Positions 1 through 64,000 of a stretch of DNA of 64,000 nt are shown in pieces; positions within the stretch are counted from its first letter, which is position 1; every line of letters starts with the position of its first letter. The notes under the pieces are model-generated. The model saw nothing but the letters and a program-made list of their open reading frames with translations, was not told the origin of the DNA and made no database searches. Source of the stretch: Haloarcula marismortui ATCC 43049 (GTDB lineage Archaea; Halobacteriota; Halobacteria; Halobacteriales; Haloarculaceae); assembly GCF_000011085.1 (NCBI RefSeq), contig NC_006395.1, forward strand, positions 62,001 through 126,000, written 5' to 3'. The position numbers and the translations under genes were made by a program.

Positions 1-18
1 GCTGTGATTTGATTCGGC

Positions 19-828
19 ATGGACCGTCGCTACGTCATTGGTCTCGCCGTCGCGCTCGTAGCAATCGGTATCGGACTGGCCGCTTTCACGGCCCCCTGGT
101 CCCCGCAAACGACCTCACCTGGGCTGGACGAGACGTATCCTGCAGGGGCAGGTCCGGATCACATCAACTTCTCGGCGCTTGAGGAAGACGATATGAACGT
201 CTCGCACACCCCCCGTGAATACTGGGACTCGTACGCTATCATCTACACCGCACCACCCGACCGCCCGCTCATAGAAGGCGATTATTATATCAATTCCAAC
301 ACGGGGGAGATACTCGCTGACCGGTGGCACAACGCCACGGTCTATCGGAACGGGACGACGTATGCGGCCGTTCAACTGGTCGACGATATTCCGAACGAGC
401 GCCAGAGGGAGGAACTGGAATCGGACGACAGCTACGTCTACCACGACGCCACCGACGCGTATTACCGGTACGACCCACGCTACGGACAGATTGCGCCCAC
501 GAACATCGGCCGACATCCTGACCTCCTCGACGGGTACACGTGGACGGCCACCAACAGGACGACGCACCACGGCGTCTCCGTCATCACGTATCGCGTCACG
601 GGCAAACGAGCGACCGCCGCCGACGACGCCCCACCGCTTCGCAACGGCACGCTCTCGCTCGGAGTCGAGGATGGGATCGTCTACGCGTTCGATATCACGT
701 TTGGCAGAGACGGACGCACCGGCCGATACACGTACGACGTTCGTCCCGCTTCCTTCCCGGACCACAGTTGGGTCGACACAGCCCGAGCGGTCGCTTCTGA
801 GAACGCGACCGAGAGTTCCGCCCGTTGA
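19..828 (+). CDS. Secreted or membrane-anchored glycoprotein, unknown function
   Basis: The 269-residue product starts with one hydrophobic segment at about residues 5-25, preceded by RR, so it is probably anchored in the membrane with the rest outside the cell. There is no lipobox cysteine. The outer part is acidic and carries seven N-x-S/T sequons, as expected of a haloarchaeal surface glycoprotein. I recognise no catalytic motif. The ATG at 19 is the first start that keeps the whole hydrophobic segment. The next gene is convergent. The family is probably a haloarchaeal cell-surface protein without assigned function. Confidence 0.7.
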   Translation: MDRRYVIGLAVALVAIGIGLAAFTAPWSPQTTSPGLDETYPAGAGPDHINFSALEEDDMNVSHTPREYWDSYAIIYTAPPDRPLIEGDYYINSNTGEILADRWHNATVYRNGTTYAAVQLVDDIPNERQREELESDDSYVYHDATDAYYRYDPRYGQIAPTNIGRHPDLLDGYTWTATNRTTHHGVSVITYRVTGKRATAADDAPPLRNGTLSLGVEDGIVYAFDITFGRDGRTGRYTYDVRPASFPDHSWVDTARAVASENATESSAR

Positions 829-879
829 GGCCCGTCAAGGTCCTCGTGACTTTGCGGCGTTCCGGTTGGTCACGACCAG

Positions 880-1890
880 TCAGGGGGTCACGATCAGGCT
901 AAACCGATAGACGGTGCCTTGGTATTCGGCGACGACACCCCGGAAGTCGACTCGGTCGTCGTAGCTGTCTATCGGCTGGAGGTCGCCAGCGATGCCGAGC
1001 GCGTCCAAAACCTCAGCAAGTCCGTCAGAAGGCGGTGCGCCCTCTTCGTAGCGGCGAGGCTCCTCGCTGATCGCGTCGTCGATCACGCCACGAGCGGCCT
1101 CCGAGAGGTCGAGTGAGGTCAGATCGAGTTCCAGAACCGCCGTTCGTGCGTACTCCTGGAACGCTTCGCGATTGTTCGAGATCTCGTCGATAGTGTACGT
1201 CCATTCTGGGACAGTTACCGTCCGCTGCTCTGTGACGGGGCGAAAGTATTCGTCTTCGTACTCGATGTAATCGAACGGCGGCGATGGGACGAACTCACTG
1301 GCTTCAGCGTCAAGGTGCTGGTGATACTCGACGGCCTGCAGGTTTTCGAATTGAGGGTCGCCGAGAAACCCATCGTTGCCCGCGTAGACCGCGTCGAGCG
1401 CAGCCTCAAGGACGCGTTTGTCCTGTGTCGAGCGGTCGAAGGGCCGTCTCTCGACCGTCGCGTCGTCCGGCGGCGTCTCCTCGGACCGTGTGACCGCAAA
1501 GTGCCAGCGGTCCCGTTCGAGCTGCCGTGCCTCATTTATCTGGACCTGATAAAAGATCCCGTCCTGCCGGAGGAACGTCGGGCGCGGCCTCGTGTCTTTG
1601 CCCCACCGGTCTCGTCCGACGAGCGGCCACTGTTGGACGGTAACGCTACCGGTGTCGAACAGTTCTGACGTATACTGCTGTTTCGTCTCGGCAGTAAAGT
1701 CGACCCTGGTGGTCGCATCAATTGCGGTCGGGTCGGGCCAGAGATACGGCCGACCGATTGATGAGAGGTCCTGTTCACTGGCGATGAGCGCGTAGTTGTC
1801 GAGACTGCCGGGATTGAGACAACCGGCGGTCGCGGTGATCACCCCGGACGCGCCGATGAGTCGGAGGGCGTGGCGGCGGGAACAACGCAT
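880..1890 (-). CDS. Tat-type lipoprotein, unknown function
   Basis: A 336-residue protein whose N-terminus has paired arginines (CSRRHALRLIG) followed by a short hydrophobic stretch and a TAGC lipobox near residue 23. This indicates twin-arginine export and lipid anchoring on the outer face. I chose the ATG at 1890 because it places the arginines at the very N-terminus; an in-frame extension upstream to 2100 has no signal character. The mature part is acidic, with aromatic-rich segments and no recognised enzyme motif. It follows the SCO1/TlpA/CcdA operon on the same strand after a 163-bp gap, so a link to redox maturation is possible but unproven. Confidence 0.7.
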   Translation of the reverse strand: MRCSRRHALRLIGASGVITATAGCLNPGSLDNYALIASEQDLSSIGRPYLWPDPTAIDATTRVDFTAETKQQYTSELFDTGSVTVQQWPLVGRDRWGKDTRPRPTFLRQDGIFYQVQINEARQLERDRWHFAVTRSEETPPDDATVERRPFDRSTQDKRVLEAALDAVYAGNDGFLGDPQFENLQAVEYHQHLDAEASEFVPSPPFDYIEYEDEYFRPVTEQRTVTVPEWTYTIDEISNNREAFQEYARTAVLELDLTSLDLSEAARGVIDDAISEEPRRYEEGAPPSDGLAEVLDALGIAGDLQPIDSYDDRVDFRGVVAEYQGTVYRFSLIVTP

Positions 1891-2053
1891 TGCTGTACCG
1901 AAGTAGTTAATATACCGATAAATTGCTTGTGGTGTAAATCTACGGGCGGAACAGGCCGAATGCGTCGGGGCTTGACCTCGAGGCGGGTCACATCTCTCCG
2001 TGGGAATGCCACACGAGTCCGCATTTTTCGGGGCCAGCCCCCATTCGACTGAA

Positions 2054-2713
2054 TTAGAACACGCCGAGTTCGAACACGGCGAGGTAAATCTGCCCGCCAC
2101 CGGCGAGTATCATCACGACGGCTGCGACCTGGTGCATTCGTTGCAGGTACGTGCCGACAGTGTGCCAGAGCCCGATTCCAACGCCTGCAAGGAGTGTCAC
2201 GCCGACAAGCGGAACCGAGACGCCGAGTGCGTACGCTGTGAGGACGAGAATACTTGTGTGGACTGGCAATGCGAGCGCCTGGGTAACCACGCCGAAGAAC
2301 AGCGGCACGACACAGCCCGCTGCGGCAACCGCGTACACAGCACCGAACACGCCGAACCCGGCTACCGACGCCGGTCGCTCTGGCAGCGGGACGCGGAGTT
2401 CGGGCTCGCGGTTCAGGAGCATCACGACGCCGAACACGACCAGACCGAGTCCGATGACCGGTTCGAGCATCGGGAGTGCGTTCTTGAGCGGTTGCCCAAG
2501 TGCGAGGACGAGCAGCGCAACGAGGGTGAGCGCAGCAAGCGCTCCGCCAGCGGCGGCGGTGGCCGGTGGCAGCATACTCACATCCCCGCCGCTTTCACGC
2601 AGGTAGTACCCAATGTAGCCCGGGAGAAGCGGGAACGCACACGGGGCAAAAAAGGTCGCGATGCCAGCGCTCGCGGCGAACGCAAGTGTCCCGAGTACGG
2701 CAACATCCGCCAT
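2054..2713 (-). CDS. ccdA: Cytochrome c biogenesis / thiol transporter CcdA
   Basis: A 219-residue integral membrane protein of the CcdA/DsbD-beta family, which carries reducing equivalents from cytoplasmic thioredoxin across the membrane to extracytoplasmic thiol proteins. About six membrane segments are visible. The two redox cysteines of the family are present: C25 in FFAPCAFPLLPGY and C134 in AAGCVVPLFFG. The start is the ATG at 2713, one base after the stop of the thioredoxin-like gene; the longer in-frame extension lies inside that gene and lacks membrane character. The upstream TlpA-like and SCO1 proteins are plausible partners in the same operon. Confidence 0.9.
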   Translation of the reverse strand: MADVAVLGTLAFAASAGIATFFAPCAFPLLPGYIGYYLRESGGDVSMLPPATAAAGGALAALTLVALLVLALGQPLKNALPMLEPVIGLGLVVFGVVMLLNREPELRVPLPERPASVAGFGVFGAVYAVAAAGCVVPLFFGVVTQALALPVHTSILVLTAYALGVSVPLVGVTLLAGVGIGLWHTVGTYLQRMHQVAAVVMILAGGGQIYLAVFELGVF

Positions 2714-2714
2714 C

Positions 2715-3242
2715 TTACACCAGTGCGTCGAGTTCGTCTCGGAGCGTCTCTTTCCCGGCGAGCCCACTGTGACCGAACTGGACGGTCCCGCGCTCGTCGA
2801 CGATCGCAATGTACGGAAGTCCGTCCGCCCCAAATGCCGCAAGCAACTCACTACCGGGGTCAATGCCGACAGTCCAAGCACCGCCGTTCCGGTTCCACCA
2901 TTCACCAATGTCAGCCCTCGTCAGAGTCTCGCTCGGGCGCTCGTTCGTCACTGAGATGAACGAGACATCGGTGTACTCGGGCCGAATCGAATCGAGTATC
3001 TCGAGCTGGTCGTCACAGGGTGCACACCACGTAGCAAAGAGGTCGACTACCGTGACGGTTCCCGGCGTCGGTACGGGCGTCTCGCCTGCCGACGAGCCGC
3101 GTGCATCGAGCGTCTCAACGCGAACCGGAAGCTGGTCTGTGTTTTGGGACCGGATACCTGACAGCCCGTTCTGGGCAACCCACAGGCTTCCCCCGGTGAG
3201 ACCGAGCCCGGTCATGGCCGCAACAACCTGCCGGCGGTTCAC
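2715..3242 (-). CDS. TlpA-like extracytoplasmic thioredoxin
   Basis: A 175-residue thioredoxin-fold protein with an N-terminal RR and hydrophobic signal or anchor (residues 3-25), so it should act outside the membrane. The active site WCAPC has C73 and C76, and a cis-proline region (GLPYIAIVDE) follows. TlpA/ResA-type proteins reduce disulfides during cytochrome c or CuA maturation. The start is a GTG at 3242 that overlaps the stop of the SCO1 gene (GTGA), suggesting translational coupling. The ccdA gene follows after one base and would supply electrons. Confidence 0.88.
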   Translation of the reverse strand: MNRRQVVAAMTGLGLTGGSLWVAQNGLSGIRSQNTDQLPVRVETLDARGSSAGETPVPTPGTVTVVDLFATWCAPCDDQLEILDSIRPEYTDVSFISVTNERPSETLTRADIGEWWNRNGGAWTVGIDPGSELLAAFGADGLPYIAIVDERGTVQFGHSGLAGKETLRDELDALV

Positions 3243-3916
3243 GCGGTTCTCACCGTTTCAAGGTCAGCAATAATGGTTTCTTCGTCCGGTGACTTCGAGC
3301 GGTAGGCACGCTCGACAAACCCATCGGCGTTGACCAGTAGCGTCAGTGCTGTATGCGTGAACATGTACATATCCATGTCCTCCGGTTCAGTTCGCTGGAA
3401 CATAACCCCGAACTGGTCCTGTATGACAGCCTTCGCCCGCTGCTTCGGCGCCGGTCGAAGGAACTGCCAGCTTTCGCTATCGGCGTCGACATTCATTTTG
3501 TCGGCATACACCCCGAGTCGTTCTGCGGTATCACGAGCGGGGTCGAACGTCATCGGGATGAACCGGACGCCAGCGGCGTAGCCGTTGTTCTGGGCGTGGC
3601 TCTGAATGTTTCGCTGCGTCGAGATGAGAACTGGACACACCGTCTGGCAGTGGCTATAAAAGAATGTGAGGAGGGTCAGCGTTTCAATATCCCGCAGTCG
3701 AACCTCGCGGGATGCGGTCGGTGTGGCGACACGCACGTCCGGAATCTGCTCACCCCATGCGGGGTACGGAAGGTCACTGCTCTCGAACTCCCGGTCGGGC
3801 TCTTCGAGGACGACGTCGGGATTCGAGTCGCCGAGCCGACCACCACCGAGACAGCCGGCGACTCCAACAATTGTTCCAGCCGCACCGGTCGATTTGAGAA
3901 GCGTCCGTCGGCGCAT
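3239..3916 (-). CDS. SCO1/SenC-family copper chaperone lipoprotein
   Basis: A 225-residue protein with a Tat-like start (MRRRTLLKS) and a VAGC lipobox at residues 19-22. It matches the SCO1/SenC/PrrC family, which delivers copper to the CuA site of cytochrome oxidase. The copper ligands are present: CQTVC (C90, C94) and H188 in MFTHTALTLLV. It heads a tight leftward operon with the TlpA-like and CcdA genes, consistent with terminal-oxidase maturation. A 9-bp inverted repeat lies 75-107 bp upstream. Confidence 0.9.
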   Translation of the reverse strand: MRRRTLLKSTGAAGTIVGVAGCLGGGRLGDSNPDVVLEEPDREFESSDLPYPAWGEQIPDVRVATPTASREVRLRDIETLTLLTFFYSHCQTVCPVLISTQRNIQSHAQNNGYAAGVRFIPMTFDPARDTAERLGVYADKMNVDADSESWQFLRPAPKQRAKAVIQDQFGVMFQRTEPEDMDMYMFTHTALTLLVNADGFVERAYRSKSPDEETIIADLETVRTA

Positions 3917-3990
3917 ACGCAGTATTTGTGCCCTCGAATATTTGGAGAATCTGGTGTGATTCTCGTAAACCGTCGTTCGCCTGCTTTCGC

Positions 3991-4023
3991 GTGGTTTTGG
4001 ACTGTGGGTGTGAGCAAAACCAC
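3991..4023. repeat. 9-bp perfect inverted repeat upstream of SCO1
   Basis: GTGGTTTTG at 3991-3999 and its exact complement CAAAACCAC at 4015-4023 are separated by 15 bases. A nested 6-bp pair, CTGTGG/CCACAG, overlaps it. The repeat could be an operator for the SCO1 operon or an RNA hairpin. This is inferred from symmetry and position only. Confidence 0.5.
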
Positions 4024-4420
4024 AGCACAGTGAAAAAGACAGTTCCCGGACCCGGACAGACGGCGTTGAACTGAGGCGAACCGCACATTGACATTCTCAT
4101 CACGTGTTACCGGGGCACTGTGTACCGCGTACTCTCTGGCAAGTTCCGCTCAAATCACGTCACAGAGGACAGCGTCTCGTTGATTTAGGAGAGCAGTCGT
4201 GTCTCAACTGATACGCCGTGATAGTTGGCGTGTCATGAATGGGCATGTAACACTATCAAAAACAAGACTTTTTCATATTATATCCGTATTTTGGTGAGAG
4301 TGTCTGTACAGATTTCCTCTGTATTAAGATGAGTATGTAGCTATATCTCGAAGAATACGGAGATAAGATTTCGTATATTGTATCAGAAGTGGACATTCTA
4401 AACGTCAACCGTCCGAACAC

Positions 4421-4426
4421 TTATGT
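4421..4426 (+). promoter_or_regulatory. TATA-like box of the formamidase gene
   Basis: TTATGT lies 27-32 bases before the ATG at 4453, the spacing of an archaeal TATA box to a leaderless transcript start. The earlier in-frame ATG at 4423 falls inside this box, which argues against using it as a start. Confidence 0.5.
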
Positions 4427-4452
4427 GTAATCTATTCGATACTGTAGTCGTA

Positions 4453-5724
4453 ATGCCAGAAACGAAGTTCGAGGTTGATGTCGACAGCGCGCCAGACGAA
4501 CAACCGGGCGCGAACCCGTTCAATCGGTGGCACCCGGACATTCCGGCGGTCGTCGAAGCGGACCCTGGCGAGAGTATGCGATTAGAGGCACTCGACTGGA
4601 CCGGCGGACAAATAACCGATAACGACAACGCCAATGAGGTCCGCGACGTGGACCTCTCGCAGGTGCACTATCTCGCAGGGCCCGTTCACGTCAACGGTGC
4701 CGAGCCGGGTGACCTGCTGAAAGTCGAGTTCCACGACATGGGGCCGCTCAACGACCGCTCGGAGTTCGGGTTCACTGGCACGTTCTCCCAGCAAAACGGC
4801 GGCGGCTTTTTGACCGATCACTTCCCGAAGGCGGCCAAATCTATCTGGGACATCGACGGCTACACGGTCTCCTCGCGCCACATCCCCGATGTCGAGTACG
4901 AGGGGAAGATCCATCCCGGTCTCGCAGGCTGTGCGCCAAGCGAGGAACTGCTAGAAGCATGGAACGAGCGCGAACAGGAACTCATCGACAAGCACGCCGA
5001 GGACCCCGAGTCGATACCGAACCATCCGACCGGGAAAGAGGAGCCAGCCGTGGCGAACCCGCCGACACCCGACGGCGCGCTCATGGGCGAGATGGACCCC
5101 GACGAGGCCGAGGAGGCAGCAGAAGTCGCGGCCCGAACCGTGCCACCTCGAGAACACGGCGGGAACCACGACATCAAGGACCTCTCCATCGGCTCAACGG
5201 TGTACTTCCCAGTCTACGTCGAGGGCGCAAAGTTCGGAATCGGCGATTTCCACGCCTCGCAGGGAGACGGCGAGATTTCCTTCTGTGGCGCGATCGAGAT
5301 GGCCGCCTACGTCGATCTCGAATTCGACCTCGTGAAAGACGGGATGGAGAAGTTCGGCGTCGACCACCCGATCTTCGAGCCGGGTCACCGCGGGCCGAAC
5401 TTCGAAGACTACGTCACCTTCTGTGGCTACTCCGTCACGGAGGACGGCGAACAGAAGTACATCGACTCCCACACCGCGTATCGGCGGGCCTGTCTGCAGG
5501 CTATCGACTACCTCAAGCAGTTCGGCTACACCGGCCAGCAGGCGCTGCACATCCTCGGGACTGTCCCTGTCGAGGGACGACAGAGCGGCGTCGTAGACGT
5601 GCCAAACGCCTGTTCGACGCTGGCGCTCCCAACGGGCGCGTTCGACTTCGACGCGTCCCCCGAAGGTATCGAGCACAACAGCGCCGACCGCGGTGACCTC
5701 TGTGTCACTGACGACCCGCTGTAA
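4453..5724 (+). CDS. Acetamidase/formamidase family amide hydrolase
   Basis: A 423-residue enzyme of the FmdA/AmdA family, which hydrolyses formamide or short amides to the carboxylate and ammonia in the cytoplasm. The typical N-terminal region (FNRWHPDIP), the HVNGAEPGDLLKVE segment and the central IGSTVYFPVYVEGAKFGIGDFHASQGDGE region are recognisable, and the length is right for formamidase. The start at 4453 fits the TATA box at 4421. The chaperonin gene follows after 34 bp on the same strand, so the two may be cotranscribed. The exact amide substrate cannot be read from sequence. Confidence 0.87.
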   Translation: MPETKFEVDVDSAPDEQPGANPFNRWHPDIPAVVEADPGESMRLEALDWTGGQITDNDNANEVRDVDLSQVHYLAGPVHVNGAEPGDLLKVEFHDMGPLNDRSEFGFTGTFSQQNGGGFLTDHFPKAAKSIWDIDGYTVSSRHIPDVEYEGKIHPGLAGCAPSEELLEAWNEREQELIDKHAEDPESIPNHPTGKEEPAVANPPTPDGALMGEMDPDEAEEAAEVAARTVPPREHGGNHDIKDLSIGSTVYFPVYVEGAKFGIGDFHASQGDGEISFCGAIEMAAYVDLEFDLVKDGMEKFGVDHPIFEPGHRGPNFEDYVTFCGYSVTEDGEQKYIDSHTAYRRACLQAIDYLKQFGYTGQQALHILGTVPVEGRQSGVVDVPNACSTLALPTGAFDFDASPEGIEHNSADRGDLCVTDDPL

Positions 5725-5758
5725 TGAGAGCTAGAGACAATACGGGCTGTCGACACTG

Positions 5759-7375
5759 ATGTTGGGAGAGACGACCGATGACGACAGCAATAACGAGCCG
5801 AACCCCACACAGACCGCCGCAGGCGAACTCGCCGACGCAATCCGGACAACACTCGGGCCCAACGGATTGGATAAAATGGTCGTCGGCGAGAACGGGACGG
5901 TCATCGTCACCAACGACGGGTCGAAAATCATCGAGTGGATGGATATTACGCATCCAGTCGGTCGGCTGGTCGAGCAGGCCGCGGCTGCACAGGACAATAC
6001 CGTCGGGGACGGGACGACGACGGCGGTTGTGCTGGTCGGCGCGCTTCTTGAGGAGGCTGCAACGCTTCGTTCAGCCGGGCTTCATCCAACGACAATCATC
6101 GACGGCTACGGCAGAGCCGTCGAGGCCGCTCTTGACCAGCTTGCGCAGTACGAACGTGGCCTGCACAGCCGGCAGGACGACCGACTGACACAGATTGCGA
6201 AGACTGCCGTCACAGGACGGTGGGACGACGCTTCGACCGACCGGTTCGCCGAACTGACTCTCAGTGCGCTGCAGGCAATCGGGTTCGACAGGTCGCGGCT
6301 CACGCTCAAGTCCTACCCCGGCGGCGAACTCCGCGAGTCCGTCTGTCTCGACGGAGTGCTGGTCGATCTAGAGACATCATCGACATCCCTCAACACCCTC
6401 AGTCACCCGCGCACCCGGACCCATGACGAGCCGGCTATCGCGATGGTCGACGCCGAAATCGGCATCGAGGAACCGAACAATGTCGAATCGGTGGAGCTGC
6501 AAGACGCGACACAGCGGAACGCGTTTCAGGCCCACGAACAGGACCGGAGGACCGAACTGGTAGAGCAGGTGGTACAGTCGGGTGTTACCGTGCTCCTCTG
6601 TCAGAAATCCATCGACGAAGCAGTCAGGACCGCGCTCGCCCAGCGGGGTGTCCTCCCTGTCGAACGGACCCGGCGAGACGAGTTCGATGTTATCGCCCGA
6701 GCGACAGGAAGCACGCCAGTCATGTCTGTCGACGACCTGACCGCGGACGACACCGGCACTGTTGGGTCGGTCACACAGCGGACGGTCGGGACTGCACAGA
6801 CGCTCGTGCTGCAGGGCTGCCCCGAGGAACACCGAGCAACGCTACTGCTCCGTGGCGGCACGCCACACGTCGCAGAGGAAGTCCGCCGCATCGTGGCAGA
6901 CTGTATCGACGTTACTCGTGTCGCACTTGACGACGGCGTGTTCGTGCCGGGCGGTGGTGCGGTGCCGACCGCACTGGCGATGGACCTCGCCGCGCTGTCC
7001 CGTGAGATCCCGGACCGGACACAGCTCGTCTTCGATGGGTTCGGAACCGCACTGGAAGCCCTCCCGCGGACACTGGCCACGAACGCGGGCACGGACCCAC
7101 TGACCACGCTGACGGAGATAAAACAGCGACACGACGCCGGCGCAGAGACGGTCGGTGTTGGCCCCGATGGCCATCCCCGCGACATGATCGACGCGGGTAT
7201 TCTGGAACCAGCCGCGGTGTTCAGGAGTGCACTGCAACGAGCAGTCGCCGTTGTGACACAGATCCTTCGGGTCGACGACGTTGTGCGAACCAGCACAAAC
7301 GAGCGCACAGCGGACGGTGAACACGACCACGCCCACGCGGCGACGGGTGGCTATCCGTGGGCGGTGGGGCACTGA
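5759..7375 (+). CDS. Divergent group II chaperonin (thermosome) subunit
   Basis: A 538-residue thermosome/CCT subunit that would form a two-ring folding chamber and use ATP to fold proteins. TLGPNGLDKM (about 31-40), TNDGSKI and the ATPase loop GDGTTTAVV (83-91) are intact, and the GGGAVPTAL segment of the hinge region is present. It diverges from major archaeal subunits: the chain between about 200 and 330 is atypical and the tail ends in a His-rich GGYPWAVGH rather than the usual GGM-rich tail. It resembles the minor third subunit (CCT3 type) of haloarchaea. It sits 34 bp behind the formamidase gene. Confidence 0.85.
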   Translation: MLGETTDDDSNNEPNPTQTAAGELADAIRTTLGPNGLDKMVVGENGTVIVTNDGSKIIEWMDITHPVGRLVEQAAAAQDNTVGDGTTTAVVLVGALLEEAATLRSAGLHPTTIIDGYGRAVEAALDQLAQYERGLHSRQDDRLTQIAKTAVTGRWDDASTDRFAELTLSALQAIGFDRSRLTLKSYPGGELRESVCLDGVLVDLETSSTSLNTLSHPRTRTHDEPAIAMVDAEIGIEEPNNVESVELQDATQRNAFQAHEQDRRTELVEQVVQSGVTVLLCQKSIDEAVRTALAQRGVLPVERTRRDEFDVIARATGSTPVMSVDDLTADDTGTVGSVTQRTVGTAQTLVLQGCPEEHRATLLLRGGTPHVAEEVRRIVADCIDVTRVALDDGVFVPGGGAVPTALAMDLAALSREIPDRTQLVFDGFGTALEALPRTLATNAGTDPLTTLTEIKQRHDAGAETVGVGPDGHPRDMIDAGILEPAAVFRSALQRAVAVVTQILRVDDVVRTSTNERTADGEHDHAHAATGGYPWAVGH

Positions 7376-7430
7376 GAAGCGAGCAGACACCGACAGCCCT
7401 CCAGCCGACCGGCCGCTGGATCAGGCTGTG

Positions 7431-8165
7431 TTACTCGTCTTCATCCGCTGAAGGGCGTTCGCGCTGGGCCACGAACACCGGCCCGAGGAACCGGTTGGCG
7501 ACCTGATCAGCCGGCATCCCGAACACGAATGTCGCCAGCGACGGGTCAGTTTCACCCATCACGACCGTGTCAAACCCATCAGAAACGTCCACAATTGCGT
7601 CAAGGGGGTTCTGGTCGCGGTCGATCCGCGTCTCGATAGTCGAGGGGTCCATGCCGAATTCTGCCAGCCGGTCCGCCAGCCCGCCGAGCAGTGTCTGGAT
7701 ATCGTCGTCGGTTGTGTCTTCATCCGCGACGTGATATAGCGTCACGTCGGCGTCCATCTCTCCGAACACACTGGCGACAACGCGGGCAAGCCGGTCAACC
7801 CCGATGGCCCCACGGACTGGGACCAGTACGTCTTCGACCGGCCCTGTGGCGTTCGGAACGAGAACAGCCATGCAGTCGTGCTCAGCAATCATACGGTCGA
7901 TAGTCTTCTGTCCGTTATGAGTGAACACGAGTCGCCGCTCGACGGTGGCTCCGGCGTCCTCGAACATCTCCTGGTACTCGTCGAGCCGTTCCGTTGCCCG
8001 GTCCTCGAACTGCATCCGTGCCTGTCCGGGGGCAGTCTGTTCCGGGATGACATGGTATCCCAGCAGGACGACGTGCGCATGGGCGAGCAGTTCGGGGACA
8101 CCCTCCGGGACCGATTCTCCCTCGAGGACACGGATCGGGACGAGTATCGATAGACGGTCAGTCAT
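7431..8165 (-). CDS. Universal stress protein (UspA) family, two-domain
   Basis: A 244-residue protein starting LSILVPIRVLEGE, typical of the first strand of a UspA fold. The second half (VEDVLVPVRGAIG, later FDTVVMGETDPSLATFVFG) resembles a second Usp domain, although the nucleotide-binding G-x2-G-x9-G-S/T signature is not clear. The start at 8165 follows the permease stop by 2 bases, so the two are one operon. UspA proteins downstream of APC-type permeases are common in haloarchaea and may regulate transport; that role is inferred from context. Confidence 0.8.
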   Translation of the reverse strand: MTDRLSILVPIRVLEGESVPEGVPELLAHAHVVLLGYHVIPEQTAPGQARMQFEDRATERLDEYQEMFEDAGATVERRLVFTHNGQKTIDRMIAEHDCMAVLVPNATGPVEDVLVPVRGAIGVDRLARVVASVFGEMDADVTLYHVADEDTTDDDIQTLLGGLADRLAEFGMDPSTIETRIDRDQNPLDAIVDVSDGFDTVVMGETDPSLATFVFGMPADQVANRFLGPVFVAQRERPSADEDE

Positions 8166-8167
8166 AC

Positions 8168-9598
8168 TCAGATATCTCCCTTGAGTGTCACGTCCCCAGC
8201 GTAATAACGGTACCAGAGGTACGAGGCAAGCATGACCACGACGCCGATACCGATTGACGCGGGCTGCATGAAGACGATCAGTCCGAAGCTCGCGAGCGCG
8301 CCCACGACCGGGACCAACGGATAGCCCGGTACTCGATAGCTTGGCGAGTACCACTCTGGGTTCCGACGGCGCAACACGAGCAGGGCGATACACATCAGCC
8401 CGTACATAATCAGGTGAAGAAACGAGGCGACTTCCGCAAGGAGTTCGACCCGGCCAGTCGCGACGAGGACGAGGATCGGGCCGCCAGCGGAAAGCAACGC
8501 GACGTGTGGCGTGCCGTATCGAAGGTTGACTTCGCTCGCCTTTCTGGGAAGCAACGCGTCGCGGCTCAGCGCGTACACGGCCCGCGAGGCACTGAGAATC
8601 GACGCGTTCGCGCTCGAAAACGTCGCCAGCAGCCCGGCACCCAGAATCGCGACCGCACCGGGCAACCCAAGGAAGTCACGGGCTACTTCGACCATCGCTG
8701 TCTCCCCGAATTCGCCGAGTCGTTCAGCGCCAAACGCGCTGGTTGCGACGAAAATTGTGACAACGTAAAATACGGTCACGATCAGGACCGAGCCCACCAT
8801 CGCCAGCGGGAGGTTCCGACTCGGTTGTTTGATTTCACCTGCAACAGTGGCGACCTGTGCGAATCCCAGATACGACGTGAACACCAGCGCAGCGGTCGTC
8901 AACACCCGGAAGTACCCTCTGGAGAAGAACTGCTCCGGAACGGTGCCGCCGCCGAACACACCAACAGCATCAAGAACGCCGTAGGAAAGGAAGCCCGTCA
9001 ACACCACGAGGAGAACCCCGACTACGACGTTCTGGAGCTTCGCGGTGTTTTCCGTGCCGCCGATACTCAACGCCGTCAGTGCGACCCCGAACAGCAACCC
9101 GATGCCGATGACCGGGCTGAACGGGAGCCCGATGCCGAGCTCGGCGAACACAGCGCTCGCGTAGTGGCCGAGCCCAACCAGATAGAACGCGGACGCGAAC
9201 ATCAGGCCCAGCCACAGCCCAAGGCCTACGATTGCGCCATAGGCCGTCCCCATCCCCCGCGAGATGAAGTAGTACCCGCCGCCGCTCCGTGGCATCGCTG
9301 TCGCGAGTTCTGAAGTCGGAAGCGCCACGAGCAACGCTATCAGGCCGCCAATGGCAAACGAAAGGGTAGCTGCGAGCCCAGCGTTTGCGGCCGCCAGCCC
9401 CGGGAAGACGAAGATTCCGGCTCCGATCATCGTCCCAATCCCGATTGCCAGCCCGCCGACCAGCCCGATAGTCCGTTCTAGTTCAACGTCGTCGTCATGG
9501 ACGACTGTGTCGTCGGTGACGGCTTCCGGCTCCTCAGCAGGTGCCTCACCGGCGATGTTCTCGCCCGCAGGGTCAACGTCGACAGGCTGTTCAGCCAT
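8168..9598 (-). CDS. APC-superfamily amino acid permease
   Basis: A 476-residue membrane transporter with about 12 hydrophobic segments after an acidic, proline-rich cytoplasmic N-terminus of roughly 40 residues. The first helix carries the APC signature [19 protein letters not shown], followed by helix 3 features such as PRSGGGYYF. Proteins of this family exchange or symport amino acids across the membrane; the substrate is not evident. It is coupled to the downstream UspA gene with a 2-bp gap. The ATG at 9598 begins the acidic N-terminal extension that is usual in haloarchaeal members. Confidence 0.88.
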
Positions 9599-9814
9599 GT
9601 GACAGAATATCCCACCTGTCTGATAAAACCGCCGGCAGGAGACATAGCAGACGCCGGGGATAACAGCGGTAACTGTCCGTAAGACGGATTGAACAGGCCG
9701 TTATGAGGATATCAGGCCGTATCGGAGTCTCTCGATAGTCGGGTGAGACCCCATTGTGGCTTCAGAAGCCAGTCATTCGGTTAAGCAGCACACCCAGCCA
9801 GTCGAAACAATTCT

Positions 9815-10291
9815 ATGCGTAGGTCACCTCTACGTAGTACTGTGCGGTTCAGTCATCATCCTCAGGCGCTCATCATTCCCGACGACATCCGGGATACAAT
9901 GGCGGCGCATATCGCGGCGCGTCACCCCCACGAGGCCGGTGGATATCTGGCGTGTACGCGACGGGACAGTCGGTTGTACGCGACCGACCACGTTCGGCTC
10001 GACAACGTTTCCCCCAGACCGCGGCGTCGGTTTGTCGCCACAGACACCGGTGCCATTCCAGCAGGGCCACGGGTGTTCTATCACTCACACACAGCAGCGT
10101 CGACACCATCAGGGTTGACGGGCACTGACCGACAAAACATCCGTGACCGGTTCGCGCTCGTCGTCTTTGCCCCACATGGGGAGCCCTACAGTTACCGGCT
10201 GTTCCGACTGGGGTTGTTTAATTGGCAAGAGGTTCCAGTGATGGGAGAAGCATCCCAAGAAGAGCCAGCCAGATTGCCACGGCTTGTTTGA
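9815..10291 (+). CDS. JAMM/MPN-fold putative metalloprotease
   Basis: A 158-residue protein with the elements of a JAB1/MPN/Mov34 (JAMM) zinc site: E40 in HPHEAGGYL, then H90 and H92 in YHSHT, then D105 in TGTD. In classical JAMM enzymes the Asp is 11 residues after the second His; here it is 13, suggesting a two-residue insertion or a degenerate site. Archaeal JAMM enzymes cleave ubiquitin-like SAMP conjugates or sulfur-carrier fusions, so an isopeptidase role is possible. No SAMP or E1 gene is adjacent. The ATG at 9815 is used; one at 9899 would lose the first 28 residues. Confidence 0.7.
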   Translation: MRRSPLRSTVRFSHHPQALIIPDDIRDTMAAHIAARHPHEAGGYLACTRRDSRLYATDHVRLDNVSPRPRRRFVATDTGAIPAGPRVFYHSHTAASTPSGLTGTDRQNIRDRFALVVFAPHGEPYSYRLFRLGLFNWQEVPVMGEASQEEPARLPRLV

Positions 10292-10370
10292 GGGGCTGTA
10301 GGGGCGTATCGCTTCGAGACTGCTGTGTGCCGGGCGAAAACAATTATCAAGTGGGGTCGAATACGTCCGG

Positions 10371-11933
10371 TTAGTCTTCCTCGCCGCCAGCTACAATGTT
10401 GGGGTTGCTCTGTTTCTCGACGCTGTAGATCGGGTAGTCGTCCTTGGTCGCGTAGGCGATGACGAGGAACGACACGAGCCCGACCCCGGCGGCGATGAAC
10501 GTCGGCAGGCCGTCGAAAGCGGCGGTGAAGATGTCGTTCGGGATATACAGGAGCGTGTTTTCGTAGGCGTAGGTCGTCGGCACCAGCACGAAGAGCACGA
10601 GACGGGTGGCGGAGCCAGCGATCATCGAGCCGAGTGCTGCCGGCGTAGTCGCGATATCGGACCAGTATAGCCCCATCACCAGCGGGACAAACGCGCCGGC
10701 CAGCATGATATCAAACGCCAACACGAGCAACATTCCCGTCGCAGAGACACGTATCGCAAGGAACACGCCAAGCAGCGTAATCGGGACAGACATCAGGCGC
10801 GTGACGGTGAGCAGTTTGTCACTCTCCGAGCCAAAGAAGCCTTCATCGACGCCGCCGTCCGCGGCGGCTGCCGGACTGCTGGAACTCTCCTCGTCGACGC
10901 GGATGTTGCCGATGTTACGGGCGATGACGGCCGACGTTCCCAGAATCGCCCCGTCGCTCGTCGAGAACGAGGCGGCGACGATGCCGGCGAGCACGAGTGC
11001 AGCCAGCCACGGTGGCACAGCGTTCTGGAGGAGCGTGTACAGCACAGCCTGATTCCCGGCTTCCACGCCGAGCGAGGCGAGAATCGGGTTCGCCGACAGC
11101 GCAACGACGGAGAACGGGACGCCGATGACGAGCGTGCCGGCGGCCCCGATGAAGCAGGCCTTCTGTGCGGTTTCGGGGCTATCAGCCGCAAACACCCGCT
11201 CCATGAAGTCGATGGCGACGATGTCACCGAGGCCGAGAGCGACGATGGTGGCGAGGTTGATGTACGCCCCCTGACTTGGGTCGGTGAGCTGTCCGAGGTT
11301 CGTCGGTCCCATGCCGGTGGGAATGGTGATGCCGTAGTTCGTCGTGACGTAGATAATAAGCGCGATGGAGCCGATGAACGCGACGCCTGCCTGTAACACG
11401 TCGGTGTAGGCGACCGAGAACAGACCGCCGGCGACAGTGTACGCGAGCACGAGCCCGGCGATGATGAACACGCCCAGCTGGAAGCTCGTTCCGACGAAAA
11501 TCTGGAAGAGGTACCCGCCGGCGACAAGGTTCCCCGCAAGCAGGAACGCGTAGGCGACGGACATGATGATACTTGCGACGATCTCAGCGGTCCGACCGTA
11601 CTTCCGGCGGTAGAAATCCGGTAGCGTCGTGAGGTTGAGTCGGTTCATCGGCTTCGCAAAGAACAGCCCGGTGAGGAACAGACAGAGCGCCAGCCCGACG
11701 GGCAGTGCCGCGCCGGCCCAGAAGCCAAAGCCTGCTGCGAGGTCGGTATTCCCGAGCGTTGCGTTTGAGTCGAGCGACTGCGCCATCAGCGTCGCCGCAG
11801 CCAGCGGAAGGATAAGTCCCCGACCGGCGACGATGTAGTTGATGCTGTCGCCGTTGACTTTCTTGGCAACATAGAACCCGATGGCCATCATCGTCACGAT
11901 GGTGGCGGCGAGTCCGTAGAGGATGACGCTCAC
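10371..11933 (-). CDS. Sodium:solute symporter (SSS family)
   Basis: A 520-residue membrane protein with about 13 transmembrane segments, matching the SSS family of Na+-coupled importers. Visible landmarks are the N-terminal NYIVAGRGL region, the sodium-site neighbourhood LAAATLMAQSLDSNATLGN, the cytoplasmic LPDFYRRKYG, and DGAILGTSAVIARNI in the second half. The substrate cannot be assigned; proline, pantothenate or other organic acids are typical. It is a single leftward gene, convergent with the JAMM gene and divergent from the AbrB-PhoU gene. Confidence 0.88.
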   Translation of the reverse strand: MSVILYGLAATIVTMMAIGFYVAKKVNGDSINYIVAGRGLILPLAAATLMAQSLDSNATLGNTDLAAGFGFWAGAALPVGLALCLFLTGLFFAKPMNRLNLTTLPDFYRRKYGRTAEIVASIIMSVAYAFLLAGNLVAGGYLFQIFVGTSFQLGVFIIAGLVLAYTVAGGLFSVAYTDVLQAGVAFIGSIALIIYVTTNYGITIPTGMGPTNLGQLTDPSQGAYINLATIVALGLGDIVAIDFMERVFAADSPETAQKACFIGAAGTLVIGVPFSVVALSANPILASLGVEAGNQAVLYTLLQNAVPPWLAALVLAGIVAASFSTSDGAILGTSAVIARNIGNIRVDEESSSSPAAAADGGVDEGFFGSESDKLLTVTRLMSVPITLLGVFLAIRVSATGMLLVLAFDIMLAGAFVPLVMGLYWSDIATTPAALGSMIAGSATRLVLFVLVPTTYAYENTLLYIPNDIFTAAFDGLPTFIAAGVGLVSFLVIAYATKDDYPIYSVEKQSNPNIVAGGEED

Positions 11934-12332
11934 GGCGAACCACCACTGTTGACGATTGAACAGGTATCAACGTTTTTTACCCTACTTCTCGCACTTTTCT
12001 TCCCGATACAGTTTGGGTTTGGGTAGTATTCAGTCACATGAGTTCCGTTTTGAGGACCACATAAAGACGTTGTGACAGTATTGTTTACACAGTGGAGTTA
12101 TCCCGCAACGTCCATGGACTGTAGGCGTAGGTGAATGGACATATGTACAGTACTTCATTGAATGTGTTTCCTAAAACTGTTTTAATACGGTATCCCAAAA
12201 TTGAGTGAAAATCTGTCTACTTCTGCGCCCGGTTGGAGTATTTGTTCCAACCCAAAGTAGAAAATGCGGCCTGACCGGACACGAAATAGAGAAATAAATG
12301 CACGAAGCTCGAAATCTCAGGAGGACAAGGCA
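11934..12332. other. Divergent intergenic region
   Basis: No supported gene between the symporter and the AbrB-PhoU gene. The segment is AT-rich around 11970-12220 and must hold both promoters. An in-frame ATG at 12264 could extend the downstream protein by 23 residues, but that extension is poorly structured. Confidence 0.55.
12318..12324 (+). promoter_or_regulatory. Shine-Dalgarno site deciding the GTG start at 12333
   Basis: CAGGAGG lies 8 bases before the GTG at 12333, in frame with the AbrB-PhoU reading frame. The alternative ATGs at 12264 and 12354 have no comparable site. Confidence 0.6.
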
Positions 12333-13370
12333 GTGACGCCCGACCCGATTCGAATGAAACGGAAAGTCCAGCAGTTGGGCTCCTCCACGCTGGCGGTGAC
12401 AGTGCCCGTCGACTGGGCGCGCCAACACGACATCTCGAAGGGTGACGAGGTCATCGTCCAGCGCGACGAGAACGGCGGGTCGCTGCTCGTCGTCCCTGAA
12501 CAGCCAACCATCGAGGATGTGGAGGCGACCATCGACGCCGACGCCCTGACCCCCGATGCACTGGAGCGGGCCATCATCACGCAGTACGTTCTGGGCCGAC
12601 AACTCATTCGGGTTGAGGCGACAGCGCCGCTTGGTATCGAACACCGCGACGCCATCATGAACGCCGAACGGCGGCTGATGGGACTAGGCATCGTCGAACA
12701 GGCCGAACGGACGGTAACGGTGCGGTGCTCAGTCGCGCCGGAGGACTTCGACCTCCCGACGCTGCTGGGCCGACTCAGTCGGACCGAGGCAGTGATACGT
12801 GGAGATGCGATTTCCGCGCTCATCGAGGGAGACACCGACCTCGTCGAAACGGTAGAAAGCCGTCAAGAACAGGTCGAGAAGCTGTTTTATCTGTTTCTCC
12901 GTCTGGTGTTTACCATCTACCGGAACCCACGACTGAACCAGGCCGTGGGACTGGAGACCGGATTCCCCCTTATCGGATACCGCTCGGTCGCACAGGACGT
13001 GGTTCTGATGGCTGACACAGCCGTCGAGATCGCGAGTCTGGCGACCGACTCGGCGACGCCCGATCAGTTGACTGCGTCAAAGCTCACCGAACTTGGGGAC
13101 GCACTTGACGACGCAGCCAGCGCAACCCGGTCGGCGGTGACGACACCCGACTACGACGCGACCGAAGACGCCCGCGCCGCGTTCGACCTGGTCGACGACA
13201 GGATCGCCGACCTGAACGCACATCTGGAATCAGAGCGTCCCGAACCGCTGCTGGCGCTCCAGCGCGCTGTGGTCCTGCTTGAACGCAGCGCTAGACACGC
13301 TCGCGATAGCCTCTCGGTTGCGACGCATCTGGCCTTCCGGAATGACCCCTCGCTGGTCACCGGGGAGTAA
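12333..13370 (+). CDS. AbrB-domain / PhoU-domain regulator
   Basis: A 345-residue protein with an N-terminal SpoVT/AbrB-like DNA-binding swapped-hairpin domain (about residues 8-50: KRKVQQLGSSTLAVTVP, ISKGDEVIV) followed by two PhoU-like helical repeats. This fusion is a common archaeal regulator of phosphate uptake or related transport. The GTG at 12333 is supported by a good ribosome-binding site. The neighbours are a symporter and a ureohydrolase rather than a Pst transporter, so its target could be something other than phosphate; that is inference. Confidence 0.85.
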   Translation: MTPDPIRMKRKVQQLGSSTLAVTVPVDWARQHDISKGDEVIVQRDENGGSLLVVPEQPTIEDVEATIDADALTPDALERAIITQYVLGRQLIRVEATAPLGIEHRDAIMNAERRLMGLGIVEQAERTVTVRCSVAPEDFDLPTLLGRLSRTEAVIRGDAISALIEGDTDLVETVESRQEQVEKLFYLFLRLVFTIYRNPRLNQAVGLETGFPLIGYRSVAQDVVLMADTAVEIASLATDSATPDQLTASKLTELGDALDDAASATRSAVTTPDYDATEDARAAFDLVDDRIADLNAHLESERPEPLLALQRAVVLLERSARHARDSLSVATHLAFRNDPSLVTGE

Positions 13371-13402
13371 CTGCTGACCGAGAGGGGCGAGCCAGCATTA
13401 AA

Positions 13403-13414
13403 TTCCTTAAGGAA
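13403..13414. repeat. 12-bp perfect palindrome
   Basis: TTCCTTAAGGAA lies 33 bases past the AbrB-PhoU stop and about 145 bases before the ureohydrolase start. It could be an operator or part of a terminator. No second copy was noticed. Confidence 0.35.
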
Positions 13415-13557
13415 ACTCGAACGGTACATGTCCACTCGTGGTCATAGGAGTGGGTTTTACACATCCGAAGGAACGCTTATCCGTAGTTCGCAATCATCTA
13501 CTTTTGTCGATACACACGCTGGGTTCGACCAGTTCGAGCCCAGGAAACCACTATATC

Positions 13558-14664
13558 ATGACTGACCGAAACGGCGACGACATCTACGGCGAAAAGCACA
13601 AAGAAGCGAACGAACCCATCTTCAGCGGCATCCCAACCTTCCTCAAACTCCCGGAGGTCGAGCGCGACGCGCTTGACGAAGAGAACGTCGACATCGGCAT
13701 TCTCGGCGCGCCGCTGGACACGGCGACGACTATTCGTCCGGGCACCCGCTACGGCCCACGTGCGGTCCGGGCTGCCTCAACGGTCCCCTCGCCACCCTAC
13801 GAGCACTTCAATATCGAGACCGGTATCGACCCATTCGACACGTTTAGCGTCGCCGACACCGGTGACGCTGCTGTCTCTCCCGGTGACACGCGCCAGAGCC
13901 AGTTGAACATCGAGGATGCCGTCTACGAGATCAGCGAGCAGGCGACGCCCATTGTCATCGGCGGCGACCACTCTATTTCATACCCCGACATCAAGGGCTG
14001 GGCCGAAGCGAACGACTACGACGACATCGGCCTCATCCACTTCGACTGTCACGCGGACACGGGCGACGAAGGGCTGACCGGCTTCGAGTACGACCACGGC
14101 GCGTGGGTCAAGCGCGTCTTCGACGACGACCTCATGGCCGGCGAGAACTACACCCTGATCGGCCCGCGTGGCTTCTGGCCCGGTCCGGACACCTACGAGG
14201 AGATGCGGGAGGCCGGCATGAAGTGGTACACTTCCATGGAAGTCGGTGGGATGGACCTCGACGACATCGTCACCGATGCCGTCCAGCGGGCTACCGACGG
14301 CACTGACGCTGTGTGGGTCTCCTTCGACGTGGACGTGATGGAGCCAGCTTACGCGCCCGGCACTGGCGAACCCGAACCCGGCGGCCTCATCCCGCGTGAA
14401 GCCATCTACATGGTCCGTGAGGTTGTCAAGGCGCTCGACCCCGAGGACTTCGGCTTCGACGTGGTCGAGGTTTCCCCGGCCTACGACACCAGCGACAGCA
14501 GCTCCTACAACGGTGGTGTCACCAGCGGGCTTGCCAACCGACTCATCATCGAGGTGATGGGGAGTATGGCACTCGCCGAAAAGGGACTGGAATCTGGCGA
14601 CCCGATCAAGCCCAAGGAACCGCTCGGTCCCACGGAGGAAGCCGAGACGCCCGCCGACGACTGA
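13558..14664 (+). CDS. Agmatinase-family ureohydrolase
   Basis: A 368-residue member of the arginase/agmatinase superfamily, which hydrolyses guanidino compounds to urea plus an amine. All six metal ligands are visible: H138 (GGDHSIS), D163, H165 and D167 (HFDCHAD), D257 and D259 (SFDVDVM), plus H180 in YDHG. A cysteine replaces the usual alanine between the first Asp and His. It is longer than archaeal agmatinases (about 280-300 residues) and begins with an SGIPTFLKLP segment like guanidinobutyrase-type enzymes, so agmatine, guanidinobutyrate or guanidine are all possible substrates. The ATG at 13558 precedes the conserved start. Urea made here could feed the urease encoded at the end of the window. 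Confidence 0.85.
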   Translation: MTDRNGDDIYGEKHKEANEPIFSGIPTFLKLPEVERDALDEENVDIGILGAPLDTATTIRPGTRYGPRAVRAASTVPSPPYEHFNIETGIDPFDTFSVADTGDAAVSPGDTRQSQLNIEDAVYEISEQATPIVIGGDHSISYPDIKGWAEANDYDDIGLIHFDCHADTGDEGLTGFEYDHGAWVKRVFDDDLMAGENYTLIGPRGFWPGPDTYEEMREAGMKWYTSMEVGGMDLDDIVTDAVQRATDGTDAVWVSFDVDVMEPAYAPGTGEPEPGGLIPREAIYMVREVVKALDPEDFGFDVVEVSPAYDTSDSSSYNGGVTSGLANRLIIEVMGSMALAEKGLESGDPIKPKEPLGPTEEAETPADD

Positions 14665-14886
14665 GATAACGCCGCGGTATACGCCTCAATCGCTATTGTT
14701 GTACTCCGTTGGTGGGCGGTACTTGAGGGGTGGTGTGTCGGCCGATGGACGCTGGCTCGGATGACGCAGGAATGGTGTCACAGGATAGCCATCGGCGATA
14801 CATGGACGCATCAGTACGCTCGGTGTTGAGATGGGCCCCATTTAGACCGCCGTTCGGGTTTTCTTGATGGAGTTCTAACCGGTAAT

Positions 14887-15495
14887 ATGGCGTCGGTCCT
14901 TACCTCACTGGGGCGATCTCGGCGGGATGAAAGCGACGACGACAATTTCTACGATAGCCCACGGTTCGTGACACACGCCGACGATGGCTTCATAAACAAG
15001 TTGATAAACATCTACGCGTCGGTGCTGTCTCCCGGCGACCGCATCTTCGATTGTATGAGCAGTTGGGTCTCACACCTGCCGGACGAGGACTACGGTCGGA
15101 CTGTCGGTCACGGACTCAACGCAGCCGAGCTTGCGGCCAACGACGCACTCGATGAGTGGTTCGTGCAGGACCTCAATCGTGAGCAGTCGCTGCCGCTTGA
15201 TGACGATGCGTTCGACGCAGTATTGTGCGCGCTATCGGTCCAGTACCTCCAGTATCCGGCTGCTGTGTTCAGTGAGTTCGACCGGATTCTGGCACCGCAG
15301 GGCCGTGTCATCATCAGCTTCACGAACCGGATGTTCCCCACGAAAGCAGTCCGAGCGTGGCGCGTTGCCGACATGGACGAGCGCACGACGCTGGTTGAGG
15401 CATACTGTCGTGCAGGTGGGTTGACGGTAACAGAGACGGTTACAGCGCAACCGGAAAACGACCCGCTTGTCGCCGTTATCGCGCAAAAAGAGTGA
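14887..15495 (+). CDS. Methyltransferase-fold protein with degenerate motif I
   Basis: A 202-residue protein resembling class I SAM-dependent methyltransferases in its second half: an acidic FDAVLCALSVQYLQYP strand/helix (motif IV-like), then FDRILAPQGRVIISFTNRMFP. The glycine-rich SAM loop expected near residue 55 reads IFDCMSSWVSHLP, without the GxGxG pattern. It may therefore bind another ligand or be inactive, or bind SAM in a relaxed way. It is a monocistronic rightward gene after the ureohydrolase. Confidence 0.7.
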   Translation: MASVLTSLGRSRRDESDDDNFYDSPRFVTHADDGFINKLINIYASVLSPGDRIFDCMSSWVSHLPDEDYGRTVGHGLNAAELAANDALDEWFVQDLNREQSLPLDDDAFDAVLCALSVQYLQYPAAVFSEFDRILAPQGRVIISFTNRMFPTKAVRAWRVADMDERTTLVEAYCRAGGLTVTETVTAQPENDPLVAVIAQKE

Positions 15496-15694
15496 ACAGA
15501 CGGCGGCCGACGCGGCAGTAGCGAAGCGCGCTCTTCATAGCGGAAATCAGCACGGCCGGGACAGAAAGTCCGGACTGCCCGGTGCCGGCAGATGGCAACT
15601 ACTGGAGTGGCGTTCGCTGTGGCCGCGTAGATGGTTAATTCGCTTGGTGTTGGCCGTGCGACAGCATTTGTATCTACAGAACATACTGCCTAGT

Positions 15695-16102
15695 ATGGCA
15701 TCGGAACAGCACGACGCCACGGAGACGCCAGCTACTGAGCCGAATCCTGCGGCGCTCTCGCTTGTCGGCGGGTTCGTCGGAACGGTGAGTGGGCTGAAGC
15801 GCGGCGGGCTCCCCGGCGCTATGCTCGGCGGACTCGTCGGTGGGACCACTGGGTACGTCGCTGGCGCTGCAGCAAAGGACGCAGCGACCGGCCACGAGAC
15901 GCACAGCGATGAACCGATTACGATTGAGACGACAGACGCGGAACACGAGGATGACGGCACCGAGAGTGGGTCAGAGGAAGACGTAGCAGGAAACGAGCAT
16001 GAAGACGCGTCGGCCGACCCTGACAGTGATGCTGAGGCTGACAGCGATGCCGACGGTGATAGCGATGGCGGACACAGCGACGCTGACGAATCAGACGCCT
16101 GA
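15695..16102 (+). CDS. Glycine-zipper protein with acidic tail
   Basis: A 135-residue protein. Residues about 22-65 form a glycine-rich amphipathic segment (GGFVGTVSGLKRGGLPGA, then GGLVGGTTGYVAGAAA), a glycine-zipper pattern that can insert in or coat membranes. The C-terminal half is extremely acidic and low in complexity (Asp/Glu/Ser repeats). Function is unknown. The ATG at 15695 avoids a basic, unlikely extension from 15467. Confidence 0.65.
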   Translation: MASEQHDATETPATEPNPAALSLVGGFVGTVSGLKRGGLPGAMLGGLVGGTTGYVAGAAAKDAATGHETHSDEPITIETTDAEHEDDGTESGSEEDVAGNEHEDASADPDSDAEADSDADGDSDGGHSDADESDA

Positions 16103-16186
16103 GACACACTGAACGTAGCCCTGTCGCGCACGGAGAACTCGGCACGCGAGACCCCCGATCAGCAGTCCTGTGATCTCACTCGACAG

Positions 16187-17116
16187 TCAGTTTTCAGTTG
16201 GAGCGGACGATTGTACATCGCCGAGTGGTACATCGATTCCCAGTAGGTCAGCGCTTCGCCGCCAGAGCCGGCTTGCAGCCGCCCGGTCCCGAGCAGCGTG
16301 TGAGGGTGTCGCCGGGCGTTGGCCAGCGAAGTACCGGCCAGAAACATCGCCGATTCGGCTGGACACGGCGAGATGCAGGATTTCGGCTGCCCCGTCTTCG
16401 ACAGACGTGATTCCCGGCACAGCATCGAAGAGCTTGACGAACTGCGGGATCGGGCCGGGAAGGAACCGGCTGAACCCGCTCCCGGGGATCGCACCCGGGT
16501 GGAGACAGTTCGAAACGACATCCCGGCCTGTGGTCTCGAGTCGGCGCGCCAACTCTGTCGCAAACAGCACGTTCGCGAGCTTCGAATGACTGTATGCCCA
16601 CGTCCCCGTGTAGCTGTCAACAGTGGTTACCCGGTCCAGATCAAGTGATGTCCCTCTGTGCGCGCTTGAGGCGGTTGTAACGACACGAGCGCCAGCGTTG
16701 AGATGGTCAAGCAGCTCTGTGGTTAGTAGGTACGGCGCGAGGTGATTGACGTGAAACGTGTATTCAACACCGATGTCCGTAAGCCGGCCCTGACGGAACA
16801 GTCCGCCGGCGTTGTTCACGAGGATATCGAGCCCGTCTGTCTCGTCACGGACGGTGGCTGCGAGAGACCGAACCTCGTCGACAGCAGCGAAGTCGGCTTG
16901 GACGAACGCCGCGTCGACGCCCAACCCCGACAATTCAGAGACAACCGCCGCACCTGCGTCAGCGTCCCGACCATGCACGATAACATCCGCCCCGAGGCGA
17001 CCCAGAGACAGCGCCGCCTCGCGCCCGATACCGCTGGTCGAACCGGTGACAAGTACCTGCATGCCCGTGCAATCGATATCCGCGACACCGGCCCGTTCCG
17101 CAGGTCGTTTCGCCAT
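16187..17116 (-). CDS. Short-chain dehydrogenase/reductase
   Basis: A 309-residue SDR oxidoreductase of the retinol-dehydrogenase-like, classical type. The NAD(P)-binding TGSTSGIG is at 24-31, NNAGG at 101-105, and the catalytic YSHSK has Y175 and K179 with a serine near 150. HGR after the second strand suggests NADP preference. The substrate is unknown. It is divergent from the next SDR gene, separated by about 180 bp. Confidence 0.85.
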   Translation of the reverse strand: MAKRPAERAGVADIDCTGMQVLVTGSTSGIGREAALSLGRLGADVIVHGRDADAGAAVVSELSGLGVDAAFVQADFAAVDEVRSLAATVRDETDGLDILVNNAGGLFRQGRLTDIGVEYTFHVNHLAPYLLTTELLDHLNAGARVVTTASSAHRGTSLDLDRVTTVDSYTGTWAYSHSKLANVLFATELARRLETTGRDVVSNCLHPGAIPGSGFSRFLPGPIPQFVKLFDAVPGITSVEDGAAEILHLAVSSRIGDVSGRYFAGQRPATPSHAARDRAAASRLWRRSADLLGIDVPLGDVQSSAPTEN

Positions 17117-17297
17117 GGTAGTACTACTGTCTCTGCAACTATAACGGAACGGCTAGTACGGTTATTTGCGACCGAGCGACGTATCGAACTCACGAGCCGG
17201 TTGCCAGTACGAGAAGAGCTCATGACCGGACAGCAGCCAGTCATCGAGAGTTGTGAGTACCCGCGCATTTTTGATTGTCACAGCGGTATATTGAGAG

Positions 17298-18038
17298 GTG
17301 GTAGCAATTCAACCGGAGCTAGACGGGCGCACTGCTCTTGTGACAGGGTCTGCGAAGCGAGTCGGCCGAGAGATGCTGCTTGAGTTGGCGGCTGCCGGTG
17401 CCGATGTCGCCGTGCATTACCGGACGAGCGAAGAAGCGGCGGCGGAGACAGCAGCCGACGCACGGGATCACGGCGTCGAGGCAACGACCGTGGAAGGTGA
17501 CGTAACTGAGCCTGACGCCGTTGATTCGCTGTTCTCGGACTGTGAATCGGAACTGGGGGATGTCGATATCTTGGTCAACGCAGTTGGTCCGCTCCCACAG
17601 GGGCGGTGGGATGAGCTGTCCCTCGATGAGTGGAAAACCGCTGTTGAGGGGTGTCTATACTCGACGTATCTGTGCTCGCAGCGAGCGCTCCTGTCGATGC
17701 GGGCAGCCGGCTGGGGACGGATTATCAACTTCGGCGTGGCAGACGCGCGTGATGACAGGGCAGTCCCGATGAACTTCCCGTACTTCGCGGCAAAAAAGGC
17801 AGTCCTGCAGTTCACGCGAACGTTGGCGTATGATACACAGGACGACGAGATTACAGTCAACGCTGTGTCGCCCTTCGCGGTCGAGAACACGGTTGTAGAT
17901 GTCTCGGAGTTTCCGCGTGGGCGGGCAGCCACGTTCGAGGACGTTGCGGCACCGATTCTGTTTTTCTGTAGTGACGCGGCTGCGTACATTTCTGGCCAGA
18001 ACGTGGCCATCGACGGTGGTCGACTGCAAGAAGCGTGA
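17298..18038 (+). CDS. SDR family protein lacking the catalytic serine
   Basis: A 246-residue FabG-like SDR starting from a GTG. The cofactor loop TGSAKRVGR is at 16-24, NAVG replaces NNAG, and the YxxxK pair is intact (Y162, K166 in YFAAKK). The strand that normally ends in the catalytic Ser reads IINFGVADAR, so the serine appears to be missing. The C-terminal ISGQNVAIDGG is typical of the family. It may have changed activity, as in pteridine-reductase-like SDRs that carry TGSAKRVG; that similarity is an inference. Confidence 0.82.
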   Translation: MVAIQPELDGRTALVTGSAKRVGREMLLELAAAGADVAVHYRTSEEAAAETAADARDHGVEATTVEGDVTEPDAVDSLFSDCESELGDVDILVNAVGPLPQGRWDELSLDEWKTAVEGCLYSTYLCSQRALLSMRAAGWGRIINFGVADARDDRAVPMNFPYFAAKKAVLQFTRTLAYDTQDDEITVNAVSPFAVENTVVDVSEFPRGRAATFEDVAAPILFFCSDAAAYISGQNVAIDGGRLQEA

Positions 18039-18143
18039 CCGGTCAGGTAGCGGTCCGTGCGCGGCCAGGTGTGGTTTTACGGGCCGGTACAGCTCCGCGG
18101 AACCGTCTATCTCGTCCTGAGAGCAGCGTCTATGTTTGAGCTA

Positions 18144-18317
18144 TCAGACGCTATCAGCGGCTTCCGGCTCATCGCTATCCTGGCGGGCAAGTACAATGCC
18201 AGCAATGAAGCACGCAGCTCCCAGCCCGTACAGGCCATAGCTCAGTGGTGCCGAAACGAGGAACCCTGCGACGATCAGTACTCCGAACGCGGCGTGCAGA
18301 ATCGCAGTCTGATTCAC
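18144..18317 (-). CDS. Small two-helix membrane protein
   Basis: A 57-residue protein from a GTG start at 18317, with two hydrophobic segments (about 5-22 and 25-42) and an acidic tail (DSDEPEAADSV). No function is known. A longer reading frame to 18473 is basic and lacks coding character, so the short form is preferred. Confidence 0.5.
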   Translation of the reverse strand: MNQTAILHAAFGVLIVAGFLVSAPLSYGLYGLGAACFIAGIVLARQDSDEPEAADSV

Positions 18318-18528
18318 GGCCGGTTTAGCGGGTTCAGAAGCAAAAATGACCCGGTCCGGAGCTCGGGGTTCGGGACTAAACGATGCAAATCTGTGTGGCG
18401 TTTTGCGACTAGAACGGCACCGATGCGACCGGAGCGGTATCCAGTCACCGTTGCCGCACCTCTCCCGCACCAATTAGACCCTATGCACAGGTCGCCGGCC
18501 CCACACAGTTGTCGCCGAGTCTCCCGAC

Positions 18529-19737
18529 TTAGGCGGGCTGGAGTCGGACAATCGGTGCATTCGACGCATCAACGACAGCAAGGATATGTCCGCTTCCGGG
18601 TTCAACCACGACATCGCGGATGCGCCATCCGCGGTCGGCGAGGAGAGATGTCGCCTCTTTGACCGTTCGCCCGTCGACGGTAAACCGGGCAAGGTACTGC
18701 GACGCCAGTCCGCCGACGAGCAAGTCACCAGTCCACTCAGTGAATGCGTCGCCGGTGTAGAAAGTCGCGCCGCTGGGTGGGAACCCACCGGAACCACAGT
18801 CCCACGAATACACTGGTGCGACGACATCGTCGCGGTCCGCATGGCTGACACCGATCGGGTCGCCGCTGCCGTAGGTACAGCCCTCGTCGGCGACCGGCCA
18901 GCCGTAGTTCGCGCCCCGTTCGACGATGTTGATTTCGTCGCCGTCCTGCTCGCCGAACTCGGCCTGCCAGATAGCGCCGGTGTCAGGATGGACGGTCATT
19001 CCCTGTGCGTTACGGTGGCCGTAGCTGAATATCGAATCGACCGCGTCCGGGTCGTCGGTGAACGGGTTCGCATCGGGAATGCCGCCCGAAGGCGTCAGTC
19101 GAAGCGTTGTTCCGAGTTCGTTTGTCCGGTCCTGCGCGACGTGGTCAGGCCCGAAGTTCTTGAACTGCCTGTCGCCGACAGTCATGTACACCAGCCCGTC
19201 AGGGCCAAACACGACGCGGGACCCGAAGTGGCCGTCAGAGTCGACGAACGGCTCGGCGACGTGTAGGTGTTCGAATTCCTCGAATTGCGCGTCAGTCACG
19301 TTCAGGCGACCACGTCCCAGATGTGTGGCCGACTCACCGCTGTCGTTGGCCTTCGAATATGTCAGATACACCCACGCCGGGTCCGGAAAGTCTGGATGCA
19401 ACGCCGCATCAAGCATCCCGCCCTGGCCGCTCGCATACACAGACGGCGCGTTACTGACCGGTGTGACTATACCGTCGGCCGAGTCGACCAGCACCACGCT
19501 GCCGACGCGCTCCGTGGCCAGCAGTTGCGAGCCATCAGGCAGCGGCGTGATGCTCCACGGGGATTCGAGCCCATCAGCGACGGTTTCGACAGTCACAGCG
19601 GTCGCTGAGTCGTCGGTCTGTCTAGAATCCGTGGCTGTATCGCCGTCCCGTTGTTGGTTGTCACTGGGGGCACTACAGCCCGCGAGTGTCCCTGCGACCG
19701 TGAGCCCGCTCGCAGCAAGGAAGGTCCGTCTGTCCAT
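18529..19737 (-). CDS. Secreted PQQ-type sugar dehydrogenase, lipoprotein
   Basis: A 402-residue protein with a Tat signal (MDRRTFLAASG) and an AGC lipobox at about residues 19-21. The rest is a six-bladed beta-propeller of the soluble aldose sugar / glucose dehydrogenase family. Landmarks are GGMLDAALHPDF, the SDGHFGSRVVFGPDGLVY blade with the catalytic-type His, and SYGHRNAQGM. Such enzymes oxidise sugars with PQQ outside the membrane; PQQ is not made by the genes here. The ATG at 19737 gives a classic signal; the upstream extension does not. Confidence 0.85.
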   Translation of the reverse strand: MDRRTFLAASGLTVAGTLAGCSAPSDNQQRDGDTATDSRQTDDSATAVTVETVADGLESPWSITPLPDGSQLLATERVGSVVLVDSADGIVTPVSNAPSVYASGQGGMLDAALHPDFPDPAWVYLTYSKANDSGESATHLGRGRLNVTDAQFEEFEHLHVAEPFVDSDGHFGSRVVFGPDGLVYMTVGDRQFKNFGPDHVAQDRTNELGTTLRLTPSGGIPDANPFTDDPDAVDSIFSYGHRNAQGMTVHPDTGAIWQAEFGEQDGDEINIVERGANYGWPVADEGCTYGSGDPIGVSHADRDDVVAPVYSWDCGSGGFPPSGATFYTGDAFTEWTGDLLVGGLASQYLARFTVDGRTVKEATSLLADRGWRIRDVVVEPGSGHILAVVDASNAPIVRLQPA

Positions 19738-19810
19738 CGTGGCCACAGCTACGGTCTCAGTGCTGTTAACTGCGGTCCCAACTGCGGACAGTCCGCTGCA
19801 ATCATGCGCT

Positions 19811-20140
19811 TTAGGACCGGGCGTGTTCGACGGCGTCCTTGACGGTATCGCCGACGTACTCGTAGAACTGTCCGCGCAGGCTGTCGCTGTGCTGTGACAT
19901 CTGCGTGATGACTGCGACGTGGTCGCTTTCGATGGCGAACACGATGTCAAGCGGTAGTCCGTAAAACTCACCCCGCAGTGTAAATTCGTTGTCCGGGTAC
20001 AGGTCGTCGTGGTTCGGTGACGCGCGCCGGCACACGTACCCAGTGTGGTCCCGCAGTACGGTCTTGAGTTGTCCTGGCGTGAGATATCGGTCGGCTTTCT
20101 CTGCAGCGGTGTGACTTACTTCGATTCGGTCGACGGTCAT
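19811..20140 (-). CDS. Small hypothetical protein
   Basis: A 109-residue acidic protein (MTVDRIEVS...) with alternating strand-like segments (FTLRGEFYGLPLDIVFAIE, VAVITQMSQHS). No family is recognised. The ATG at 20140 is chosen because the upstream frame is basic. It lies in a leftward run of genes with about 110 bp to the next one upstream. Confidence 0.6.
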   Translation of the reverse strand: MTVDRIEVSHTAAEKADRYLTPGQLKTVLRDHTGYVCRRASPNHDDLYPDNEFTLRGEFYGLPLDIVFAIESDHVAVITQMSQHSDSLRGQFYEYVGDTVKDAVEHARS

Positions 20141-20247
20141 CAGATATCTATCCGGTAGGCAGCGACGGCTTATTTGGGCTCCCATCCGTCGCGTCCAGTC
20201 ATTGGAGCAAGCAACGCGGCAACCGCTGGGTAGCTGTACGGTATCTG

Positions 20248-20574
20248 CTACTCGAGTTTTCCACGCCACCGAAGCGAGTTATTGTTCAGTTCGACAACCG
20301 CAGGCCGGCCCTCCGCAAGCATCCGGTCGGCGATGTCGGTAGCTCGCGTGAGTTCCGCCACAGAGAGGTGTTCGTACGCCGGCCGCCCGTTGACGTGGTC
20401 GTACCACTCGTCTTCAAACACGGTATCCAAGACGACGCGGCTGAAACAGTGGTCTCGGTGAATTGGCCAGTCCCCGCTCGCCCGTGCTCGCGCCGGGAGG
20501 GTTTCAGTGACCTTCCGTAGATACGTCTCCCGAAGCGACGCAATGTCGACACCAGTGAGCGTCGTCTGACCCAT
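20248..20574 (-). CDS. Small hypothetical protein
   Basis: A 108-residue soluble protein with histidine- and aspartate-rich DWPIHRDHCFSRVVLD and a helical C-terminal half (ELTRATDIADRMLAEGRP). The pattern resembles haloarchaeal methyltransferase-associated or GCN5-neighbour proteins of unknown role. ATG 20574 is preferred to an ATG three codons earlier. Confidence 0.6.
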   Translation of the reverse strand: MGQTTLTGVDIASLRETYLRKVTETLPARARASGDWPIHRDHCFSRVVLDTVFEDEWYDHVNGRPAYEHLSVAELTRATDIADRMLAEGRPAVVELNNNSLRWRGKLE

Positions 20575-20700
20575 ACAGAACATATTGTTCTCCGGGAGAA
20601 TAACACTGTTCGTGCGGGAGAGCAGACAGTACGATTGTCGTCGCTAATATAATTGGAGGCGAGGCCAACGCGACCGGACAAGTGCGTCACAGCTAGTGCA

Positions 20701-21807
20701 TCACTCACTGGAATTGTACGGCTGTACATCACCGTCGACTTCCGAGACGCGGCGGTGAAGGTCACGTGCTGTTGCCTGTGACACCTCCACACGAACATAA
20801 ATCGCATCGTCGTATTCAGTTGCGTGCACGGTCGCTTCCCCGTGTAAGTCCGACACAAGCGCATGTGCGGCGTCACTGTAGGGGAGTTTGACCGCGAACT
20901 CCGATGTTTCGAGCAGTGTGTCGAGCGCGTCGCGGGCCGCGGACTCGGTGTCGGATGGCAGGGTTCGGCACCGGACATCGAACTCCTCAGCAACCGCGGT
21001 GAGCAGAGTCTCACAGCCCTCACCGACGCCAAGCACGCACGTTGCCTGTTCAATTGCCGCTGTCAAGCCGGGGAGGGCGTTCTGCAGCCAGTCCGGGACA
21101 CCGTGGCTGCCGAGGATTCCGGGCGTATCGGTCACCGCCAGCGTATGCGGCCCGACTGTCGCCATCGCAGTCGTCGGCTGGGCCGGTCGGCCAACAGTAG
21201 CGGTTGCAGTTGTTTCAGTGAGGGCAGCCCAGATGGGGGTCGTCGGAGCGCTAACCCGACCGAGCAGCACTACCCGGCCGTCGACGGACGAGTAGCTGGT
21301 CTGGACCCGCTGGCGGGCCGCTGTTCGTCGCTTTTCGAGTGTGTCCCGTAGCTCCTGTATCCGTTCGTCATGCGCTGTGACAGAGCCACTTGTCCCGGAT
21401 GGGCCCTGTTCCGCTGCGTCGCGTTGCTCGGCGGCGGCCGCGCGGCGGGCAATCCGAGCCTGCTGGAGTTCCAGACACGTCGCTGCAACAGGGTTCGCTT
21501 CGCCAAGCCACTCCCAGACTGCGGCACGCTTATCTCGAACCGTGACCGGCGAAAGTCGCGTCTGCAAGTCAACGCTCTGTCCCGGGTGCATCTCACCGTC
21601 AACAACCACAGTCACGGGCCCGTTGTCGGAGTCGGAACAGCGCTGCTCGACGGCTTCGACAGTTGTAGGCGAAAGGTAGTACTGGTTGTCCTCCGGGCGG
21701 TCGGTGACGAACGTGGTAACCGGTCCGTCGCTGTGTGGCGAAACAATCGCAGACAGCCCCTGCGTGAGCTGTCCGGACTGGCTCACGAGTAGCGTTGGCG
21801 CAGTCAT
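20701..21807 (-). CDS. HflX-family homologue with lost P-loop (pseudo-GTPase)
   Basis: A 368-residue protein with the architecture of the ribosome-associated GTPase HflX: an N-terminal alpha/beta domain with MHPGQ and a WLGEANPVAATCLELQQ region, a long helical linker (about 145-172, ERIQELRDTLEKRR), a G-domain-like core, and the HflX-type C-terminal domain (KLPYSDAAHALVSDLHG). The P-loop position reads GRVSAPTT (183-190) in place of GxxxxGKS, and no NKxD guanine motif is seen, though DTPG (227-230) persists. GTP binding is therefore probably lost. It is divergent from an RNase HI gene. A regulatory or scaffold role at the ribosome or RNA is inference. Confidence 0.75.
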   Translation of the reverse strand: MTAPTLLVSQSGQLTQGLSAIVSPHSDGPVTTFVTDRPEDNQYYLSPTTVEAVEQRCSDSDNGPVTVVVDGEMHPGQSVDLQTRLSPVTVRDKRAAVWEWLGEANPVAATCLELQQARIARRAAAAEQRDAAEQGPSGTSGSVTAHDERIQELRDTLEKRRTAARQRVQTSYSSVDGRVVLLGRVSAPTTPIWAALTETTATATVGRPAQPTTAMATVGPHTLAVTDTPGILGSHGVPDWLQNALPGLTAAIEQATCVLGVGEGCETLLTAVAEEFDVRCRTLPSDTESAARDALDTLLETSEFAVKLPYSDAAHALVSDLHGEATVHATEYDDAIYVRVEVSQATARDLHRRVSEVDGDVQPYNSSE

Positions 21808-21892
21808 CACCCAATAGCCGTAGTATGTGTTCAGCCGTTTTGGGCCTGTCGCGGCGAAGTGTCTTTTACTCGCCCGCAGTTACACTCTACTG

Positions 21893-22567
21893 ATGGACCG
21901 TCACGATCAGCCGGCAGGTGACAGAGAGCGTCTGCCAGCCGAGACGCTCTCGCCGCTGGCAACACGGGTCGACGAGCTGCTTGCGCTGTATCGCTACGAG
22001 CTCACCCCCGCTATCGATGCGATCAATGCTGCCGTTGCCGGCTACGGCGGCCTGTTCGACCCGGACACGTCTGCTGCTGAGATACGGACCGCAATCGATG
22101 ATCTCCTCGAATCCAGCCCACCCCCGACACAGCAAGAAACGACCGATGACGCCGCGTCACGAGTCGTCCTCTATGTGGACGGCAGCGCACACAGCAACGG
22201 CCCAGCTGGTGCTGGTGCTGTGATTCAGGCTGATGAGACACCGATTGCCCGGCTCGGACGACCGGTCGGCTCCCGGACAAACAACAACGTCGCCGAATAC
22301 GCTGCCCTCCACCTTGGACTGCAGGCGCTGGCGACACGGTGTGACCCGGAATCGGTTGAGATACGCATCGATTCGATGACCGTCATCAATCATATCTGGG
22401 GTGACAGTGAGAGCACCGTGAAGGCGACGCCGTACAGCACCGCAATCACGGACCATCTGTCGGCACTGCCTACCCACGAGTGGACGCATCTGGCCGACAG
22501 TGACCCGAATCCGGCTGATGCACAGGCGACGGTCGGGGCCGACATCGCAGCCCTTGGCCCGGGGTGA
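21893..22567 (+). CDS. rnhA: Ribonuclease HI family protein
   Basis: A 224-residue protein whose C-terminal part (about 90-224) is a type 1 RNase H fold that cleaves the RNA strand of RNA-DNA hybrids. The acidic catalytic set is visible: D96 (YVDGSAHSNG), E135 (NNVAEYAAL), D160 (RIDSMTVI) and D209 (NPADAQA). The first 80 residues are a helical extension of unknown role, as in other haloarchaeal RNase HI proteins. The ATG at 21893 is used. It is divergent from the HflX-like gene. Confidence 0.88.
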   Translation: MDRHDQPAGDRERLPAETLSPLATRVDELLALYRYELTPAIDAINAAVAGYGGLFDPDTSAAEIRTAIDDLLESSPPPTQQETTDDAASRVVLYVDGSAHSNGPAGAGAVIQADETPIARLGRPVGSRTNNNVAEYAALHLGLQALATRCDPESVEIRIDSMTVINHIWGDSESTVKATPYSTAITDHLSALPTHEWTHLADSDPNPADAQATVGADIAALGPG

Positions 22568-22688
22568 GAGAGGACTGCCAGCGAACCGGTCGTTCGCGTC
22601 ACTCATAGCGTGGCTCACCAGCGTCAGATTGCTGTGTCGGTCGCCGCCGTTCTGCTGTTTTTATTCCTTGAGCACGTACACTACGGTA

Positions 22689-23759
22689 ATGTATACTGAC
22701 GGGCAGTACGATTACGACGTGGCCGTTGTCGGCGGCGGGCCTGCCGGACTGACGAGCGCACTATACACCTCCCGGCTGGGGATGGACACGATTGTTATCA
22801 ACCGCGGTGGGGGCCGCGCTGCGATGATGACCGACACGCACAACGTCATCGGCGTGACCGAGGATGTCTCAGGGAACGAATTCCTGGAGACAGCGCGCGA
22901 GCAGGTGCAGGACTACGGCGGAACCTACGAGCGGGGCTTTGTCGAGTCAGTGGACCCACTCGCCGACGAGGAGGACGGCTTCACGGTGACGACAAGCGAC
23001 GGCGAACTGGCGGTCAAGCGAGTCGTGCTGGCGACCGGGTTCGCCGATGAGCGCCCGGACCCACCGCTGCCACGGACCGGCAAGGGGCTGCACTGGTGTC
23101 TCCACTGTGACGCGTTCATGTTTGTCGGTGAGCCGGTGTTCGTCATGGGGACCGGCGAAGCCGCGGCCCACGTCGCGATGATTATGCTGAACTACACCGA
23201 CGACGTTGACATCCTGACCCGCGGCGAAACGCCGGAGTGGAGCGACGAGACGCAGACGATGCTCGACAATCACCCGGTCGAGATCGTCGAAACGGAACTC
23301 TCCGGGAAGCAGACCGACGACGACGGCTGGCTATCCGCCTATGAATTCGAGGACGGAAGCGTTCGGGAGTACAAGGGTGGCTTCCCGATGCTGGGGTCGG
23401 ACTACCACGCGGAACTGGCCGATGAACTGGGGCTCGATAGAAACGACGACGGGACGGTGGCCGTCGACGACCACGGCGAGACCAGTGTCTCCGGTGTCTA
23501 CGCTGTCGGAGACCTGACGCCGGGCCACAACCAGATCCCGATCGCCATGGGTGAGGGCGCAGACGCGGGTATTGCGATCCACAAAGACCTCAGGAAGTAC
23601 CCGCGTTCAGTCGACGACATCGAGTCCGAGGGAGCGGTCGAAGATGTGGAGGTGCCCGCTGTCTCGGAGGAACTGTTCGCCACGGCGCTGACCCACGAGG
23701 GGCATGCTGCCGGGCCACGGTCGGAGGAAGCGCCAGAGGTCCGCGCTGACGACGACTGA
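22689..23759 (+). CDS. Thioredoxin-reductase-like FAD/NAD(P)H oxidoreductase
   Basis: A 356-residue flavoprotein of the thioredoxin reductase fold. The FAD-binding GGGPAGL is at 15-21, the redox pair CLHC (C137, C140) is in the NADPH domain, and the second FAD motif VYAVGDLTPGHNQ is near 280. The NADPH loop reads GTGEAAAH, in place of the usual GGGNSA. About 50 acidic residues extend beyond the normal C-terminus. It may reduce a thioredoxin or another small disulfide protein. An in-frame upstream extension is rejected because the Rossmann strand should start near the N-terminus. Confidence 0.85.
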   Translation: MYTDGQYDYDVAVVGGGPAGLTSALYTSRLGMDTIVINRGGGRAAMMTDTHNVIGVTEDVSGNEFLETAREQVQDYGGTYERGFVESVDPLADEEDGFTVTTSDGELAVKRVVLATGFADERPDPPLPRTGKGLHWCLHCDAFMFVGEPVFVMGTGEAAAHVAMIMLNYTDDVDILTRGETPEWSDETQTMLDNHPVEIVETELSGKQTDDDGWLSAYEFEDGSVREYKGGFPMLGSDYHAELADELGLDRNDDGTVAVDDHGETSVSGVYAVGDLTPGHNQIPIAMGEGADAGIAIHKDLRKYPRSVDDIESEGAVEDVEVPAVSEELFATALTHEGHAAGPRSEEAPEVRADDD

Positions 23760-23821
23760 CATTCCGGAGGATAGTTCAATCAAATACGGCAAGGCAACCG
23801 AGTATCGACTCCGGAAAGCAA

Positions 23822-24220
23822 CTATTCGTCGTCGGTGTCGCGCTGTCGATAGGATTCAAGCAAGTCGTCAAGCAGCAAGCAACGAGGGTCAGTGACGGGG
23901 TAGGCAGTGTCGATGTACTCCTCTGCCGTCTCGATATCACCGCGAATAGCGAACTGCCGGACGCGCGCAGCGTTCTCGTAGAAGTTCTCGTTGATCTCCG
24001 GCGACATCTCGGCCCGACTGGAAACCGCCTGGTGTTGAAAGACCTCTTTCTGGAGTTCGTCGAAATCAACCATCTCCGGTTCGTAGTCCTCGATTTCCGA
24101 AAGGACGTACTCAACGGCGAACCGCTGAAACTCGGACTTGTTCGAGAAGACACCCTCTTCTACCATCTCCTCGACGCAGTCCATCACCGCTTCGGGGAAC
24201 CGGACCGTTGACTTGACCAC
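23822..24220 (-). CDS. Ribbon-helix-helix domain protein
   Basis: A 132-residue protein with an N-terminal ribbon-helix-helix fold (about residues 3-45: STVRFPEAVMDCVEEMV, then FSNKSEFQRFAVEYV), typical of CopG/MetJ-like DNA-binding dimers, followed by a helical acidic C-terminal region that may sense a ligand or partner. The GTG at 24220 is supported by a TATA-like box about 30 bp upstream. The target is unknown; autoregulation is typical for such proteins. Confidence 0.8.
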   Translation of the reverse strand: MVKSTVRFPEAVMDCVEEMVEEGVFSNKSEFQRFAVEYVLSEIEDYEPEMVDFDELQKEVFQHQAVSSRAEMSPEINENFYENAARVRQFAIRGDIETAEEYIDTAYPVTDPRCLLLDDLLESYRQRDTDDE

Positions 24221-24681
24221 GTATTACTCATCAGACTGTCGACCCATATAAAATATACTCCCGTGGGGTCTGGCACACTGTGTCTTGGCTCTACTGAAGC
24301 CCTACTTTTCAAATAAAAAACAGGGAGAAACAGTCGGTCAATAAGGGGCGCAGTCTCGACGCAGTACTGGACGATTGGGAGACAAAACTAGTACTTGCTG
24401 CAGATTGTAACAGAGCCTGTGTGTCGGGTTTCTGTCATAGTCCCAGACGTGACCCGTTGCCTCGAAATGGTGGGAAAATCGTAGCCGGTGTGCAACGGTA
24501 GCAAGAGTTGACTCTGGCGCTTACTGACAGAAGAGTTCTCCGCCGGCAACCGTCGAATAAGCGACTGGCTCTCCGGGCATTCGATGTGATTCCCAGACGT
24601 ATCGATATGAAAGCCAGTCTGTCGTGAAAGAAAACGGTTACAGAACATACTTTTGCCGTGAAGACCTCCTAAAGCCTGACA
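24221..24681. other. Divergent intergenic region
   Basis: No supported gene between the ribbon-helix-helix gene and the sulfatase-fold gene. It holds the minus-strand TATA box near 24250, and a weaker plus-strand candidate CATACTTTT about 30 bp before 24682. Confidence 0.5.
24245..24258 (-). promoter_or_regulatory. TATA-like box for the ribbon-helix-helix gene
   Basis: CATATAAAATATAC is centred about 30 bp before the GTG at 24220 on the minus strand, consistent with a leaderless transcript. Confidence 0.5.
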
Positions 24682-26037
24682 ATGGGTCGGCCAAACGTGT
24701 TACTCGTCGTTCTTGACTGTGTACGCGCGGCGAACACTTCGCTGTTAGGTCATCGGCGCAAGACCACACCCTTCCTCGAAGAGTTTGGTCGTGAGGCGAC
24801 GGTGTACACGCAGGCACGAACGACCGCGAGCTGGTCGCTGCCGGCCCATACGAGCCTATTTACCGGTGTTCCGTCCGAGGGTCATAAACTCCAGATAACT
24901 GAACGGCTGCAACCCGGCCAGACCATCTTTGATTTCCTCGATGGGGAGGGCTACGAGACCGGCGTGTTCACCGAGAACCCGTATCTCACGGTTCACCCGT
25001 CCGGGCTCAGTGACAGCTTCGAGACCGTCGTGACGGAACGGCCCGATTCGACGGACGTTGACGACCCATCCGAGACCCGCAACGGTGTCGACGGGTTCTG
25101 GTACGCTGACAGGCTGACAGAGTGGATCGACGAGCAAACGGAGTCCTGGGCTGCGTGCCTGAATCTGATGGATGCGCATATGCCGTACGCAACGCGGGAC
25201 GCCTACGATGAGTGGGGGGCGGACTTTTACTGGGCAATGCATGACGAACTCCCGATCAAGTGGGAGTGGAGTGTCTATGGGGAGCAACTCCCGGCGGGCG
25301 TCGGACAACTGCTTGAGCCGCTGTACGACGGCGCGATTCGCCAGACTGACGCCATTCTGGAGCAGGTCATTGGTGCTCTGGAGGCACGTGGTGTTTTAGA
25401 CGATACGCTCGTGGTCATCACGTCGGACCACGGTGATGGGTTCGGAGAGCCGCCACAGGCCGCCACAGAGCCACCGGCCGTCATGCACGGGATGGGCACG
25501 CAGGAGGAACTGTTTCACGTCCCACTGGTCGTCCGCGGACCGGGGCAGACCGGGGGACGGCGAATCGAGTCCCTGGCGACGTTGGCACAGTTTCCCGACG
25601 CTGTGCTGGCTGCCTTTGACGGCGAAGCAGACGACTCCGGGTGGTTCGTCGCACCCGATGGGCAAACAACTGCATATCAGGCACCACCGACCGGGCAGAC
25701 GGCGGAGTACGCCGAACAGTACACTGACGAACCGGACCGATTCCGACAGTCTGCGTCGCTCGTGTATCGTGATGGGCCCGGCGACACCGTATACAAGCGC
25801 GCAGCGTGGGGGGATGATGAGTACGAAGCGGTCGTGCGGGGCCGGCGGTCCGAGTCGAGCGACGACACACCTATTGACCGCCCGCCATCGGACGTTGTCG
25901 CTGACTCCGCAGAGCACAGTGAGACGCTCGAAATCACCCAACTCGCCGCCGGGGAGGATGAAATGGCAGAATACGACATCGATGGCTTTGAGGACATAGA
26001 TCTCCAGTCACGGCTGGAGCGACTCGGCTATCTCTAA
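24682..26037 (+). CDS. Sulfatase-fold (alkaline phosphatase superfamily) hydrolase
   Basis: A 451-residue protein with the sulfatase/phosphatase metal-binding frame: the first-strand Asp in LLVVLDCVRA, a nucleophile segment TASWSLPAHTSLFTG, and the metal pair in ITSDHGDGFGE. The CxPxR formylglycine signature is absent, with Ser at the nucleophile position, so it more likely acts as a phosphohydrolase or phosphotransferase, or on an unusual sulfate ester. No signal peptide is visible. The C-terminus ends in RLERLGYL, a motif shared with the protein at 40252. It is a single gene, with UspA next downstream. Confidence 0.82.
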   Translation: MGRPNVLLVVLDCVRAANTSLLGHRRKTTPFLEEFGREATVYTQARTTASWSLPAHTSLFTGVPSEGHKLQITERLQPGQTIFDFLDGEGYETGVFTENPYLTVHPSGLSDSFETVVTERPDSTDVDDPSETRNGVDGFWYADRLTEWIDEQTESWAACLNLMDAHMPYATRDAYDEWGADFYWAMHDELPIKWEWSVYGEQLPAGVGQLLEPLYDGAIRQTDAILEQVIGALEARGVLDDTLVVITSDHGDGFGEPPQAATEPPAVMHGMGTQEELFHVPLVVRGPGQTGGRRIESLATLAQFPDAVLAAFDGEADDSGWFVAPDGQTTAYQAPPTGQTAEYAEQYTDEPDRFRQSASLVYRDGPGDTVYKRAAWGDDEYEAVVRGRRSESSDDTPIDRPPSDVVADSAEHSETLEITQLAAGEDEMAEYDIDGFEDIDLQSRLERLGYL

Positions 26038-26157
26038 AACGGTGCTAATCAGGCCGAAACCGAGCATCGTCCGCCACACTCGTCCTCTAGCTGTCGTATT
26101 TGCGATGCCTGAACAGAATCGAAAGGGATGTTTGTCGCAACTTGATTTGTACGAACG

Positions 26158-26592
26158 ATGTATAGCGATATTCTCGTTCCAACGGATGGGAGTGCGTCAA
26201 TGGAGCAGGTACTGGAACACACGATCGATATTGCCGACGGGCGGGATGTCACCGTCCACGCGCTGTATGTCATCGACGACCGGGCGTTCCTGTCGATGGA
26301 TGACGAGATGCAGGACGAGGTGCTTGAGAACCTGCGAGCGGAGGGCGAAGAAGCCACGTCGGCAGTCCGGGACACACTGGAACAGGACGGAATCGAAGTC
26401 TCGACAGCGACCCAGCGGGGCAAACCGGCAGACAACATTGTGTCGTACGTTGAAGACGCCGATATTGATCTGATTACGATGGGAACGCAGGCAGACAAAT
26501 ATGAACAGAATATGCTCGGGAGCACGGCACAGAAGGTCGTCACGAAGTCGTCCGTTCCAGTCCTCACTGTTGGCGTTTCCGAGTCGGAGTAA
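26158..26592 (+). CDS. Universal stress protein (UspA) family
   Basis: A 144-residue single-domain UspA protein. It starts MYSDILVPTDGS, with the usual first-strand Asp, and ends with the nucleotide-binding region: LITMGTQ, then MLGSTAQKVVTKSSVPVLTV. The G-S-T/V set suggests an ATP-binding Usp. Its precise role in stress response is unknown. It follows the sulfatase-fold gene by 120 bp. Confidence 0.9.
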   Translation: MYSDILVPTDGSASMEQVLEHTIDIADGRDVTVHALYVIDDRAFLSMDDEMQDEVLENLRAEGEEATSAVRDTLEQDGIEVSTATQRGKPADNIVSYVEDADIDLITMGTQADKYEQNMLGSTAQKVVTKSSVPVLTVGVSESE

Positions 26593-26663
26593 GCGCGCGG
26601 TTCGTCAGTGGTCGCAGGCTGCGGTAGTTGATGTAGGCGGAAACTAGAAATTCGGGTCCCTAA

Positions 26664-28577
26664 TTACTGTGACTGAGCGACATCGGTTCTGACGCTGAAC
26701 GACCCGACCAGCGTTTCGAGCTGTTGTGCCTGGTCGGACAGCGACTCCATCCGATTGCTCACTTCGTTGATCGAAGCAGTTTGTTCTTCGACTGTCGCGG
26801 ACACGGATTCCGTTTCGTCTGCCGACTCAACACTGATCTCCGCTACCTCGTCGATCATCGACACAACACCTTCACTGGTCGCTGCCTGGCTATCAGTCGT
26901 GTCGCTAATTTCTTGGACACCAGTATCGGTTTCCGCGGCGTTCTCAGCAACCCGTTCGAACGCAGTAACGGACCGCTCAACGGCTTCGATCTCTTTTTCC
27001 ACTAGCTCACTCGCCCGTTCAACCTGACTGACGACAGTGCCGGTCTGGGCCTGAATGTTCTCGATTCGGGTTCGGATGTTCCCCGCAGATTCCTGGGTCT
27101 CGTCGGCCAGTGTCTTGACCTCGTCAGCCACAACAGCGAAGCCGTCGCCTGCATCTCCAGTCCCGGAGTTCCCAGCGCGGGCCGCTTCGATGTTCGCGTT
27201 CAGCGCCAACATATTCGTCTGTTCGGCAATATCGGAGATGAAATCAACAATTGTCGCGATCTCTGCCATCTGGTCGTCAAGTTCGGTTACTGTCTCCACC
27301 GTTTCGTCGATAGACGCCTTGACATCTTTCGCATCAGTTAGCGTGTCTTCGGCGAGTGACTGCCCATCAGTCGCGATTGTTGCGGTTTCGGCAGAAGTCT
27401 GTGCGACTTCATCAGCTGACGCCGCGATCTCTTCGACCGCCGCTGAGAAATTCGAGACTTCGGCGCTCGCCTCTTCGACCATTTCCCGCTGTTCATCAGC
27501 GCCGGCAGCGATCTGCTGGATAGAGCCGCTCACACCGTCGCTCGCTGTCGCGACTTCCTGCAACGCTGAGTCCGACTCCGTGACCTGTCTATCGACGGCA
27601 GCAGCGAACGACTGAATCTCACCGAGCGTCGCTTCGAGTTCGTCCGCCATACTGTTGAACGCAACGCCGATTTCAGCCATCGAGTCGTTCATACTGTCCG
27701 AATCAACACGCGTTGTGAAGTCGCCGTCAGCCATGTCCTCCATTGCGTCTTTGTACGTCTGGGCCTTCAGTTCGAGATGGCTGTTGAGCGCAGCGACCTC
27801 TTCACGCTCTTGCTCGGCCTCGTCTCTAAGGCGTTGGGCTTCCTCGCGCTGCTGTTCAATTTCGGCTCGCTCTTCTTCCAAGTTATCGATCTTATTCGCC
27901 CGTTCGCGGGCACGTTCAATCTCTGTCTGTGCCTTTTGTCGGGACTTTTCGATGGAACTCAGGTGGATCGTCAGTGAGATAGCCAGCATTGCGACGAACC
28001 CGCCGTGGACGGCGCCCCAGGCGATGGGGTTCAGCTGCGCCGCCGTGTGGTTGTAGACTGACGTGGGATCGATGATGCCGAAGATGATGTGGCTCGCGAC
28101 AACGTATCCAATGCCGATGCCGAACGGAATCCAATCTTCATAGATGGCGGCGATACCGATTGCGATGAAGAAGTGGAAGTGTGCCTCGATGTACCCGCCG
28201 CTGAAGTGTACAAGCGTGCCGGTACAGAACGCGAGTCCCGTGACCGCTAGCACAGTTCGCACTCGACGGCTGAGTTGCGGTAGGGCTGCGGCGAACGCAA
28301 ACCCAGCAATAAGACCAATCTGAAGCAGCACCCGTCCGGTTGGTATCGAGGGGATGGTTGCGCCAATGATTGGGCTCTGCGTCGTCTCAACGAGCCCGAG
28401 GGCCAGTAAAAACGGAATGTGCGACAGAACTGTGATTATGAAATATTTGTGGCGGCGCTGCCACGTCTCGTCAGGAATTGAACTCCCATCCGGGATGGTC
28501 GAGAGGAAGCCACCATCGCCGCCGGCAGTGTCCTGACTTCCAATGTTTCCAGCACCTGTCATGTTACCATTTGCCAT
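26664..28577 (-). CDS. Methyl-accepting transducer, HtrVIII-like six-helix type
   Basis: A 637-residue chemotaxis transducer. Residues about 45-210 form six membrane segments with a histidine-rich HFSGGYIEAHFHFF, then a coiled coil (about 210-275), a HAMP-like segment (ADGDFTTRV), and a long cytoplasmic methyl-accepting domain whose hairpin tip ISDIAEQTNMLALNANIEAARAG-like region is intact. There is no extracellular sensor domain, so sensing must occur in the membrane. The layout recalls the aerotaxis transducer HtrVIII of Halobacterium, whose membrane histidines were linked to oxygen sensing; oxygen or redox sensing here is inference. No che genes are adjacent. Confidence 0.85.
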   Translation of the reverse strand: MANGNMTGAGNIGSQDTAGGDGGFLSTIPDGSSIPDETWQRRHKYFIITVLSHIPFLLALGLVETTQSPIIGATIPSIPTGRVLLQIGLIAGFAFAAALPQLSRRVRTVLAVTGLAFCTGTLVHFSGGYIEAHFHFFIAIGIAAIYEDWIPFGIGIGYVVASHIIFGIIDPTSVYNHTAAQLNPIAWGAVHGGFVAMLAISLTIHLSSIEKSRQKAQTEIERARERANKIDNLEEERAEIEQQREEAQRLRDEAEQEREEVAALNSHLELKAQTYKDAMEDMADGDFTTRVDSDSMNDSMAEIGVAFNSMADELEATLGEIQSFAAAVDRQVTESDSALQEVATASDGVSGSIQQIAAGADEQREMVEEASAEVSNFSAAVEEIAASADEVAQTSAETATIATDGQSLAEDTLTDAKDVKASIDETVETVTELDDQMAEIATIVDFISDIAEQTNMLALNANIEAARAGNSGTGDAGDGFAVVADEVKTLADETQESAGNIRTRIENIQAQTGTVVSQVERASELVEKEIEAVERSVTAFERVAENAAETDTGVQEISDTTDSQAATSEGVVSMIDEVAEISVESADETESVSATVEEQTASINEVSNRMESLSDQAQQLETLVGSFSVRTDVAQSQ

Positions 28578-29278
28578 ATCTCTTAAAAACGCTCAGAAAT
28601 TATATTACTGTTCATGAAATTATCAAATTTGATTAGTACACGCTGGATAGTGCAAGGATATACACTATTATTCAATATGATTCGTTCACTATTTGCGCTG
28701 TTGTCATGCGGTCAGGTATGCGCTAAGGGTCAACAGCTACGACAGGCGACCGTGTGTATTCACTGGGAGACAGTTATCACACTTTGTTGCTTGAGTTGGA
28801 CGGCAGCGACTGCAAGCACAGTGCTGCGGTAGCGACCCTTGAAAACGCAGGTCTTGGTTTACTCACAACAACACCAAAGTCGGCACATGACAGTCTCTCT
28901 GTCAATAAGGGAAAACACACTGACCGCAGTTCGGGTCAAACGAAAGGTGGGTTGCTGGGGGTGGGGTGGGAGAAACGGTATGCAACCCACCGTGGGAGTC
29001 GCCATCCACGACGACAGGTTCTGTGCTCCGGTACGTCAGTAGCCTGGAGGAGACACACTGACTGTAGGGCCGGGTAGCAGAACCCACGTGCAATGTTACC
29101 AAGCAAGTAAAAAGCTCTTGTGACTCTCAGTTACAACACAAACAGTTCCGTCCAGATTCTGCCGCTCCTGAACAAAGTTTTTGAAGGTCTGAATCATCGT
29201 TTGCCTGAAACTATTTGCTAGTGTTTTGGTAGTTACTTCGTAATCGAAAAGTCCCATGCCGTCCTTATTTAAATCACT
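28578..29278. other. Gene-poor stretch
   Basis: About 700 bp with only short ORFs of weak coding character and an AT-rich start (28590-28690) that should hold the transducer promoter. The minus strand between 29096 and 29260 reads as an ordered but unrecognised peptide without a convincing start, perhaps a gene remnant. Confidence 0.4.
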
Positions 29279-29476
29279 ATGTCCACGGCACTGACCGTCG
29301 AAGGGATGAGTTGCGGTCACTGTGAGCAGACCGTCGAGGAGGCCATCGAGGCCCTTGACGGTGTCAAAGACGCTGAAGCCGACAGAGACGCCGAGCAGGT
29401 GTCTGTCGACGGCGATGTCAGCACGGAACAACTCATCGCCGCTGTGGAGGATGCGGGGTATGACGCGAGGACCTGA
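29279..29476 (+). CDS. Heavy-metal-associated (CopZ-like) copper chaperone
   Basis: A 65-residue HMA-domain protein. The metal site MSCGHC has C12 and C15, within VEGMSCGHCEQTVEEAI, and the fold ends in AAVEDAGYDA. Such proteins carry Cu(I) in the cytoplasm to P-type ATPases. No ATPase or regulator is adjacent, so the partner must be elsewhere. Confidence 0.92.
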   Translation: MSTALTVEGMSCGHCEQTVEEAIEALDGVKDAEADRDAEQVSVDGDVSTEQLIAAVEDAGYDART

Positions 29477-29581
29477 GACAGCCAGTGGTGAATAGTGTAG
29501 TTGTTGTTGATACGGCTTTGTTGCCACTGCTGGGTAGCGGATGGCTGTCACCCCGTAGAGAGGTGAGACGGAAAATCCGGC

Positions 29582-29845
29582 TCAGTCAAACAGTCCTTCT
29601 TCCCGAAACCCAGTCATCAGATCGTCAATGAGGGCCTCTGCCGTCTCGTACGGGTACTCTTGATAGTCGGCGTATTCTGCACCGAAATCCATCACCCCGA
29701 CGCGTACATCACCCGCCTCAAATGTCGTACCGGGACCGTCCGGCAGGGCTGGCACCAGTTCCATCGGTTCTTCGACGGGGTACTCTGCGTTCGTGAACAC
29801 CGACTCTAATTCCGCTCTGAGCTGCTCAGCAGTATCTGCTGTCAT
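29582..29845 (-). CDS. MTH865-like small protein
   Basis: An 87-residue acidic protein that resembles the MTH865 family of small archaeal EF-hand-like helical proteins: ELESVFTNAEYPVEEPMELVPALPDGPGTTFEAGDVRV is the typical pattern of paired helices. Molecular function is unknown. The ATG at 29845 is used; an in-frame extension to 29890 lacks family similarity. Confidence 0.75.
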   Translation of the reverse strand: MTADTAEQLRAELESVFTNAEYPVEEPMELVPALPDGPGTTFEAGDVRVGVMDFGAEYADYQEYPYETAEALIDDLMTGFREEGLFD

Positions 29846-29908
29846 GCCAAAACGTTGGTTGAGAGGGACAAAAGACTTGTTCTGTGTCAACAGGCAGCTA
29901 GTGCCGTA

Positions 29909-30121
29909 TTACTCAGTATAGCCAAGATCGCGGAGGTTCTCTAGGACTGCTTCATCCTCAATGGCAGTGTCGATGGCTTCGTCGATGATATCCTGCCGCT
30001 GTTGAACGACTTGCAGAAGTTGTCGCGCACTTCTGAGTTTATATCGGACTTCAGGGTCGTCCACGTCATTTAAAGCGCCTTCCAATAATTCGTCCATCGT
30101 CGCGAGTGTCGTTTCGGCCAT
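29909..30121 (-). CDS. Small helical protein, unknown function
   Basis: A 70-residue, almost entirely helical and acidic protein (VRYKLRSARQLLQVVQQRQD in the middle). It ends in ENLRDLGYTE, close to the C-terminal LGYL motif seen in two phosphatase-fold proteins in this window. No family is recognised with certainty. It is leftward, 63 bp upstream of the MTH865-like gene, and may be cotranscribed with it. Confidence 0.65.
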   Translation of the reverse strand: MAETTLATMDELLEGALNDVDDPEVRYKLRSARQLLQVVQQRQDIIDEAIDTAIEDEAVLENLRDLGYTE

Positions 30122-30316
30122 GGAAACGCTATTGCGAACGGTTCACTAAGCTTTGCTGGATTTATCACAGGCAGAGCCGCCAATACATGGTAGAACGGGT
30201 TTCATCCGACTATTGGCTTGGAGATGACTGAACGGTCTGTGTCCCCAGGAGAGAAATTCCTGCTCGTCGGGATATCTTGTTAACATTTTTTGTGCAGGTA
30301 TCGAAACGAACAGTCG

Positions 30317-31540
30317 ATGCCCTCCACATCGCGGCGGACATTCCTCGGAATGGTCGCCACCGGAACAGTCGCCAGCGTCGCTGGCTGTTCGTCGACGTGC
30401 CCCGATGAGGGCGCGCCAGACCCATCACATACCGTTGAATCAGGTATCGAGAACCCCGGCTTCGAGACGGTACCCGATGGCTCATGGCCCTTACCGCGGT
30501 TCGATGCAGCGAACACGGGCTATGCACCAGTCCAGATGAAAACGACAGCACCATCGGTCAGCTGGCAAGCAGATGTTTCTCCATCCGCTACTGGCGGTGA
30601 AGACACGAGTGTAAGCGCGGTCGTCGTCGCGGACGAAACTGTCGTGCTAGCGACTCCAACCGGTGTCGTCGCGCTGTCGCTCCGTGACGGGACAGAGCAG
30701 TGGCGGCGCGAATTCACACCAGCAACAGTCCCGTCAGCAGTCGACATTGGAGACGGCGCAACGTCACCAGTGATTGCTAACGGTCGTGTCTTTCTCGCGA
30801 CGGCGGACGGTATCGCTGCACTCGAAGTTGCGGACGGCGCTGTTGCGTGGCGAAACACCGACACGGCCGGGGCGGGCGTTCCAACAGTGACTGATGACGC
30901 CCTATTCGTTCCCACGACTGATGGAGTAGCGAGATTTGATACCGACGATGGAAACCGGCAGTGGACGGCAGACGCCGACGGGACGAGGCTGGCCGTGGCA
31001 GACGACACTGTCGTTGTGGCCGGTACGGAGATAGTTGCGATAGACGCCGCAACCGGGGTGGTCCAGTGGCGACGCTCGGACCGGCCCGGTGGACATCCTG
31101 TCGTGTCCGATGGGACGGTCTACGTGAGCAACACGTACGGCGACCTGCTCGGCCGGTCACTCACAGACGGGACCGAGCAGTGGCGTCTCGACAACAGGCG
31201 GTCACTTGAGTTTCCGGTCGTGACGCCCGAAGGCGTGTACGCAATCGAGCGCCCGGGTGAGGCATCCAGCGCGACGTTCGCGTTTGACCGGGTCGATGAC
31301 GGCCCACCGGAGCCCCGGTGGTGCTCGGAAATCAAGCTCGGTGGAGCGGTGACTGCCGCGGCTGATGACGCTGTGTTCACGTTCCAGCGCGAAGATGGTC
31401 TCACCGCATTCACAACGCGTTTCGGCGAGGCAGTGTGGCAGTATCCGGTCGAATATCAGGCTGTTTCACTGGCGATACTCGATGGCGGAGTCGTGGGCGT
31501 CTCTCCGGATGGCACTGTTGTGGCTCTCGGAGGTGAGTGA
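30317..31540 (+). CDS. PQQ-like beta-propeller lipoprotein
   Basis: A 407-residue secreted protein with a Tat signal (STSRRTFLGMV) and a VAGC lipobox at about residues 20-23. The remainder is a repeated WD/PQQ-like propeller with recurring blade motifs of the type ALSLRDGTEQWRRE, ALEVADGAVAWR and AIDAATGVVQWRR, as in BamB-like or alcohol-dehydrogenase-like propellers. No enzymatic residues are evident, so a scaffold or binding role outside the membrane is likelier. The next gene, a membrane protein, follows after 6 bp in the same operon. Confidence 0.83.
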   Translation: MPSTSRRTFLGMVATGTVASVAGCSSTCPDEGAPDPSHTVESGIENPGFETVPDGSWPLPRFDAANTGYAPVQMKTTAPSVSWQADVSPSATGGEDTSVSAVVVADETVVLATPTGVVALSLRDGTEQWRREFTPATVPSAVDIGDGATSPVIANGRVFLATADGIAALEVADGAVAWRNTDTAGAGVPTVTDDALFVPTTDGVARFDTDDGNRQWTADADGTRLAVADDTVVVAGTEIVAIDAATGVVQWRRSDRPGGHPVVSDGTVYVSNTYGDLLGRSLTDGTEQWRLDNRRSLEFPVVTPEGVYAIERPGEASSATFAFDRVDDGPPEPRWCSEIKLGGAVTAAADDAVFTFQREDGLTAFTTRFGEAVWQYPVEYQAVSLAILDGGVVGVSPDGTVVALGGE

Positions 31541-31546
31541 CCTGTT

Positions 31547-32167
31547 ATGTGGCGTCGCTCATCTCAGATCGCCGGTTCGCTCCTCGGCCTAAGTGCAGTC
31601 TGTCTGCTCGTCACCACAGTGCCGCTTGAACTCTGGCCGACACCGCGACCGGGAGATTCGTATGTGTTCAACCCGCCGCCGTTTAGCGCAATTTGGGTGC
31701 AACAGACACTCAGGCCCGGACTCATCATAGGCGCAAATGCACTACTAGTAGTCGGTCTAAGTGCAGTGCTCAGGCGTGACAGCGCCTCGATGTCACGCTT
31801 GCAGCGCGCGTTCGCATTCGGCGCTCTCTTTGGGACTGGGGCCTGTTTGCTTGGAACACTGTTGTTCACCACGGCCGGCACGGACGATATCGGGAGAGAA
31901 CTCACTGCCTTCCTCATCTGGGCTCTTGCGATCCCGCTCATACTCCTGGGACTCATCGGCTGGGGCGCTGGCTACCTCCGGGCGGACAGTACTCGACTCG
32001 GTGCCGCACTCACTGTCCCACCAGTACTCGCTGTTGCATACATCGGTCTCTCGGTGGCCGGCTTCTCACCCGTTGGCAGACTGCTGTTGGTCATACCGAC
32101 GAGTGGCATGGCGCTTGTCGTCGGTTATGACCTGTGGACCGGTGACACCGTCTCCAAGGATAGATAA
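31547..32167 (+). CDS. Integral membrane protein, unknown
   Basis: A 206-residue protein with about six hydrophobic segments, starting MWRRSSQIAGSLLG. No family is recognised. It lies 6 bp behind the propeller lipoprotein and the pair probably works together at the membrane. The next gene is convergent. Confidence 0.7.
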   Translation: MWRRSSQIAGSLLGLSAVCLLVTTVPLELWPTPRPGDSYVFNPPPFSAIWVQQTLRPGLIIGANALLVVGLSAVLRRDSASMSRLQRAFAFGALFGTGACLLGTLLFTTAGTDDIGRELTAFLIWALAIPLILLGLIGWGAGYLRADSTRLGAALTVPPVLAVAYIGLSVAGFSPVGRLLLVIPTSGMALVVGYDLWTGDTVSKDR

Positions 32168-32195
32168 CGACCCTTCCGCGGGCCACGCAGACGAC

Positions 32196-33494
32196 TCACC
32201 CGAGTAGACCAGCCCGACCAGGGATTATCGGTTCTGACCGCTCGGGTTGCCGGTCAAACGCCGCGACGACTGCGGCGGCATCAGGTAGATGTGGCAGTAG
32301 ATACTCGCCATCGGCGTGTTTGATAGTAACCGTCTCTGTTCCGAGCAGCGAATCAAGAGGGGTCTTCTCAACGCGCAGGCCGCTTTCCGCCCACGACTCG
32401 ATGCGCCAGAGTGCTGTGCCAAACAGACGATCATATGCGACGAGGACACCAGCATCAGGGTCAATTCGGTATTCGATCGTCCCGTATCGAAGTAGCTGAT
32501 CGAGACACAGCAGGAGAATCGGGATGCTAACGCTTGCAGCAACAATGACGGCGACGGTGTCCCACGCACCCCCAATTGCAAACAGGGCCGCAACGAGAAG
32601 TCCTATACCGCCGATAGATGCGCTTCCCGGGTGGTATGGGAGTCTGAGGAGGCCGCCGATGACCCGCCCCAACCGAACCGGGCGAGCGCACTCAGGTGCA
32701 GCAGTGCGTGTCCCGTCGATAGACCGTGCCTTCGGCGGGGCCGTTTGCCAGCCGTATTCCTGGTCGTATGACTTAAAATAGACGGCAAGGCGGTCGCTAT
32801 AGACGCCCAAGAGGTCAGACATGAATTTGAAGCAAACGACCATAAGTAATAGCGGCAGTCCAACGACAGATGGATCAAGACTGCCGAGTTCCGCTTCAGG
32901 CCCCTCCGTAGCGGCCGTTAGCAGTGTCAGAGTGAGTATCCCACCGAAAAAGACGGTGCATATCCGAGGTAACAGGCCACGAAACGCCGTCGTCGAGTTG
33001 TGGTTCCGATACTCCCCGTTGTAGAAGTACTTCCGTACCGTTGTAACGCCCGTCAGAACGAAAATCCCGACAGTTGCCAGTAGCACACCAGTTAGCGTCT
33101 CTGTGCTGGGTTCCGGCAGTGGCCCGACGAGCAGGGCCCCAGTAAACAACCAGACGGCCGTCAAGATGAGAATGGTAACTGGGAGCACGAGCAACGTCGT
33201 AAGATAGACTCGCAGGCCGGTTCTTGGGACGGAGAGAGAGTATTGTCGTGCCGCCAACGGTCCTATGAGTAAGGTGCCGGTCTCAATCTCCGGCGGGCGA
33301 CCAGCGAACACTGCCCGGACGAGTGCCCAGACTGAGTCGACACCAAGCTCAAACCAGTAGAGAAACAGCAATGCAGCCGCACTCCAGTCGAGGAACGCAA
33401 CACCAACAATTGGAAGCGAATTCGAGGCGATAGTGCCGAGGAGGTCTGTCCGACGGCTATCCGCTGTCCGGAGGAGCTGTCCGGTGGAGGGCAT
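32196..33494 (-). CDS. Integral membrane protein, DUF6498-like
   Basis: A 432-residue protein with about eight hydrophobic segments. The N-terminal part, with FLDWSAAALLFLYWFELGVDSVWAL, resembles the DUF6498 family of unknown function. The C-terminal 100 residues are soluble and look like a PH-like or bPH2-type domain (IEYRIDPDAGVLVAYDR). It is convergent with the preceding gene. Confidence 0.65.
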   Translation of the reverse strand: MPSTGQLLRTADSRRTDLLGTIASNSLPIVGVAFLDWSAAALLFLYWFELGVDSVWALVRAVFAGRPPEIETGTLLIGPLAARQYSLSVPRTGLRVYLTTLLVLPVTILILTAVWLFTGALLVGPLPEPSTETLTGVLLATVGIFVLTGVTTVRKYFYNGEYRNHNSTTAFRGLLPRICTVFFGGILTLTLLTAATEGPEAELGSLDPSVVGLPLLLMVVCFKFMSDLLGVYSDRLAVYFKSYDQEYGWQTAPPKARSIDGTRTAAPECARPVRLGRVIGGLLRLPYHPGSASIGGIGLLVAALFAIGGAWDTVAVIVAASVSIPILLLCLDQLLRYGTIEYRIDPDAGVLVAYDRLFGTALWRIESWAESGLRVEKTPLDSLLGTETVTIKHADGEYLLPHLPDAAAVVAAFDRQPERSEPIIPGRAGLLG

Positions 33495-33616
33495 TATTCC
33501 GTGGTGATAGCTAGTGCCGTATGAACGAACTGATTACGAAACAGTCCAAGGAAATAGACAGGCAAATTACTGTTCGAACTGGCCGCTGACACTACCTACA
33601 GCCCTCCCAATCCAAC

Positions 33617-33624
33617 AATATATC
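33617..33624 (+). promoter_or_regulatory. TATA-like box for the DCC protein gene
   Basis: AATATATC is centred 28 bp before the ATG at 33648, as for a leaderless transcript. Confidence 0.5.
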
Positions 33625-33647
33625 CAGCGAGAACCCCTAGTAGATGT

Positions 33648-34079
33648 ATGGCCCGTTTTAGCTCGGTTCTTATCTACGACGGTGAATGTCCGTACTGCTC
33701 AGTGGCTGCGAAAGCCCTCGAACAGGTCGACGATATCGGCGCGATCTCGTGGTACGATGAGTCTGCCCAGTCGTTTCTGACGGCCCAGTTCGACGAGCCG
33801 CCGTTTGCAATGGTTTTAGTCGACCGGCCGGCACAGCAGGTGTACGCGGGCCGTGCAGCCGCCGAGGAACTCGCCGGCCGCGCCGGGCTCCCCGATCTCG
33901 TTGGCTCGCTCGTCAGAGATAACTACGAGAAAATCGCTCATGTCGTTGGTCTGGCAAGCGGGCGCGGCAGAGAGCCGGATGATGTCCACGAGCGATACGT
34001 GCTGGCAGACGACGCACAGGACCGCTTCGACACGCTTGCGAAGGACGCCGTCGATCGGGATATTCGCGCCGACGCGTAG
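33648..34079 (+). CDS. DCC-family thiol-disulfide protein (DUF393)
   Basis: A 143-residue protein of the DCC (DUF393) family, with the hallmark YDGECPYC at 10-17 (C14, C17). This family has a thioredoxin-like fold with a CxxC pair and is thought to take part in thiol-disulfide exchange. The start is fixed by the TATA box at 33617. It appears monocistronic; the substrate is not known. Confidence 0.85.
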   Translation: MARFSSVLIYDGECPYCSVAAKALEQVDDIGAISWYDESAQSFLTAQFDEPPFAMVLVDRPAQQVYAGRAAAEELAGRAGLPDLVGSLVRDNYEKIAHVVGLASGRGREPDDVHERYVLADDAQDRFDTLAKDAVDRDIRADA

Positions 34080-34150
34080 CCGTGTGGTCATAGCCCGGCG
34101 CTCTGTAAGGCAGCAGTGCCCAGACGACAGCAGGAAGGAGCGACTGTACC

Positions 34151-34375
34151 TTACTCACTTGCTGCCCTTGCAGCAGCCGTGAGCCGCCAGCGGCGAACGC
34201 CTCTGTGTGTGTTGAATCCGACGAATCCCTTCAAGGCGAGCTGCTGGAGGTGTGTCGTGACATACGGTTTCGGGGCCGCAAGGCGTGCAGAGATATGTGC
34301 TGTCGGGACCGCCGTCGCCTCACAGTTTTCGAGGGCCGCCAGAACTTCGTCGTTTGTCAGTGGGTCGATCGCCAT
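34151..34375 (-). CDS. Small winged-helix protein
   Basis: A 74-residue protein that fits a winged helix-turn-helix of the MarR/ArsR-like type: DEVLAALENCEATAVPTAHISARL, then the recognition-helix region PYVTTHLQQLALKGFV and a short wing ending in WRLT. It is probably a DNA-binding regulator, but no target is suggested by its neighbours, which are on the other strand. Confidence 0.65.
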   Translation of the reverse strand: MAIDPLTNDEVLAALENCEATAVPTAHISARLAAPKPYVTTHLQQLALKGFVGFNTHRGVRRWRLTAAARAASE

Positions 34376-34568
34376 ACCTCCCGTTCGGGCTGACAGGTAA
34401 CAAACGCTTGCAATCAGATAGCAGGTGACAGGGGCCGGCGTCGGCTGTTACCTATTATATTGATGCTCTGTGCTCCTGTGCGTCCCGGGTTCGTTAATCG
34501 GGAGTCGGATTCCGAGTTCCCGGGAATCTTATCCAGCTTTAATTCAGTATCAGGAACATATCTTAGCT

Positions 34569-35021
34569 ATGAGTTCAGATTTCCAGCCCTTACTGGGCGC
34601 GGAGTTGGAAGATTCGGTCATTGATGAGGTACTAACTGAGAGGGGTGTTGGTGTGCTGTCGATGGCCGCTGAAGGAGTGCCATACGGCGTGCCGCTCTCC
34701 TTCGGATACGACGGAGAGGACACCCTGTACTTCGTGTTTCTGGGCGCAACCACCGAGCTCCGAAAGGAGACGTATGCGGAGCAAGCTGACGTAGCTAGTT
34801 TCACCACCTTCGATATTGGTCCGGACGGTGCATGGCGGAGTGTGATCGTCGCCGGCCCGCTCAGCCGTATTGAAATTGACGAATGGGACACCGCACGTGA
34901 GTCACTCGCCGATAACGCATACCAGTCAAACCTGCTCTCTGAGTACGAACTGCAGGAGAATCCCAACGTGTGGGCACTGAAAGCGCAAAAACGGTCAGGC
35001 CGCGCTGTTGGCCAGCAGTGA
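34569..35021 (+). CDS. Pyridoxamine 5'-phosphate oxidase-like flavin protein
   Basis: A 150-residue split-barrel protein of the PNPOx/FMN-binding family (GVLSMAAEGVPYGVPLSFGY, then TLYFVFLGAT and WRSVIVAGPLSRIE). Such proteins bind FMN, F420 or heme. Substrate residues cannot be read. The ATG at 34569 is used because the upstream in-frame sequence lacks coding character. Confidence 0.82.
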   Translation: MSSDFQPLLGAELEDSVIDEVLTERGVGVLSMAAEGVPYGVPLSFGYDGEDTLYFVFLGATTELRKETYAEQADVASFTTFDIGPDGAWRSVIVAGPLSRIEIDEWDTARESLADNAYQSNLLSEYELQENPNVWALKAQKRSGRAVGQQ

Positions 35022-35219
35022 CCGTCGGCATCTTTTGACCCTGTTTTGACTGGCCGCGCTGCTATCGGCCTCACTGAAGTAGGGGTTGTAGTTGTGCGTG
35101 TACAAATGCACTATTTTGTGCCACGCACAGCAGATTATATGTCTTTTCGCACACTGATTGAGCTGTTTGAGTCACATTTACCCCAAATGCTAAAATAGCT
35201 GGCCGCAATACTACGCTAC

Positions 35220-35360
35220 ATGAAGAAGCGGCTACGAAAAGCACTGAATACAATACCTGTCCCACAGGAAAAGCCCAGCGCAGGCCTTGATGCGTGCACA
35301 GAATGCGGTGGGCCCTCGCTACCCGGCGCTGGCCGCTGCACTGACTGTGTAGAAGGCTAA
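35220..35360 (+). CDS. 46-residue zinc-finger microprotein
   Basis: An open frame of 46 codons from ATG 35220 to TAA 35358-35360: a basic helix (MKKRLRKALN) followed by CTEC (C26, C29) and CTDC (C40, C43). The two CxxC knuckles, ten residues apart, form a likely zinc-binding rubredoxin-like or zinc-ribbon finger, as in the many small haloarchaeal zinc-finger microproteins that often regulate or bind partners. It is too short for most gene callers. Function is unknown. Confidence 0.7.
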   Translation: MKKRLRKALNTIPVPQEKPSAGLDACTECGGPSLPGAGRCTDCVEG

Positions 35361-35499
35361 CACCGAGTTACTGGCACAGCAGGACTAAAGCCAGTTCTGA
35401 GTACAAAAAAGCGAGGCAACAGTGGATCCACTGCCAGTTGATAGATGATCGTCTGCAGGTTTCGGCAGGTATTTGTTTCAAGACAGAAAACTGACACCA

Positions 35500-36258
35500 A
35501 TGTCTTCTCGCAGGTCAGTGTGTCTTGAGGAGATGGCATGGCCAGAAATTGAGTCTGCCCTCGAAAACGGAACACGGACAGTGGTCGTAGCTGTCGGTTC
35601 GATCGAACAGCACGGCCCACACCTGCCGCTGAATATGGATACGCTGGATGGGGATGAACTCGCACGGCGAATAGCGGCCGAGATGGGTGATGCGCTTGCC
35701 GCCCCCACAATCCGCCCCGGATGTTCGGGGCATCACATGGAGTTCCCCGGGACAATAACCGTTCCACCCGAGACATTGATGGATGTCATCCGGTCGTACT
35801 GCAGGTCACTCGATACCCACGGCTTCGAACACATCGTGCTGGTCCCGACCCACGGTGGGAACTTCGGACCGGTCAAAACCGTGGCACCCGATATCGCACG
35901 TGAACTCGAAGCCGCCGCAATCCCGCTCGCCGACCTCGACGAACATATGCAACTGCTGAACCAGGGACTCAGCAAGGCCGGTATCGAGTACGAGCAAGAT
36001 GTAATTCACGCCGGGGCCGCCGAGACAGCGATTGTGCTGGCCATCGACGAGGGACTCGTCAGGATGGAGGATGTCGAACCCGGGCCTGAAGGTGATATTT
36101 CGCCGGCTCGGTTGCTAAGTGACGGATTCAAATCAATTACTGAAAACGGCGTCCTCGGTGATCCGACGGCGGCAACCGCCGAGGCCGGCGAAGCGATCAT
36201 CGAAAATGTCGTCGGAGCGTACGTCAAGCAGGCCACGGCCGAGCGCAATGCCGTCTAA
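35500..36258 (+). CDS. Creatininase-family amidohydrolase
   Basis: A 252-residue protein of the creatininase family, whose members hydrolyse amide or formamide bonds with two metal ions; archaeal ArfB (riboflavin/F420 pathway) and MftE are relatives. Metal ligands are visible at E36, H38 and D47 (GSIEQHGPHLPLNMD), with further candidates in SGHHMEFPGT, THGGNFG and AGAAETA. The ATG at 35500 is preferred to one nine codons upstream. It lies beside the divergent biosynthetic block that follows and may belong to the same pathway; no ribD or other riboflavin gene is present. Confidence 0.87.
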   Translation: MSSRRSVCLEEMAWPEIESALENGTRTVVVAVGSIEQHGPHLPLNMDTLDGDELARRIAAEMGDALAAPTIRPGCSGHHMEFPGTITVPPETLMDVIRSYCRSLDTHGFEHIVLVPTHGGNFGPVKTVAPDIARELEAAAIPLADLDEHMQLLNQGLSKAGIEYEQDVIHAGAAETAIVLAIDEGLVRMEDVEPGPEGDISPARLLSDGFKSITENGVLGDPTAATAEAGEAIIENVVGAYVKQATAERNAV

Positions 36259-36449
36259 TGGAGGTATAGGCGTGTGTCAGCCTTGCCGGGCAGTGATTTG
36301 AGGTGAGAAGAGATGCCGCTGTCCGAGAGACTGTCGATTTGGTTGTTCTGTTGGCAGAGACTGATTCAGTCCAGCAGTGTTGGTAGTTCCATGCAGCGAC
36401 GGTTCAGGGCTGTAATGCGGTGCTGTAGTGTACGCAGGAGCAGAGTTGG

Positions 36450-36929
36450 TCAATCGATTCGGTCCCGCGGGCCAGCACGGGCGCTTCTTGTGACGTGCCT
36501 GATGAGCAGCCCCGCGGCAGTCAGCCAGAGCATAACTTCGAGAAAAAACGATGGACTCCAGAGGTAGTACAGGAAGAACGACCCCGGTGGGAGCGCCAGT
36601 GGGTCCGTCGGAGTGACAGCAGGCCAGAGCAGAAAGACCGCGTCGCCGGGGCGACCGTTGAGGACAACGTGAAGGGCATCGAGGGAGAGATGCAGCGCCC
36701 ACCCGAGTGCTGCCGACAGCCCGGCACGCCCAGAAAGCGCTAGAGGGAGAGCCACAATGACGAGCAAAACAGAGTGACCGACAGAGTGATACAGGGTGGT
36801 GACACCGACCATGGCAAGCGGCTTATCGACCACATCGGGCACGGCGGTCCCGACCACCAGCCACAGCGGCGACAGCCGTGACACACGTCCCAGAATCGCG
36901 GCCGCGAGCAGGTGTGTCAGAAAGAGCAT
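36450..36929 (-). CDS. DUF457-type membrane-bound metal-dependent hydrolase
   Basis: A 159-residue membrane protein starting MLFLTHLLAAAILG, with HSVGHSVLL and DALHVVLNGRPGD further on. The conserved His and Asp residues near membrane segments recall the DUF457/YdjM family of inner-membrane putative metal-dependent hydrolases. The start at 36929 leaves a 25-bp gap from the CDP-alcohol phosphotransferase upstream, so it is the last gene of a leftward operon that begins with the fusion gene at 40201. Confidence 0.75.
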   Translation of the reverse strand: MLFLTHLLAAAILGRVSRLSPLWLVVGTAVPDVVDKPLAMVGVTTLYHSVGHSVLLVIVALPLALSGRAGLSAALGWALHLSLDALHVVLNGRPGDAVFLLWPAVTPTDPLALPPGSFFLYYLWSPSFFLEVMLWLTAAGLLIRHVTRSARAGPRDRID

Positions 36930-36954
36930 ATGGAATGATGGGTACAGAGACGTA

Positions 36955-37728
36955 TCAACGCTGCCGGTCGAACCACTCGCGGGGGAGTCGCCCACTGGCA
37001 ACGAGGAAATCACGAAGGAACACCGCCAGCGACGGTGCGAGGACGACCGGCGTGAGCCTGAAGACGAGTTCTGTCGGTACCACAGGGACGAGTGCGGCAG
37101 TGATAAACACCATCTGGACGCCGGCGAGATACTTCCCGAGGTTGCTGTCGGGCCGCTCGAAAACCGGTCGGTCCCGGTATCGCCGCCAGCGGATACCGCC
37201 GACATAGGCGTACCGGGCCGCCGACAGCGAGAGGTACAGGACGGGGAGTTGGCCCCAGAAGACCGCGACGAGTGGTGCGACCACGAACCCAAAGGTGTCG
37301 AAGGCCATGTCCAGCCGCGTGCCAAGTTGCGTCTGTTCGCCGACTGTTCGGGCGACGGTGCCGTCGAGTTTGTCCAGCACGACGCCGACGCCGTAACACG
37401 CCGCCGGGACCCAGGCGAGGTCGGTCGTCGCCGGCACCACGAGAAAGCCCGCAACGACAGCATAGAGCCCACCGCGGAGTAACGTCACGGTGTTCGCCAT
37501 CCCGAAGATGTAGCGCCAGGGGTTACCGGCAGCCGGCGGGACGCTGAGCTTTCGGCCGACGTACCAGAGCTGTCCAGCCCAGCAACAGCCCGCGACGACC
37601 GCCGGGTGGAACATCCAGCGCGTCATCGCATCGGCGGGAAACAGCATGCCGACGATGACGGCTATGAGGAACCCGCCGACCACAGAGAGTTCGACGGGAA
37701 CTGGGCTGTCACCGTGTTGCTCGGCCAT
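36955..37728 (-). CDS. CDP-alcohol phosphatidyltransferase family enzyme
   Basis: A 257-residue membrane enzyme with the complete CDP-alcohol phosphotransferase signature: D119, D122-G123, A126-R127, G136, D140 and D144. Members transfer a phospho-alcohol from a CDP carrier to an acceptor alcohol, making phospholipids or polyol-phosphate derivatives. Six hydrophobic segments are expected and visible. It is more distant from phosphatidylglycerol or archaetidyl-inositol synthases than usual, so the acceptor is unclear. Its linkage to a glycosyltransferase and dehydrogenases suggests a lipid or polyol acceptor in a dedicated pathway. Confidence 0.85.
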   Translation of the reverse strand: MAEQHGDSPVPVELSVVGGFLIAVIVGMLFPADAMTRWMFHPAVVAGCCWAGQLWYVGRKLSVPPAAGNPWRYIFGMANTVTLLRGGLYAVVAGFLVVPATTDLAWVPAACYGVGVVLDKLDGTVARTVGEQTQLGTRLDMAFDTFGFVVAPLVAVFWGQLPVLYLSLSAARYAYVGGIRWRRYRDRPVFERPDSNLGKYLAGVQMVFITAALVPVVPTELVFRLTPVVLAPSLAVFLRDFLVASGRLPREWFDRQR

Positions 37729-37773
37729 CGAACCCTCCTGGTTCCCGGCTGTTCGCCGCCGTGCTAGCTTCGC

Positions 37774-38157
37774 TCATCGCAACAGCGCAACGAGGACCGC
37801 AAGCAGGACGAGCTGTGCGAGCTTGTCGGCTGCGCCGAGAGTCCCGACATCAGCCGGGAACGATTTCGGCCCGGCGGCGAAGTTGACGTAGTACCACAGC
37901 AGTATCTGGACGAGCGTGAACGGGATACCGACAGCGTAGACGAGGCGACGGCGGATACCCAAGGCGACCAGCGCGATAGCGCCGAGAAACCCCAGTCCCG
38001 CGAGGATGAAGCTGATACCGAGCCCGGATGGAGCCAGCCTGACGCCGAGAAGGAGGTGTATCGCGGCTGTGACGAGTGCCGCGATGATACCAAGCCAGTG
38101 TCGGCTATCCAGTGAGGCTACGTCGAGGGAACGTCCCTGTGTCTCCGTCGCGGCCAT
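37774..38157 (-). CDS. Small multi-pass membrane protein
   Basis: A 127-residue protein with four hydrophobic segments (about 25-40, 45-65, 70-90, 105-125). Similar proteins in haloarchaea carry a DUF7475 label. It sits between the fusion gene and the CDP-alcohol enzyme in the leftward operon. Function is unknown; it may organise the membrane enzymes. Confidence 0.7.
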   Translation of the reverse strand: MAATETQGRSLDVASLDSRHWLGIIAALVTAAIHLLLGVRLAPSGLGISFILAGLGFLGAIALVALGIRRRLVYAVGIPFTLVQILLWYYVNFAAGPKSFPADVGTLGAADKLAQLVLLAVLVALLR

Positions 38158-38206
38158 GGGCTAGGTTCGGCGTTCAGTCACATAATGATACTGCCAATTG
38201 CACCGC

Positions 38207-40201
38207 TTACCGCTCGAAATCCGGCTGTCGAAGTGCCTCGATGCGGGCACACGCTTCTGCGTCGAGTCGCTGCCCAGCGGCGGCGAGGTTCTCGACGATG
38301 TGGGACGGTGTCGTACTGGACGGAATCGGAACGACGCCCTGTGTGACGTTCCAGGCCAGTACCACGCCGGCTGGTGATAGGCCGTACTCCTCCGCGATAG
38401 CCGCCAGAACAGGCTCGTCGAGCAGTCCGGGGGCTGACAGCGGGGAGTGAGCGACGACCCTGATGCCGCGTTCGTGGCAGTATTCAATGAGGTCTGTCTG
38501 TGGCTGGTACGGATGGCGCTCGACCTGTACCAGCGCCGGCCTGACAGTCCCCGTTTCGATGACTGTCTCCAGTTGTGTCTGCGAGACGTTACAGAGCCCG
38601 AGCGTGCGCGTCCAGCCTCGTTCGTGGAGGGCCTCCAGATTCTCCCAGGCGCGCTGGAGTGAGACCGAGTCCGTCTCGATGTCGCCACGATCGTTTTTGG
38701 GGAAGGTCAACGCCTCCTGACGCGCGACCGATTTCTCGGCCAGTCGCGTTAGCGACCCGCGATGAGCTAACGCCTCGGGCCAGTGCAGGGCATAGCAGTC
38801 GAACGCGTCGATACCCAGTTCGTCGAGACTGCTCCGACAGGCCGTCAGCATGTGCTTTCGACGGTGGTTCGTGCGCCAGACTTTCCCGAGTATGAACACC
38901 CGACGCCGGTCGGGGGCACCGGGGGCAGCCAGAATGCGGCCGATACGGTGCTCGTTCCCGTACAGTTCAGCGCTGTCAAGCAGTCGGTAGCCGGCGTCGA
39001 GGGCCGCCGCGATAGAGTCCGCACGGTCGATGTACGTTCCGTCACGATATCGGGAACAGCCAAAGCCGATAGCCGGGAGCCGGATCGCTTGCTCCCGGCT
39101 CCCGTCCCAGTCTCTGTCCGGGGTGACGGTCGGCGGTGGCGTTGAGTCCGCCGCCGTGCCGTAGTCGGACACAGTCTCAGACTCGCCCGTCTCGGCAGCC
39201 GTCTCAATCGCATTACAGACTGCAACAATGTGGGCACCGCGGCGACCCGTCATCCGCGATGGGGTCCCCCGGGTGACACTGGCCGCAAGCGACTCGACCG
39301 GGTCGAGATAGCGGTAGGGTTGCGTGGGGTGCTGTGCGGGAGCATCGATGTATTCGCGGCCGATACGACCGTACTGCACGGCGGTCGTACTATCAGCCAT
39401 CGCGCCGGTCCCACGGAGATATAGCGACCCGTCGTCACCGTGGAGTTCGAGCCCGTAGAACTCGCGGCTCCGGTGTGGCGCGTAGAAGCTCGCGGTCAGC
39501 CGGACCGTCAGCCCTCCGTCGAACGAAAGCATCGCCTCGACGTGGCTGGGCGCAGACGGTCGCTCTGGCTCTCGCTCGGGCCAGCTATCGAGTGTCGTTG
39601 CGGTCTGAACGGATTTGACAGGGCCGAACCACGAGACCAGCAGCGCGAGCGGATAGACGCCCCCGTCGTACAGCGGCCCGATAGAGAGAAACGAGCCGGG
39701 TCGGTCGTGCCAATCTGTCACGCGACCGACGTGGGCGTGGGCGTACCCCAGCTGAACGGGTCCCATACGGCCGTCGGCGAGCATTTGCCCGGCGCGACGC
39801 TGTGAGGGCGCATCGGGCGTCCCCGGGGCACAGCCCAATGCCAGATTCCGGTCTTGGGCCAGCGCCAAGAGCTCCGCGGCCGCCGCCTCGTCCAGTGCGA
39901 GGGGCTTTTGCGAGTAGACGTGCCGTCCGGCTTCGAGCGCCGTTCGGGTCACCGGTGCGTGGGCGGCGTGGTTCGTCAGGTTCACAACCAGCGGCGCGTC
40001 AACGGCGGAAAGCGCGGTGTCGAGGTCGGTAAAGGCCGGGCAGTCGTGCGCCGCGGCGAGTGCTGTCGCCCGGTCTTCTTCGAGGTCGCAGACGCCCGCC
40101 AGCGAGAGCGGGCTGTCTGCCAGTTCGGCCGCGTACTCCGCCGCGATACTGCCCGCACCGACGAACAGACAATGCACACTCGAACGCGGGCGTCCTCGCA
40201 T
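38207..40201 (-). CDS. Gfo/Idh/MocA oxidoreductase fused to aldo/keto reductase
   Basis: A 664-residue two-enzyme fusion. The N-terminal part (about 1-345) is a Gfo/Idh/MocA NAD(P)-dependent sugar dehydrogenase with a Rossmann GAGSIA at 16-21; the usual EKP of the catalytic lysine is QKP at 98-100. A short linker leads to an aldo/keto reductase (about 365-664) with all four catalytic residues: D409, Y414, K440 and H473. Joining both in one chain suggests channelled oxidation and reduction of a sugar or polyol, an epimerisation-type step. It heads a leftward operon and faces the 40252 gene across 50 bp. Start ATG 40201; an ATG three codons earlier is possible. Confidence 0.85.
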   Translation of the reverse strand: MRGRPRSSVHCLFVGAGSIAAEYAAELADSPLSLAGVCDLEEDRATALAAAHDCPAFTDLDTALSAVDAPLVVNLTNHAAHAPVTRTALEAGRHVYSQKPLALDEAAAAELLALAQDRNLALGCAPGTPDAPSQRRAGQMLADGRMGPVQLGYAHAHVGRVTDWHDRPGSFLSIGPLYDGGVYPLALLVSWFGPVKSVQTATTLDSWPEREPERPSAPSHVEAMLSFDGGLTVRLTASFYAPHRSREFYGLELHGDDGSLYLRGTGAMADSTTAVQYGRIGREYIDAPAQHPTQPYRYLDPVESLAASVTRGTPSRMTGRRGAHIVAVCNAIETAAETGESETVSDYGTAADSTPPPTVTPDRDWDGSREQAIRLPAIGFGCSRYRDGTYIDRADSIAAALDAGYRLLDSAELYGNEHRIGRILAAPGAPDRRRVFILGKVWRTNHRRKHMLTACRSSLDELGIDAFDCYALHWPEALAHRGSLTRLAEKSVARQEALTFPKNDRGDIETDSVSLQRAWENLEALHERGWTRTLGLCNVSQTQLETVIETGTVRPALVQVERHPYQPQTDLIEYCHERGIRVVAHSPLSAPGLLDEPVLAAIAEEYGLSPAGVVLAWNVTQGVVPIPSSTTPSHIVENLAAAGQRLDAEACARIEALRQPDFER

Positions 40202-40251
40202 ATATATCATATCGCCAGTGGGATTTTATTGGCCGCCGCCGAATACCGGAC
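40202..40251. promoter_or_regulatory. Shared divergent promoter of the biosynthetic block
   Basis: Only 50 bp separate the two divergent start codons. TATATATCATAT lies next to the leftward start, and TTTTATT (40224-40230) lies 22-28 bp before the rightward GTG at 40252, suggesting leaderless expression of the rightward operon. The short distance implies coordinated control. Confidence 0.5.
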
Positions 40252-41136
40252 GTGACAGAACCGGGAATGAGCCGGCTCGGGACGGCGTACTTGCGCGCAT
40301 TGCAGGCGCTGGGCCGGCGGGTTCCGTACGGAACAAACGTCTACCAGCGCGAGTGGGACGTTCTCGTTGTTCTCGATGCCTGTCGTGCTGACTTGTTACG
40401 GGCTGTCGCCCCCGACACCGGGCTGTTCGATACCGTTTCGACGGTCCGCTCGGTCGGGAGTTCCTCCTCGGAGTGGCTGGAAAACACGTTCTCCGGTCAT
40501 CCAGAAACAGCTCAAACCGTCATGGTCACCGGCAACACGTGGACCGACCGGTATCTCGATGCCGACGCCTTCGCTGCGCTGGACGAGGTCTGGAAGTACG
40601 CGTGGGACGAGGACCTGAACACCGTCCCGGCTGCAGCCGTGACCGACCGGGCCATCGCGCTAGCCCGGCGGCTGGACCCCGAGCGGCTGGTCGTCCATTA
40701 CATGCAACCACATCACCCGTTCGTCCCCGAGCCGCTCGACGGCGACGGCGGTCTGGCCCGTACTGGACGCCACAGTAACACGGCAAATCCGTGGGTCGCG
40801 CTCCGTCGTGGCGAGGTTTCGGCGGACCGCGTCTGGAACGCATACGAGGCGAACCTCCGGTATGTCCTCCGGGAGGTGGAAGCGCTGGCTGAAAACGTCG
40901 ACGGCCGCATCGCTGTCACCGCCGACCACGGCAATCTCTTCGGGGAGTGGGGGTTGTACGGCCATCCGATGCACACGCCAGTCCCGGCGCTGCTGGCGGT
41001 GCCGTGGGCCGAGACCGACGGCGTCGACAGCGGGGAACGCGAGCCCGACCTGCGTCCGCCCGAGCCGCTCCCAGTGTCGCGCGTCTACGGCGCCGAAAGC
41101 GACAGGGACCGACTGGATTCGTTGGGATACTTGTAG
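40252..41136 (+). CDS. Alkaline phosphatase-superfamily (sulfatase-like) hydrolase
   Basis: A 294-residue phosphatase/sulfatase-fold protein. Metal residues appear in DVLVVLDACRADLL and AVTADHGNLFGE, with GHPMHTPVP near the C-terminus. The nucleophile segment (GSSSSEWLENTF) is serine-rich without a formylglycine motif, so a phosphoester or phospho-transfer role is likelier. It ends in RLDSLGYL, nearly the same tail as the protein encoded at 24682. The GTG at 40252 fits a TATA box; ATG 40267 is the alternative. First gene of the rightward block. Confidence 0.78.
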   Translation: MTEPGMSRLGTAYLRALQALGRRVPYGTNVYQREWDVLVVLDACRADLLRAVAPDTGLFDTVSTVRSVGSSSSEWLENTFSGHPETAQTVMVTGNTWTDRYLDADAFAALDEVWKYAWDEDLNTVPAAAVTDRAIALARRLDPERLVVHYMQPHHPFVPEPLDGDGGLARTGRHSNTANPWVALRRGEVSADRVWNAYEANLRYVLREVEALAENVDGRIAVTADHGNLFGEWGLYGHPMHTPVPALLAVPWAETDGVDSGEREPDLRPPEPLPVSRVYGAESDRDRLDSLGYL

Positions 41137-41268
41137 TCAATCAGGAGGTACTTTTTAGTCGGAGAAAGCCTGGATAGGAGACGTGCATTCCCGGAGCCGT
41201 CGCCACGTCCGAAGGAGCTGGCATCGAAACATCGGCACCGGCCGCCCACGTCCTCAGGAGACGGTGTA

Positions 41269-42258
41269 ATGTCCGCCAGAACGCTGTACTTTACCGGCGG
41301 GAAGTCGGTTCGGGTTGACGAAGAAGCGGTGCCTGACCCCGGACCATCGGAGGTCCGTGTTCGAACCGAACTCTCAGGAATCAGTCCCGGAACAGAGCTG
41401 TTGGTGTACCGTGGTGAGGTCGATTCGGAACTCGCGACCGACGAGACGATCGACGCCCTTGATGGTACGTTCTCGTATCCACTGCAGTACGGCTACGCCG
41501 CTGTCGGCTGTGTCACGGCCGTCGGGGACGCGGTTGACGACGACTGGCTCGACCAGCGTGTGTTCGCGTTCAACCCACACGAAAGCCACTTCCTCGCCGA
41601 GCCGTCGTCGCTTATTCCCACGACGTTACCGCCGGAGCAGGCGGTGTTCATCCCGAACGTCGAAGCAGCGGTCAACTTCGTGATGGACGCTCGACCGCGT
41701 ATCGGGGCTCGGGTTGTCGTCTTCGGTCAGGGGCCGGTGGGCCTGTTGACGACCGGGCTGCTGGCCGATTTTCCGCTGGCGTCGCTCGTGACGGTCGATC
41801 CCTGTGCGGGCCGCCGTCGGCTCTCGGAAGCGCTCGGGGCAGACCGCTCAGTCTCTCCCGGGAATCTCGATGACGACGACGCCGACATCACGTTCGAGCT
41901 CTCGGGGAACCCAACCGCACTCGACAGAGCGATCGACGCCACTGGCTATGCCGGTCAGGTCATCGTCGGTTCGTGGTACGGCTCAAAGGATGTCTCGCTT
42001 GACCTCGGACATCACTTCCACCGGAGCCACATCCGCCTTCGCAGCAGTCAGGTGAGCCGCATCGATCCGGATCACGCCGACCGCTGGGACAAGGACCGGC
42101 GGCTGGATGTCGTCCGGTCGTGGCTGAGCGACACTGACCTCTCGGCGCTACTGACACATGAGATCGATATCGAGCGTGCAGCCGAAGCGTATCAACTGCT
42201 AGAGAGCCGGCCAGACGACGCTGTACAGGTAGTGTTGACGTACAACGGACACCCGTGA
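41269..42258 (+). CDS. Zinc-type alcohol dehydrogenase family, catalytic Cys absent
   Basis: A 329-residue medium-chain dehydrogenase. The nucleotide fold has VVVFGQGPVGLLTTG at about 149-163. The catalytic-zinc region reads SGISPGTE (36-43) with no Cys, and the structural-zinc four-Cys lobe is missing. This matches the Cys-less subgroup of BchC-like or sugar-related dehydrogenases, which probably oxidise or reduce a polyol or sugar with NAD(P). It is followed after 30 bp by the broken pterin-synthase gene. Confidence 0.84.
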   Translation: MSARTLYFTGGKSVRVDEEAVPDPGPSEVRVRTELSGISPGTELLVYRGEVDSELATDETIDALDGTFSYPLQYGYAAVGCVTAVGDAVDDDWLDQRVFAFNPHESHFLAEPSSLIPTTLPPEQAVFIPNVEAAVNFVMDARPRIGARVVVFGQGPVGLLTTGLLADFPLASLVTVDPCAGRRRLSEALGADRSVSPGNLDDDDADITFELSGNPTALDRAIDATGYAGQVIVGSWYGSKDVSLDLGHHFHRSHIRLRSSQVSRIDPDHADRWDKDRRLDVVRSWLSDTDLSALLTHEIDIERAAEAYQLLESRPDDAVQVVLTYNGHP

Positions 42259-42288
42259 TTTAGGTGGGTCCCGGCCGTTCGTTCGGGT

Positions 42289-42665
42289 ATGTACACGACG
42301 ACGGTTCGGACTGAGTTCGTGGCACAGCATTACCTCACTGTCCCGAACCCGGGGCCCGAGGGTGACCCGCACTACACCACTACAGGGTCGAACTATGTTT
42401 CCGCGGCCCCGAACTCAACGAGTTCGACTACATCGTCGACATCGACAATGCCGACACAGCCCTGTCGTCACTCGCCGACCGGTACCGGGACACGATGCTC
42501 AATGACCTCCCGGAGTTCGAAGGCTACAACCCCAGCGTGGAGCGGTTTGCCCGTGTTATCTTTGAGCGTGTCACCGAGCGTGTCACCGACGAGACGGTCA
42601 CCGAACTGTCGGTCACCATCTGGGAGGACGAGGAAGCCGCTGCGAGTTACAACGCCGCCGTATGA
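42289..42665 (+). pseudogene. 6-pyruvoyl-tetrahydropterin synthase/QueD family, frameshifted
   Basis: Two frames together spell a COG0720-type protein of 125 residues. Frame one (42289-42372) gives MYTTTVRTEFVAQHYLTVP and ends at the first His of the zinc HxHHY motif. The rest continues from 42375 in another frame (HHYRVELCFRGPELNEFDY), to a TGA at 42663-42665 that overlaps the next ATG. One base is missing in the codon at 42373-42374, most simply the C of a TCA serine. A Glu sits where QueD has its catalytic Cys. Either the gene is inactivated or the sequence has an error; the intact downstream overlap and coding character favour a recent event or error. Confidence 0.8.
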
Positions 42666-43729
42666 GGGTCGGCCTGACCCTGTACGGGAGCCTCGACGAG
42701 CAGTCAGGCGGGTTTCGATACGATAGAAAACTCGTCGAGGGACTCCGAGCGGCCGGCGACACTGTCGAGTGTATCCAGCTCCCCTGGCGTGACTACCACA
42801 GAGGGCTGCTCGACAACGGGTCGCGAAAGCTCCGCCAGCGGCTGGATGTGGATGTCGATGTCATGTTACAGGACGAACTCGCCCATCCGTCGCTCGTCCG
42901 CACAAACCGTGCCCTCTCGTACCCGATTGTCAGCATCGTCCACCACTTGCGGGCGAGCGAGCCGCGCCGACTTGCACCGCTGTACCGGGCGGTCGAGCGT
43001 CGCTACCTCGGGACTGTTCAGGCCGTGGTCTGTAACAGCGCCACGACCCGAAACGTCGTTACCAACCTCGGCGTCGACCCCGAGGACACCGTCGTCGCGC
43101 CGCCGGCTGGGGACCAGTTCGACCCTGATATCGACCGAGCGACAATCGAGCGACGGGCTACCACCGAGCCGCTGCAGGTTGTTTTCGTCGGAAATGTCTC
43201 GCCTCGAAAGGGGCTCGATACGCTCGTCGATGGTGTGGCTGCGGCTGCTGTCGACATCGACCTCACCGTCGTCGGTCGCCACGTCGATGCAGCCCACGTG
43301 ACTTCGGTACAGGAGCGCGTCCGCGAACACGATTTAGCTGACCGCGTGCAGTTCGCGGGTCGGCTCCCAGACGGCGAGTTGGCGAAAACCCTCCGGTCGA
43401 GCCACGTCCTTGCGGTACCGTCCCGGTACGAAGGGTTCGGCATCGTCTATCTGGAGGGGATGAGCTTCGGCCTCCCGGCGCTGGCCACCCGGGCTGGCGG
43501 AGCGGCCGACATCGTAACCGACGACGAAACAGGGGTACTCGTCGACCCGGACGACTCGGCAGCCGTCGCTCGCGAACTGGAGCGGTTCGCCACCGACCGG
43601 GACCGCTTGGCTGAGATGGGGTGGGCCGCGAGACGGAACTACGAGACGCACCCGGATTGGGAAGAGACGGTCGGGCGGGTTCGGGACCTGCTGTCTGATA
43701 TTGTTCAGCCCACGGAGGTACCGGCGTGA
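42662..43729 (+). CDS. GT4-family glycosyltransferase
   Basis: A 355-residue retaining glycosyltransferase of the GT-B fold. The C-terminal nucleotide-sugar domain has VGNVSPRKGLDTLV (about 176-189) and the EGFGIVYLE signature with E257 and E265 seven residues apart. It transfers a sugar from a nucleotide donor to an unknown acceptor. The ATG overlaps the stop of the pterin-synthase-like gene (ATGA), and its own stop overlaps the methyltransferase start (GTGA), so translation is coupled along the operon. Confidence 0.88.
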   Translation: MRVGLTLYGSLDEQSGGFRYDRKLVEGLRAAGDTVECIQLPWRDYHRGLLDNGSRKLRQRLDVDVDVMLQDELAHPSLVRTNRALSYPIVSIVHHLRASEPRRLAPLYRAVERRYLGTVQAVVCNSATTRNVVTNLGVDPEDTVVAPPAGDQFDPDIDRATIERRATTEPLQVVFVGNVSPRKGLDTLVDGVAAAAVDIDLTVVGRHVDAAHVTSVQERVREHDLADRVQFAGRLPDGELAKTLRSSHVLAVPSRYEGFGIVYLEGMSFGLPALATRAGGAADIVTDDETGVLVDPDDSAAVARELERFATDRDRLAEMGWAARRNYETHPDWEETVGRVRDLLSDIVQPTEVPA

Positions 43730-44622
43730 CGGAATCGTTCCAGCGGTATCTGCGGGCGAAGCGGACTGTCGACGACCGCGCGCTGGACCGCCGGCTGGTC
43801 GAGATGCTCCGCGAGCAGTTGGCGGCCCGGGCAGCCGACAGCGACGGGCCGCTACGTGTCCTCGAAATCGGGGCCGGCATCGGCACGATGCTCACCCGGT
43901 TCCTCGAATGGGACGTGCTTCCCGCGGGAGAAGTCCACTACACTGCAGTCGATATTCAGTCGGAGAACGTAGCTCACTTGCCCGACCACATCCGGGACTG
44001 GGCCGTCGACCGTCAGATATCGATAGGCGACAGCCCACTCGTCCTGAAAGCCGAAAACCGACGAATCGAAATTGAGACGGTACAGGCCGAGGCGGTGGCC
44101 CATGCGGCGGCCGCCGACGGCAAATACGACCTTCTCATCGGGGCCGCCCTGCTCGATATTCTCGACCGTCAGAAACTGCCGACGTTGCTCGAACCGCTTG
44201 CACCGGGTGGCCTGTACTACTTCCCGATCACGTTCGACGGGGCGACCCGCTTTCAGCCGAGCCATCCAGCCGACCGGGCAGTCGAACAGCACTATCACGA
44301 CCACATGGACGCGAAAGAGGGCGGTGACAGCCGTGCCGGCGGCGACGTGCTTGCCCATCTCCAGCGCCTCGACAGCATAACGCTGTCAGGGGTGGCCGGG
44401 TCGGACTGGGTCGTCCGGCCTGTCGACGGGAGCTACCCGGCTGACGAAGCCTACTTCCTCAGATACATTCTCGACACTATCGAGGACGCGGTCGGCGAGA
44501 TGACTGGTAGCGACTTCGAGGAACTCGACGGCTGGCTGGCACGCCGACGTGCGCAGGTCGCTGCCGCCGAACTGCTGTACCATACGCATCAACTGGATTT
44601 CCTTGGCCGTGTCGACTCGTGA
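43726..44622 (+). CDS. Class I SAM-dependent methyltransferase
   Basis: A 298-residue methyltransferase with motif I LEIGAGIGTML (46-56) and an acidic ribose-binding DIQSEN about 27 residues later. It starts at a GTG overlapping the glycosyltransferase stop. As the last gene of the rightward operon it may methylate the glycosylated product, but the acceptor is unknown. Confidence 0.83.
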   Translation: MTESFQRYLRAKRTVDDRALDRRLVEMLREQLAARAADSDGPLRVLEIGAGIGTMLTRFLEWDVLPAGEVHYTAVDIQSENVAHLPDHIRDWAVDRQISIGDSPLVLKAENRRIEIETVQAEAVAHAAAADGKYDLLIGAALLDILDRQKLPTLLEPLAPGGLYYFPITFDGATRFQPSHPADRAVEQHYHDHMDAKEGGDSRAGGDVLAHLQRLDSITLSGVAGSDWVVRPVDGSYPADEAYFLRYILDTIEDAVGEMTGSDFEELDGWLARRRAQVAAAELLYHTHQLDFLGRVDS

Positions 44623-44720
44623 ATCCCGCACTGTTAAGCCCTAAAACACGGCTGAAGCGATAGTATTTTTCGGAACGACCGGTCTGCCACACAGGTATCA
44701 CAGACTGCCTGACCCTGTCG

Positions 44721-45164
44721 TCACTCGTCGGTCTCGCGGCGGATCATGGCTGTCGCCTCGTATGAGATGACCAGTTCATCGTCCTGATTCAGTCCTTCGT
44801 GGCGGGCGGTGAGGTACCCCCGGCTCGGGTCACTGTCGGAGGGTCGCTTGTCGATGATTTCGGTTCGTAATCGTAGCGTGTCACCGGGCTGGAGTGGCTG
44901 ATGCCAGCGGAGATTGTCGACGCCGACGCCAGCCTGTGTCGCCATGTCCTTGCTGGTCTCGACGTTGAGACGCATACAGATCGCGGCGGTCTGCCACCCA
45001 GAGGCGACTAGTCCGCCAAAGACTGAGTCTTTCGCTGCCTCCTCGTCGGTGTGAAACGGTTGCGGGTCATACTTTTCGCCGAATTCGGTGATTTCGGATT
45101 TCGACACAGTGTATCCATCCGACTGCCGGACGTCGCCGACCACGATATCCTCGTAAAATTGCAT
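44721..45164 (-). CDS. MaoC-like hydratase
   Basis: A 147-residue hot-dog-fold protein of the MaoC / (R)-specific enoyl-CoA hydratase family. The catalytic Asp and His are D33 and H38 in YDPQPFHTDEEAA, followed by FGGLVASGW. Such enzymes hydrate enoyl-CoA in beta-oxidation or polyhydroxyalkanoate supply. A TATA-like box at 45188-45195 lies about 27 bp before the start, indicating a leaderless, separately transcribed gene. Confidence 0.87.
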   Translation of the reverse strand: MQFYEDIVVGDVRQSDGYTVSKSEITEFGEKYDPQPFHTDEEAAKDSVFGGLVASGWQTAAICMRLNVETSKDMATQAGVGVDNLRWHQPLQPGDTLRLRTEIIDKRPSDSDPSRGYLTARHEGLNQDDELVISYEATAMIRRETDE

Positions 45165-45187
45165 ATAATTATGAAGGTGATGGATAG

Positions 45188-45195
45188 ATAAAAAT
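45188..45195 (-). promoter_or_regulatory. TATA-like box for the MaoC gene
   Basis: ATTTTTAT on the minus strand is centred about 27 bp before the ATG at 45164. Confidence 0.5.
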
Positions 45196-45419
45196 CCGAC
45201 GTGGTACGACCGCTGGCAGGGTGAGTGGCCGCAGGCGTATCGACGGCATCAGGCACATGGACAACATTGCAGCCAGTGGCGCTGCAGATGATAAGAGCAG
45301 TTAAACGACGAGATTGCAGAACTCGAAGCCCATAACGAGGAGCTACCCACGTTTACTCGGAGCCTTCTATCACACCTCATCAGTAACTGCGTACCCATCA
45401 TCTTGCTCTTGTCGGGCTG

Positions 45420-45635
45420 CTACCGCCGTTGGAGTTGCCAGTTATTTCGGGGGTCGGAACTGTTCGTGACCCGGACAACGCCATCTCTACGAAGTTGGTC
45501 AACCGTCTCATCAAACTCCGCCATGGAGAACTGGGTCTCCGCTTTCTCTAACTGGTCAAGCACGAACATCACAGATGCCATTTCGTTTCCTTGTGCTTCC
45601 AGTATCTTGAGAATCTGCTTCGCTAGGTTAGACAT
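45420..45635 (-). CDS. Small winged-helix-like protein
   Basis: A 71-residue protein (MSNLAKQILKILEAQG, then FDETVDQLRRDGVVRV) with the helix-helix-strand pattern of a compact winged helix. No specific family is recognised. The ATG at 45635 is preferred because the upstream in-frame sequence is not protein-like. Confidence 0.55.
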   Translation of the reverse strand: MSNLAKQILKILEAQGNEMASVMFVLDQLEKAETQFSMAEFDETVDQLRRDGVVRVTNSSDPRNNWQLQRR

Positions 45636-45760
45636 GAATAAGTAGCAATCACCGGGTAGTGGTTGTGCGCATATATGTGAGTTGCAGACTGCCCGACGTG
45701 TATCTTCGCTATTTATTCTTAAAATATATATTTCAGCTATAACATAGGCACGATGTCGAC

Positions 45761-46111
45761 ATGCCCTCCAACAGTCGAACACTCCTCTCGGCGACCAGTG
45801 AAGAGTGGCGCTTAGCACGCGAAGACCTCCACATCAGAAATGCCACCGACGCCGAGCATGATATCCAGATAAAAATATACGATGACAAGGAATGGTGTCA
45901 TACAGCACGTTATCACCTTCTGGCAGGTCAGTCGGGTTGTTCGGTTAGCTTGTTACAGGATGGCGTTTATAAGGTCAAGGCCGTCCTCGACGGACAGCAC
46001 GAGTCAGTCGCTGCCGTCACAGTCTCTGATGAGCCTGAACAGACCATCTTCATCCACATTCAGAACGACGGTATCATTATTGAAGAGGGAGTGACTCCCT
46101 CACGTCCCTGA
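45761..46111 (+). CDS. Hypothetical protein with beta-sandwich-like pattern
   Basis: A 116-residue protein of alternating strands (LHIRNATDAEHDIQIKIYDD, SVSLLQDGVYKVKAVLDG, QTIFIHIQNDGIII). The AT-rich run AAAATATATATTT at 45721-45733 lies about 30 bp before the ATG and probably holds its TATA box. No family is recognised. It lies next to a transposon remnant and may be a recent acquisition. Confidence 0.55.
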   Translation: MPSNSRTLLSATSEEWRLAREDLHIRNATDAEHDIQIKIYDDKEWCHTARYHLLAGQSGCSVSLLQDGVYKVKAVLDGQHESVAAVTVSDEPEQTIFIHIQNDGIIIEEGVTPSRP

Positions 46112-46125
46112 ACCGACGTGTCGCC

Positions 46126-46330
46126 TTGCCCTGCTTGAGACCCTCCCGTGCTGAAGCGCAGGGATTCCCACGTTCGGAGAGCAGGGTTCAGCGGACGACC
46201 TGTTCTCACAGGCATACTCTGCCCGTAGATTTGTCGAACAGGCGTGGAAACGCCAACTGTCGGCTTTATTTCCGCCGTGAATGGTGCGTCTTTCGTCTCG
46301 AAGTATCGTAACAGAGTTTGAGTGACAAGG
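46126..46330 (-). mobile_element. Remnant of IS200/IS605-type element (tnpB end and right end)
   Basis: On the minus strand, 46141-46172 reads GGGAATCCCTGCGCTTCAGC followed by ACGGGAGGG, the hairpin form conserved at the right end of IS605/IS1341-type elements and their guide RNA. The sequence leading into it (TLLRYFETKDAPFTAEIK, IYGQSMPVRTGRPLNP) resembles the end of a TnpB transposase, but no full gene remains. It may be a decayed insertion or a non-autonomous derivative. Confidence 0.45.
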
Positions 46331-46375
46331 GGTAAGCTCATCTTTAACACCCATCCGAACAAAATAACAAATTGA

Positions 46376-47332
46376 ATGAGCCCTGCATCTACATCGAACA
46401 GGTCCCCTGAATCTGCCGATCCTGTGTCGGGCTATCGCGACAGGCTCAGGTCGATTTATCGCGATTATATCGGCGAACCGGATAAAGAGCGAGACATCTA
46501 TATCGGGTTTGGCCTCTTCTTCGCTGGAGTCACGCTTGCCGTCGTCGGATTCGGCCTCTTTTTGTACAGTAACGTCCTAGAATCCGGGAGTACGCTGTAC
46601 TGGCAGATCCGGGAGATTGCACTCGTCGTCGGGTTCATTGGACTGCCCTCCGTGCTATTGAGCGTCGTCGTGCTCCTCCCAGTGGGCTTCAAAACCCGAG
46701 TTGTCAGTGCCGCTGGCACAGTGTTCTGTCTCGCTGCAACTGTGATTCTGGTTGATGTTTTTCCGTACGGGTGGACGACCAGTGAGGGCATCAACGGTAG
46801 CGTCTGGACTATCAGCGTCTACGCTACTGGCCTAGTTACACTTGTAGCGTCGACAGGAGCGGCACTGGTCGCACATTACCTCGAGCGAGCAACAGCGCCA
46901 GCTGAGTCAGCCGAGCCGGTTGACTCGGCCGAGAGTGAGTCAGAGTCAGTCAGCAAAGCAGACGTAGACAGCGACATAGAGCAAGCCATGGAGGGGGCGG
47001 AACTATCCTGGGGCGGCGTCGAACAACAGCCCAAGACCAAGCGGCTGAATCTAGATATGCCGGACACAGACTCCGACCTCGACCAGACGGCTATCGAGAA
47101 CTCCGAGGCGACCACGACACGGGCCGACAGCAACGATGTTGACGACGCAGTAGATGGACTCAGGCAGCTGCAAGGTGGCCAATCAAATACGGATCGAAGC
47201 ACTGGAACCGAAGAGCAGGTCAACGCTCTTACCGAGTTCCGGAATGAGCAGGCCGAAGACGATGATGTAGAGACTGGTGTCGAAGAGCAAAAAGGTCTTA
47301 TGAGCCGCCTTCGGTCATTGTTTTTCGAGTGA
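46376..47332 (+). CDS. Membrane protein with acidic cytoplasmic tail (DUF7139-like)
   Basis: A 318-residue protein. Four or five hydrophobic segments occupy about residues 40-170; a cytoplasmic part of about 150 residues rich in Ser, Glu and Asp follows (EPVDSAESESESVSK), ending in MSRLRSLFFE. Similar proteins in haloarchaea carry a DUF7139 label. It is followed by the salactin-like gene after 166 bp and may help anchor the filament at the membrane; that is inference. Confidence 0.7.
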   Translation: MSPASTSNRSPESADPVSGYRDRLRSIYRDYIGEPDKERDIYIGFGLFFAGVTLAVVGFGLFLYSNVLESGSTLYWQIREIALVVGFIGLPSVLLSVVVLLPVGFKTRVVSAAGTVFCLAATVILVDVFPYGWTTSEGINGSVWTISVYATGLVTLVASTGAALVAHYLERATAPAESAEPVDSAESESESVSKADVDSDIEQAMEGAELSWGGVEQQPKTKRLNLDMPDTDSDLDQTAIENSEATTTRADSNDVDDAVDGLRQLQGGQSNTDRSTGTEEQVNALTEFRNEQAEDDDVETGVEEQKGLMSRLRSLFFE

Positions 47333-47481
47333 ACAGTCTGATTGGCCCATACACGCTCTACTGTGGCGGTTTTGTTGGGTTGCTTTTATCATGTTAGCAT
47401 ATCCTTACACTTCTTTCGCTCCAAAGTTGGTACGTAAGTTGTAATTTGTTCTATATTATAGGCTAGTTTTTTCAACTTGGT

Positions 47482-47489
47482 AGGAGGAA
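47482..47489 (+). promoter_or_regulatory. Strong ribosome-binding site of the actin-like gene
   Basis: AGGAGGAA lies 9 bases before the ATG at 47499. Such a strong site is unusual among the leaderless genes of this window and suggests a genuine 5' leader and high translation. Confidence 0.6.
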
Positions 47490-47498
47490 TACAACTGT

Positions 47499-48527
47499 AT
47501 GCCCCAAGGTCTCGATGTCGGTACGATGAACCTCCTGTCTGCACGTCAAGATGGTAACGAAACAGTATTCGTGCAGCAACGGAACTCCTTCGTTGAAATT
47601 GACTACAGCGATATGGCCGAACAAATGCTGTCGAGAAGTGACGTTCTCCACATCCGCAAGGATGATCGGGTCTATATTGTTGGCGATGACGCCCTGAATT
47701 TCGCGAACATCTTCAGCGAGGAGACGCGCCGACCGATGCAGGCCGGGATTCTCTCAAGCGACGAGCAATCAGCAATTCCGATGATTAAGCTCATCACTGA
47801 ACAGGTGGTGGGACAACCGGAGTACCCGAATGAGCGTCTGTTTTTCTCGGTTCCTGCGGACCCTATCGACGCCGATGTTTCGACGCTGTATCATCAAAAG
47901 ACGGTTGAGTCACTCCTTACTGATATGGGATACAGCCCAGAGCCGATCAATGAGGGGATGGCCGTCATCTACTCGGAGCTTGCAAATCGTGAGTTCACTG
48001 GCCTCGGCATCAGCTTTGGCGCTGGGATGACCAACGTTTGTCTGTCGTACTATGCAGTCCCCGTAATGAAGTTCTCCATCGCACGCGGTGGTGACTGGAT
48101 CGACGAGCAAGCTGCACAGGCGACCGGCACGCCCGTAGATAAGGTTACTTCGGTCAAAGAAGAAGACTTCGCACTCAACTTTGAGACGGATGTCGGTGGT
48201 ATTGAAGGTGCATTGAGCATCTATTACGACAATCTCCTCGACTATGTCATCGAAAACATCATCAGTGAAGTTGATGAGGAAGATGTCGAGGAGGGATTGG
48301 ATGTCCCGGTCGTTGTGACTGGCGGGACATCGAGTCCTGATGGCTTTGAAGAGTTGTTCGCCGAACGGATCAATGACTCCGAGATACCATTCTCGATCAG
48401 CGATGTCCGCCAGGCCGAGAATCCACTGTATAGCGTCGCACAGGGAGCACTCGTCGCAGCGCGGTCGGAAGAGGAGCGCGAAGGGCAAGCCGAGCAGCCC
48501 GAGGAACCAGACGCCTCCGCTGAGTAA
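47499..48527 (+). CDS. Salactin-like actin homologue
   Basis: A 342-residue actin-superfamily ATPase. The phosphate-1 loop GLDVGTMNL is at 4-12, the second phosphate loop [11 protein letters not shown] is near 168, and the adenosine loop [12 protein letters not shown] is near 285. It resembles salactin, the dynamically unstable haloarchaeal actin that forms filaments. The acidic C-terminus of about 30 residues ([16 protein letters not shown]) may be a partner-binding tail. It has a strong ribosome-binding site and is grouped with several low-complexity acidic proteins, which are the best candidates for partners. Confidence 0.85.
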
Positions 48528-48617
48528 CGGGTACTCCCGCACCGACACAATACTCGCCGACATCAGCCAGAATCTGTGCCTGGTCCTCGTTCCAGATAAT
48601 TCAACCGACGTTTGGCG

Positions 48618-49091
48618 TTACTCAGTTTCGTCCCCGTTTTCGTCAACTTCAGTGTCCGCGTTTTGACTGTCCGTATCGTTCTCATCAAAATTGGCTGTAC
48701 CGTCTCCACTTGATTCACTTTCGGTCTCGTCGATAACGCGGTTCAATTCGTCAGCAGCGTCCTGTCGGAACGTGTTAGCATCAGACCCCAGAGAGATGCC
48801 GACCGCAACACCAGCCTGTTCAAGCGAGAACTCTGGTCGGTCTGTGGATTCGTCACTCTCTGGAATCGGGACGCTGGGTGTCCGGCCAGTATTCTCGGGT
48901 TTCCCGGGGGTAGAATCAGGATGCTGGTTGAACCGGGCAAAAGCGAGTTCCCAGGACTCTGGAGGAGATGCCTCGTTGTGATGGGACGTAGAGAGGTCTG
49001 CGAAGCCGCACGATTCACAGACGATCGCTGTCTGGTTGCCGGTCGCAAGCGTGTACGTGCTGAGGTCGGAGTCGCAGCGGGGGCACCGCAT
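48618..49091 (-). CDS. Zinc-ribbon protein with acidic tail
   Basis: A 157-residue protein. The N-terminal zinc ribbon has CPRC at residues 3-6 and CESCG about 20 residues later. A proline-, serine- and glutamate-rich disordered region follows and ends in a strongly acidic tail. It is in reverse orientation between the actin-like gene and the 49185 gene. Function is unknown. Confidence 0.72.
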   Translation of the reverse strand: MRCPRCDSDLSTYTLATGNQTAIVCESCGFADLSTSHHNEASPPESWELAFARFNQHPDSTPGKPENTGRTPSVPIPESDESTDRPEFSLEQAGVAVGISLGSDANTFRQDAADELNRVIDETESESSGDGTANFDENDTDSQNADTEVDENGDETE

Positions 49092-49184
49092 ACCAGAGTA
49101 TGCGTGTCTCTGCTATACAATGGTTCCGTCAGTTCTCCCCCTCTAGGGAACGAGTTATGAGTTGGGCGACCGATGTTTGAGGCA

Positions 49185-49862
49185 ATGCCGGAGATCGAGA
49201 TTACGGACACACAACAGGCGGATTTAACGGCAATTCAAGAGGACCTTGAAGACGCGTTCATCGAAACGTACGGTCATATTCGTACGCAAGATGTCGTGGA
49301 CTACCTCCTCGATACATACACACCACCGGACCAGCTCGAAGGCGAGCAAGGCCTGAGCCGTCCCGACTACGAGCGAATCGCCTCAGCTGAGTATCCGGAA
49401 CTCCAACGCATCGCGTCCGAGGTGTCGGAGGTTCCCGGAAGTGGTATTGACGCCGACGAGATGCGAGGGAAGCTGCTCTCGGCGCTTGGGACAAGTGAAC
49501 TCGCCACTCGCCTCGCAGATGTCGAGTCCGAGACGAAAGCAGACGAAGGTGATAAAGAAGGGGCAACTGGTCCAGATAACTCGGCGGATGCGGCCGGCGA
49601 CGGACACGATAGCACACAAACCGATACGTCGGGACAGGCTGGTCCAGCACCCGATACTGTCGAAACCGGTGACGCAGCCGAGCCCAACAACGCTCCGGGA
49701 GACACCCTGTCGGTCGCGAACCGTTTGCTGACTGAACATGACGAAAAGTGGACTCGGTCAGATGAAACCGACGAACCATACGAAGTCACGCTCCCCGACG
49801 GTTCAACGGTGAGCGCACGGACGAAAGATGACGTGCGAAAACTGCTGTTCCAGAACTATTGA
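49185..49862 (+). CDS. Acidic hypothetical protein with C-terminal folded segment
   Basis: A 225-residue protein: a helical N-terminal part (about 1-105), a disordered Asp/Glu/Ser/Gly linker and a short C-terminal folded segment (YEVTLPDGSTVSARTKDDVR). ATG 49185 (MPEIEITD) is preferred over ATG 49173. No family is recognised. The conserved placement near salactin-like genes in haloarchaea is inferred from general similarity. Confidence 0.62.
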   Translation: MPEIEITDTQQADLTAIQEDLEDAFIETYGHIRTQDVVDYLLDTYTPPDQLEGEQGLSRPDYERIASAEYPELQRIASEVSEVPGSGIDADEMRGKLLSALGTSELATRLADVESETKADEGDKEGATGPDNSADAAGDGHDSTQTDTSGQAGPAPDTVETGDAAEPNNAPGDTLSVANRLLTEHDEKWTRSDETDEPYEVTLPDGSTVSARTKDDVRKLLFQNY

Positions 49863-49932
49863 GCGGGCGCTCATTGCAAAACTACTATTCCATAGTGACC
49901 ATCTCTCTGGGGGGGTACGTCTCGTCGAAGGC

Positions 49933-50697
49933 TTAGGACTCACTGTCCGATGTGTCCTCGAGGTAACCGACTCGACACTGTGGACAGACATCACCGCGAA
50001 AGAACGACGATTCATTCACTGGGAGTTCGAACTCACATCTTGGGCACCGATATGTGGGGTCTGAATCGGTTGTCGTACTCTCTAGGTCGTCCGCTGTGTG
50101 CAAACTCTCGTCTTGGCCGTTCCCAGTACCTGATCCTTCGGAAGTTTCAGACGACGGATGCACAGTGTCTGAAGCATCATCAATGATGACTGCATCGTCG
50201 CTATTCGGCGGCGTGGAGCCGTCGTCATCTGGCTCTTGTGTCGCTGATTCAGACAGTATCACGGCATCGTCAGTCCGCTCCGGTGGTGTCGATGCGGTCA
50301 CCGCCGATGACGCATCACTCATTTCCGTATCCGAGGATGGATTTGCGACCGTATCCGAGGCATCTGCAGTCGATTCGGGAGTATCGGTCGATTCCGTTTC
50401 CGCCGGCTGACCTGTGTCCGTCGCCTCGGTCTCGTCCTCTGCATACTCTCTCCGTCCCACTTGCCGCTCGGTTTCGGCTCTGTATTCGGCATCGTCCGAT
50501 CGCTCGTCATTTGCTTTCGATTCCGCTATGGTGGATATCAAGCCTCGATTCTCAGAGATATGGCGGATATGTCCACATCGCTGGCAAGACCTGTATTCCC
50601 GAACGGTTAGAACAGTGCCGCGCTCGCCTTCATCGTACGACTCCTCTATCTTCGAATCTCCAAATTCATGTCCAAAGAGTTCACAGCGCATCCCCAT
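49933..50697 (-). CDS. Zinc-ribbon protein with long disordered middle (DUF7093-like)
   Basis: A 254-residue protein. The N-terminus (MGMRCELFGHEFGD) and the CQRCGH about 30 residues on resemble the haloarchaeal DUF7093 family. The middle, about 130 residues, is Ser/Thr/Asp/Glu-rich and disordered. The C-terminus holds a second ribbon, CPRCEF with CPQC. It therefore has zinc modules at both ends of a flexible chain, like a bridging factor. It lies at the end of the salactin-like neighbourhood. Confidence 0.72.
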   Translation of the reverse strand: MGMRCELFGHEFGDSKIEESYDEGERGTVLTVREYRSCQRCGHIRHISENRGLISTIAESKANDERSDDAEYRAETERQVGRREYAEDETEATDTGQPAETESTDTPESTADASDTVANPSSDTEMSDASSAVTASTPPERTDDAVILSESATQEPDDDGSTPPNSDDAVIIDDASDTVHPSSETSEGSGTGNGQDESLHTADDLESTTTDSDPTYRCPRCEFELPVNESSFFRGDVCPQCRVGYLEDTSDSES

Positions 50698-51005
50698 ACG
50701 TGGCCATTCACTTCGTGTAGGTAAGAAGGTATTCACACTCAATGACACCTATATCTCAGTCGGCTCAGGCGAAGCCATCCATGACTGTCCTCGCGCCATC
50801 GCTAGACGCCGTTGCTGATAGTGACGGGGGACTTGCCCTGGTAGACAGCCCGACACCGGTCTTGCTGTTCCCTACTCACAGTCTAGTGAGTGGCGTGTCA
50901 CCGTCGAAGGCCGTCTCTGGCAAGGTATAGAGCCAGCGTGGACCGGCTCGAGTCGAAACCGAACGAGGGCGGTGTCTTGAAGTCGGTCTGGGCCTTGGCA
51001 GAAGT
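50698..51005. other. Intergenic region
   Basis: About 308 bp between divergent genes. No supported gene or repeat was found. A short plus-strand frame at 50742-50930 has no protein-like features. Confidence 0.4.
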
Positions 51006-51707
51006 ATGTCGATGACTGAGGAGTGGGACGCCGCCAGTGTTCGTGACCTCCACGACGACCTCGTCTCGCTGCACGGCCCGGTCGAACGCACAAGCGACCA
51101 CGGCGCCGACGCCAGCGCCGACCCTGGCGAAGGAGTTCGACAGTTGGTGACGACGATTCTCTCACAGAACGTAGCCGACGAGAACACACGCCGAGCCTCC
51201 GAGGCGCTGTTCACGGCATACAGCGACTTCGCAGCCATTGAATCGGCAGACCACGACGAACTGGCCGACACCATCCGCGTCGCAGGGCTCCCCGACCAGA
51301 AGGCCGCCCGCATTCAGCGGGCGCTTGCGGCCATCCGCGAGGAAACCGGTGGGGCCTACTCTCTTGCCTTCCTTGACGCCATGCCAACCGACGAGGCGAA
51401 AGGCTGGCTCACCGATATCAAGGGCGTCGGCCCAAAGACCGCCAGCGTCGTCCTGAACTTCCACTTCGGGAAGCCGACAATGGCTGTCGACACCCACGTC
51501 GAGCGGGTCTCCAAGCGGTTCGGGCTGGTAACCGAATCAGCAACGAACAAGCGCGCCCACGACGAGCTAGACGCAATCATTCCCGACGAACTGACCTATC
51601 CGCTGCACGTCCTGCTGATTACCCACGGCCGGGAGTTCTGCTCAGCGCGCAGTCCCGACTGCGCTAACCCCGTCTGCGAGCGCTACTGCAGTTGCGAGGA
51701 GTGCTAG
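51006..51707 (+). CDS. nth: Endonuclease III (DNA glycosylase/AP lyase)
   Basis: A 233-residue base-excision-repair enzyme that removes oxidised pyrimidines and nicks the strand. The helix-hairpin-helix GVGPKTASVVL carries the catalytic lysine K144 and VDTHVERV carries D162. The C-terminal iron-sulfur loop has six cysteines spaced x6-x4-x3-x1-x2, more than the four of the bacterial pattern (x6-x2-x5). It is a solitary gene between divergent and convergent neighbours. Confidence 0.92.
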   Translation: MSMTEEWDAASVRDLHDDLVSLHGPVERTSDHGADASADPGEGVRQLVTTILSQNVADENTRRASEALFTAYSDFAAIESADHDELADTIRVAGLPDQKAARIQRALAAIREETGGAYSLAFLDAMPTDEAKGWLTDIKGVGPKTASVVLNFHFGKPTMAVDTHVERVSKRFGLVTESATNKRAHDELDAIIPDELTYPLHVLLITHGREFCSARSPDCANPVCERYCSCEEC

Positions 51708-51921
51708 CGACAGCCGACGACAGAACGTCGAAAGGCATTGTCTGAACAGGGCTGATCTCAACGGCGAGTTGGTGACAGGGAGAGTCATCGACTTGTGCTC
51801 GGTGGGCAATTTTACCGTCGTTTCAGGCTTGAATGGTTGAGATTGTCGTGGTCCGTAGTCATGCGTGACACGGACACCGATTAGACGGCTTCTGGAGAAA
51901 GACTGAGTCAGGACAGTTAGA

Positions 51922-53337
51922 CTAGTGCGAACTCAGCCGGTCGGTCCGGCTTCCGTTTCGAACGACGACAGCCAGAGCAACAGTGCCGATGACAGCGATA
52001 ATCACTCGACCGCCAAGTCCCACTGAGATCCCGGCGAGCGACGCGAGCGTGTTCGTCAACAGGAACAACACGACGACGGGGAGAACCCAGCTAACGGTCA
52101 GAAGCCACGGCTTGGCTAGCCATTCGAAACGGGCAGTTCCAGCGCGGAACTCGGCCAGCGCGTCCCCGCGCAGCAGCCAGCCGACGATGACAGTGAATGC
52201 GAACAGCCCGACGGTCAACATCAGGTCTGCGAGCGTGCCGGAGACGAACTGGAACACCGAACTTGTGAGTGCCAGCCCGCTCCCAGTGGCCGCAAGCAGG
52301 ACCGAGACCAGTACCGTGGCCCGGCGTCGCGGGACGCCAAAGCTATCGACGAGCGTTGCCACCGGCGTTTCGAGCAGGCTGATACCGCTGGTCACCGCAG
52401 CCATCAGCACGGTCACAAAGAACGCGGTCGCGACGAGTTCCCCGCCCGGAAGTGTCGCGAATGCCGTCGCGAGCGCGACGAACAGCGCACCGGGGCCGCC
52501 CTGCCCTGGGTCGACGCCCTGGGAAAACAGCAGCGGAATGACGACCAGCCCGGCGAGGACACCAATGAACGTGTTCGAGACCGCGATGACAAGTGTATCC
52601 CGCGGGAGCGATGCGTTGTCGTCCAGATACGAGGCGTACGTTAGCATCACTCCAGCACCGAGCGAGAGGGTGAACAGCGCCTGGCCTGCCGCTGGCCCGA
52701 TAACGCTCAGGAAGTTCGCGGCGAGGTATTCGGCGTCAAAACTGAGATAGAACGCGTAGCCGGCGGCCGTCCCCGGCTGGGTGGCTGTCCACACAGCGAG
52801 GCCGAGCAAGATAATTACAACACCGGGAAGCATCACCTTCGAGACGCGTTCGATACCGTTGCTTATGCCAAAGAAAACGATGGCAGCAACGATACCGAGG
52901 AATAGCAGGTGAAAGGCGACCGCTTCGAGGCCAAAGCTCATTGCCCCGAAGTACTGCTGGGGCTGCCCGAAGTACGTCCCAACCGGTGAGACGAGCGTGT
53001 AGCGAAGGATCCACCCGCCGACGACAGAGTAGAACGAGAGGATGACGAGCGTTGTGAGGACGTTAAACGCGCCCAGCCACGACCCCCAGCGGGAGCCGGT
53101 GAGCGAGCGCAACGCCGCGGTTGGCGTCTGTCGGCCACAGCGTCCGAGGACGAACTCAGCGAGCAATCCTGGGACGCCGATGCCGACGACAACGAGCAGG
53201 TAGACGATGAGGAACGCACTGCCACCGTTTCCGGCGGTCAGCCACGGGAACCGCCAGATGTTCCCCAGACCTGCCGCACCGCCGACGGCAGCAAGCACGA
53301 AACCGAGGTTCGATATCCATGAGTCACGATCGGACAT
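51922..53337 (-). CDS. Neurotransmitter:sodium symporter (NSS) family transporter
   Basis: A 471-residue Na+-coupled transporter with about 12 membrane segments. The first helix bears the NSS signature FVLAAVGGAAGLGNIWRFPW, with the unwound Na+/substrate region, and GGSAFLIVYLL follows. Members import amino acids or related amines. The substrate is unclear. It is leftward and separated from the urt operon by about 180 bp. Confidence 0.9.
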   Translation of the reverse strand: MSDRDSWISNLGFVLAAVGGAAGLGNIWRFPWLTAGNGGSAFLIVYLLVVVGIGVPGLLAEFVLGRCGRQTPTAALRSLTGSRWGSWLGAFNVLTTLVILSFYSVVGGWILRYTLVSPVGTYFGQPQQYFGAMSFGLEAVAFHLLFLGIVAAIVFFGISNGIERVSKVMLPGVVIILLGLAVWTATQPGTAAGYAFYLSFDAEYLAANFLSVIGPAAGQALFTLSLGAGVMLTYASYLDDNASLPRDTLVIAVSNTFIGVLAGLVVIPLLFSQGVDPGQGGPGALFVALATAFATLPGGELVATAFFVTVLMAAVTSGISLLETPVATLVDSFGVPRRRATVLVSVLLAATGSGLALTSSVFQFVSGTLADLMLTVGLFAFTVIVGWLLRGDALAEFRAGTARFEWLAKPWLLTVSWVLPVVVLFLLTNTLASLAGISVGLGGRVIIAVIGTVALAVVVRNGSRTDRLSSH

Positions 53338-53514
53338 TCGTGTACAGGTCTGTTCAGTGGGTACTCAAGTTCCTGTTGATTCGGTTGCTTGCGTGTAATC
53401 AGGAAGGAATTAGGTAGCCGACAGTCCACTCGCGTCCGAACTTCCGTCCGTCGTTCCACAGGCGACCGTCCGAAGGCGGGTGCCAGCAGCGTGGAACGGC
53501 GACGGCAGTCCGTC

Positions 53515-54213
53515 TCAGACCGCGAGGTACTCCGCAATCGCGTCCTCGTCGGCAATAGTCGACGGACCGAGTTCGTCAACGACCGTGCCACGCTCCATCG
53601 CGTAACAGCGGTCGGCCATCTCGCGGATGACCCCGAGGTTCTGCTCAACGAACAGAATCGTCGTCCCGAGGTCGTCGTTGATTGTCTGCATATCCTGGCT
53701 GATCTGGTCGACGATAGAGGGCTGGATGCCCTCGGACGGTTCATCGAGCAAGAGCAAGTCAGGATTCGAGACCAGTGCGCGGCCGATGGCGAGCATCTGC
53801 TGTTGCCCGCCCGAGAGCGTTCCGGCTTCCTGACTGGCCCGTTCTTCGAGCACGGGGAAGTAATCGTATATCTGGTCGTACAGCGTTTCGTCGCTCTCCG
53901 ACCGGATGGTCTCGCCCATCTTGATGTTCTGCTCGACGGTTAGCTTGGGGAACACGTCCCGGCCCTGCGGGATGTAGCCGATTCCGGCCCGGGCGCGCTC
54001 GTCAGCACTCGCGTGAGTCACGTCCGTGCCGTCGTAGCTGATGGTCCCCTCGCTGGGCTCCAGCAAGCCCATCACCGTCTTCAGCAGCGTCGTCTTGCCG
54101 ACGCCGTTTTTCCCCATCACCCCGACGATTTCTTCCTCCTCGACGGAGAGGTCCACATCCCGCAGTATCGGCGTTGTGTCGTAGGCTGCAGAAACCTCGT
54201 CGAGTTCGAGCAT
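53515..54213 (-). CDS. urtE: Urea ABC transporter ATP-binding protein UrtE
   Basis: A 232-residue LivF-type ATPase: Walker A GKNGVGKTT, signature LSGGQQQ, and Walker B LLLLDEPSEGIQP, the last being typical of UrtE. It powers branched-chain-type import of urea with UrtD. Start ATG 54213 sits 6 bases after GGAGGTGA; another ATG at 54216 is only 3 bases away. It overlaps the urtD stop, so translation is coupled. It is the last gene of urtABCDE. Confidence 0.9.
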   Translation of the reverse strand: MLELDEVSAAYDTTPILRDVDLSVEEEEIVGVMGKNGVGKTTLLKTVMGLLEPSEGTISYDGTDVTHASADERARAGIGYIPQGRDVFPKLTVEQNIKMGETIRSESDETLYDQIYDYFPVLEERASQEAGTLSGGQQQMLAIGRALVSNPDLLLLDEPSEGIQPSIVDQISQDMQTINDDLGTTILFVEQNLGVIREMADRCYAMERGTVVDELGPSTIADEDAIAEYLAV

Positions 54214-55019
54214 CATGACTCACCTCCCAGATATATCCGCTGGACCTCTGGGTCGGATTCGATTTCTTCAATCGGTCCCTCGCGGAACACCTCACCGTTG
54301 TGCAGGACGGTCACTTCTTCGGCGATGCTCGCGACGAAGTCGGTGTCGTGTTCGATAACAATGAAGGCGATCCCTTCCTCCTCGTTGAGCCGCCTGATCC
54401 GCTCGGCAATAGCTTCGCGTTCGGCCACGTCGAGGCCGGCGACCGGCTCGTCCAGCAGGAGCAGGTCGGGTTCGAGCGCGGCGGCCATCCCGATTTCCAG
54501 TTGCTGCTGTTGGCCGTGTGAGAGTTGCGACGCAGCAACGTCCTCGTAGCCGGTAAGGCCCGCAGCCTCGATAGCCTCGGCGACCAGCCGCCGTCGCTCC
54601 TCCCCGTCGGCGAACTGCTGGACGGGGAGCCTGACGTTCTCTCTGACACTCAGGTCACCGTACACGGACGGGACCTGGAATTTCATACTGATACCGCGAG
54701 AAACCCGCTCATGTGGGTCGAGGTCAGTGATGTCGTGGCCGTTGTAGTAGATACTGCCGTCGCTGGCCTCGTACGTCCCGGTAATCAGGTTCAGTAACGT
54801 TGACTTGCCAGCGCCGTTTGGGCCGATGAGACAGCGTAGTTCCCCCTCGGCGACCGAGAAGTCCACGTCGTCAGTGGCGGTGAACCCGCCGAACTGCTTG
54901 ACGAGCCCGTCGGTCTGTAGCAGTGTCTCCGTTCTGTCACCCGTTGCCAGTTCCGCAGCGGTTTGCCGGACGTTCGGTCCAAGCGGGTCGATGTCGGATT
55001 CGGTTTCAGTATCACTCAT
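54213..55019 (-). CDS. urtD: Urea ABC transporter ATP-binding protein UrtD
   Basis: A 268-residue LivG-type ATPase with a Walker A GPNGAGKST near residue 69 and a Walker B LLLLDEPVAGLD. The signature reads LSHGQQQ with His in the second position, a UrtD trait, as is the KFQVPSVY segment. A disordered acidic N-terminus of about 35 residues precedes the domain. It overlaps urtC by one base and urtE at its stop. Confidence 0.92.
   Translation of the reverse strand: MSDTETESDIDPLGPNVRQTAAELATGDRTETLLQTDGLVKQFGGFTATDDVDFSVAEGELRCLIGPNGAGKSTLLNLITGTYEASDGSIYYNGHDITDLDPHERVSRGISMKFQVPSVYGDLSVRENVRLPVQQFADGEERRRLVAEAIEAAGLTGYEDVAASQLSHGQQQQLEIGMAAALEPDLLLLDEPVAGLDVAEREAIAERIRRLNEEEGIAFIVIEHDTDFVASIAEEVTVLHNGEVFREGPIEEIESDPEVQRIYLGGES
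54220..54227 (-). promoter_or_regulatory. Shine-Dalgarno site of urtE
   Basis: GGAGGTGA on the minus strand lies 6 bases before ATG 54213, inside the urtD coding end. It favours that start over the adjacent ATG at 54216. Confidence 0.55.
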
Positions 55020-56173
55020 TAGTCACTCACCTCACTCGGCGTGTCGGGTGCGTCGGCCCCGCCAGCTTCGCCCGGACCGAGTCGAGTTTCGACAATCCGC
55101 TCGTGGAGCCACGGAACGAAGCCGCTCGGAAGGACCAGAATCGTCACCAGCAACAGGGTGCCAAGCAGGACTAGCGCCAGCTCACCCGCCATCGAGATGC
55201 GGAGGTATTCGATGGCGAGCGTGGCGACAACGGCCCCGAGCAAGCTCTTTCTGCCGCCGATGCTCACCCAGATGACCGGCAGCGTCGCGAACAGCAGCGA
55301 AAACACGGTCGGGTCGATGTAGACGTTCCGTGCGGCGTACAGCACACCGGACAGACCCGCAAGCGCGCCCCCCAGCGTGAACACGACGAACTTGATGCGG
55401 GTCACGTTGTAACCGAACATCTCGGTGCGGTCCTCATCCTCCCGGACAGCGACCATCACGCGGCCGTAGTCGGAGTTAACGAGGACCCGCAACCCGAGGT
55501 ACGTCCCGACCAGCAGGAGGAGGACGAGATAGTAGAACGGGCTGATTTCAAAGGATCCGATACCGATAATCCGCATCGGGAACGGGTTGTAGATGAACTG
55601 GTAGGAGGCACCTTCGATGCCGAGCGTCAGCAGCGGGATGTCCGGCATCCCGTTGAACCCGCCCAGTGCCGCCTCACCAATGGCCCACTCGGACCCGGCG
55701 GTCTGGGCCATGAAGGTGTGCATGACGATCGTCGAGACGAGCGTGATGATGGTCACGTAGACATCCCGCACGCCACCGTAGAACATGAAGTAGCCCAGTA
55801 TGGCTGCGCTGACACCGCCGCCGACGATACCGGCGACGACAGCGGCCGTGATACCCCCCGGGGTCGCAAAGTTGATCGAGACGACGCCGAACGTGTAGGC
55901 CCCGATACCGAAGAAGACGACCTGCCCGAAGCTCAGTACGCCCGAGTAGCCCCAGACGACCGACAGCGAAAGCCCCAGCAGGGCCAGCACCATGAACAGC
56001 GACAACTGCGAGCCGTCACCGAAGGCCGGGTAGACGACGAGCGCCGCCACAGCGACGGCGAAGCCGACCCAGAACCCACGCGATTCCCCGATGGTGTTTG
56101 GCCCCTCGAACCGACTGCGAAGCCGGCCCGGGAGCGACCTGTTCGCCTCGCCGTTTGCACTGTTTCTCGACAT
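55019..56173 (-). CDS. urtC: Urea ABC transporter permease UrtC
   Basis: A 384-residue LivM-type permease with about ten membrane segments. The SLSVVWGYSGVLSFGQVVFFGIGAY region is the conserved permease core, and GPNTIGESRGFWVG precedes the first helix. It forms the channel with UrtB. It is preceded by urtB with stop and start adjacent and overlaps urtD by one base. Confidence 0.9.
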   Translation of the reverse strand: MSRNSANGEANRSLPGRLRSRFEGPNTIGESRGFWVGFAVAVAALVVYPAFGDGSQLSLFMVLALLGLSLSVVWGYSGVLSFGQVVFFGIGAYTFGVVSINFATPGGITAAVVAGIVGGGVSAAILGYFMFYGGVRDVYVTIITLVSTIVMHTFMAQTAGSEWAIGEAALGGFNGMPDIPLLTLGIEGASYQFIYNPFPMRIIGIGSFEISPFYYLVLLLLVGTYLGLRVLVNSDYGRVMVAVREDEDRTEMFGYNVTRIKFVVFTLGGALAGLSGVLYAARNVYIDPTVFSLLFATLPVIWVSIGGRKSLLGAVVATLAIEYLRISMAGELALVLLGTLLLVTILVLPSGFVPWLHERIVETRLGPGEAGGADAPDTPSEVSD

Positions 56174-57112
56174 CTAGTCGCTCTCCTGTCTCCGTTTCCG
56201 CAGTTGTTCGATGAACCCGGTGATGCCGTCGGGGAGGAACCGGAGGGCGATGAGCGCAGCGACGAGTAGCGCGATACGGCCGATGAACGTCCCGTAGAGG
56301 TTCGAGAACGTGGCCAGAATCGCCCCGAGGACGCCCCCCGACAGCGCGGTCCCGAGAACGACGCTCGGCCCGCCGACGACGACGGCGACGAACGCCTCGA
56401 CCAGGAACTGGTCGCCAAGCGTCGGCTGCATCGAGATGACTGGGGCGAACAGCGCACCGGTCAGCCCGGCCAGCGCCGAGCCGATGCCGAACGTCAGCAT
56501 GTACATCCGGTCGGTGTTGACGCCCATGGCCTGTGCCGTTTCCTTGTCCTGTATCGTCGCCCGGGCGCGCATCCCGAAGTCGGTCCGGGTGAACAGGTAG
56601 TAGGTAGCCAAGAGCAGCCCGATGCTAACGCCGGCCAAGACGATCCGGTACGTTGAGTAGGAGAACGCCCCGTACGAGATCGCGCCGAACGGCGTGGCTA
56701 TCTGGTCGATGGAGTTCCCGAACCGAATCCGGGCCCCCTGCGTCAGTATCAGGCTGAGCCCGAACGTGGCGACCATCGAATCGGCCAGTCGGTTATACAG
56801 CGGTTCGATGATGTCACGGCCGAGGGTCCGCTGGCTGACCCAGTTGGGCCACGCCCCGGAGATGATGACCCGCTCGGTCAGAATCCCGAAGAGACCAGTG
56901 ACCACGCCGCCAACGAGCATCGCCACGACGAGCGGGAGGCCGAGTTGCGTCACGGCCAGCGTCGCGGTGTAGGCACCGATGAGGATGAACTCCCCGTGTG
57001 CCAGATTGATGACGCCCATAATCCCGAAGATGATGGCCAACCCCGCCGCGGCGAGCACGATGAACGCGAAGCTATCGAGGAACTGAAGCGCGAGGTTGAT
57101 CCCGTTTACCAT
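56174..57112 (-). CDS. urtB: Urea ABC transporter permease UrtB
   Basis: A 312-residue LivH-type permease with about eight membrane segments. GIMGVINLAHGEFILIGAY is the characteristic helix-loop of this family, and FGNSIDQ and MYMLTFGIGSALAG follow. The start is ATG 57112, 2 bp after urtA ends. It pairs with UrtC. Confidence 0.9.
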   Translation of the reverse strand: MVNGINLALQFLDSFAFIVLAAAGLAIIFGIMGVINLAHGEFILIGAYTATLAVTQLGLPLVVAMLVGGVVTGLFGILTERVIISGAWPNWVSQRTLGRDIIEPLYNRLADSMVATFGLSLILTQGARIRFGNSIDQIATPFGAISYGAFSYSTYRIVLAGVSIGLLLATYYLFTRTDFGMRARATIQDKETAQAMGVNTDRMYMLTFGIGSALAGLTGALFAPVISMQPTLGDQFLVEAFVAVVVGGPSVVLGTALSGGVLGAILATFSNLYGTFIGRIALLVAALIALRFLPDGITGFIEQLRKRRQESD

Positions 57113-57114
57113 CC

Positions 57115-58422
57115 CTACTCGGCCTCCTCGTAGTAGTCCACCGGGGTGTACTGGGTCTGTTCCGGGTTTTCGGGGAGGTTGCAGCCGGCCGTCTCCGAGA
57201 GGAACGTCTCGGGTATCTGGCGGTTCTCGACGGCTTCGACGTTGTGGTCGTCGTCGGCGCGCATAATCCACATGTGGTGGTCGACGTGGTGGGTCGCGCC
57301 GTCAAGACGGATTGTCTCACCCTCCGGTGCTTCAGGTGCCTCCTCGGTGCCGAGTTCGATGCCCGACTCCAGAGCGTCGATGACTTCCGGCTGTTCGGTG
57401 GTCCCGGCCTGCTCGACGGCTTTCTTGTACATATACGTCGAGAAGTAGTTGGTCTCGGCCTCCTCGTTGAGGTACGGGGCATCAGGGTACATCTCGAAGT
57501 ATCGGTCGACGAAGCCGCCATCGCCGGTGTTGCTGTCGGTCGGCACCTCCTCCATGTAGTTGACGCCCGCGTAGATGTTGGCCATCGCCGGGGCGTCGAG
57601 CCGTCGGTGCTCGTATCCCTGTGCCATTGCCGTCGAAGTGCCGATTGGCACGTCGAGACCGGCCGAGGCCTTCTGCTCGTAGAACGACGTGTGGTTCGCG
57701 CCAACGAGCATCGACATCACGAAGTCCGGGTCGGCCTCCTGAATCCGGTTGATGGTCGACCCGAAGGAGGACTCGCTCAGCGGGATGAACTCCTCGCCGA
57801 GGACGTTCGCATCGTTTTCGTTTGCCAGCACCTTCACCCAGTCCGCGGAGAGCTGGCCGAAGTTGTAGTCAGCCGCAATGGTGTAGATGTCCGGGCCGAA
57901 CTCCTCGACCAGATACGGGAGGACGATACCGAGTTGCTGGCGGGCGGTCGGGCCGACCGCGAAGGTGAATTCGTCACAGACGCCGCCCTCGTACTGGGTG
58001 GTGTAGAAGTAGAGCTGTTCGTTGCGGTCGATTATCGGACGGATGGCTTCCCGGGTTGCTGAGGAGTAGCCGGCCCACAGTGCGTCGACGTTCTCCTCGT
58101 TGATCGCCGTGCGGGTGAGTTCCTGATAGCGCTGATTGTCCGACTGTGGGTCGCGCTGGAACGTCTCGATTTGCTTCCCGTCGATACCGCCGTTAGCATT
58201 GATTTCCTCGATGGCGAGCATCGACGCCTTTGCCTTCGGGTCGCCGACGAGGGCGAAGTTCCCGGACTGGTCCTCTAGCACCCCGATTTTGAGCGTGTCG
58301 GTACTGCTCGCGGTGTCCGTCGAGGTCCCGCCTTCACCGGCAGAACAGCCGGCGAGGCCGGTAACGAGTGCGGCCCCGCTCGCGCCGAGGAACTGACGGC
58401 GGCTGACAGACGAGCGATTCAT
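57115..58422 (-). CDS. urtA: Urea ABC transporter substrate-binding lipoprotein UrtA
   Basis: A 435-residue exported binding protein. A Tat signal (SVSRRQFLGASG) and a LAGC lipobox at about residues 23-26 anchor it outside the membrane. The mature part is a periplasmic binding protein fold of the amide/urea (FmdD/UrtA) type, with DTLKIGVLEDQSGNFA and AGYSSATREAIRP. It captures urea or short amides and hands them to UrtBC. ATG 58422 overlaps the stop of a 50-codon upstream frame (ATGA). Confidence 0.92.
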   Translation of the reverse strand: MNRSSVSRRQFLGASGAALVTGLAGCSAGEGGTSTDTASSTDTLKIGVLEDQSGNFALVGDPKAKASMLAIEEINANGGIDGKQIETFQRDPQSDNQRYQELTRTAINEENVDALWAGYSSATREAIRPIIDRNEQLYFYTTQYEGGVCDEFTFAVGPTARQQLGIVLPYLVEEFGPDIYTIAADYNFGQLSADWVKVLANENDANVLGEEFIPLSESSFGSTINRIQEADPDFVMSMLVGANHTSFYEQKASAGLDVPIGTSTAMAQGYEHRRLDAPAMANIYAGVNYMEEVPTDSNTGDGGFVDRYFEMYPDAPYLNEEAETNYFSTYMYKKAVEQAGTTEQPEVIDALESGIELGTEEAPEAPEGETIRLDGATHHVDHHMWIMRADDDHNVEAVENRQIPETFLSETAGCNLPENPEQTQYTPVDYYEEAE

Positions 58423-58571
58423 GCGTCTCCCTCCGATACTAGGTTCTTGTTAGGATTATTATGTCCATTATCTTTGGCCATCTCTCGTTCTTTACTCACA
58501 ATATCCAAACGTTCGTCCATGATTTCGTTCACAGTGTTGCCGTCTGGGAGGGAGAAAATAAGTTTTACCAC
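58419..58571 (-). CDS. Possible 50-codon frame coupled to urtA
   Basis: From a GTG at 58571 the minus strand gives a frame of 50 residues (VKLIFSLPDGNTVNEIMDER, then an Asp/Lys/Asn-rich helix) whose TGA overlaps the urtA ATG. The overlap mirrors the ATGA links inside the urt and ure operons. The codons are AT-rich, unlike the neighbours, so chance is a real alternative. It may be a small leader peptide that couples translation to urtA. Confidence 0.3.
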   Translation of the reverse strand: MVKLIFSLPDGNTVNEIMDERLDIVSKEREMAKDNGHNNPNKNLVSEGDA

Positions 58572-59054
58572 TCTTATCTTATATTGTCCACCACATAGTC
58601 TTGAGAGTATAAGGTCGTCAAAGGATATGGCGAATAGTCAGCGAAAGCAGTAGTGCTGCCGATAAAATTTGAACTATTCCGCTATTTTGTGCCGCTGTCG
58701 GTCAATGGGACAAAAGAACAAATTGCTGGCGTTGTTCCGGTGCAGTGACCTGTACGACCGTTGTCAGTCAAATCTGGCTTCTGCGTCCCGAAATCACCCG
58801 CTGTATGCTCGCCCGCGCTGTAAGTGTCGCCGGTCACCGAAACCACCGGTAGACTGGACGTGAGTCGTGTTGGCTTCGGGAAGTAGGACAGTTCGATAGT
58901 CGAACCCCTTTATCTAGGGTCGAAACTTTAGCATTTAATCCGGTTCTCGATATAGAGGCGTCACTTGCGCAGAGAGCAATCATTTTAGTATGTGTATTCA
59001 AAGAGAAGGGCAGATGATAGACAAACAGTCAGAAATACTCGGGGCGGTGGCGCG
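58572..59054. other. Divergent region between urt and ure operons
   Basis: No larger gene. It must hold the promoters for both nitrogen operons; AT-rich runs at about 58925-58940 and 58980-58995 are candidates for the ure side. No symmetric operator is obvious. Confidence 0.45.
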
Positions 59055-59058
59055 ATGA
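59014..59058 (+). CDS. Possible 14-codon leader peptide coupled to ureB
   Basis: ATG 59014 opens a frame of 14 residues ([14 protein letters not shown]) with its TGA at 59056-59058 overlapping the ureB ATG at 59055. A purine-rich GAGAAGGG lies 3-10 bases upstream as a possible ribosome-binding site. It might couple translation into the urease operon. Chance cannot be excluded. Confidence 0.3.
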
Positions 59059-59471
59059 GCGATGGACTCGTGCCCGGTGAGGTCATCCCGGGTGAAGGGA
59101 CAGTGACGCTGAACGAAGGCCGAGAGAGGACGGAAGTGACTGTCGGGAACACCGGCGACAGACCCTCGCAAGTCGGGTCGCACTTCCACTTTTTCGAGGC
59201 CAACGCGGCGCTGGAGTTCGACCGCGAAGCGGCCATGGGGATGCGGCTGAACATCCCTGCCGGCACGGCTGTCCGGTTCGAACCTGGTGACGAGCAAACG
59301 GTCGAACTCGTCGAAATCGGTGGGAAGCGACGCGCCCACGGGATGAACGGACTTGTCAACGGGAGCGTCGACGGCGAGACGGGCGACGCGGTCGAACGCA
59401 TGCGTGCGGCAGGATTTGGAGACACAGGCGAGGCGGCACCGGACGACGGCGACACGGAGTCCGACCAATGA
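59055..59471 (+). CDS. ureB: Urease beta subunit UreB
   Basis: A 138-residue urease beta subunit starting [11 protein letters not shown], with the [19 protein letters not shown] core. It forms the structural shell around the alpha subunit. An extra acidic tail of about 35 residues (DDGDTESDQ) goes beyond the bacterial length. The ATG at 59055 is chosen because an in-frame ATG at 58992 adds a basic extension. It overlaps ureC by four bases (ATGA). Confidence 0.93.
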
Positions 59472-61174
59472 CACGCGACATTGACCGCGAGAACTACGCC
59501 GAACTGTACGGGCCGACGACGGGCGACAAAGTCCGGCTGGGCGATACGGAGCTGTTCGCCAAGGTCGAAGAGGACCTACGCACCCACGGCGACGAGGCAG
59601 TGTTCGGCGGCGGGAAAACGCTCCGGGACGGGCTGGGAATGGCTCCCGGCGTCACACAGGCGGAGGGCGCACTCGACTGGGTGCTGACGAACGCGACGAT
59701 TATCGACCCGATACTGGGTATCGTTGCCGCCGATATCGGCATTCGAAACGGGGAAATCGCCGGCATCGGGAAAGCCGGCAACCCCGACACAATGGACGGC
59801 GTCGACATGGTCGTCGGCCCGTCGACGGATGTCTATCCGGCTGAGGGGAAGATAGCAACCGCCGGCGGCCTCGATATCCACATTCACTTCAACTCCGCAC
59901 AGCTTCACGAACACGCGCTGTCAGGCGGTATCACGACGATGCTCGGCGGGGGGTACGGCGGCGGCGCAACCACCTGTACTACCGGGCCAGAGAATGTCAA
60001 GCGCTTCCTGCAGGCCGCCGAGGCGTGGCCGGTCAACGTCGGTTTCTACGGGAAGGGCAACGCCTCCGACCCGGGCCCGCTCCGCGAGCAGGTCGAGGCC
60101 GGTGTCTGTGGGCTGAAACTACACGAAGACTGGGGGTCGACCCCGGAAACCATCAACACCTGCCTCGAAGTCGCCGAAGACGAGGACGTGCAGGTGTGCA
60201 TGCACACCGATACGCTGAACGAAGCCGGCTTCCTCGAGAACACTTTCGGGGCTGTCGACGGGCGGACGATGCACCTGTTCCACATCGAGGGCGCTGGCGG
60301 TGGTCACGCGCCGGACATCATGGAGATGGTCGGCGAGCCGAACATGCTGCCGTCGTCGACGAATCCATCGATGCCGTACACCGACAACACGTTCGACGAG
60401 CATCTGGACATGGTGATGGTGTGTCACCACCTCAACCCTGACGTGCCGGAAGACGTGGCCTTCGCCGAATCCCGCGTTCGCGCGGAGACCATCGCCGCCG
60501 AGGACGTGCTCCACGACATGGGCGCGATTTCGATGATGACCTCCGACTCCCAGGCGATGGGGCGGATAGCCGAGGTCATTCCGCGGACGTGGCAGACAGC
60601 CTCGAAGATGAAATCCCAGCGTGGCCCGCTGCCCGAAGACGAAGGGACGGGCGCGGACAACCACCGTATCAAGCGCTACATCGCCAAGTACACCGTCAAT
60701 CCTGCTATCAGCGCCGGCATCGAAGAGCACGTCGGGACACTCGAACCCGGCAAGCTTGCCGACATCTGCCTGTGGGACCCCGCGTTCTTCGGCGTCAAGC
60801 CGGCGATGACGTTCAAGGGCGGCTTCCCGGTCCATTCGGAGATGGGCGAAGCCAACGGGTCACTGATGACCTGCGAGCCGATTCTCCAGCGCGAACGCGC
60901 CGGTGCGGTCGGCAAAGCCAAGCACGCCATTTCGCTGTCGTTCGTCTCCCCGGCGGCCGCCGAGGCCGGCATCGACGAGGAGTACGGACTCGACTCCCGC
61001 GTCGTGCCAATCGAGGGCGCACGGACGCCCGGCAAAGACGACATGGTGTACAACAGCTACTGTCCGGATGACATCGAGGTCGACCCGGAGACCTTCGAGG
61101 TCCGGGTCGACGGCGAGCACGTCACCTGTGAACCGTCTTCCGAACTCCCACTTGCGCAGCGATACCTGCTATGA
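59468..61174 (+). CDS. ureC: Urease alpha subunit UreC
   Basis: A 568-residue catalytic subunit that hydrolyses urea to ammonia and carbamate. All nickel-site residues are present: H138 and H140 (DIHIHF), the carbamylated K217 (GLKLHEDWG), H246, H272 ([10 protein letters not shown]) and D360 ([10 protein letters not shown]), plus the mobile-flap C319-H320 ([10 protein letters not shown]). Length matches bacterial UreC. It sits second in the ureBCAGDEF operon with overlapping starts. Confidence 0.97.
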
Positions 61175-61557
61175 AACTCACAGCCAAAGAACAGGAACGA
61201 CTCACGGTCTTTACCGCCGCAGAGGTCGCGCGGCGCCGCAAGGAACGCGGTGTCCCGCTGAACCACCCCGAAGCCGTCGCTTACATCAGCGACTGGTGCA
61301 TCGAACGCGGTCGTGACGGCCAGTCGGTCGCCGAAATCCGGTCCGGTGCGTCGAAACTGCTCGGCCGAGAGGACGTGATGGACGGCGTGCCGGAGATGAT
61401 AGACATGATTCAGGTCGAACCGGTGTTCCCCGACGGAACCAAACTGGTCACGGTTCACGACCCGATTCGGTCCGACAGTGTTGGGTCCGCTGACGACGAA
61501 ACGACGGAGTCAGAGGCGGCGACCGATGGCGGGGACTCGGCGGGGACAGACGAATGA
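61171..61557 (+). CDS. ureA: Urease gamma subunit UreA
   Basis: A 128-residue gamma subunit starting [20 protein letters not shown], with the [10 protein letters not shown] helix and VMDGVPEMI. It is normally about 100 residues; here an acidic tail of about 28 residues ([14 protein letters not shown]) extends it. It overlaps ureC and ureG by ATGA junctions. It completes the (alpha-beta-gamma)3 urease. Confidence 0.94.
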
Positions 61558-62177
61558 GTCTCACACACCGCGACGTGGCGACGGTCGGTATCGGCGGGCC
61601 GGTCGGTTCCGGCAAAACCTCGCTACTGACCGCGCTCGTTCCCGAACTGCGCGACCAGGGGCTTGATGTGGGTGTCATCGCCAACGATATTCTCACACAG
61701 GAGGACGCGGACGTGCTCCGCGAGCGCTTCGCCGGGGTCGTCCCGGAAGACCTCGTCGCTGGCGTCGAGACAGGCGCGTGCCCGCACACAGGTATCCGTG
61801 AAGACCCGTCGATGAACCTCCAGCAAATCGATTCCTTCCTGGCAGACCACCCAGAGCTGGACCTGGTGCTGGTCGAGAGCGGCGGCGACAACCTCGCGGC
61901 GACGTTCAACCCCGAGCTCGCCGATTACTCTCTGTACGTCATTTCGGTCGCCGAGGGGGAGGACATCCCCCGAAAACGCGGCCCGGGGGTCGTCGACTGT
62001 GACCTACTCGTCGTCAACAAGACTGACCTCGCGCCCCACGTCGGCGCTGACCTCGACGTGATGGAGCACGACGCAAACGAGGTTCGGGACGGACCCGTCG
62101 TCTTCACCAACTGCAAAGACGAGACGAATATCGACACGGTGCTGTCGCACGTCCGTGACGGGGTGCTGTTCGCCTGA
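61554..62177 (+). CDS. ureG: Urease accessory GTPase UreG
   Basis: A 207-residue GTPase that drives nickel insertion into urease. The P-loop [10 protein letters not shown] is near residues 13-22, the metal-binding C-P-H motif occurs in [12 protein letters not shown], and the G4 motif NKTD is in LLVVNKTDL. The stop overlaps the ureD ATG by one base. It acts with UreE, UreF and UreD on the apo-urease. Confidence 0.96.
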
Positions 62178-63076
62178 TGGCCGCTGACGCGCCCCATCCG
62201 GCGTTCGAGGGGTATGCGACCGAGGCCGTGCCACAGGCCGCTGTGGGGTCCCCCGGGAAAGACGGCGTGCTCGAACTGACCTTCGAACGGACAGCCGACG
62301 GGACGACCCTTGTCCACGATTACGCGACAGTCCCGTTCCACATCTCAGGAACGCTGGGCTACGACCCACTCCCCGAGGCCGATACCGTATTCATCCAGTC
62401 ACCGACCGGCGGCGTCGCGCAGGGTGACCGCCATGACGTGTCGATAACCGTCGGGGACGAGGCCGTCGCACACGTCTCGACCCAGAGTTCGACGAAGGTC
62501 CAGACGATGACGTGTAACTACGCCGCCGCCGACACGACGCTTAGCGTCGGCGCTGGCGGTCATCTGGATTACGTGCCCGAGCCGACAATCCTCCACGCTG
62601 ACTCCCGGTACCTGCAGGAGCTTTCGGTCGATCTGGCCCCCGGCGCGACCGCCGTGGTCAGCGACGTGGTCGTCCCGGGCCGTCTCGCCAGAGGCGAGCG
62701 CTTCGAATTCGAGCGGTACCTCTCGCGCGTGCGAGCGACCGGACCTGACGGGCACCTGTTCGAGGACGCGACACACCTGACGCCGGGAGACGAGGACCCC
62801 ACAGCCCCCGGCGTCCTCGGTGAGTTCACCGTCTACGGGACGACGTTCGTCCTCGCGCCGGACCACGACGAGGCCGAACTGAGCGATGCGCTCCACGCGG
62901 TCGTCACCGACGGTGATGCTCGGGCCGGTGCAACAGCATTGCCGAACGGTGCCGGGGTCGCAGTCCGTGCCCTTGGCGACCGCGCTGAGACCGTTCAGGC
63001 AACGCTCCACGCGGCCTGGGACCACGCGCGCATTGAGCTACTGGACGCCCCTGCGCCCTCTGGGAGGAAGTACTGA
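62177..63076 (+). CDS. ureD: Urease accessory protein UreD (UreH)
   Basis: A 299-residue scaffold protein that binds apo-urease with UreF and UreG. Family features include the FIQSPTGGVAQGDRHDVSI region and SSTKVQTMT, followed by strands such as HADSRYLQELSVDL. No catalytic role is expected. It is one-base coupled to both neighbours. Confidence 0.93.
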   Translation: MAADAPHPAFEGYATEAVPQAAVGSPGKDGVLELTFERTADGTTLVHDYATVPFHISGTLGYDPLPEADTVFIQSPTGGVAQGDRHDVSITVGDEAVAHVSTQSSTKVQTMTCNYAAADTTLSVGAGGHLDYVPEPTILHADSRYLQELSVDLAPGATAVVSDVVVPGRLARGERFEFERYLSRVRATGPDGHLFEDATHLTPGDEDPTAPGVLGEFTVYGTTFVLAPDHDEAELSDALHAVVTDGDARAGATALPNGAGVAVRALGDRAETVQATLHAAWDHARIELLDAPAPSGRKY

Positions 63077-63657
63077 TGCTGGTCGCAGACACCTATCTCG
63101 GCCATCGCGATGGCGATGCTATCCCTGAAACCGTCGAGGCATCGGCCCACGCTACTGTCGTGCTCTCGGACACCGAACGCCAGCGCTCGCGGGTCCGGAC
63201 TGAAACGACAGCCGGCCGGGACCTCGGTATCGTGGTTGCCCGTGACCTCGCGGACGGCGACGTACTTGAAGCTGAGGACGGCACTTTCGTCGTTGTCGAA
63301 CTCGCCGAAATCGAGGCCCTCGTGCTCGATTTCGCCGACAGCGATATCTCACCGGCCGCGGCGCTGGAGCTCGGGCACGCGGTCGGGAACAAACACTGGA
63401 ACCTCGCGGTCCGCGGGCAGGAGGCCCTGTTCCCCGTGACCGACTCGAAGGAACGAATGGAAGACACGGTCGCCGACCTGCTCCCCGGGGACGTACCGAT
63501 GCGGTACGAGCACGTACCGCCGACGACGTTCGACGATGACGGGGTCGACCACACCCACGGTGACGGGACAGGCCACGAGGGTAGTGGTCACAGTCACAAC
63601 GGGACCAGTCACGCCCATGACCACGGCGTTCGTACTATTGACGGAGGGGACCAATGA
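63076..63657 (+). CDS. ureE: Urease nickel metallochaperone UreE
   Basis: A 193-residue UreE. The core has a GHAVGNKHWNL nickel-site segment with conserved His. The C-terminal tail is very rich in His (a HTHGDGTGHEG-type and HSHNGTSHAHDHG-type repeat) and should store or deliver nickel. It donates nickel to UreG for urease activation. Its stop overlaps ureF by ATGA. Confidence 0.94.
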   Translation: MLVADTYLGHRDGDAIPETVEASAHATVVLSDTERQRSRVRTETTAGRDLGIVVARDLADGDVLEAEDGTFVVVELAEIEALVLDFADSDISPAAALELGHAVGNKHWNLAVRGQEALFPVTDSKERMEDTVADLLPGDVPMRYEHVPPTTFDDDGVDHTHGDGTGHEGSGHSHNGTSHAHDHGVRTIDGGDQ

Positions 63658-64000
63658 GCGACGTCGCAACGCTTGAATCGTTCCGCCTCGCGGATTCGTT
63701 CCTGCCAGTCGGGACCTACACCGTCTCCTACGGGCTGGAACAGTTCATTCAGGACGACCGGGTCGAAGACGCGACAGACCTCGAAGGGCTCCTGTCGACG
63801 TACCTCAGACGGCAAATCGGCCCCGCCGAACTCGTCGCGCTCCGGGCAGCACACGCCGCTGCGACCGACGGTGATATCGAGGCGATCTGTCATGCCGACC
63901 AGCGCCTGTCGGCCGTGACGCTGGCCGCAGAGTTCCGCGAGAGCGCCCAACAGTCCGGCGACCGGTTGCTCTCGCTCCAGACGGAACTACGTGACGAGGC
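63654..64000 (+). CDS. ureF: Urease accessory protein UreF (truncated by window edge)
   Basis: The first 115 residues of UreF: the start MSDVATLESFRLADSFLPVG, then the YTVSYGLEQF helix typical of the family. The frame stays open to the window edge. UreF is the gate-keeper that activates the UreG GTPase in the UreD-UreF-UreG complex. It follows ureE by an ATGA overlap. Confidence 0.93.
   Translation, partial: MSDVATLESFRLADSFLPVGTYTVSYGLEQFIQDDRVEDATDLEGLLSTYLRRQIGPAELVALRAAHAAATDGDIEAICHADQRLSAVTLAAEFRESAQQSGDRLLSLQTELRDE

Follow-up and report, generated by a model that had tools for sequence, protein, structure and literature searches.

Two divergent gene sets on a Haloarcula marismortui plasmid: probably one lineage's version of a widespread biosynthetic cluster branching off riboflavin synthesis

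Two gene sets transcribed away from each other on the ~410-kb plasmid of Haloarcula marismortui ATCC 43049 raise a double question: do they form one pathway, as an earlier note written from the sequence had proposed, and if so what does it make? The block lies within a window, by which we mean the whole stretch of DNA analysed, of 64,000 nucleotides. Its features, in window coordinates, are as follows.

35473..36258, + strand: creatininase-family amidohydrolase (PF02633, E=1.9e-67; annotated start ~35500), a doubtful member of the block
~36464..36943, - strand: small membrane protein, arm B (ORF reading)
36955..37728, - strand: CDP-alcohol phosphotransferase, arm B (PF01066, E=4.6e-15)
37774..38157, - strand: DUF7475 membrane protein, arm B (PF24287, E=9.2e-12)
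38207..40210, - strand: fusion of a GFO/IDH/MocA dehydrogenase with an aldo/keto reductase (AKR), arm B (PF01408, PF22725, PF00248)
40211..40251, no strand: divergent intergenic region (alignment of 9 loci)
40252..41136, + strand: alkaline-phosphatase/sulfatase-superfamily protein, start of arm A (weak PF00884 match, E=5e-4, below cut-off)
41269..42258, + strand: MDR dehydrogenase without zinc ligands, core gene (PF00107/PF16912; BchC-like NCBIfam match)
42289..42665, + strand: PTPS-like tunnelling-fold enzyme, core gene, frameshifted (Pfam PTPS match, frame reading)
42662..43729, + strand: GT4 glycosyltransferase, core gene (PF00534, E=2e-34)
43726..44622, + strand: class I SAM-dependent methyltransferase, core gene (weak Pfam matches; AlphaFold2 model)
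44623..44720, no strand: site of a block-borne GTP cyclohydrolase III in H. argentinensis and others; empty in H. marismortui

HMM scans agreed with the gene families originally named for most of these genes, the sulfatase-like and methyltransferase matches being weak; the small membrane protein at 36464-36943 (- strand) matched no family in the Pfam scan. The note's 50-bp shared promoter survives as an arrangement but not as a length: the arms are divergent, here and in other loci, but the longest ORFs are 41 bp apart, or 89 bp if the annotated starts of H. sinaiiensis are used. An element, CATATATATATC, is conserved in this intergenic region among close relatives (alignment of 9 loci); it sits at the edge of 40211..40251 and may overlap the start of the longest ORF.

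Active-site residues were then compared enzyme by enzyme. The dehydrogenase, described as a Cys-less zinc enzyme, retains two Cys, but the loss of its zinc ligands is borne out by alignments, with invariant Ser and Tyr at the canonical MDR ligand positions in place of the expected Cys and His. In the CDP-alcohol phosphotransferase the catalytic motif DG-x2-AR-x8-G-x3-D-x3-D is invariant among 13 relatives, and the glycosyltransferase belongs to GT4, with E257 and E265 (EX7E) invariant. The AlphaFold2 model of the methyltransferase (pLDDT 93) resembles class I methyltransferase structures; these matches are generic, and assignment of a substrate from structure was dropped.

The pterin-synthase homologue is correctly placed as to family, its fragment in the window scoring 68.9 bits against the PF01242 cut-off of 22.4 (COG0720 / PTPS fold), but the gene is not intact: a 1-base deletion near 42374 splits the reading frame, leaving the first ~28 residues in one frame and the remainder in another. 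Another H. marismortui record carries the same deletion; in H. sinaiiensis the additional C is there and the gene is whole, and among the genomes that possess the gene the 29 others show no break. A second apparent indel stands at 39266. Programmed frameshifting is disfavoured, close relatives being in frame. Because this gene is broken, the pathway is probably defective in H. marismortui.

Public annotation calls this homologue QueD. It shares fold and family with QueD (PTPS-I)—the unbroken protein of H. argentinensis resembles both QueD and SCO6650 in fold—but lacks the CxxxHGH that characterizes QueD: none of 135 block PTPS sequences has the catalytic Cys, the column holding Glu in 113, Ala in 21 and Ser in 1, and the annotation is thus wrong. 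The zinc His residues are largely kept (N-terminal His in 130, those of HxH in 124 and 123), and the ring-anchor position is Glu in 134. The homologue scores 43.4 bits against the curated NCBIfam QueD model, under its cut-off of 89.25, and a separate QueD with CSRPHGH is encoded in the same genome. By both sequence and fold the closest solved structure is SCO6650 (3d7j), a likeness to PTPS-IV, whose FGPAQ signature occurs in each of the nine block members from proteobacteria and actinobacteria; haloarchaeal members have PGPEGxPHSHH instead, and they and most members from Chloroflexota and Desulfobacterota differ from PTPS-IV in carrying ExxxHSH without FGPAQ.

The single-pathway proposal was to fail if the two arms did not co-occur in other genomes; across 60 haloarchaeal genomes they behave as one unit. 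The dehydrogenase is found in 29 and the PTPS homologue in 30, the identical set plus one incomplete genome, and the CDP-alcohol transferase in 27 of the 30 PTPS-homologue-positive genomes and none of the 30 negative ones. Within Haloarcula, 14 of 32 genomes have dehydrogenase, PTPS homologue and CDP transferase and 18 have none, with zero exceptions (Fisher p=2e-9, uncorrected for shared ancestry). The genes are also co-inherited: Mantel correlations of distances with the dehydrogenase are 0.87 for the PTPS homologue, 0.86 for GT4, 0.87 for the methyltransferase and 0.71 for the CDP transferase (all p=0.001). The arms are adjacent across many haloarchaeal genera; among 91 haloarchaeal loci the small membrane gene lies beside the CDP gene in 23 and the GFO/IDH/MocA-AKR fusion is present in 30. 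Orthologues of at least 76% to the sulfatase-superfamily protein are confined to 14 block-positive genomes.

The core order, dehydrogenase, PTPS homologue, GT4, methyltransferase, extends beyond haloarchaea to Chloroflexota, Desulfobacterota, Alpha- and Gammaproteobacteria and Actinomycetota. In unbiased draws of bacterial genomes, counting true dehydrogenase homologues, these occur in 11 of 198 Desulfobacterota and ~31 of 201 Chloroflexota; 37 such loci contain PTPS in 27, GT4 in 27, RibD_C in 24, GTP cyclohydrolase II in 7 and the CDP gene in 1. Relatives of the CDP transferase and DUF7475 protein adjoin core genes in Chloroflexota, and the CDP gene also in Streptomyces, Microbacterium, Thiodictyon and Agrobacterium; most bacterial loci are without nearby CDP, DUF7475 or LPG-type genes. 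In some Chloroflexota the dehydrogenase and PTPS genes are separated by antiporter and ComB-like genes, which are not general members. Our search, which covered literature outside subscription, found no description of this gene set.

The cluster also carries a riboflavin-type GTP cyclohydrolase, a neighbour in relatives which, like the broken PTPS gene and the wide bacterial distribution, the earlier note had not recognized. In bacteria this enzyme is GTP cyclohydrolase II, frequently accompanied by a RibD reductase domain on its own (both identified by Pfam; many bacterial loci lack the cyclohydrolase); in haloarchaea it is the unrelated GTP cyclohydrolase III, which by NCBIfam name lies beside the block in 42 of 91 loci and is missing from 49. 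One locus (L096) runs methyltransferase 12459-13352, cyclohydrolase III 13419-14156, MaoC 14479. Thirteen of the 30 block-positive haloarchaeal genomes have a second cyclohydrolase III, against 0 of 30 block-negative ones; H. marismortui has none in its block, its sole copy being chromosomal. Since the block cyclohydrolase is the only one in several genomes, it must also serve riboflavin there and may lie beside the block through co-location alone. The swap of this one step between enzymes II and III suggests a route that leaves riboflavin synthesis at an early stage. The haloarchaeal enzyme is of the ArfA type, deletion of whose gene in Haloferax causes riboflavin auxotrophy (PMC8305020), but unlike the archaeal riboflavin pathway the block continues with PTPS homologue, GT4 and methyltransferase and not with later riboflavin enzymes. 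The RibD-family neighbours scanned contain RibD_C alone and the RibA neighbours PF00925 alone; the gene tables of the plasmid loci, which are incomplete, list no RibB, RibH or deaminase.

Some of the bacterial surroundings have been described before: AGeNNT 2017 (PMC5445326) places PF00925 and RibD_C near PTPS-IV, labelling PF00925 GTP cyclohydrolase I (FolE2), a misreading since its Pfam name is GTP cyclohydrolase II. In our loci the corresponding neighbours are PF00925 and RibD_C in bacteria (7/37 and 24/37) and cyclohydrolase III in haloarchaea (42/91). The portions consulted of PMC5041015 and PMC5445326 hold no description of the set of dehydrogenase, PTPS, GT4, methyltransferase and CDP transferase.

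The residue before DTVxAN proved uninformative as a switch in cyclohydrolase II, ordinary riboflavin copies varying freely there; re-alignment on Tyr105 of E. coli RibA gave Met in both Streptomyces block enzymes and Tyr in the other readable copies. In 2006 Spoonamore reportedly linked Met at the switch position of SCO6655 to a formamido product, which is also what GTP cyclohydrolase III yields. The Streptomyces block enzymes may give the formamido product, a suggestive pair of cases, both loci also having the creatininase. The note's placing of the creatininase beside the block holds in close Haloarcula and in both Streptomyces loci but only weakly across haloarchaea (4 of 91 loci). The protein has the metal-site motifs EQHGPHLPLNMD and HGGN and shares its family with ArfB, but scores 20.2 bits against the ArfB model NF033501, under its cut-off of 180; it is a possible candidate for a formamidopyrimidine deformylase.

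We consider it more likely than not that the block represents, in one lineage, a widespread biosynthetic cluster departing from riboflavin synthesis at its first steps. From what is known of the families, GTP would be opened to a formamido- or diamino-pyrimidine ribotide, the precursor in H. marismortui presumably coming from the chromosomal cyclohydrolase III. The tunnelling-fold enzyme, with Glu or Ala in place of the QueD/PTPS Cys, would act on a 2-amino-4-oxo-pyrimidine or a pterin derived from it; the zinc-less dehydrogenase may oxidize or reduce a side-chain hydroxyl, and GT4 and the methyltransferase would add a sugar and a methyl group. Entry at GTP makes such a pyrimidine or pterin core more likely than a sugar core, and the absence of a deaminase domain from the bacterial RibD reductase points to retention of the 2-amino group. 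RibD_C is an awkward companion for a pterin-forming PTPS, because once the ribose is reduced the rearrangement to a pterin would be prevented. More tentatively, arm B might couple a ribityl or sugar phosphate to a lipid activated with CDP, and the result would be a pterin-like cofactor anchored in the membrane. Lipid anchoring is plausible; with the CDP arm missing near most bacterial loci, it cannot be general unless the genes lie elsewhere.

Pterin glycosides are known: limipterin, cyanopterin and solfapterin, which start from dihydroneopterin triphosphate and for which no such gene set is known. A glycosylated, sometimes methylated pterin of this kind would be the simplest product for the block, and the core might make it, or a soluble pyrimidine counterpart, beside an independent lipid/sugar pathway of the CDP, GFO and AKR genes. 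Separate pathways would account for the core without a nearby CDP arm in Desulfobacterota and many Chloroflexota and for the three PTPS-homologue-positive haloarchaea without CDP (G041, G042, G053), but not readily for the co-inheritance of CDP with the core (r 0.71), its occurrence without the core in 0 of 60 genomes, or its place beside the core in five bacterial groups from Chloroflexota to Agrobacterium; we judge them rather unlikely. Alternatively, all parts may serve a new membrane-anchored, glycosylated, methylated pterin-like redox cofactor of archaea and several bacterial phyla, an unlikely proposal: the CDP-alcohol phosphotransferase would join the lipid and an LPG_synthase_TM-type protein flip the product; the redox partner would be cytochrome b561, whose gene adjoins the cluster in Agrobacterium and Thiodictyon; and the tunnelling-fold enzyme, with Glu for Cys, would perform a novel reaction on the riboflavin precursor, dividing the single-enzyme job of GTP cyclohydrolase I over two proteins.

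That the core genes instead modify or regulate flavin or deazaflavin is suggested by the adjoining riboflavin-type cyclohydrolases and RibD_C, and by an unpublished remark, cited in Zallot et al. 2016 (PMC5041015), that assigns PTPS-IV to flavin or F420 metabolism. Yet all 30 block-negative haloarchaea do without the cluster, and RibB, RibH and the deaminase domain are not seen in annotated loci. F420 as the product is weakened because 6 of 17 bacterial genomes with the block (possibly incomplete) have no CofD-type sequence, and the strongest CofD matches in the remainder are mostly of YvcK-typical length; the Pfam CofD search picks up the YvcK family (E. coli control positive), and its presence counts were not used. 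We regard a flavin or F420 role as improbable. We likewise regard as improbable a cluster for surface polysaccharide or glycolipid, with the PTPS homologue turned to sugar chemistry and the cyclohydrolase lying beside it without any connection: GT4, GFO/AKR and the sulfatase-like protein would suit it, as would MdoH adjoining the core in Methylosinus and Neorhizobium, but not the near-universal ring-anchor Glu (134/135), nor the recurrence of two unrelated GTP cyclohydrolases at one site in both archaea and bacteria.

That archaea and four or more bacterial phyla have kept the gene set together, and that two unrelated enzymes supply the same precursor, argues strongly for a GTP-derived metabolite still to be discovered. 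The public QueD annotation is corrected, a specific first precursor and a candidate enzyme for each step are now proposed, and the unsolved role of PTPS-IV can now be tested in hosts amenable to genetics. A product that proved to be lipid-linked would represent a new class of membrane cofactor.

HMM scans confirmed the gene families named in the earlier note, three corrections aside. The plus-strand arm comprises, after a sulfatase-like protein, the core genes for an MDR dehydrogenase, a pterin-synthase (PTPS) homologue, a GT4 glycosyltransferase and a methyltransferase; the minus-strand arm comprises a GFO/AKR fusion, DUF7475, a CDP-alcohol transferase and a small membrane protein, with a creatininase-family gene beside it. 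The dehydrogenase, described as a Cys-less zinc enzyme, does lack the zinc ligands but not all cysteines; the shared promoter, put at 50 bp, lies in a gap that contains a conserved CATATATATATC and whose length, 41 to 89 bp, varies with the starts assumed; and the PTPS gene is frameshifted. The plasmid carrying the window has 410,554 bases, and shows one indel in 16.9 kb relative to the second H. marismortui record, NZ_CP039137.1. Other genes seen in the window are:

4423-7375 (plasmid): acetamidase/formamidase gene, with a TCP-1/cpn60 chaperonin gene directly after
47499-48527: Volactin, an archaeal actin homologue (PF25216, E=6e-134), 3 kb downstream of the block
53515-63657: ABC transporter genes of the branched-chain type, then genes for urease alpha and for UreG-, UreD- and UreE-like proteins; a probable urea-uptake and urease locus

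The proposal that the two arms form one pathway predicted their co-occurrence elsewhere, and they do co-occur. Among 60 haloarchaeal genomes the dehydrogenase, counted by strong matches, is present in 29; the PTPS homologue occurs in these 29 and in one incomplete genome, 30 in all; the CDP-alcohol transferase accompanies 27 of the 30 PTPS-positive genomes and none of the 30 others. Within Haloarcula 14 genomes carry all three genes and 18 carry none. Neighbourhood maps place the arms side by side in Haloarcula, Natronomonas, Natrinema, Halorientalis, Halovenus and others; distant haloarchaea retain the dehydrogenase-PTPS-(GT4)-methyltransferase core, with the CDP-alcohol transferase, DUF7475 and GFO/AKR close by in altered order. 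At 91 haloarchaeal loci, picked in part by similarity and including species duplicates, so that the counts are descriptive rather than estimates, we found PTPS at 84, GT4 at 75, methyltransferase at 70, CDP-alcohol transferase at 53, DUF7475 at 49, GTP cyclohydrolase (GCH) III at 42, GFO at 30, sulfatase-like protein at 26 and creatininase at 4. At four Halorubrum and Halobellus loci (L087, L088, L101, L123) PTPS and dehydrogenase genes are on opposite strands, CDP-alcohol transferase and DUF7475 following in three.

The cluster extends to bacteria. About 200 genomes were drawn from each of two phyla, avoiding selection by similarity, and a true dehydrogenase homologue was present in 11 of 198 Desulfobacterota and about 31 of 201 Chloroflexota; near it, at 37 loci, were PTPS (27), GT4 (27) and the RibD reductase domain, RibD_C (24), counts that contig ends depress. 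A species-genome scan with the dehydrogenase alignment showed the same core order in both phyla, with RibD_C immediately upstream, preceded in Chloroflexota by GCH II, DUF7475, an LPG_synthase_TM protein and the CDP-alcohol transferase. Between-locus distances for the dehydrogenase correlate with those for PTPS (r 0.87), GT4 (0.86), methyltransferase (0.87) and CDP-alcohol transferase (0.71), each with p 0.001, and the cluster is thus inherited mostly as a unit. A plasmid search yielded further clusters in Methylosinus, Rhodobacteraceae, Agrobacterium, Neorhizobium, Thiodictyon, Streptomyces and Microbacterium, with neighbours among RibD, RibA, CDP-alcohol transferase, LPG-type protein, creatininase, sulfatase and cytochrome b561.

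Some bacterial loci carry additional genes. An MdoH-type membrane glucosyltransferase adjoins the core in Methylosinus (L134:5070-6872) and Neorhizobium (L144:6082-7995), and cytochrome b561 (PF01292) adjoins RibD in Thiodictyon (L138:10464-11021) and Agrobacterium (L141:11987-12520). Sequence reading places a cation antiporter-like gene between dehydrogenase and PTPS at four Chloroflexota loci (L156, L157, L161, L162), with a ComB-like gene alongside in two.

The additional haloarchaeal gene, directly 5' of the dehydrogenase or directly 3' of the methyltransferase, encodes GCH III, and a second copy of this enzyme occurs in 13 of 30 block-positive vs 0 of 30 block-negative genomes. In bacteria its place is occupied by GCH II, of an unrelated family; that unrelated enzymes stand in for each other at a single step is good evidence of its importance. 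Both enzymes, unlike GTP cyclohydrolase I, open GTP to formamido- or diamino-pyrimidine ribotides. Some genomes have no copy besides the block GCH III, which therefore feeds riboflavin too; in H. marismortui the only copy is on another contig, the genome's largest. Streptomyces block GCH II (L137:12581-13240, L143:15484) has Met at the position of E. coli RibA Tyr105, which is Tyr in all other readable block copies.

None of the 135 block PTPS sequences has the defining cysteine of QueD and PTPS-II; at its position 113 have Glu and 21 have Ala. The C-terminal glutamate, the residue that in this fold anchors the 2-amino-4-oxo ring, is retained in 134 of the 135. The intact H. argentinensis protein has a confident predicted structure (pLDDT 95) matching SCO6650 and QueD. 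The public name '6-carboxytetrahydropterin synthase' for the block PTPS (L133:9021-9398) gains no support from its motif. FGPAQ, the signature published for PTPS-IV, occurs in the proteobacterial and actinobacterial members; the AGeNNT paper (PMC5445326) places PF00925 and RibD_C beside PTPS-IV and labels PF00925 as GTP cyclohydrolase I / FolE2, contrary to its Pfam name, GTP cyclohydrolase II.

Alongside the observed gene set, order, distribution, co-inheritance and cyclohydrolase, we infer a route in which GTP would be converted to a pyrimidine ribotide, on whose ring system the PTPS-like enzyme would then act, followed by redox change, glycosylation and methylation; the product might be attached to a CDP-activated lipid. 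The bacterial RibD reductase domain comes without the deaminase, which hints that the 2-amino group stays. Rearrangement to a pterin is impossible from a ribityl intermediate, in tension with the presence of RibD_C, unless this domain works at another point of the route or the cluster makes a ribityl-pyrimidine instead of a pterin. The bacterial neighbourhood is already partly on record, without a function; in the searchable literature we found neither the full gene set nor its archaeal form described, nor the exchange of one cyclohydrolase for the other.

In H. marismortui itself the PTPS homologue (42289-42665, plus strand) is split, residues 1-28 in one frame and the rest in another, and a search of the genome with a profile of relatives recovered it as two pieces. 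Haloarcula sinaiiensis ATCC 33800, 99.2% identical over the 16.9 kb compared, has one C more at 42374, and there the gene is intact and annotated. At 39266 a C is missing from the second H. marismortui record, in which the GFO-AKR gene, open in the window, is unannotated; one of the two records is probably in error there. The deletion at 42374 is common to both records and absent from H. sinaiiensis. As the records are of the same strain, an error common to both is unlikely, and the deletion suggests that this H. marismortui strain has recently lost the pathway.
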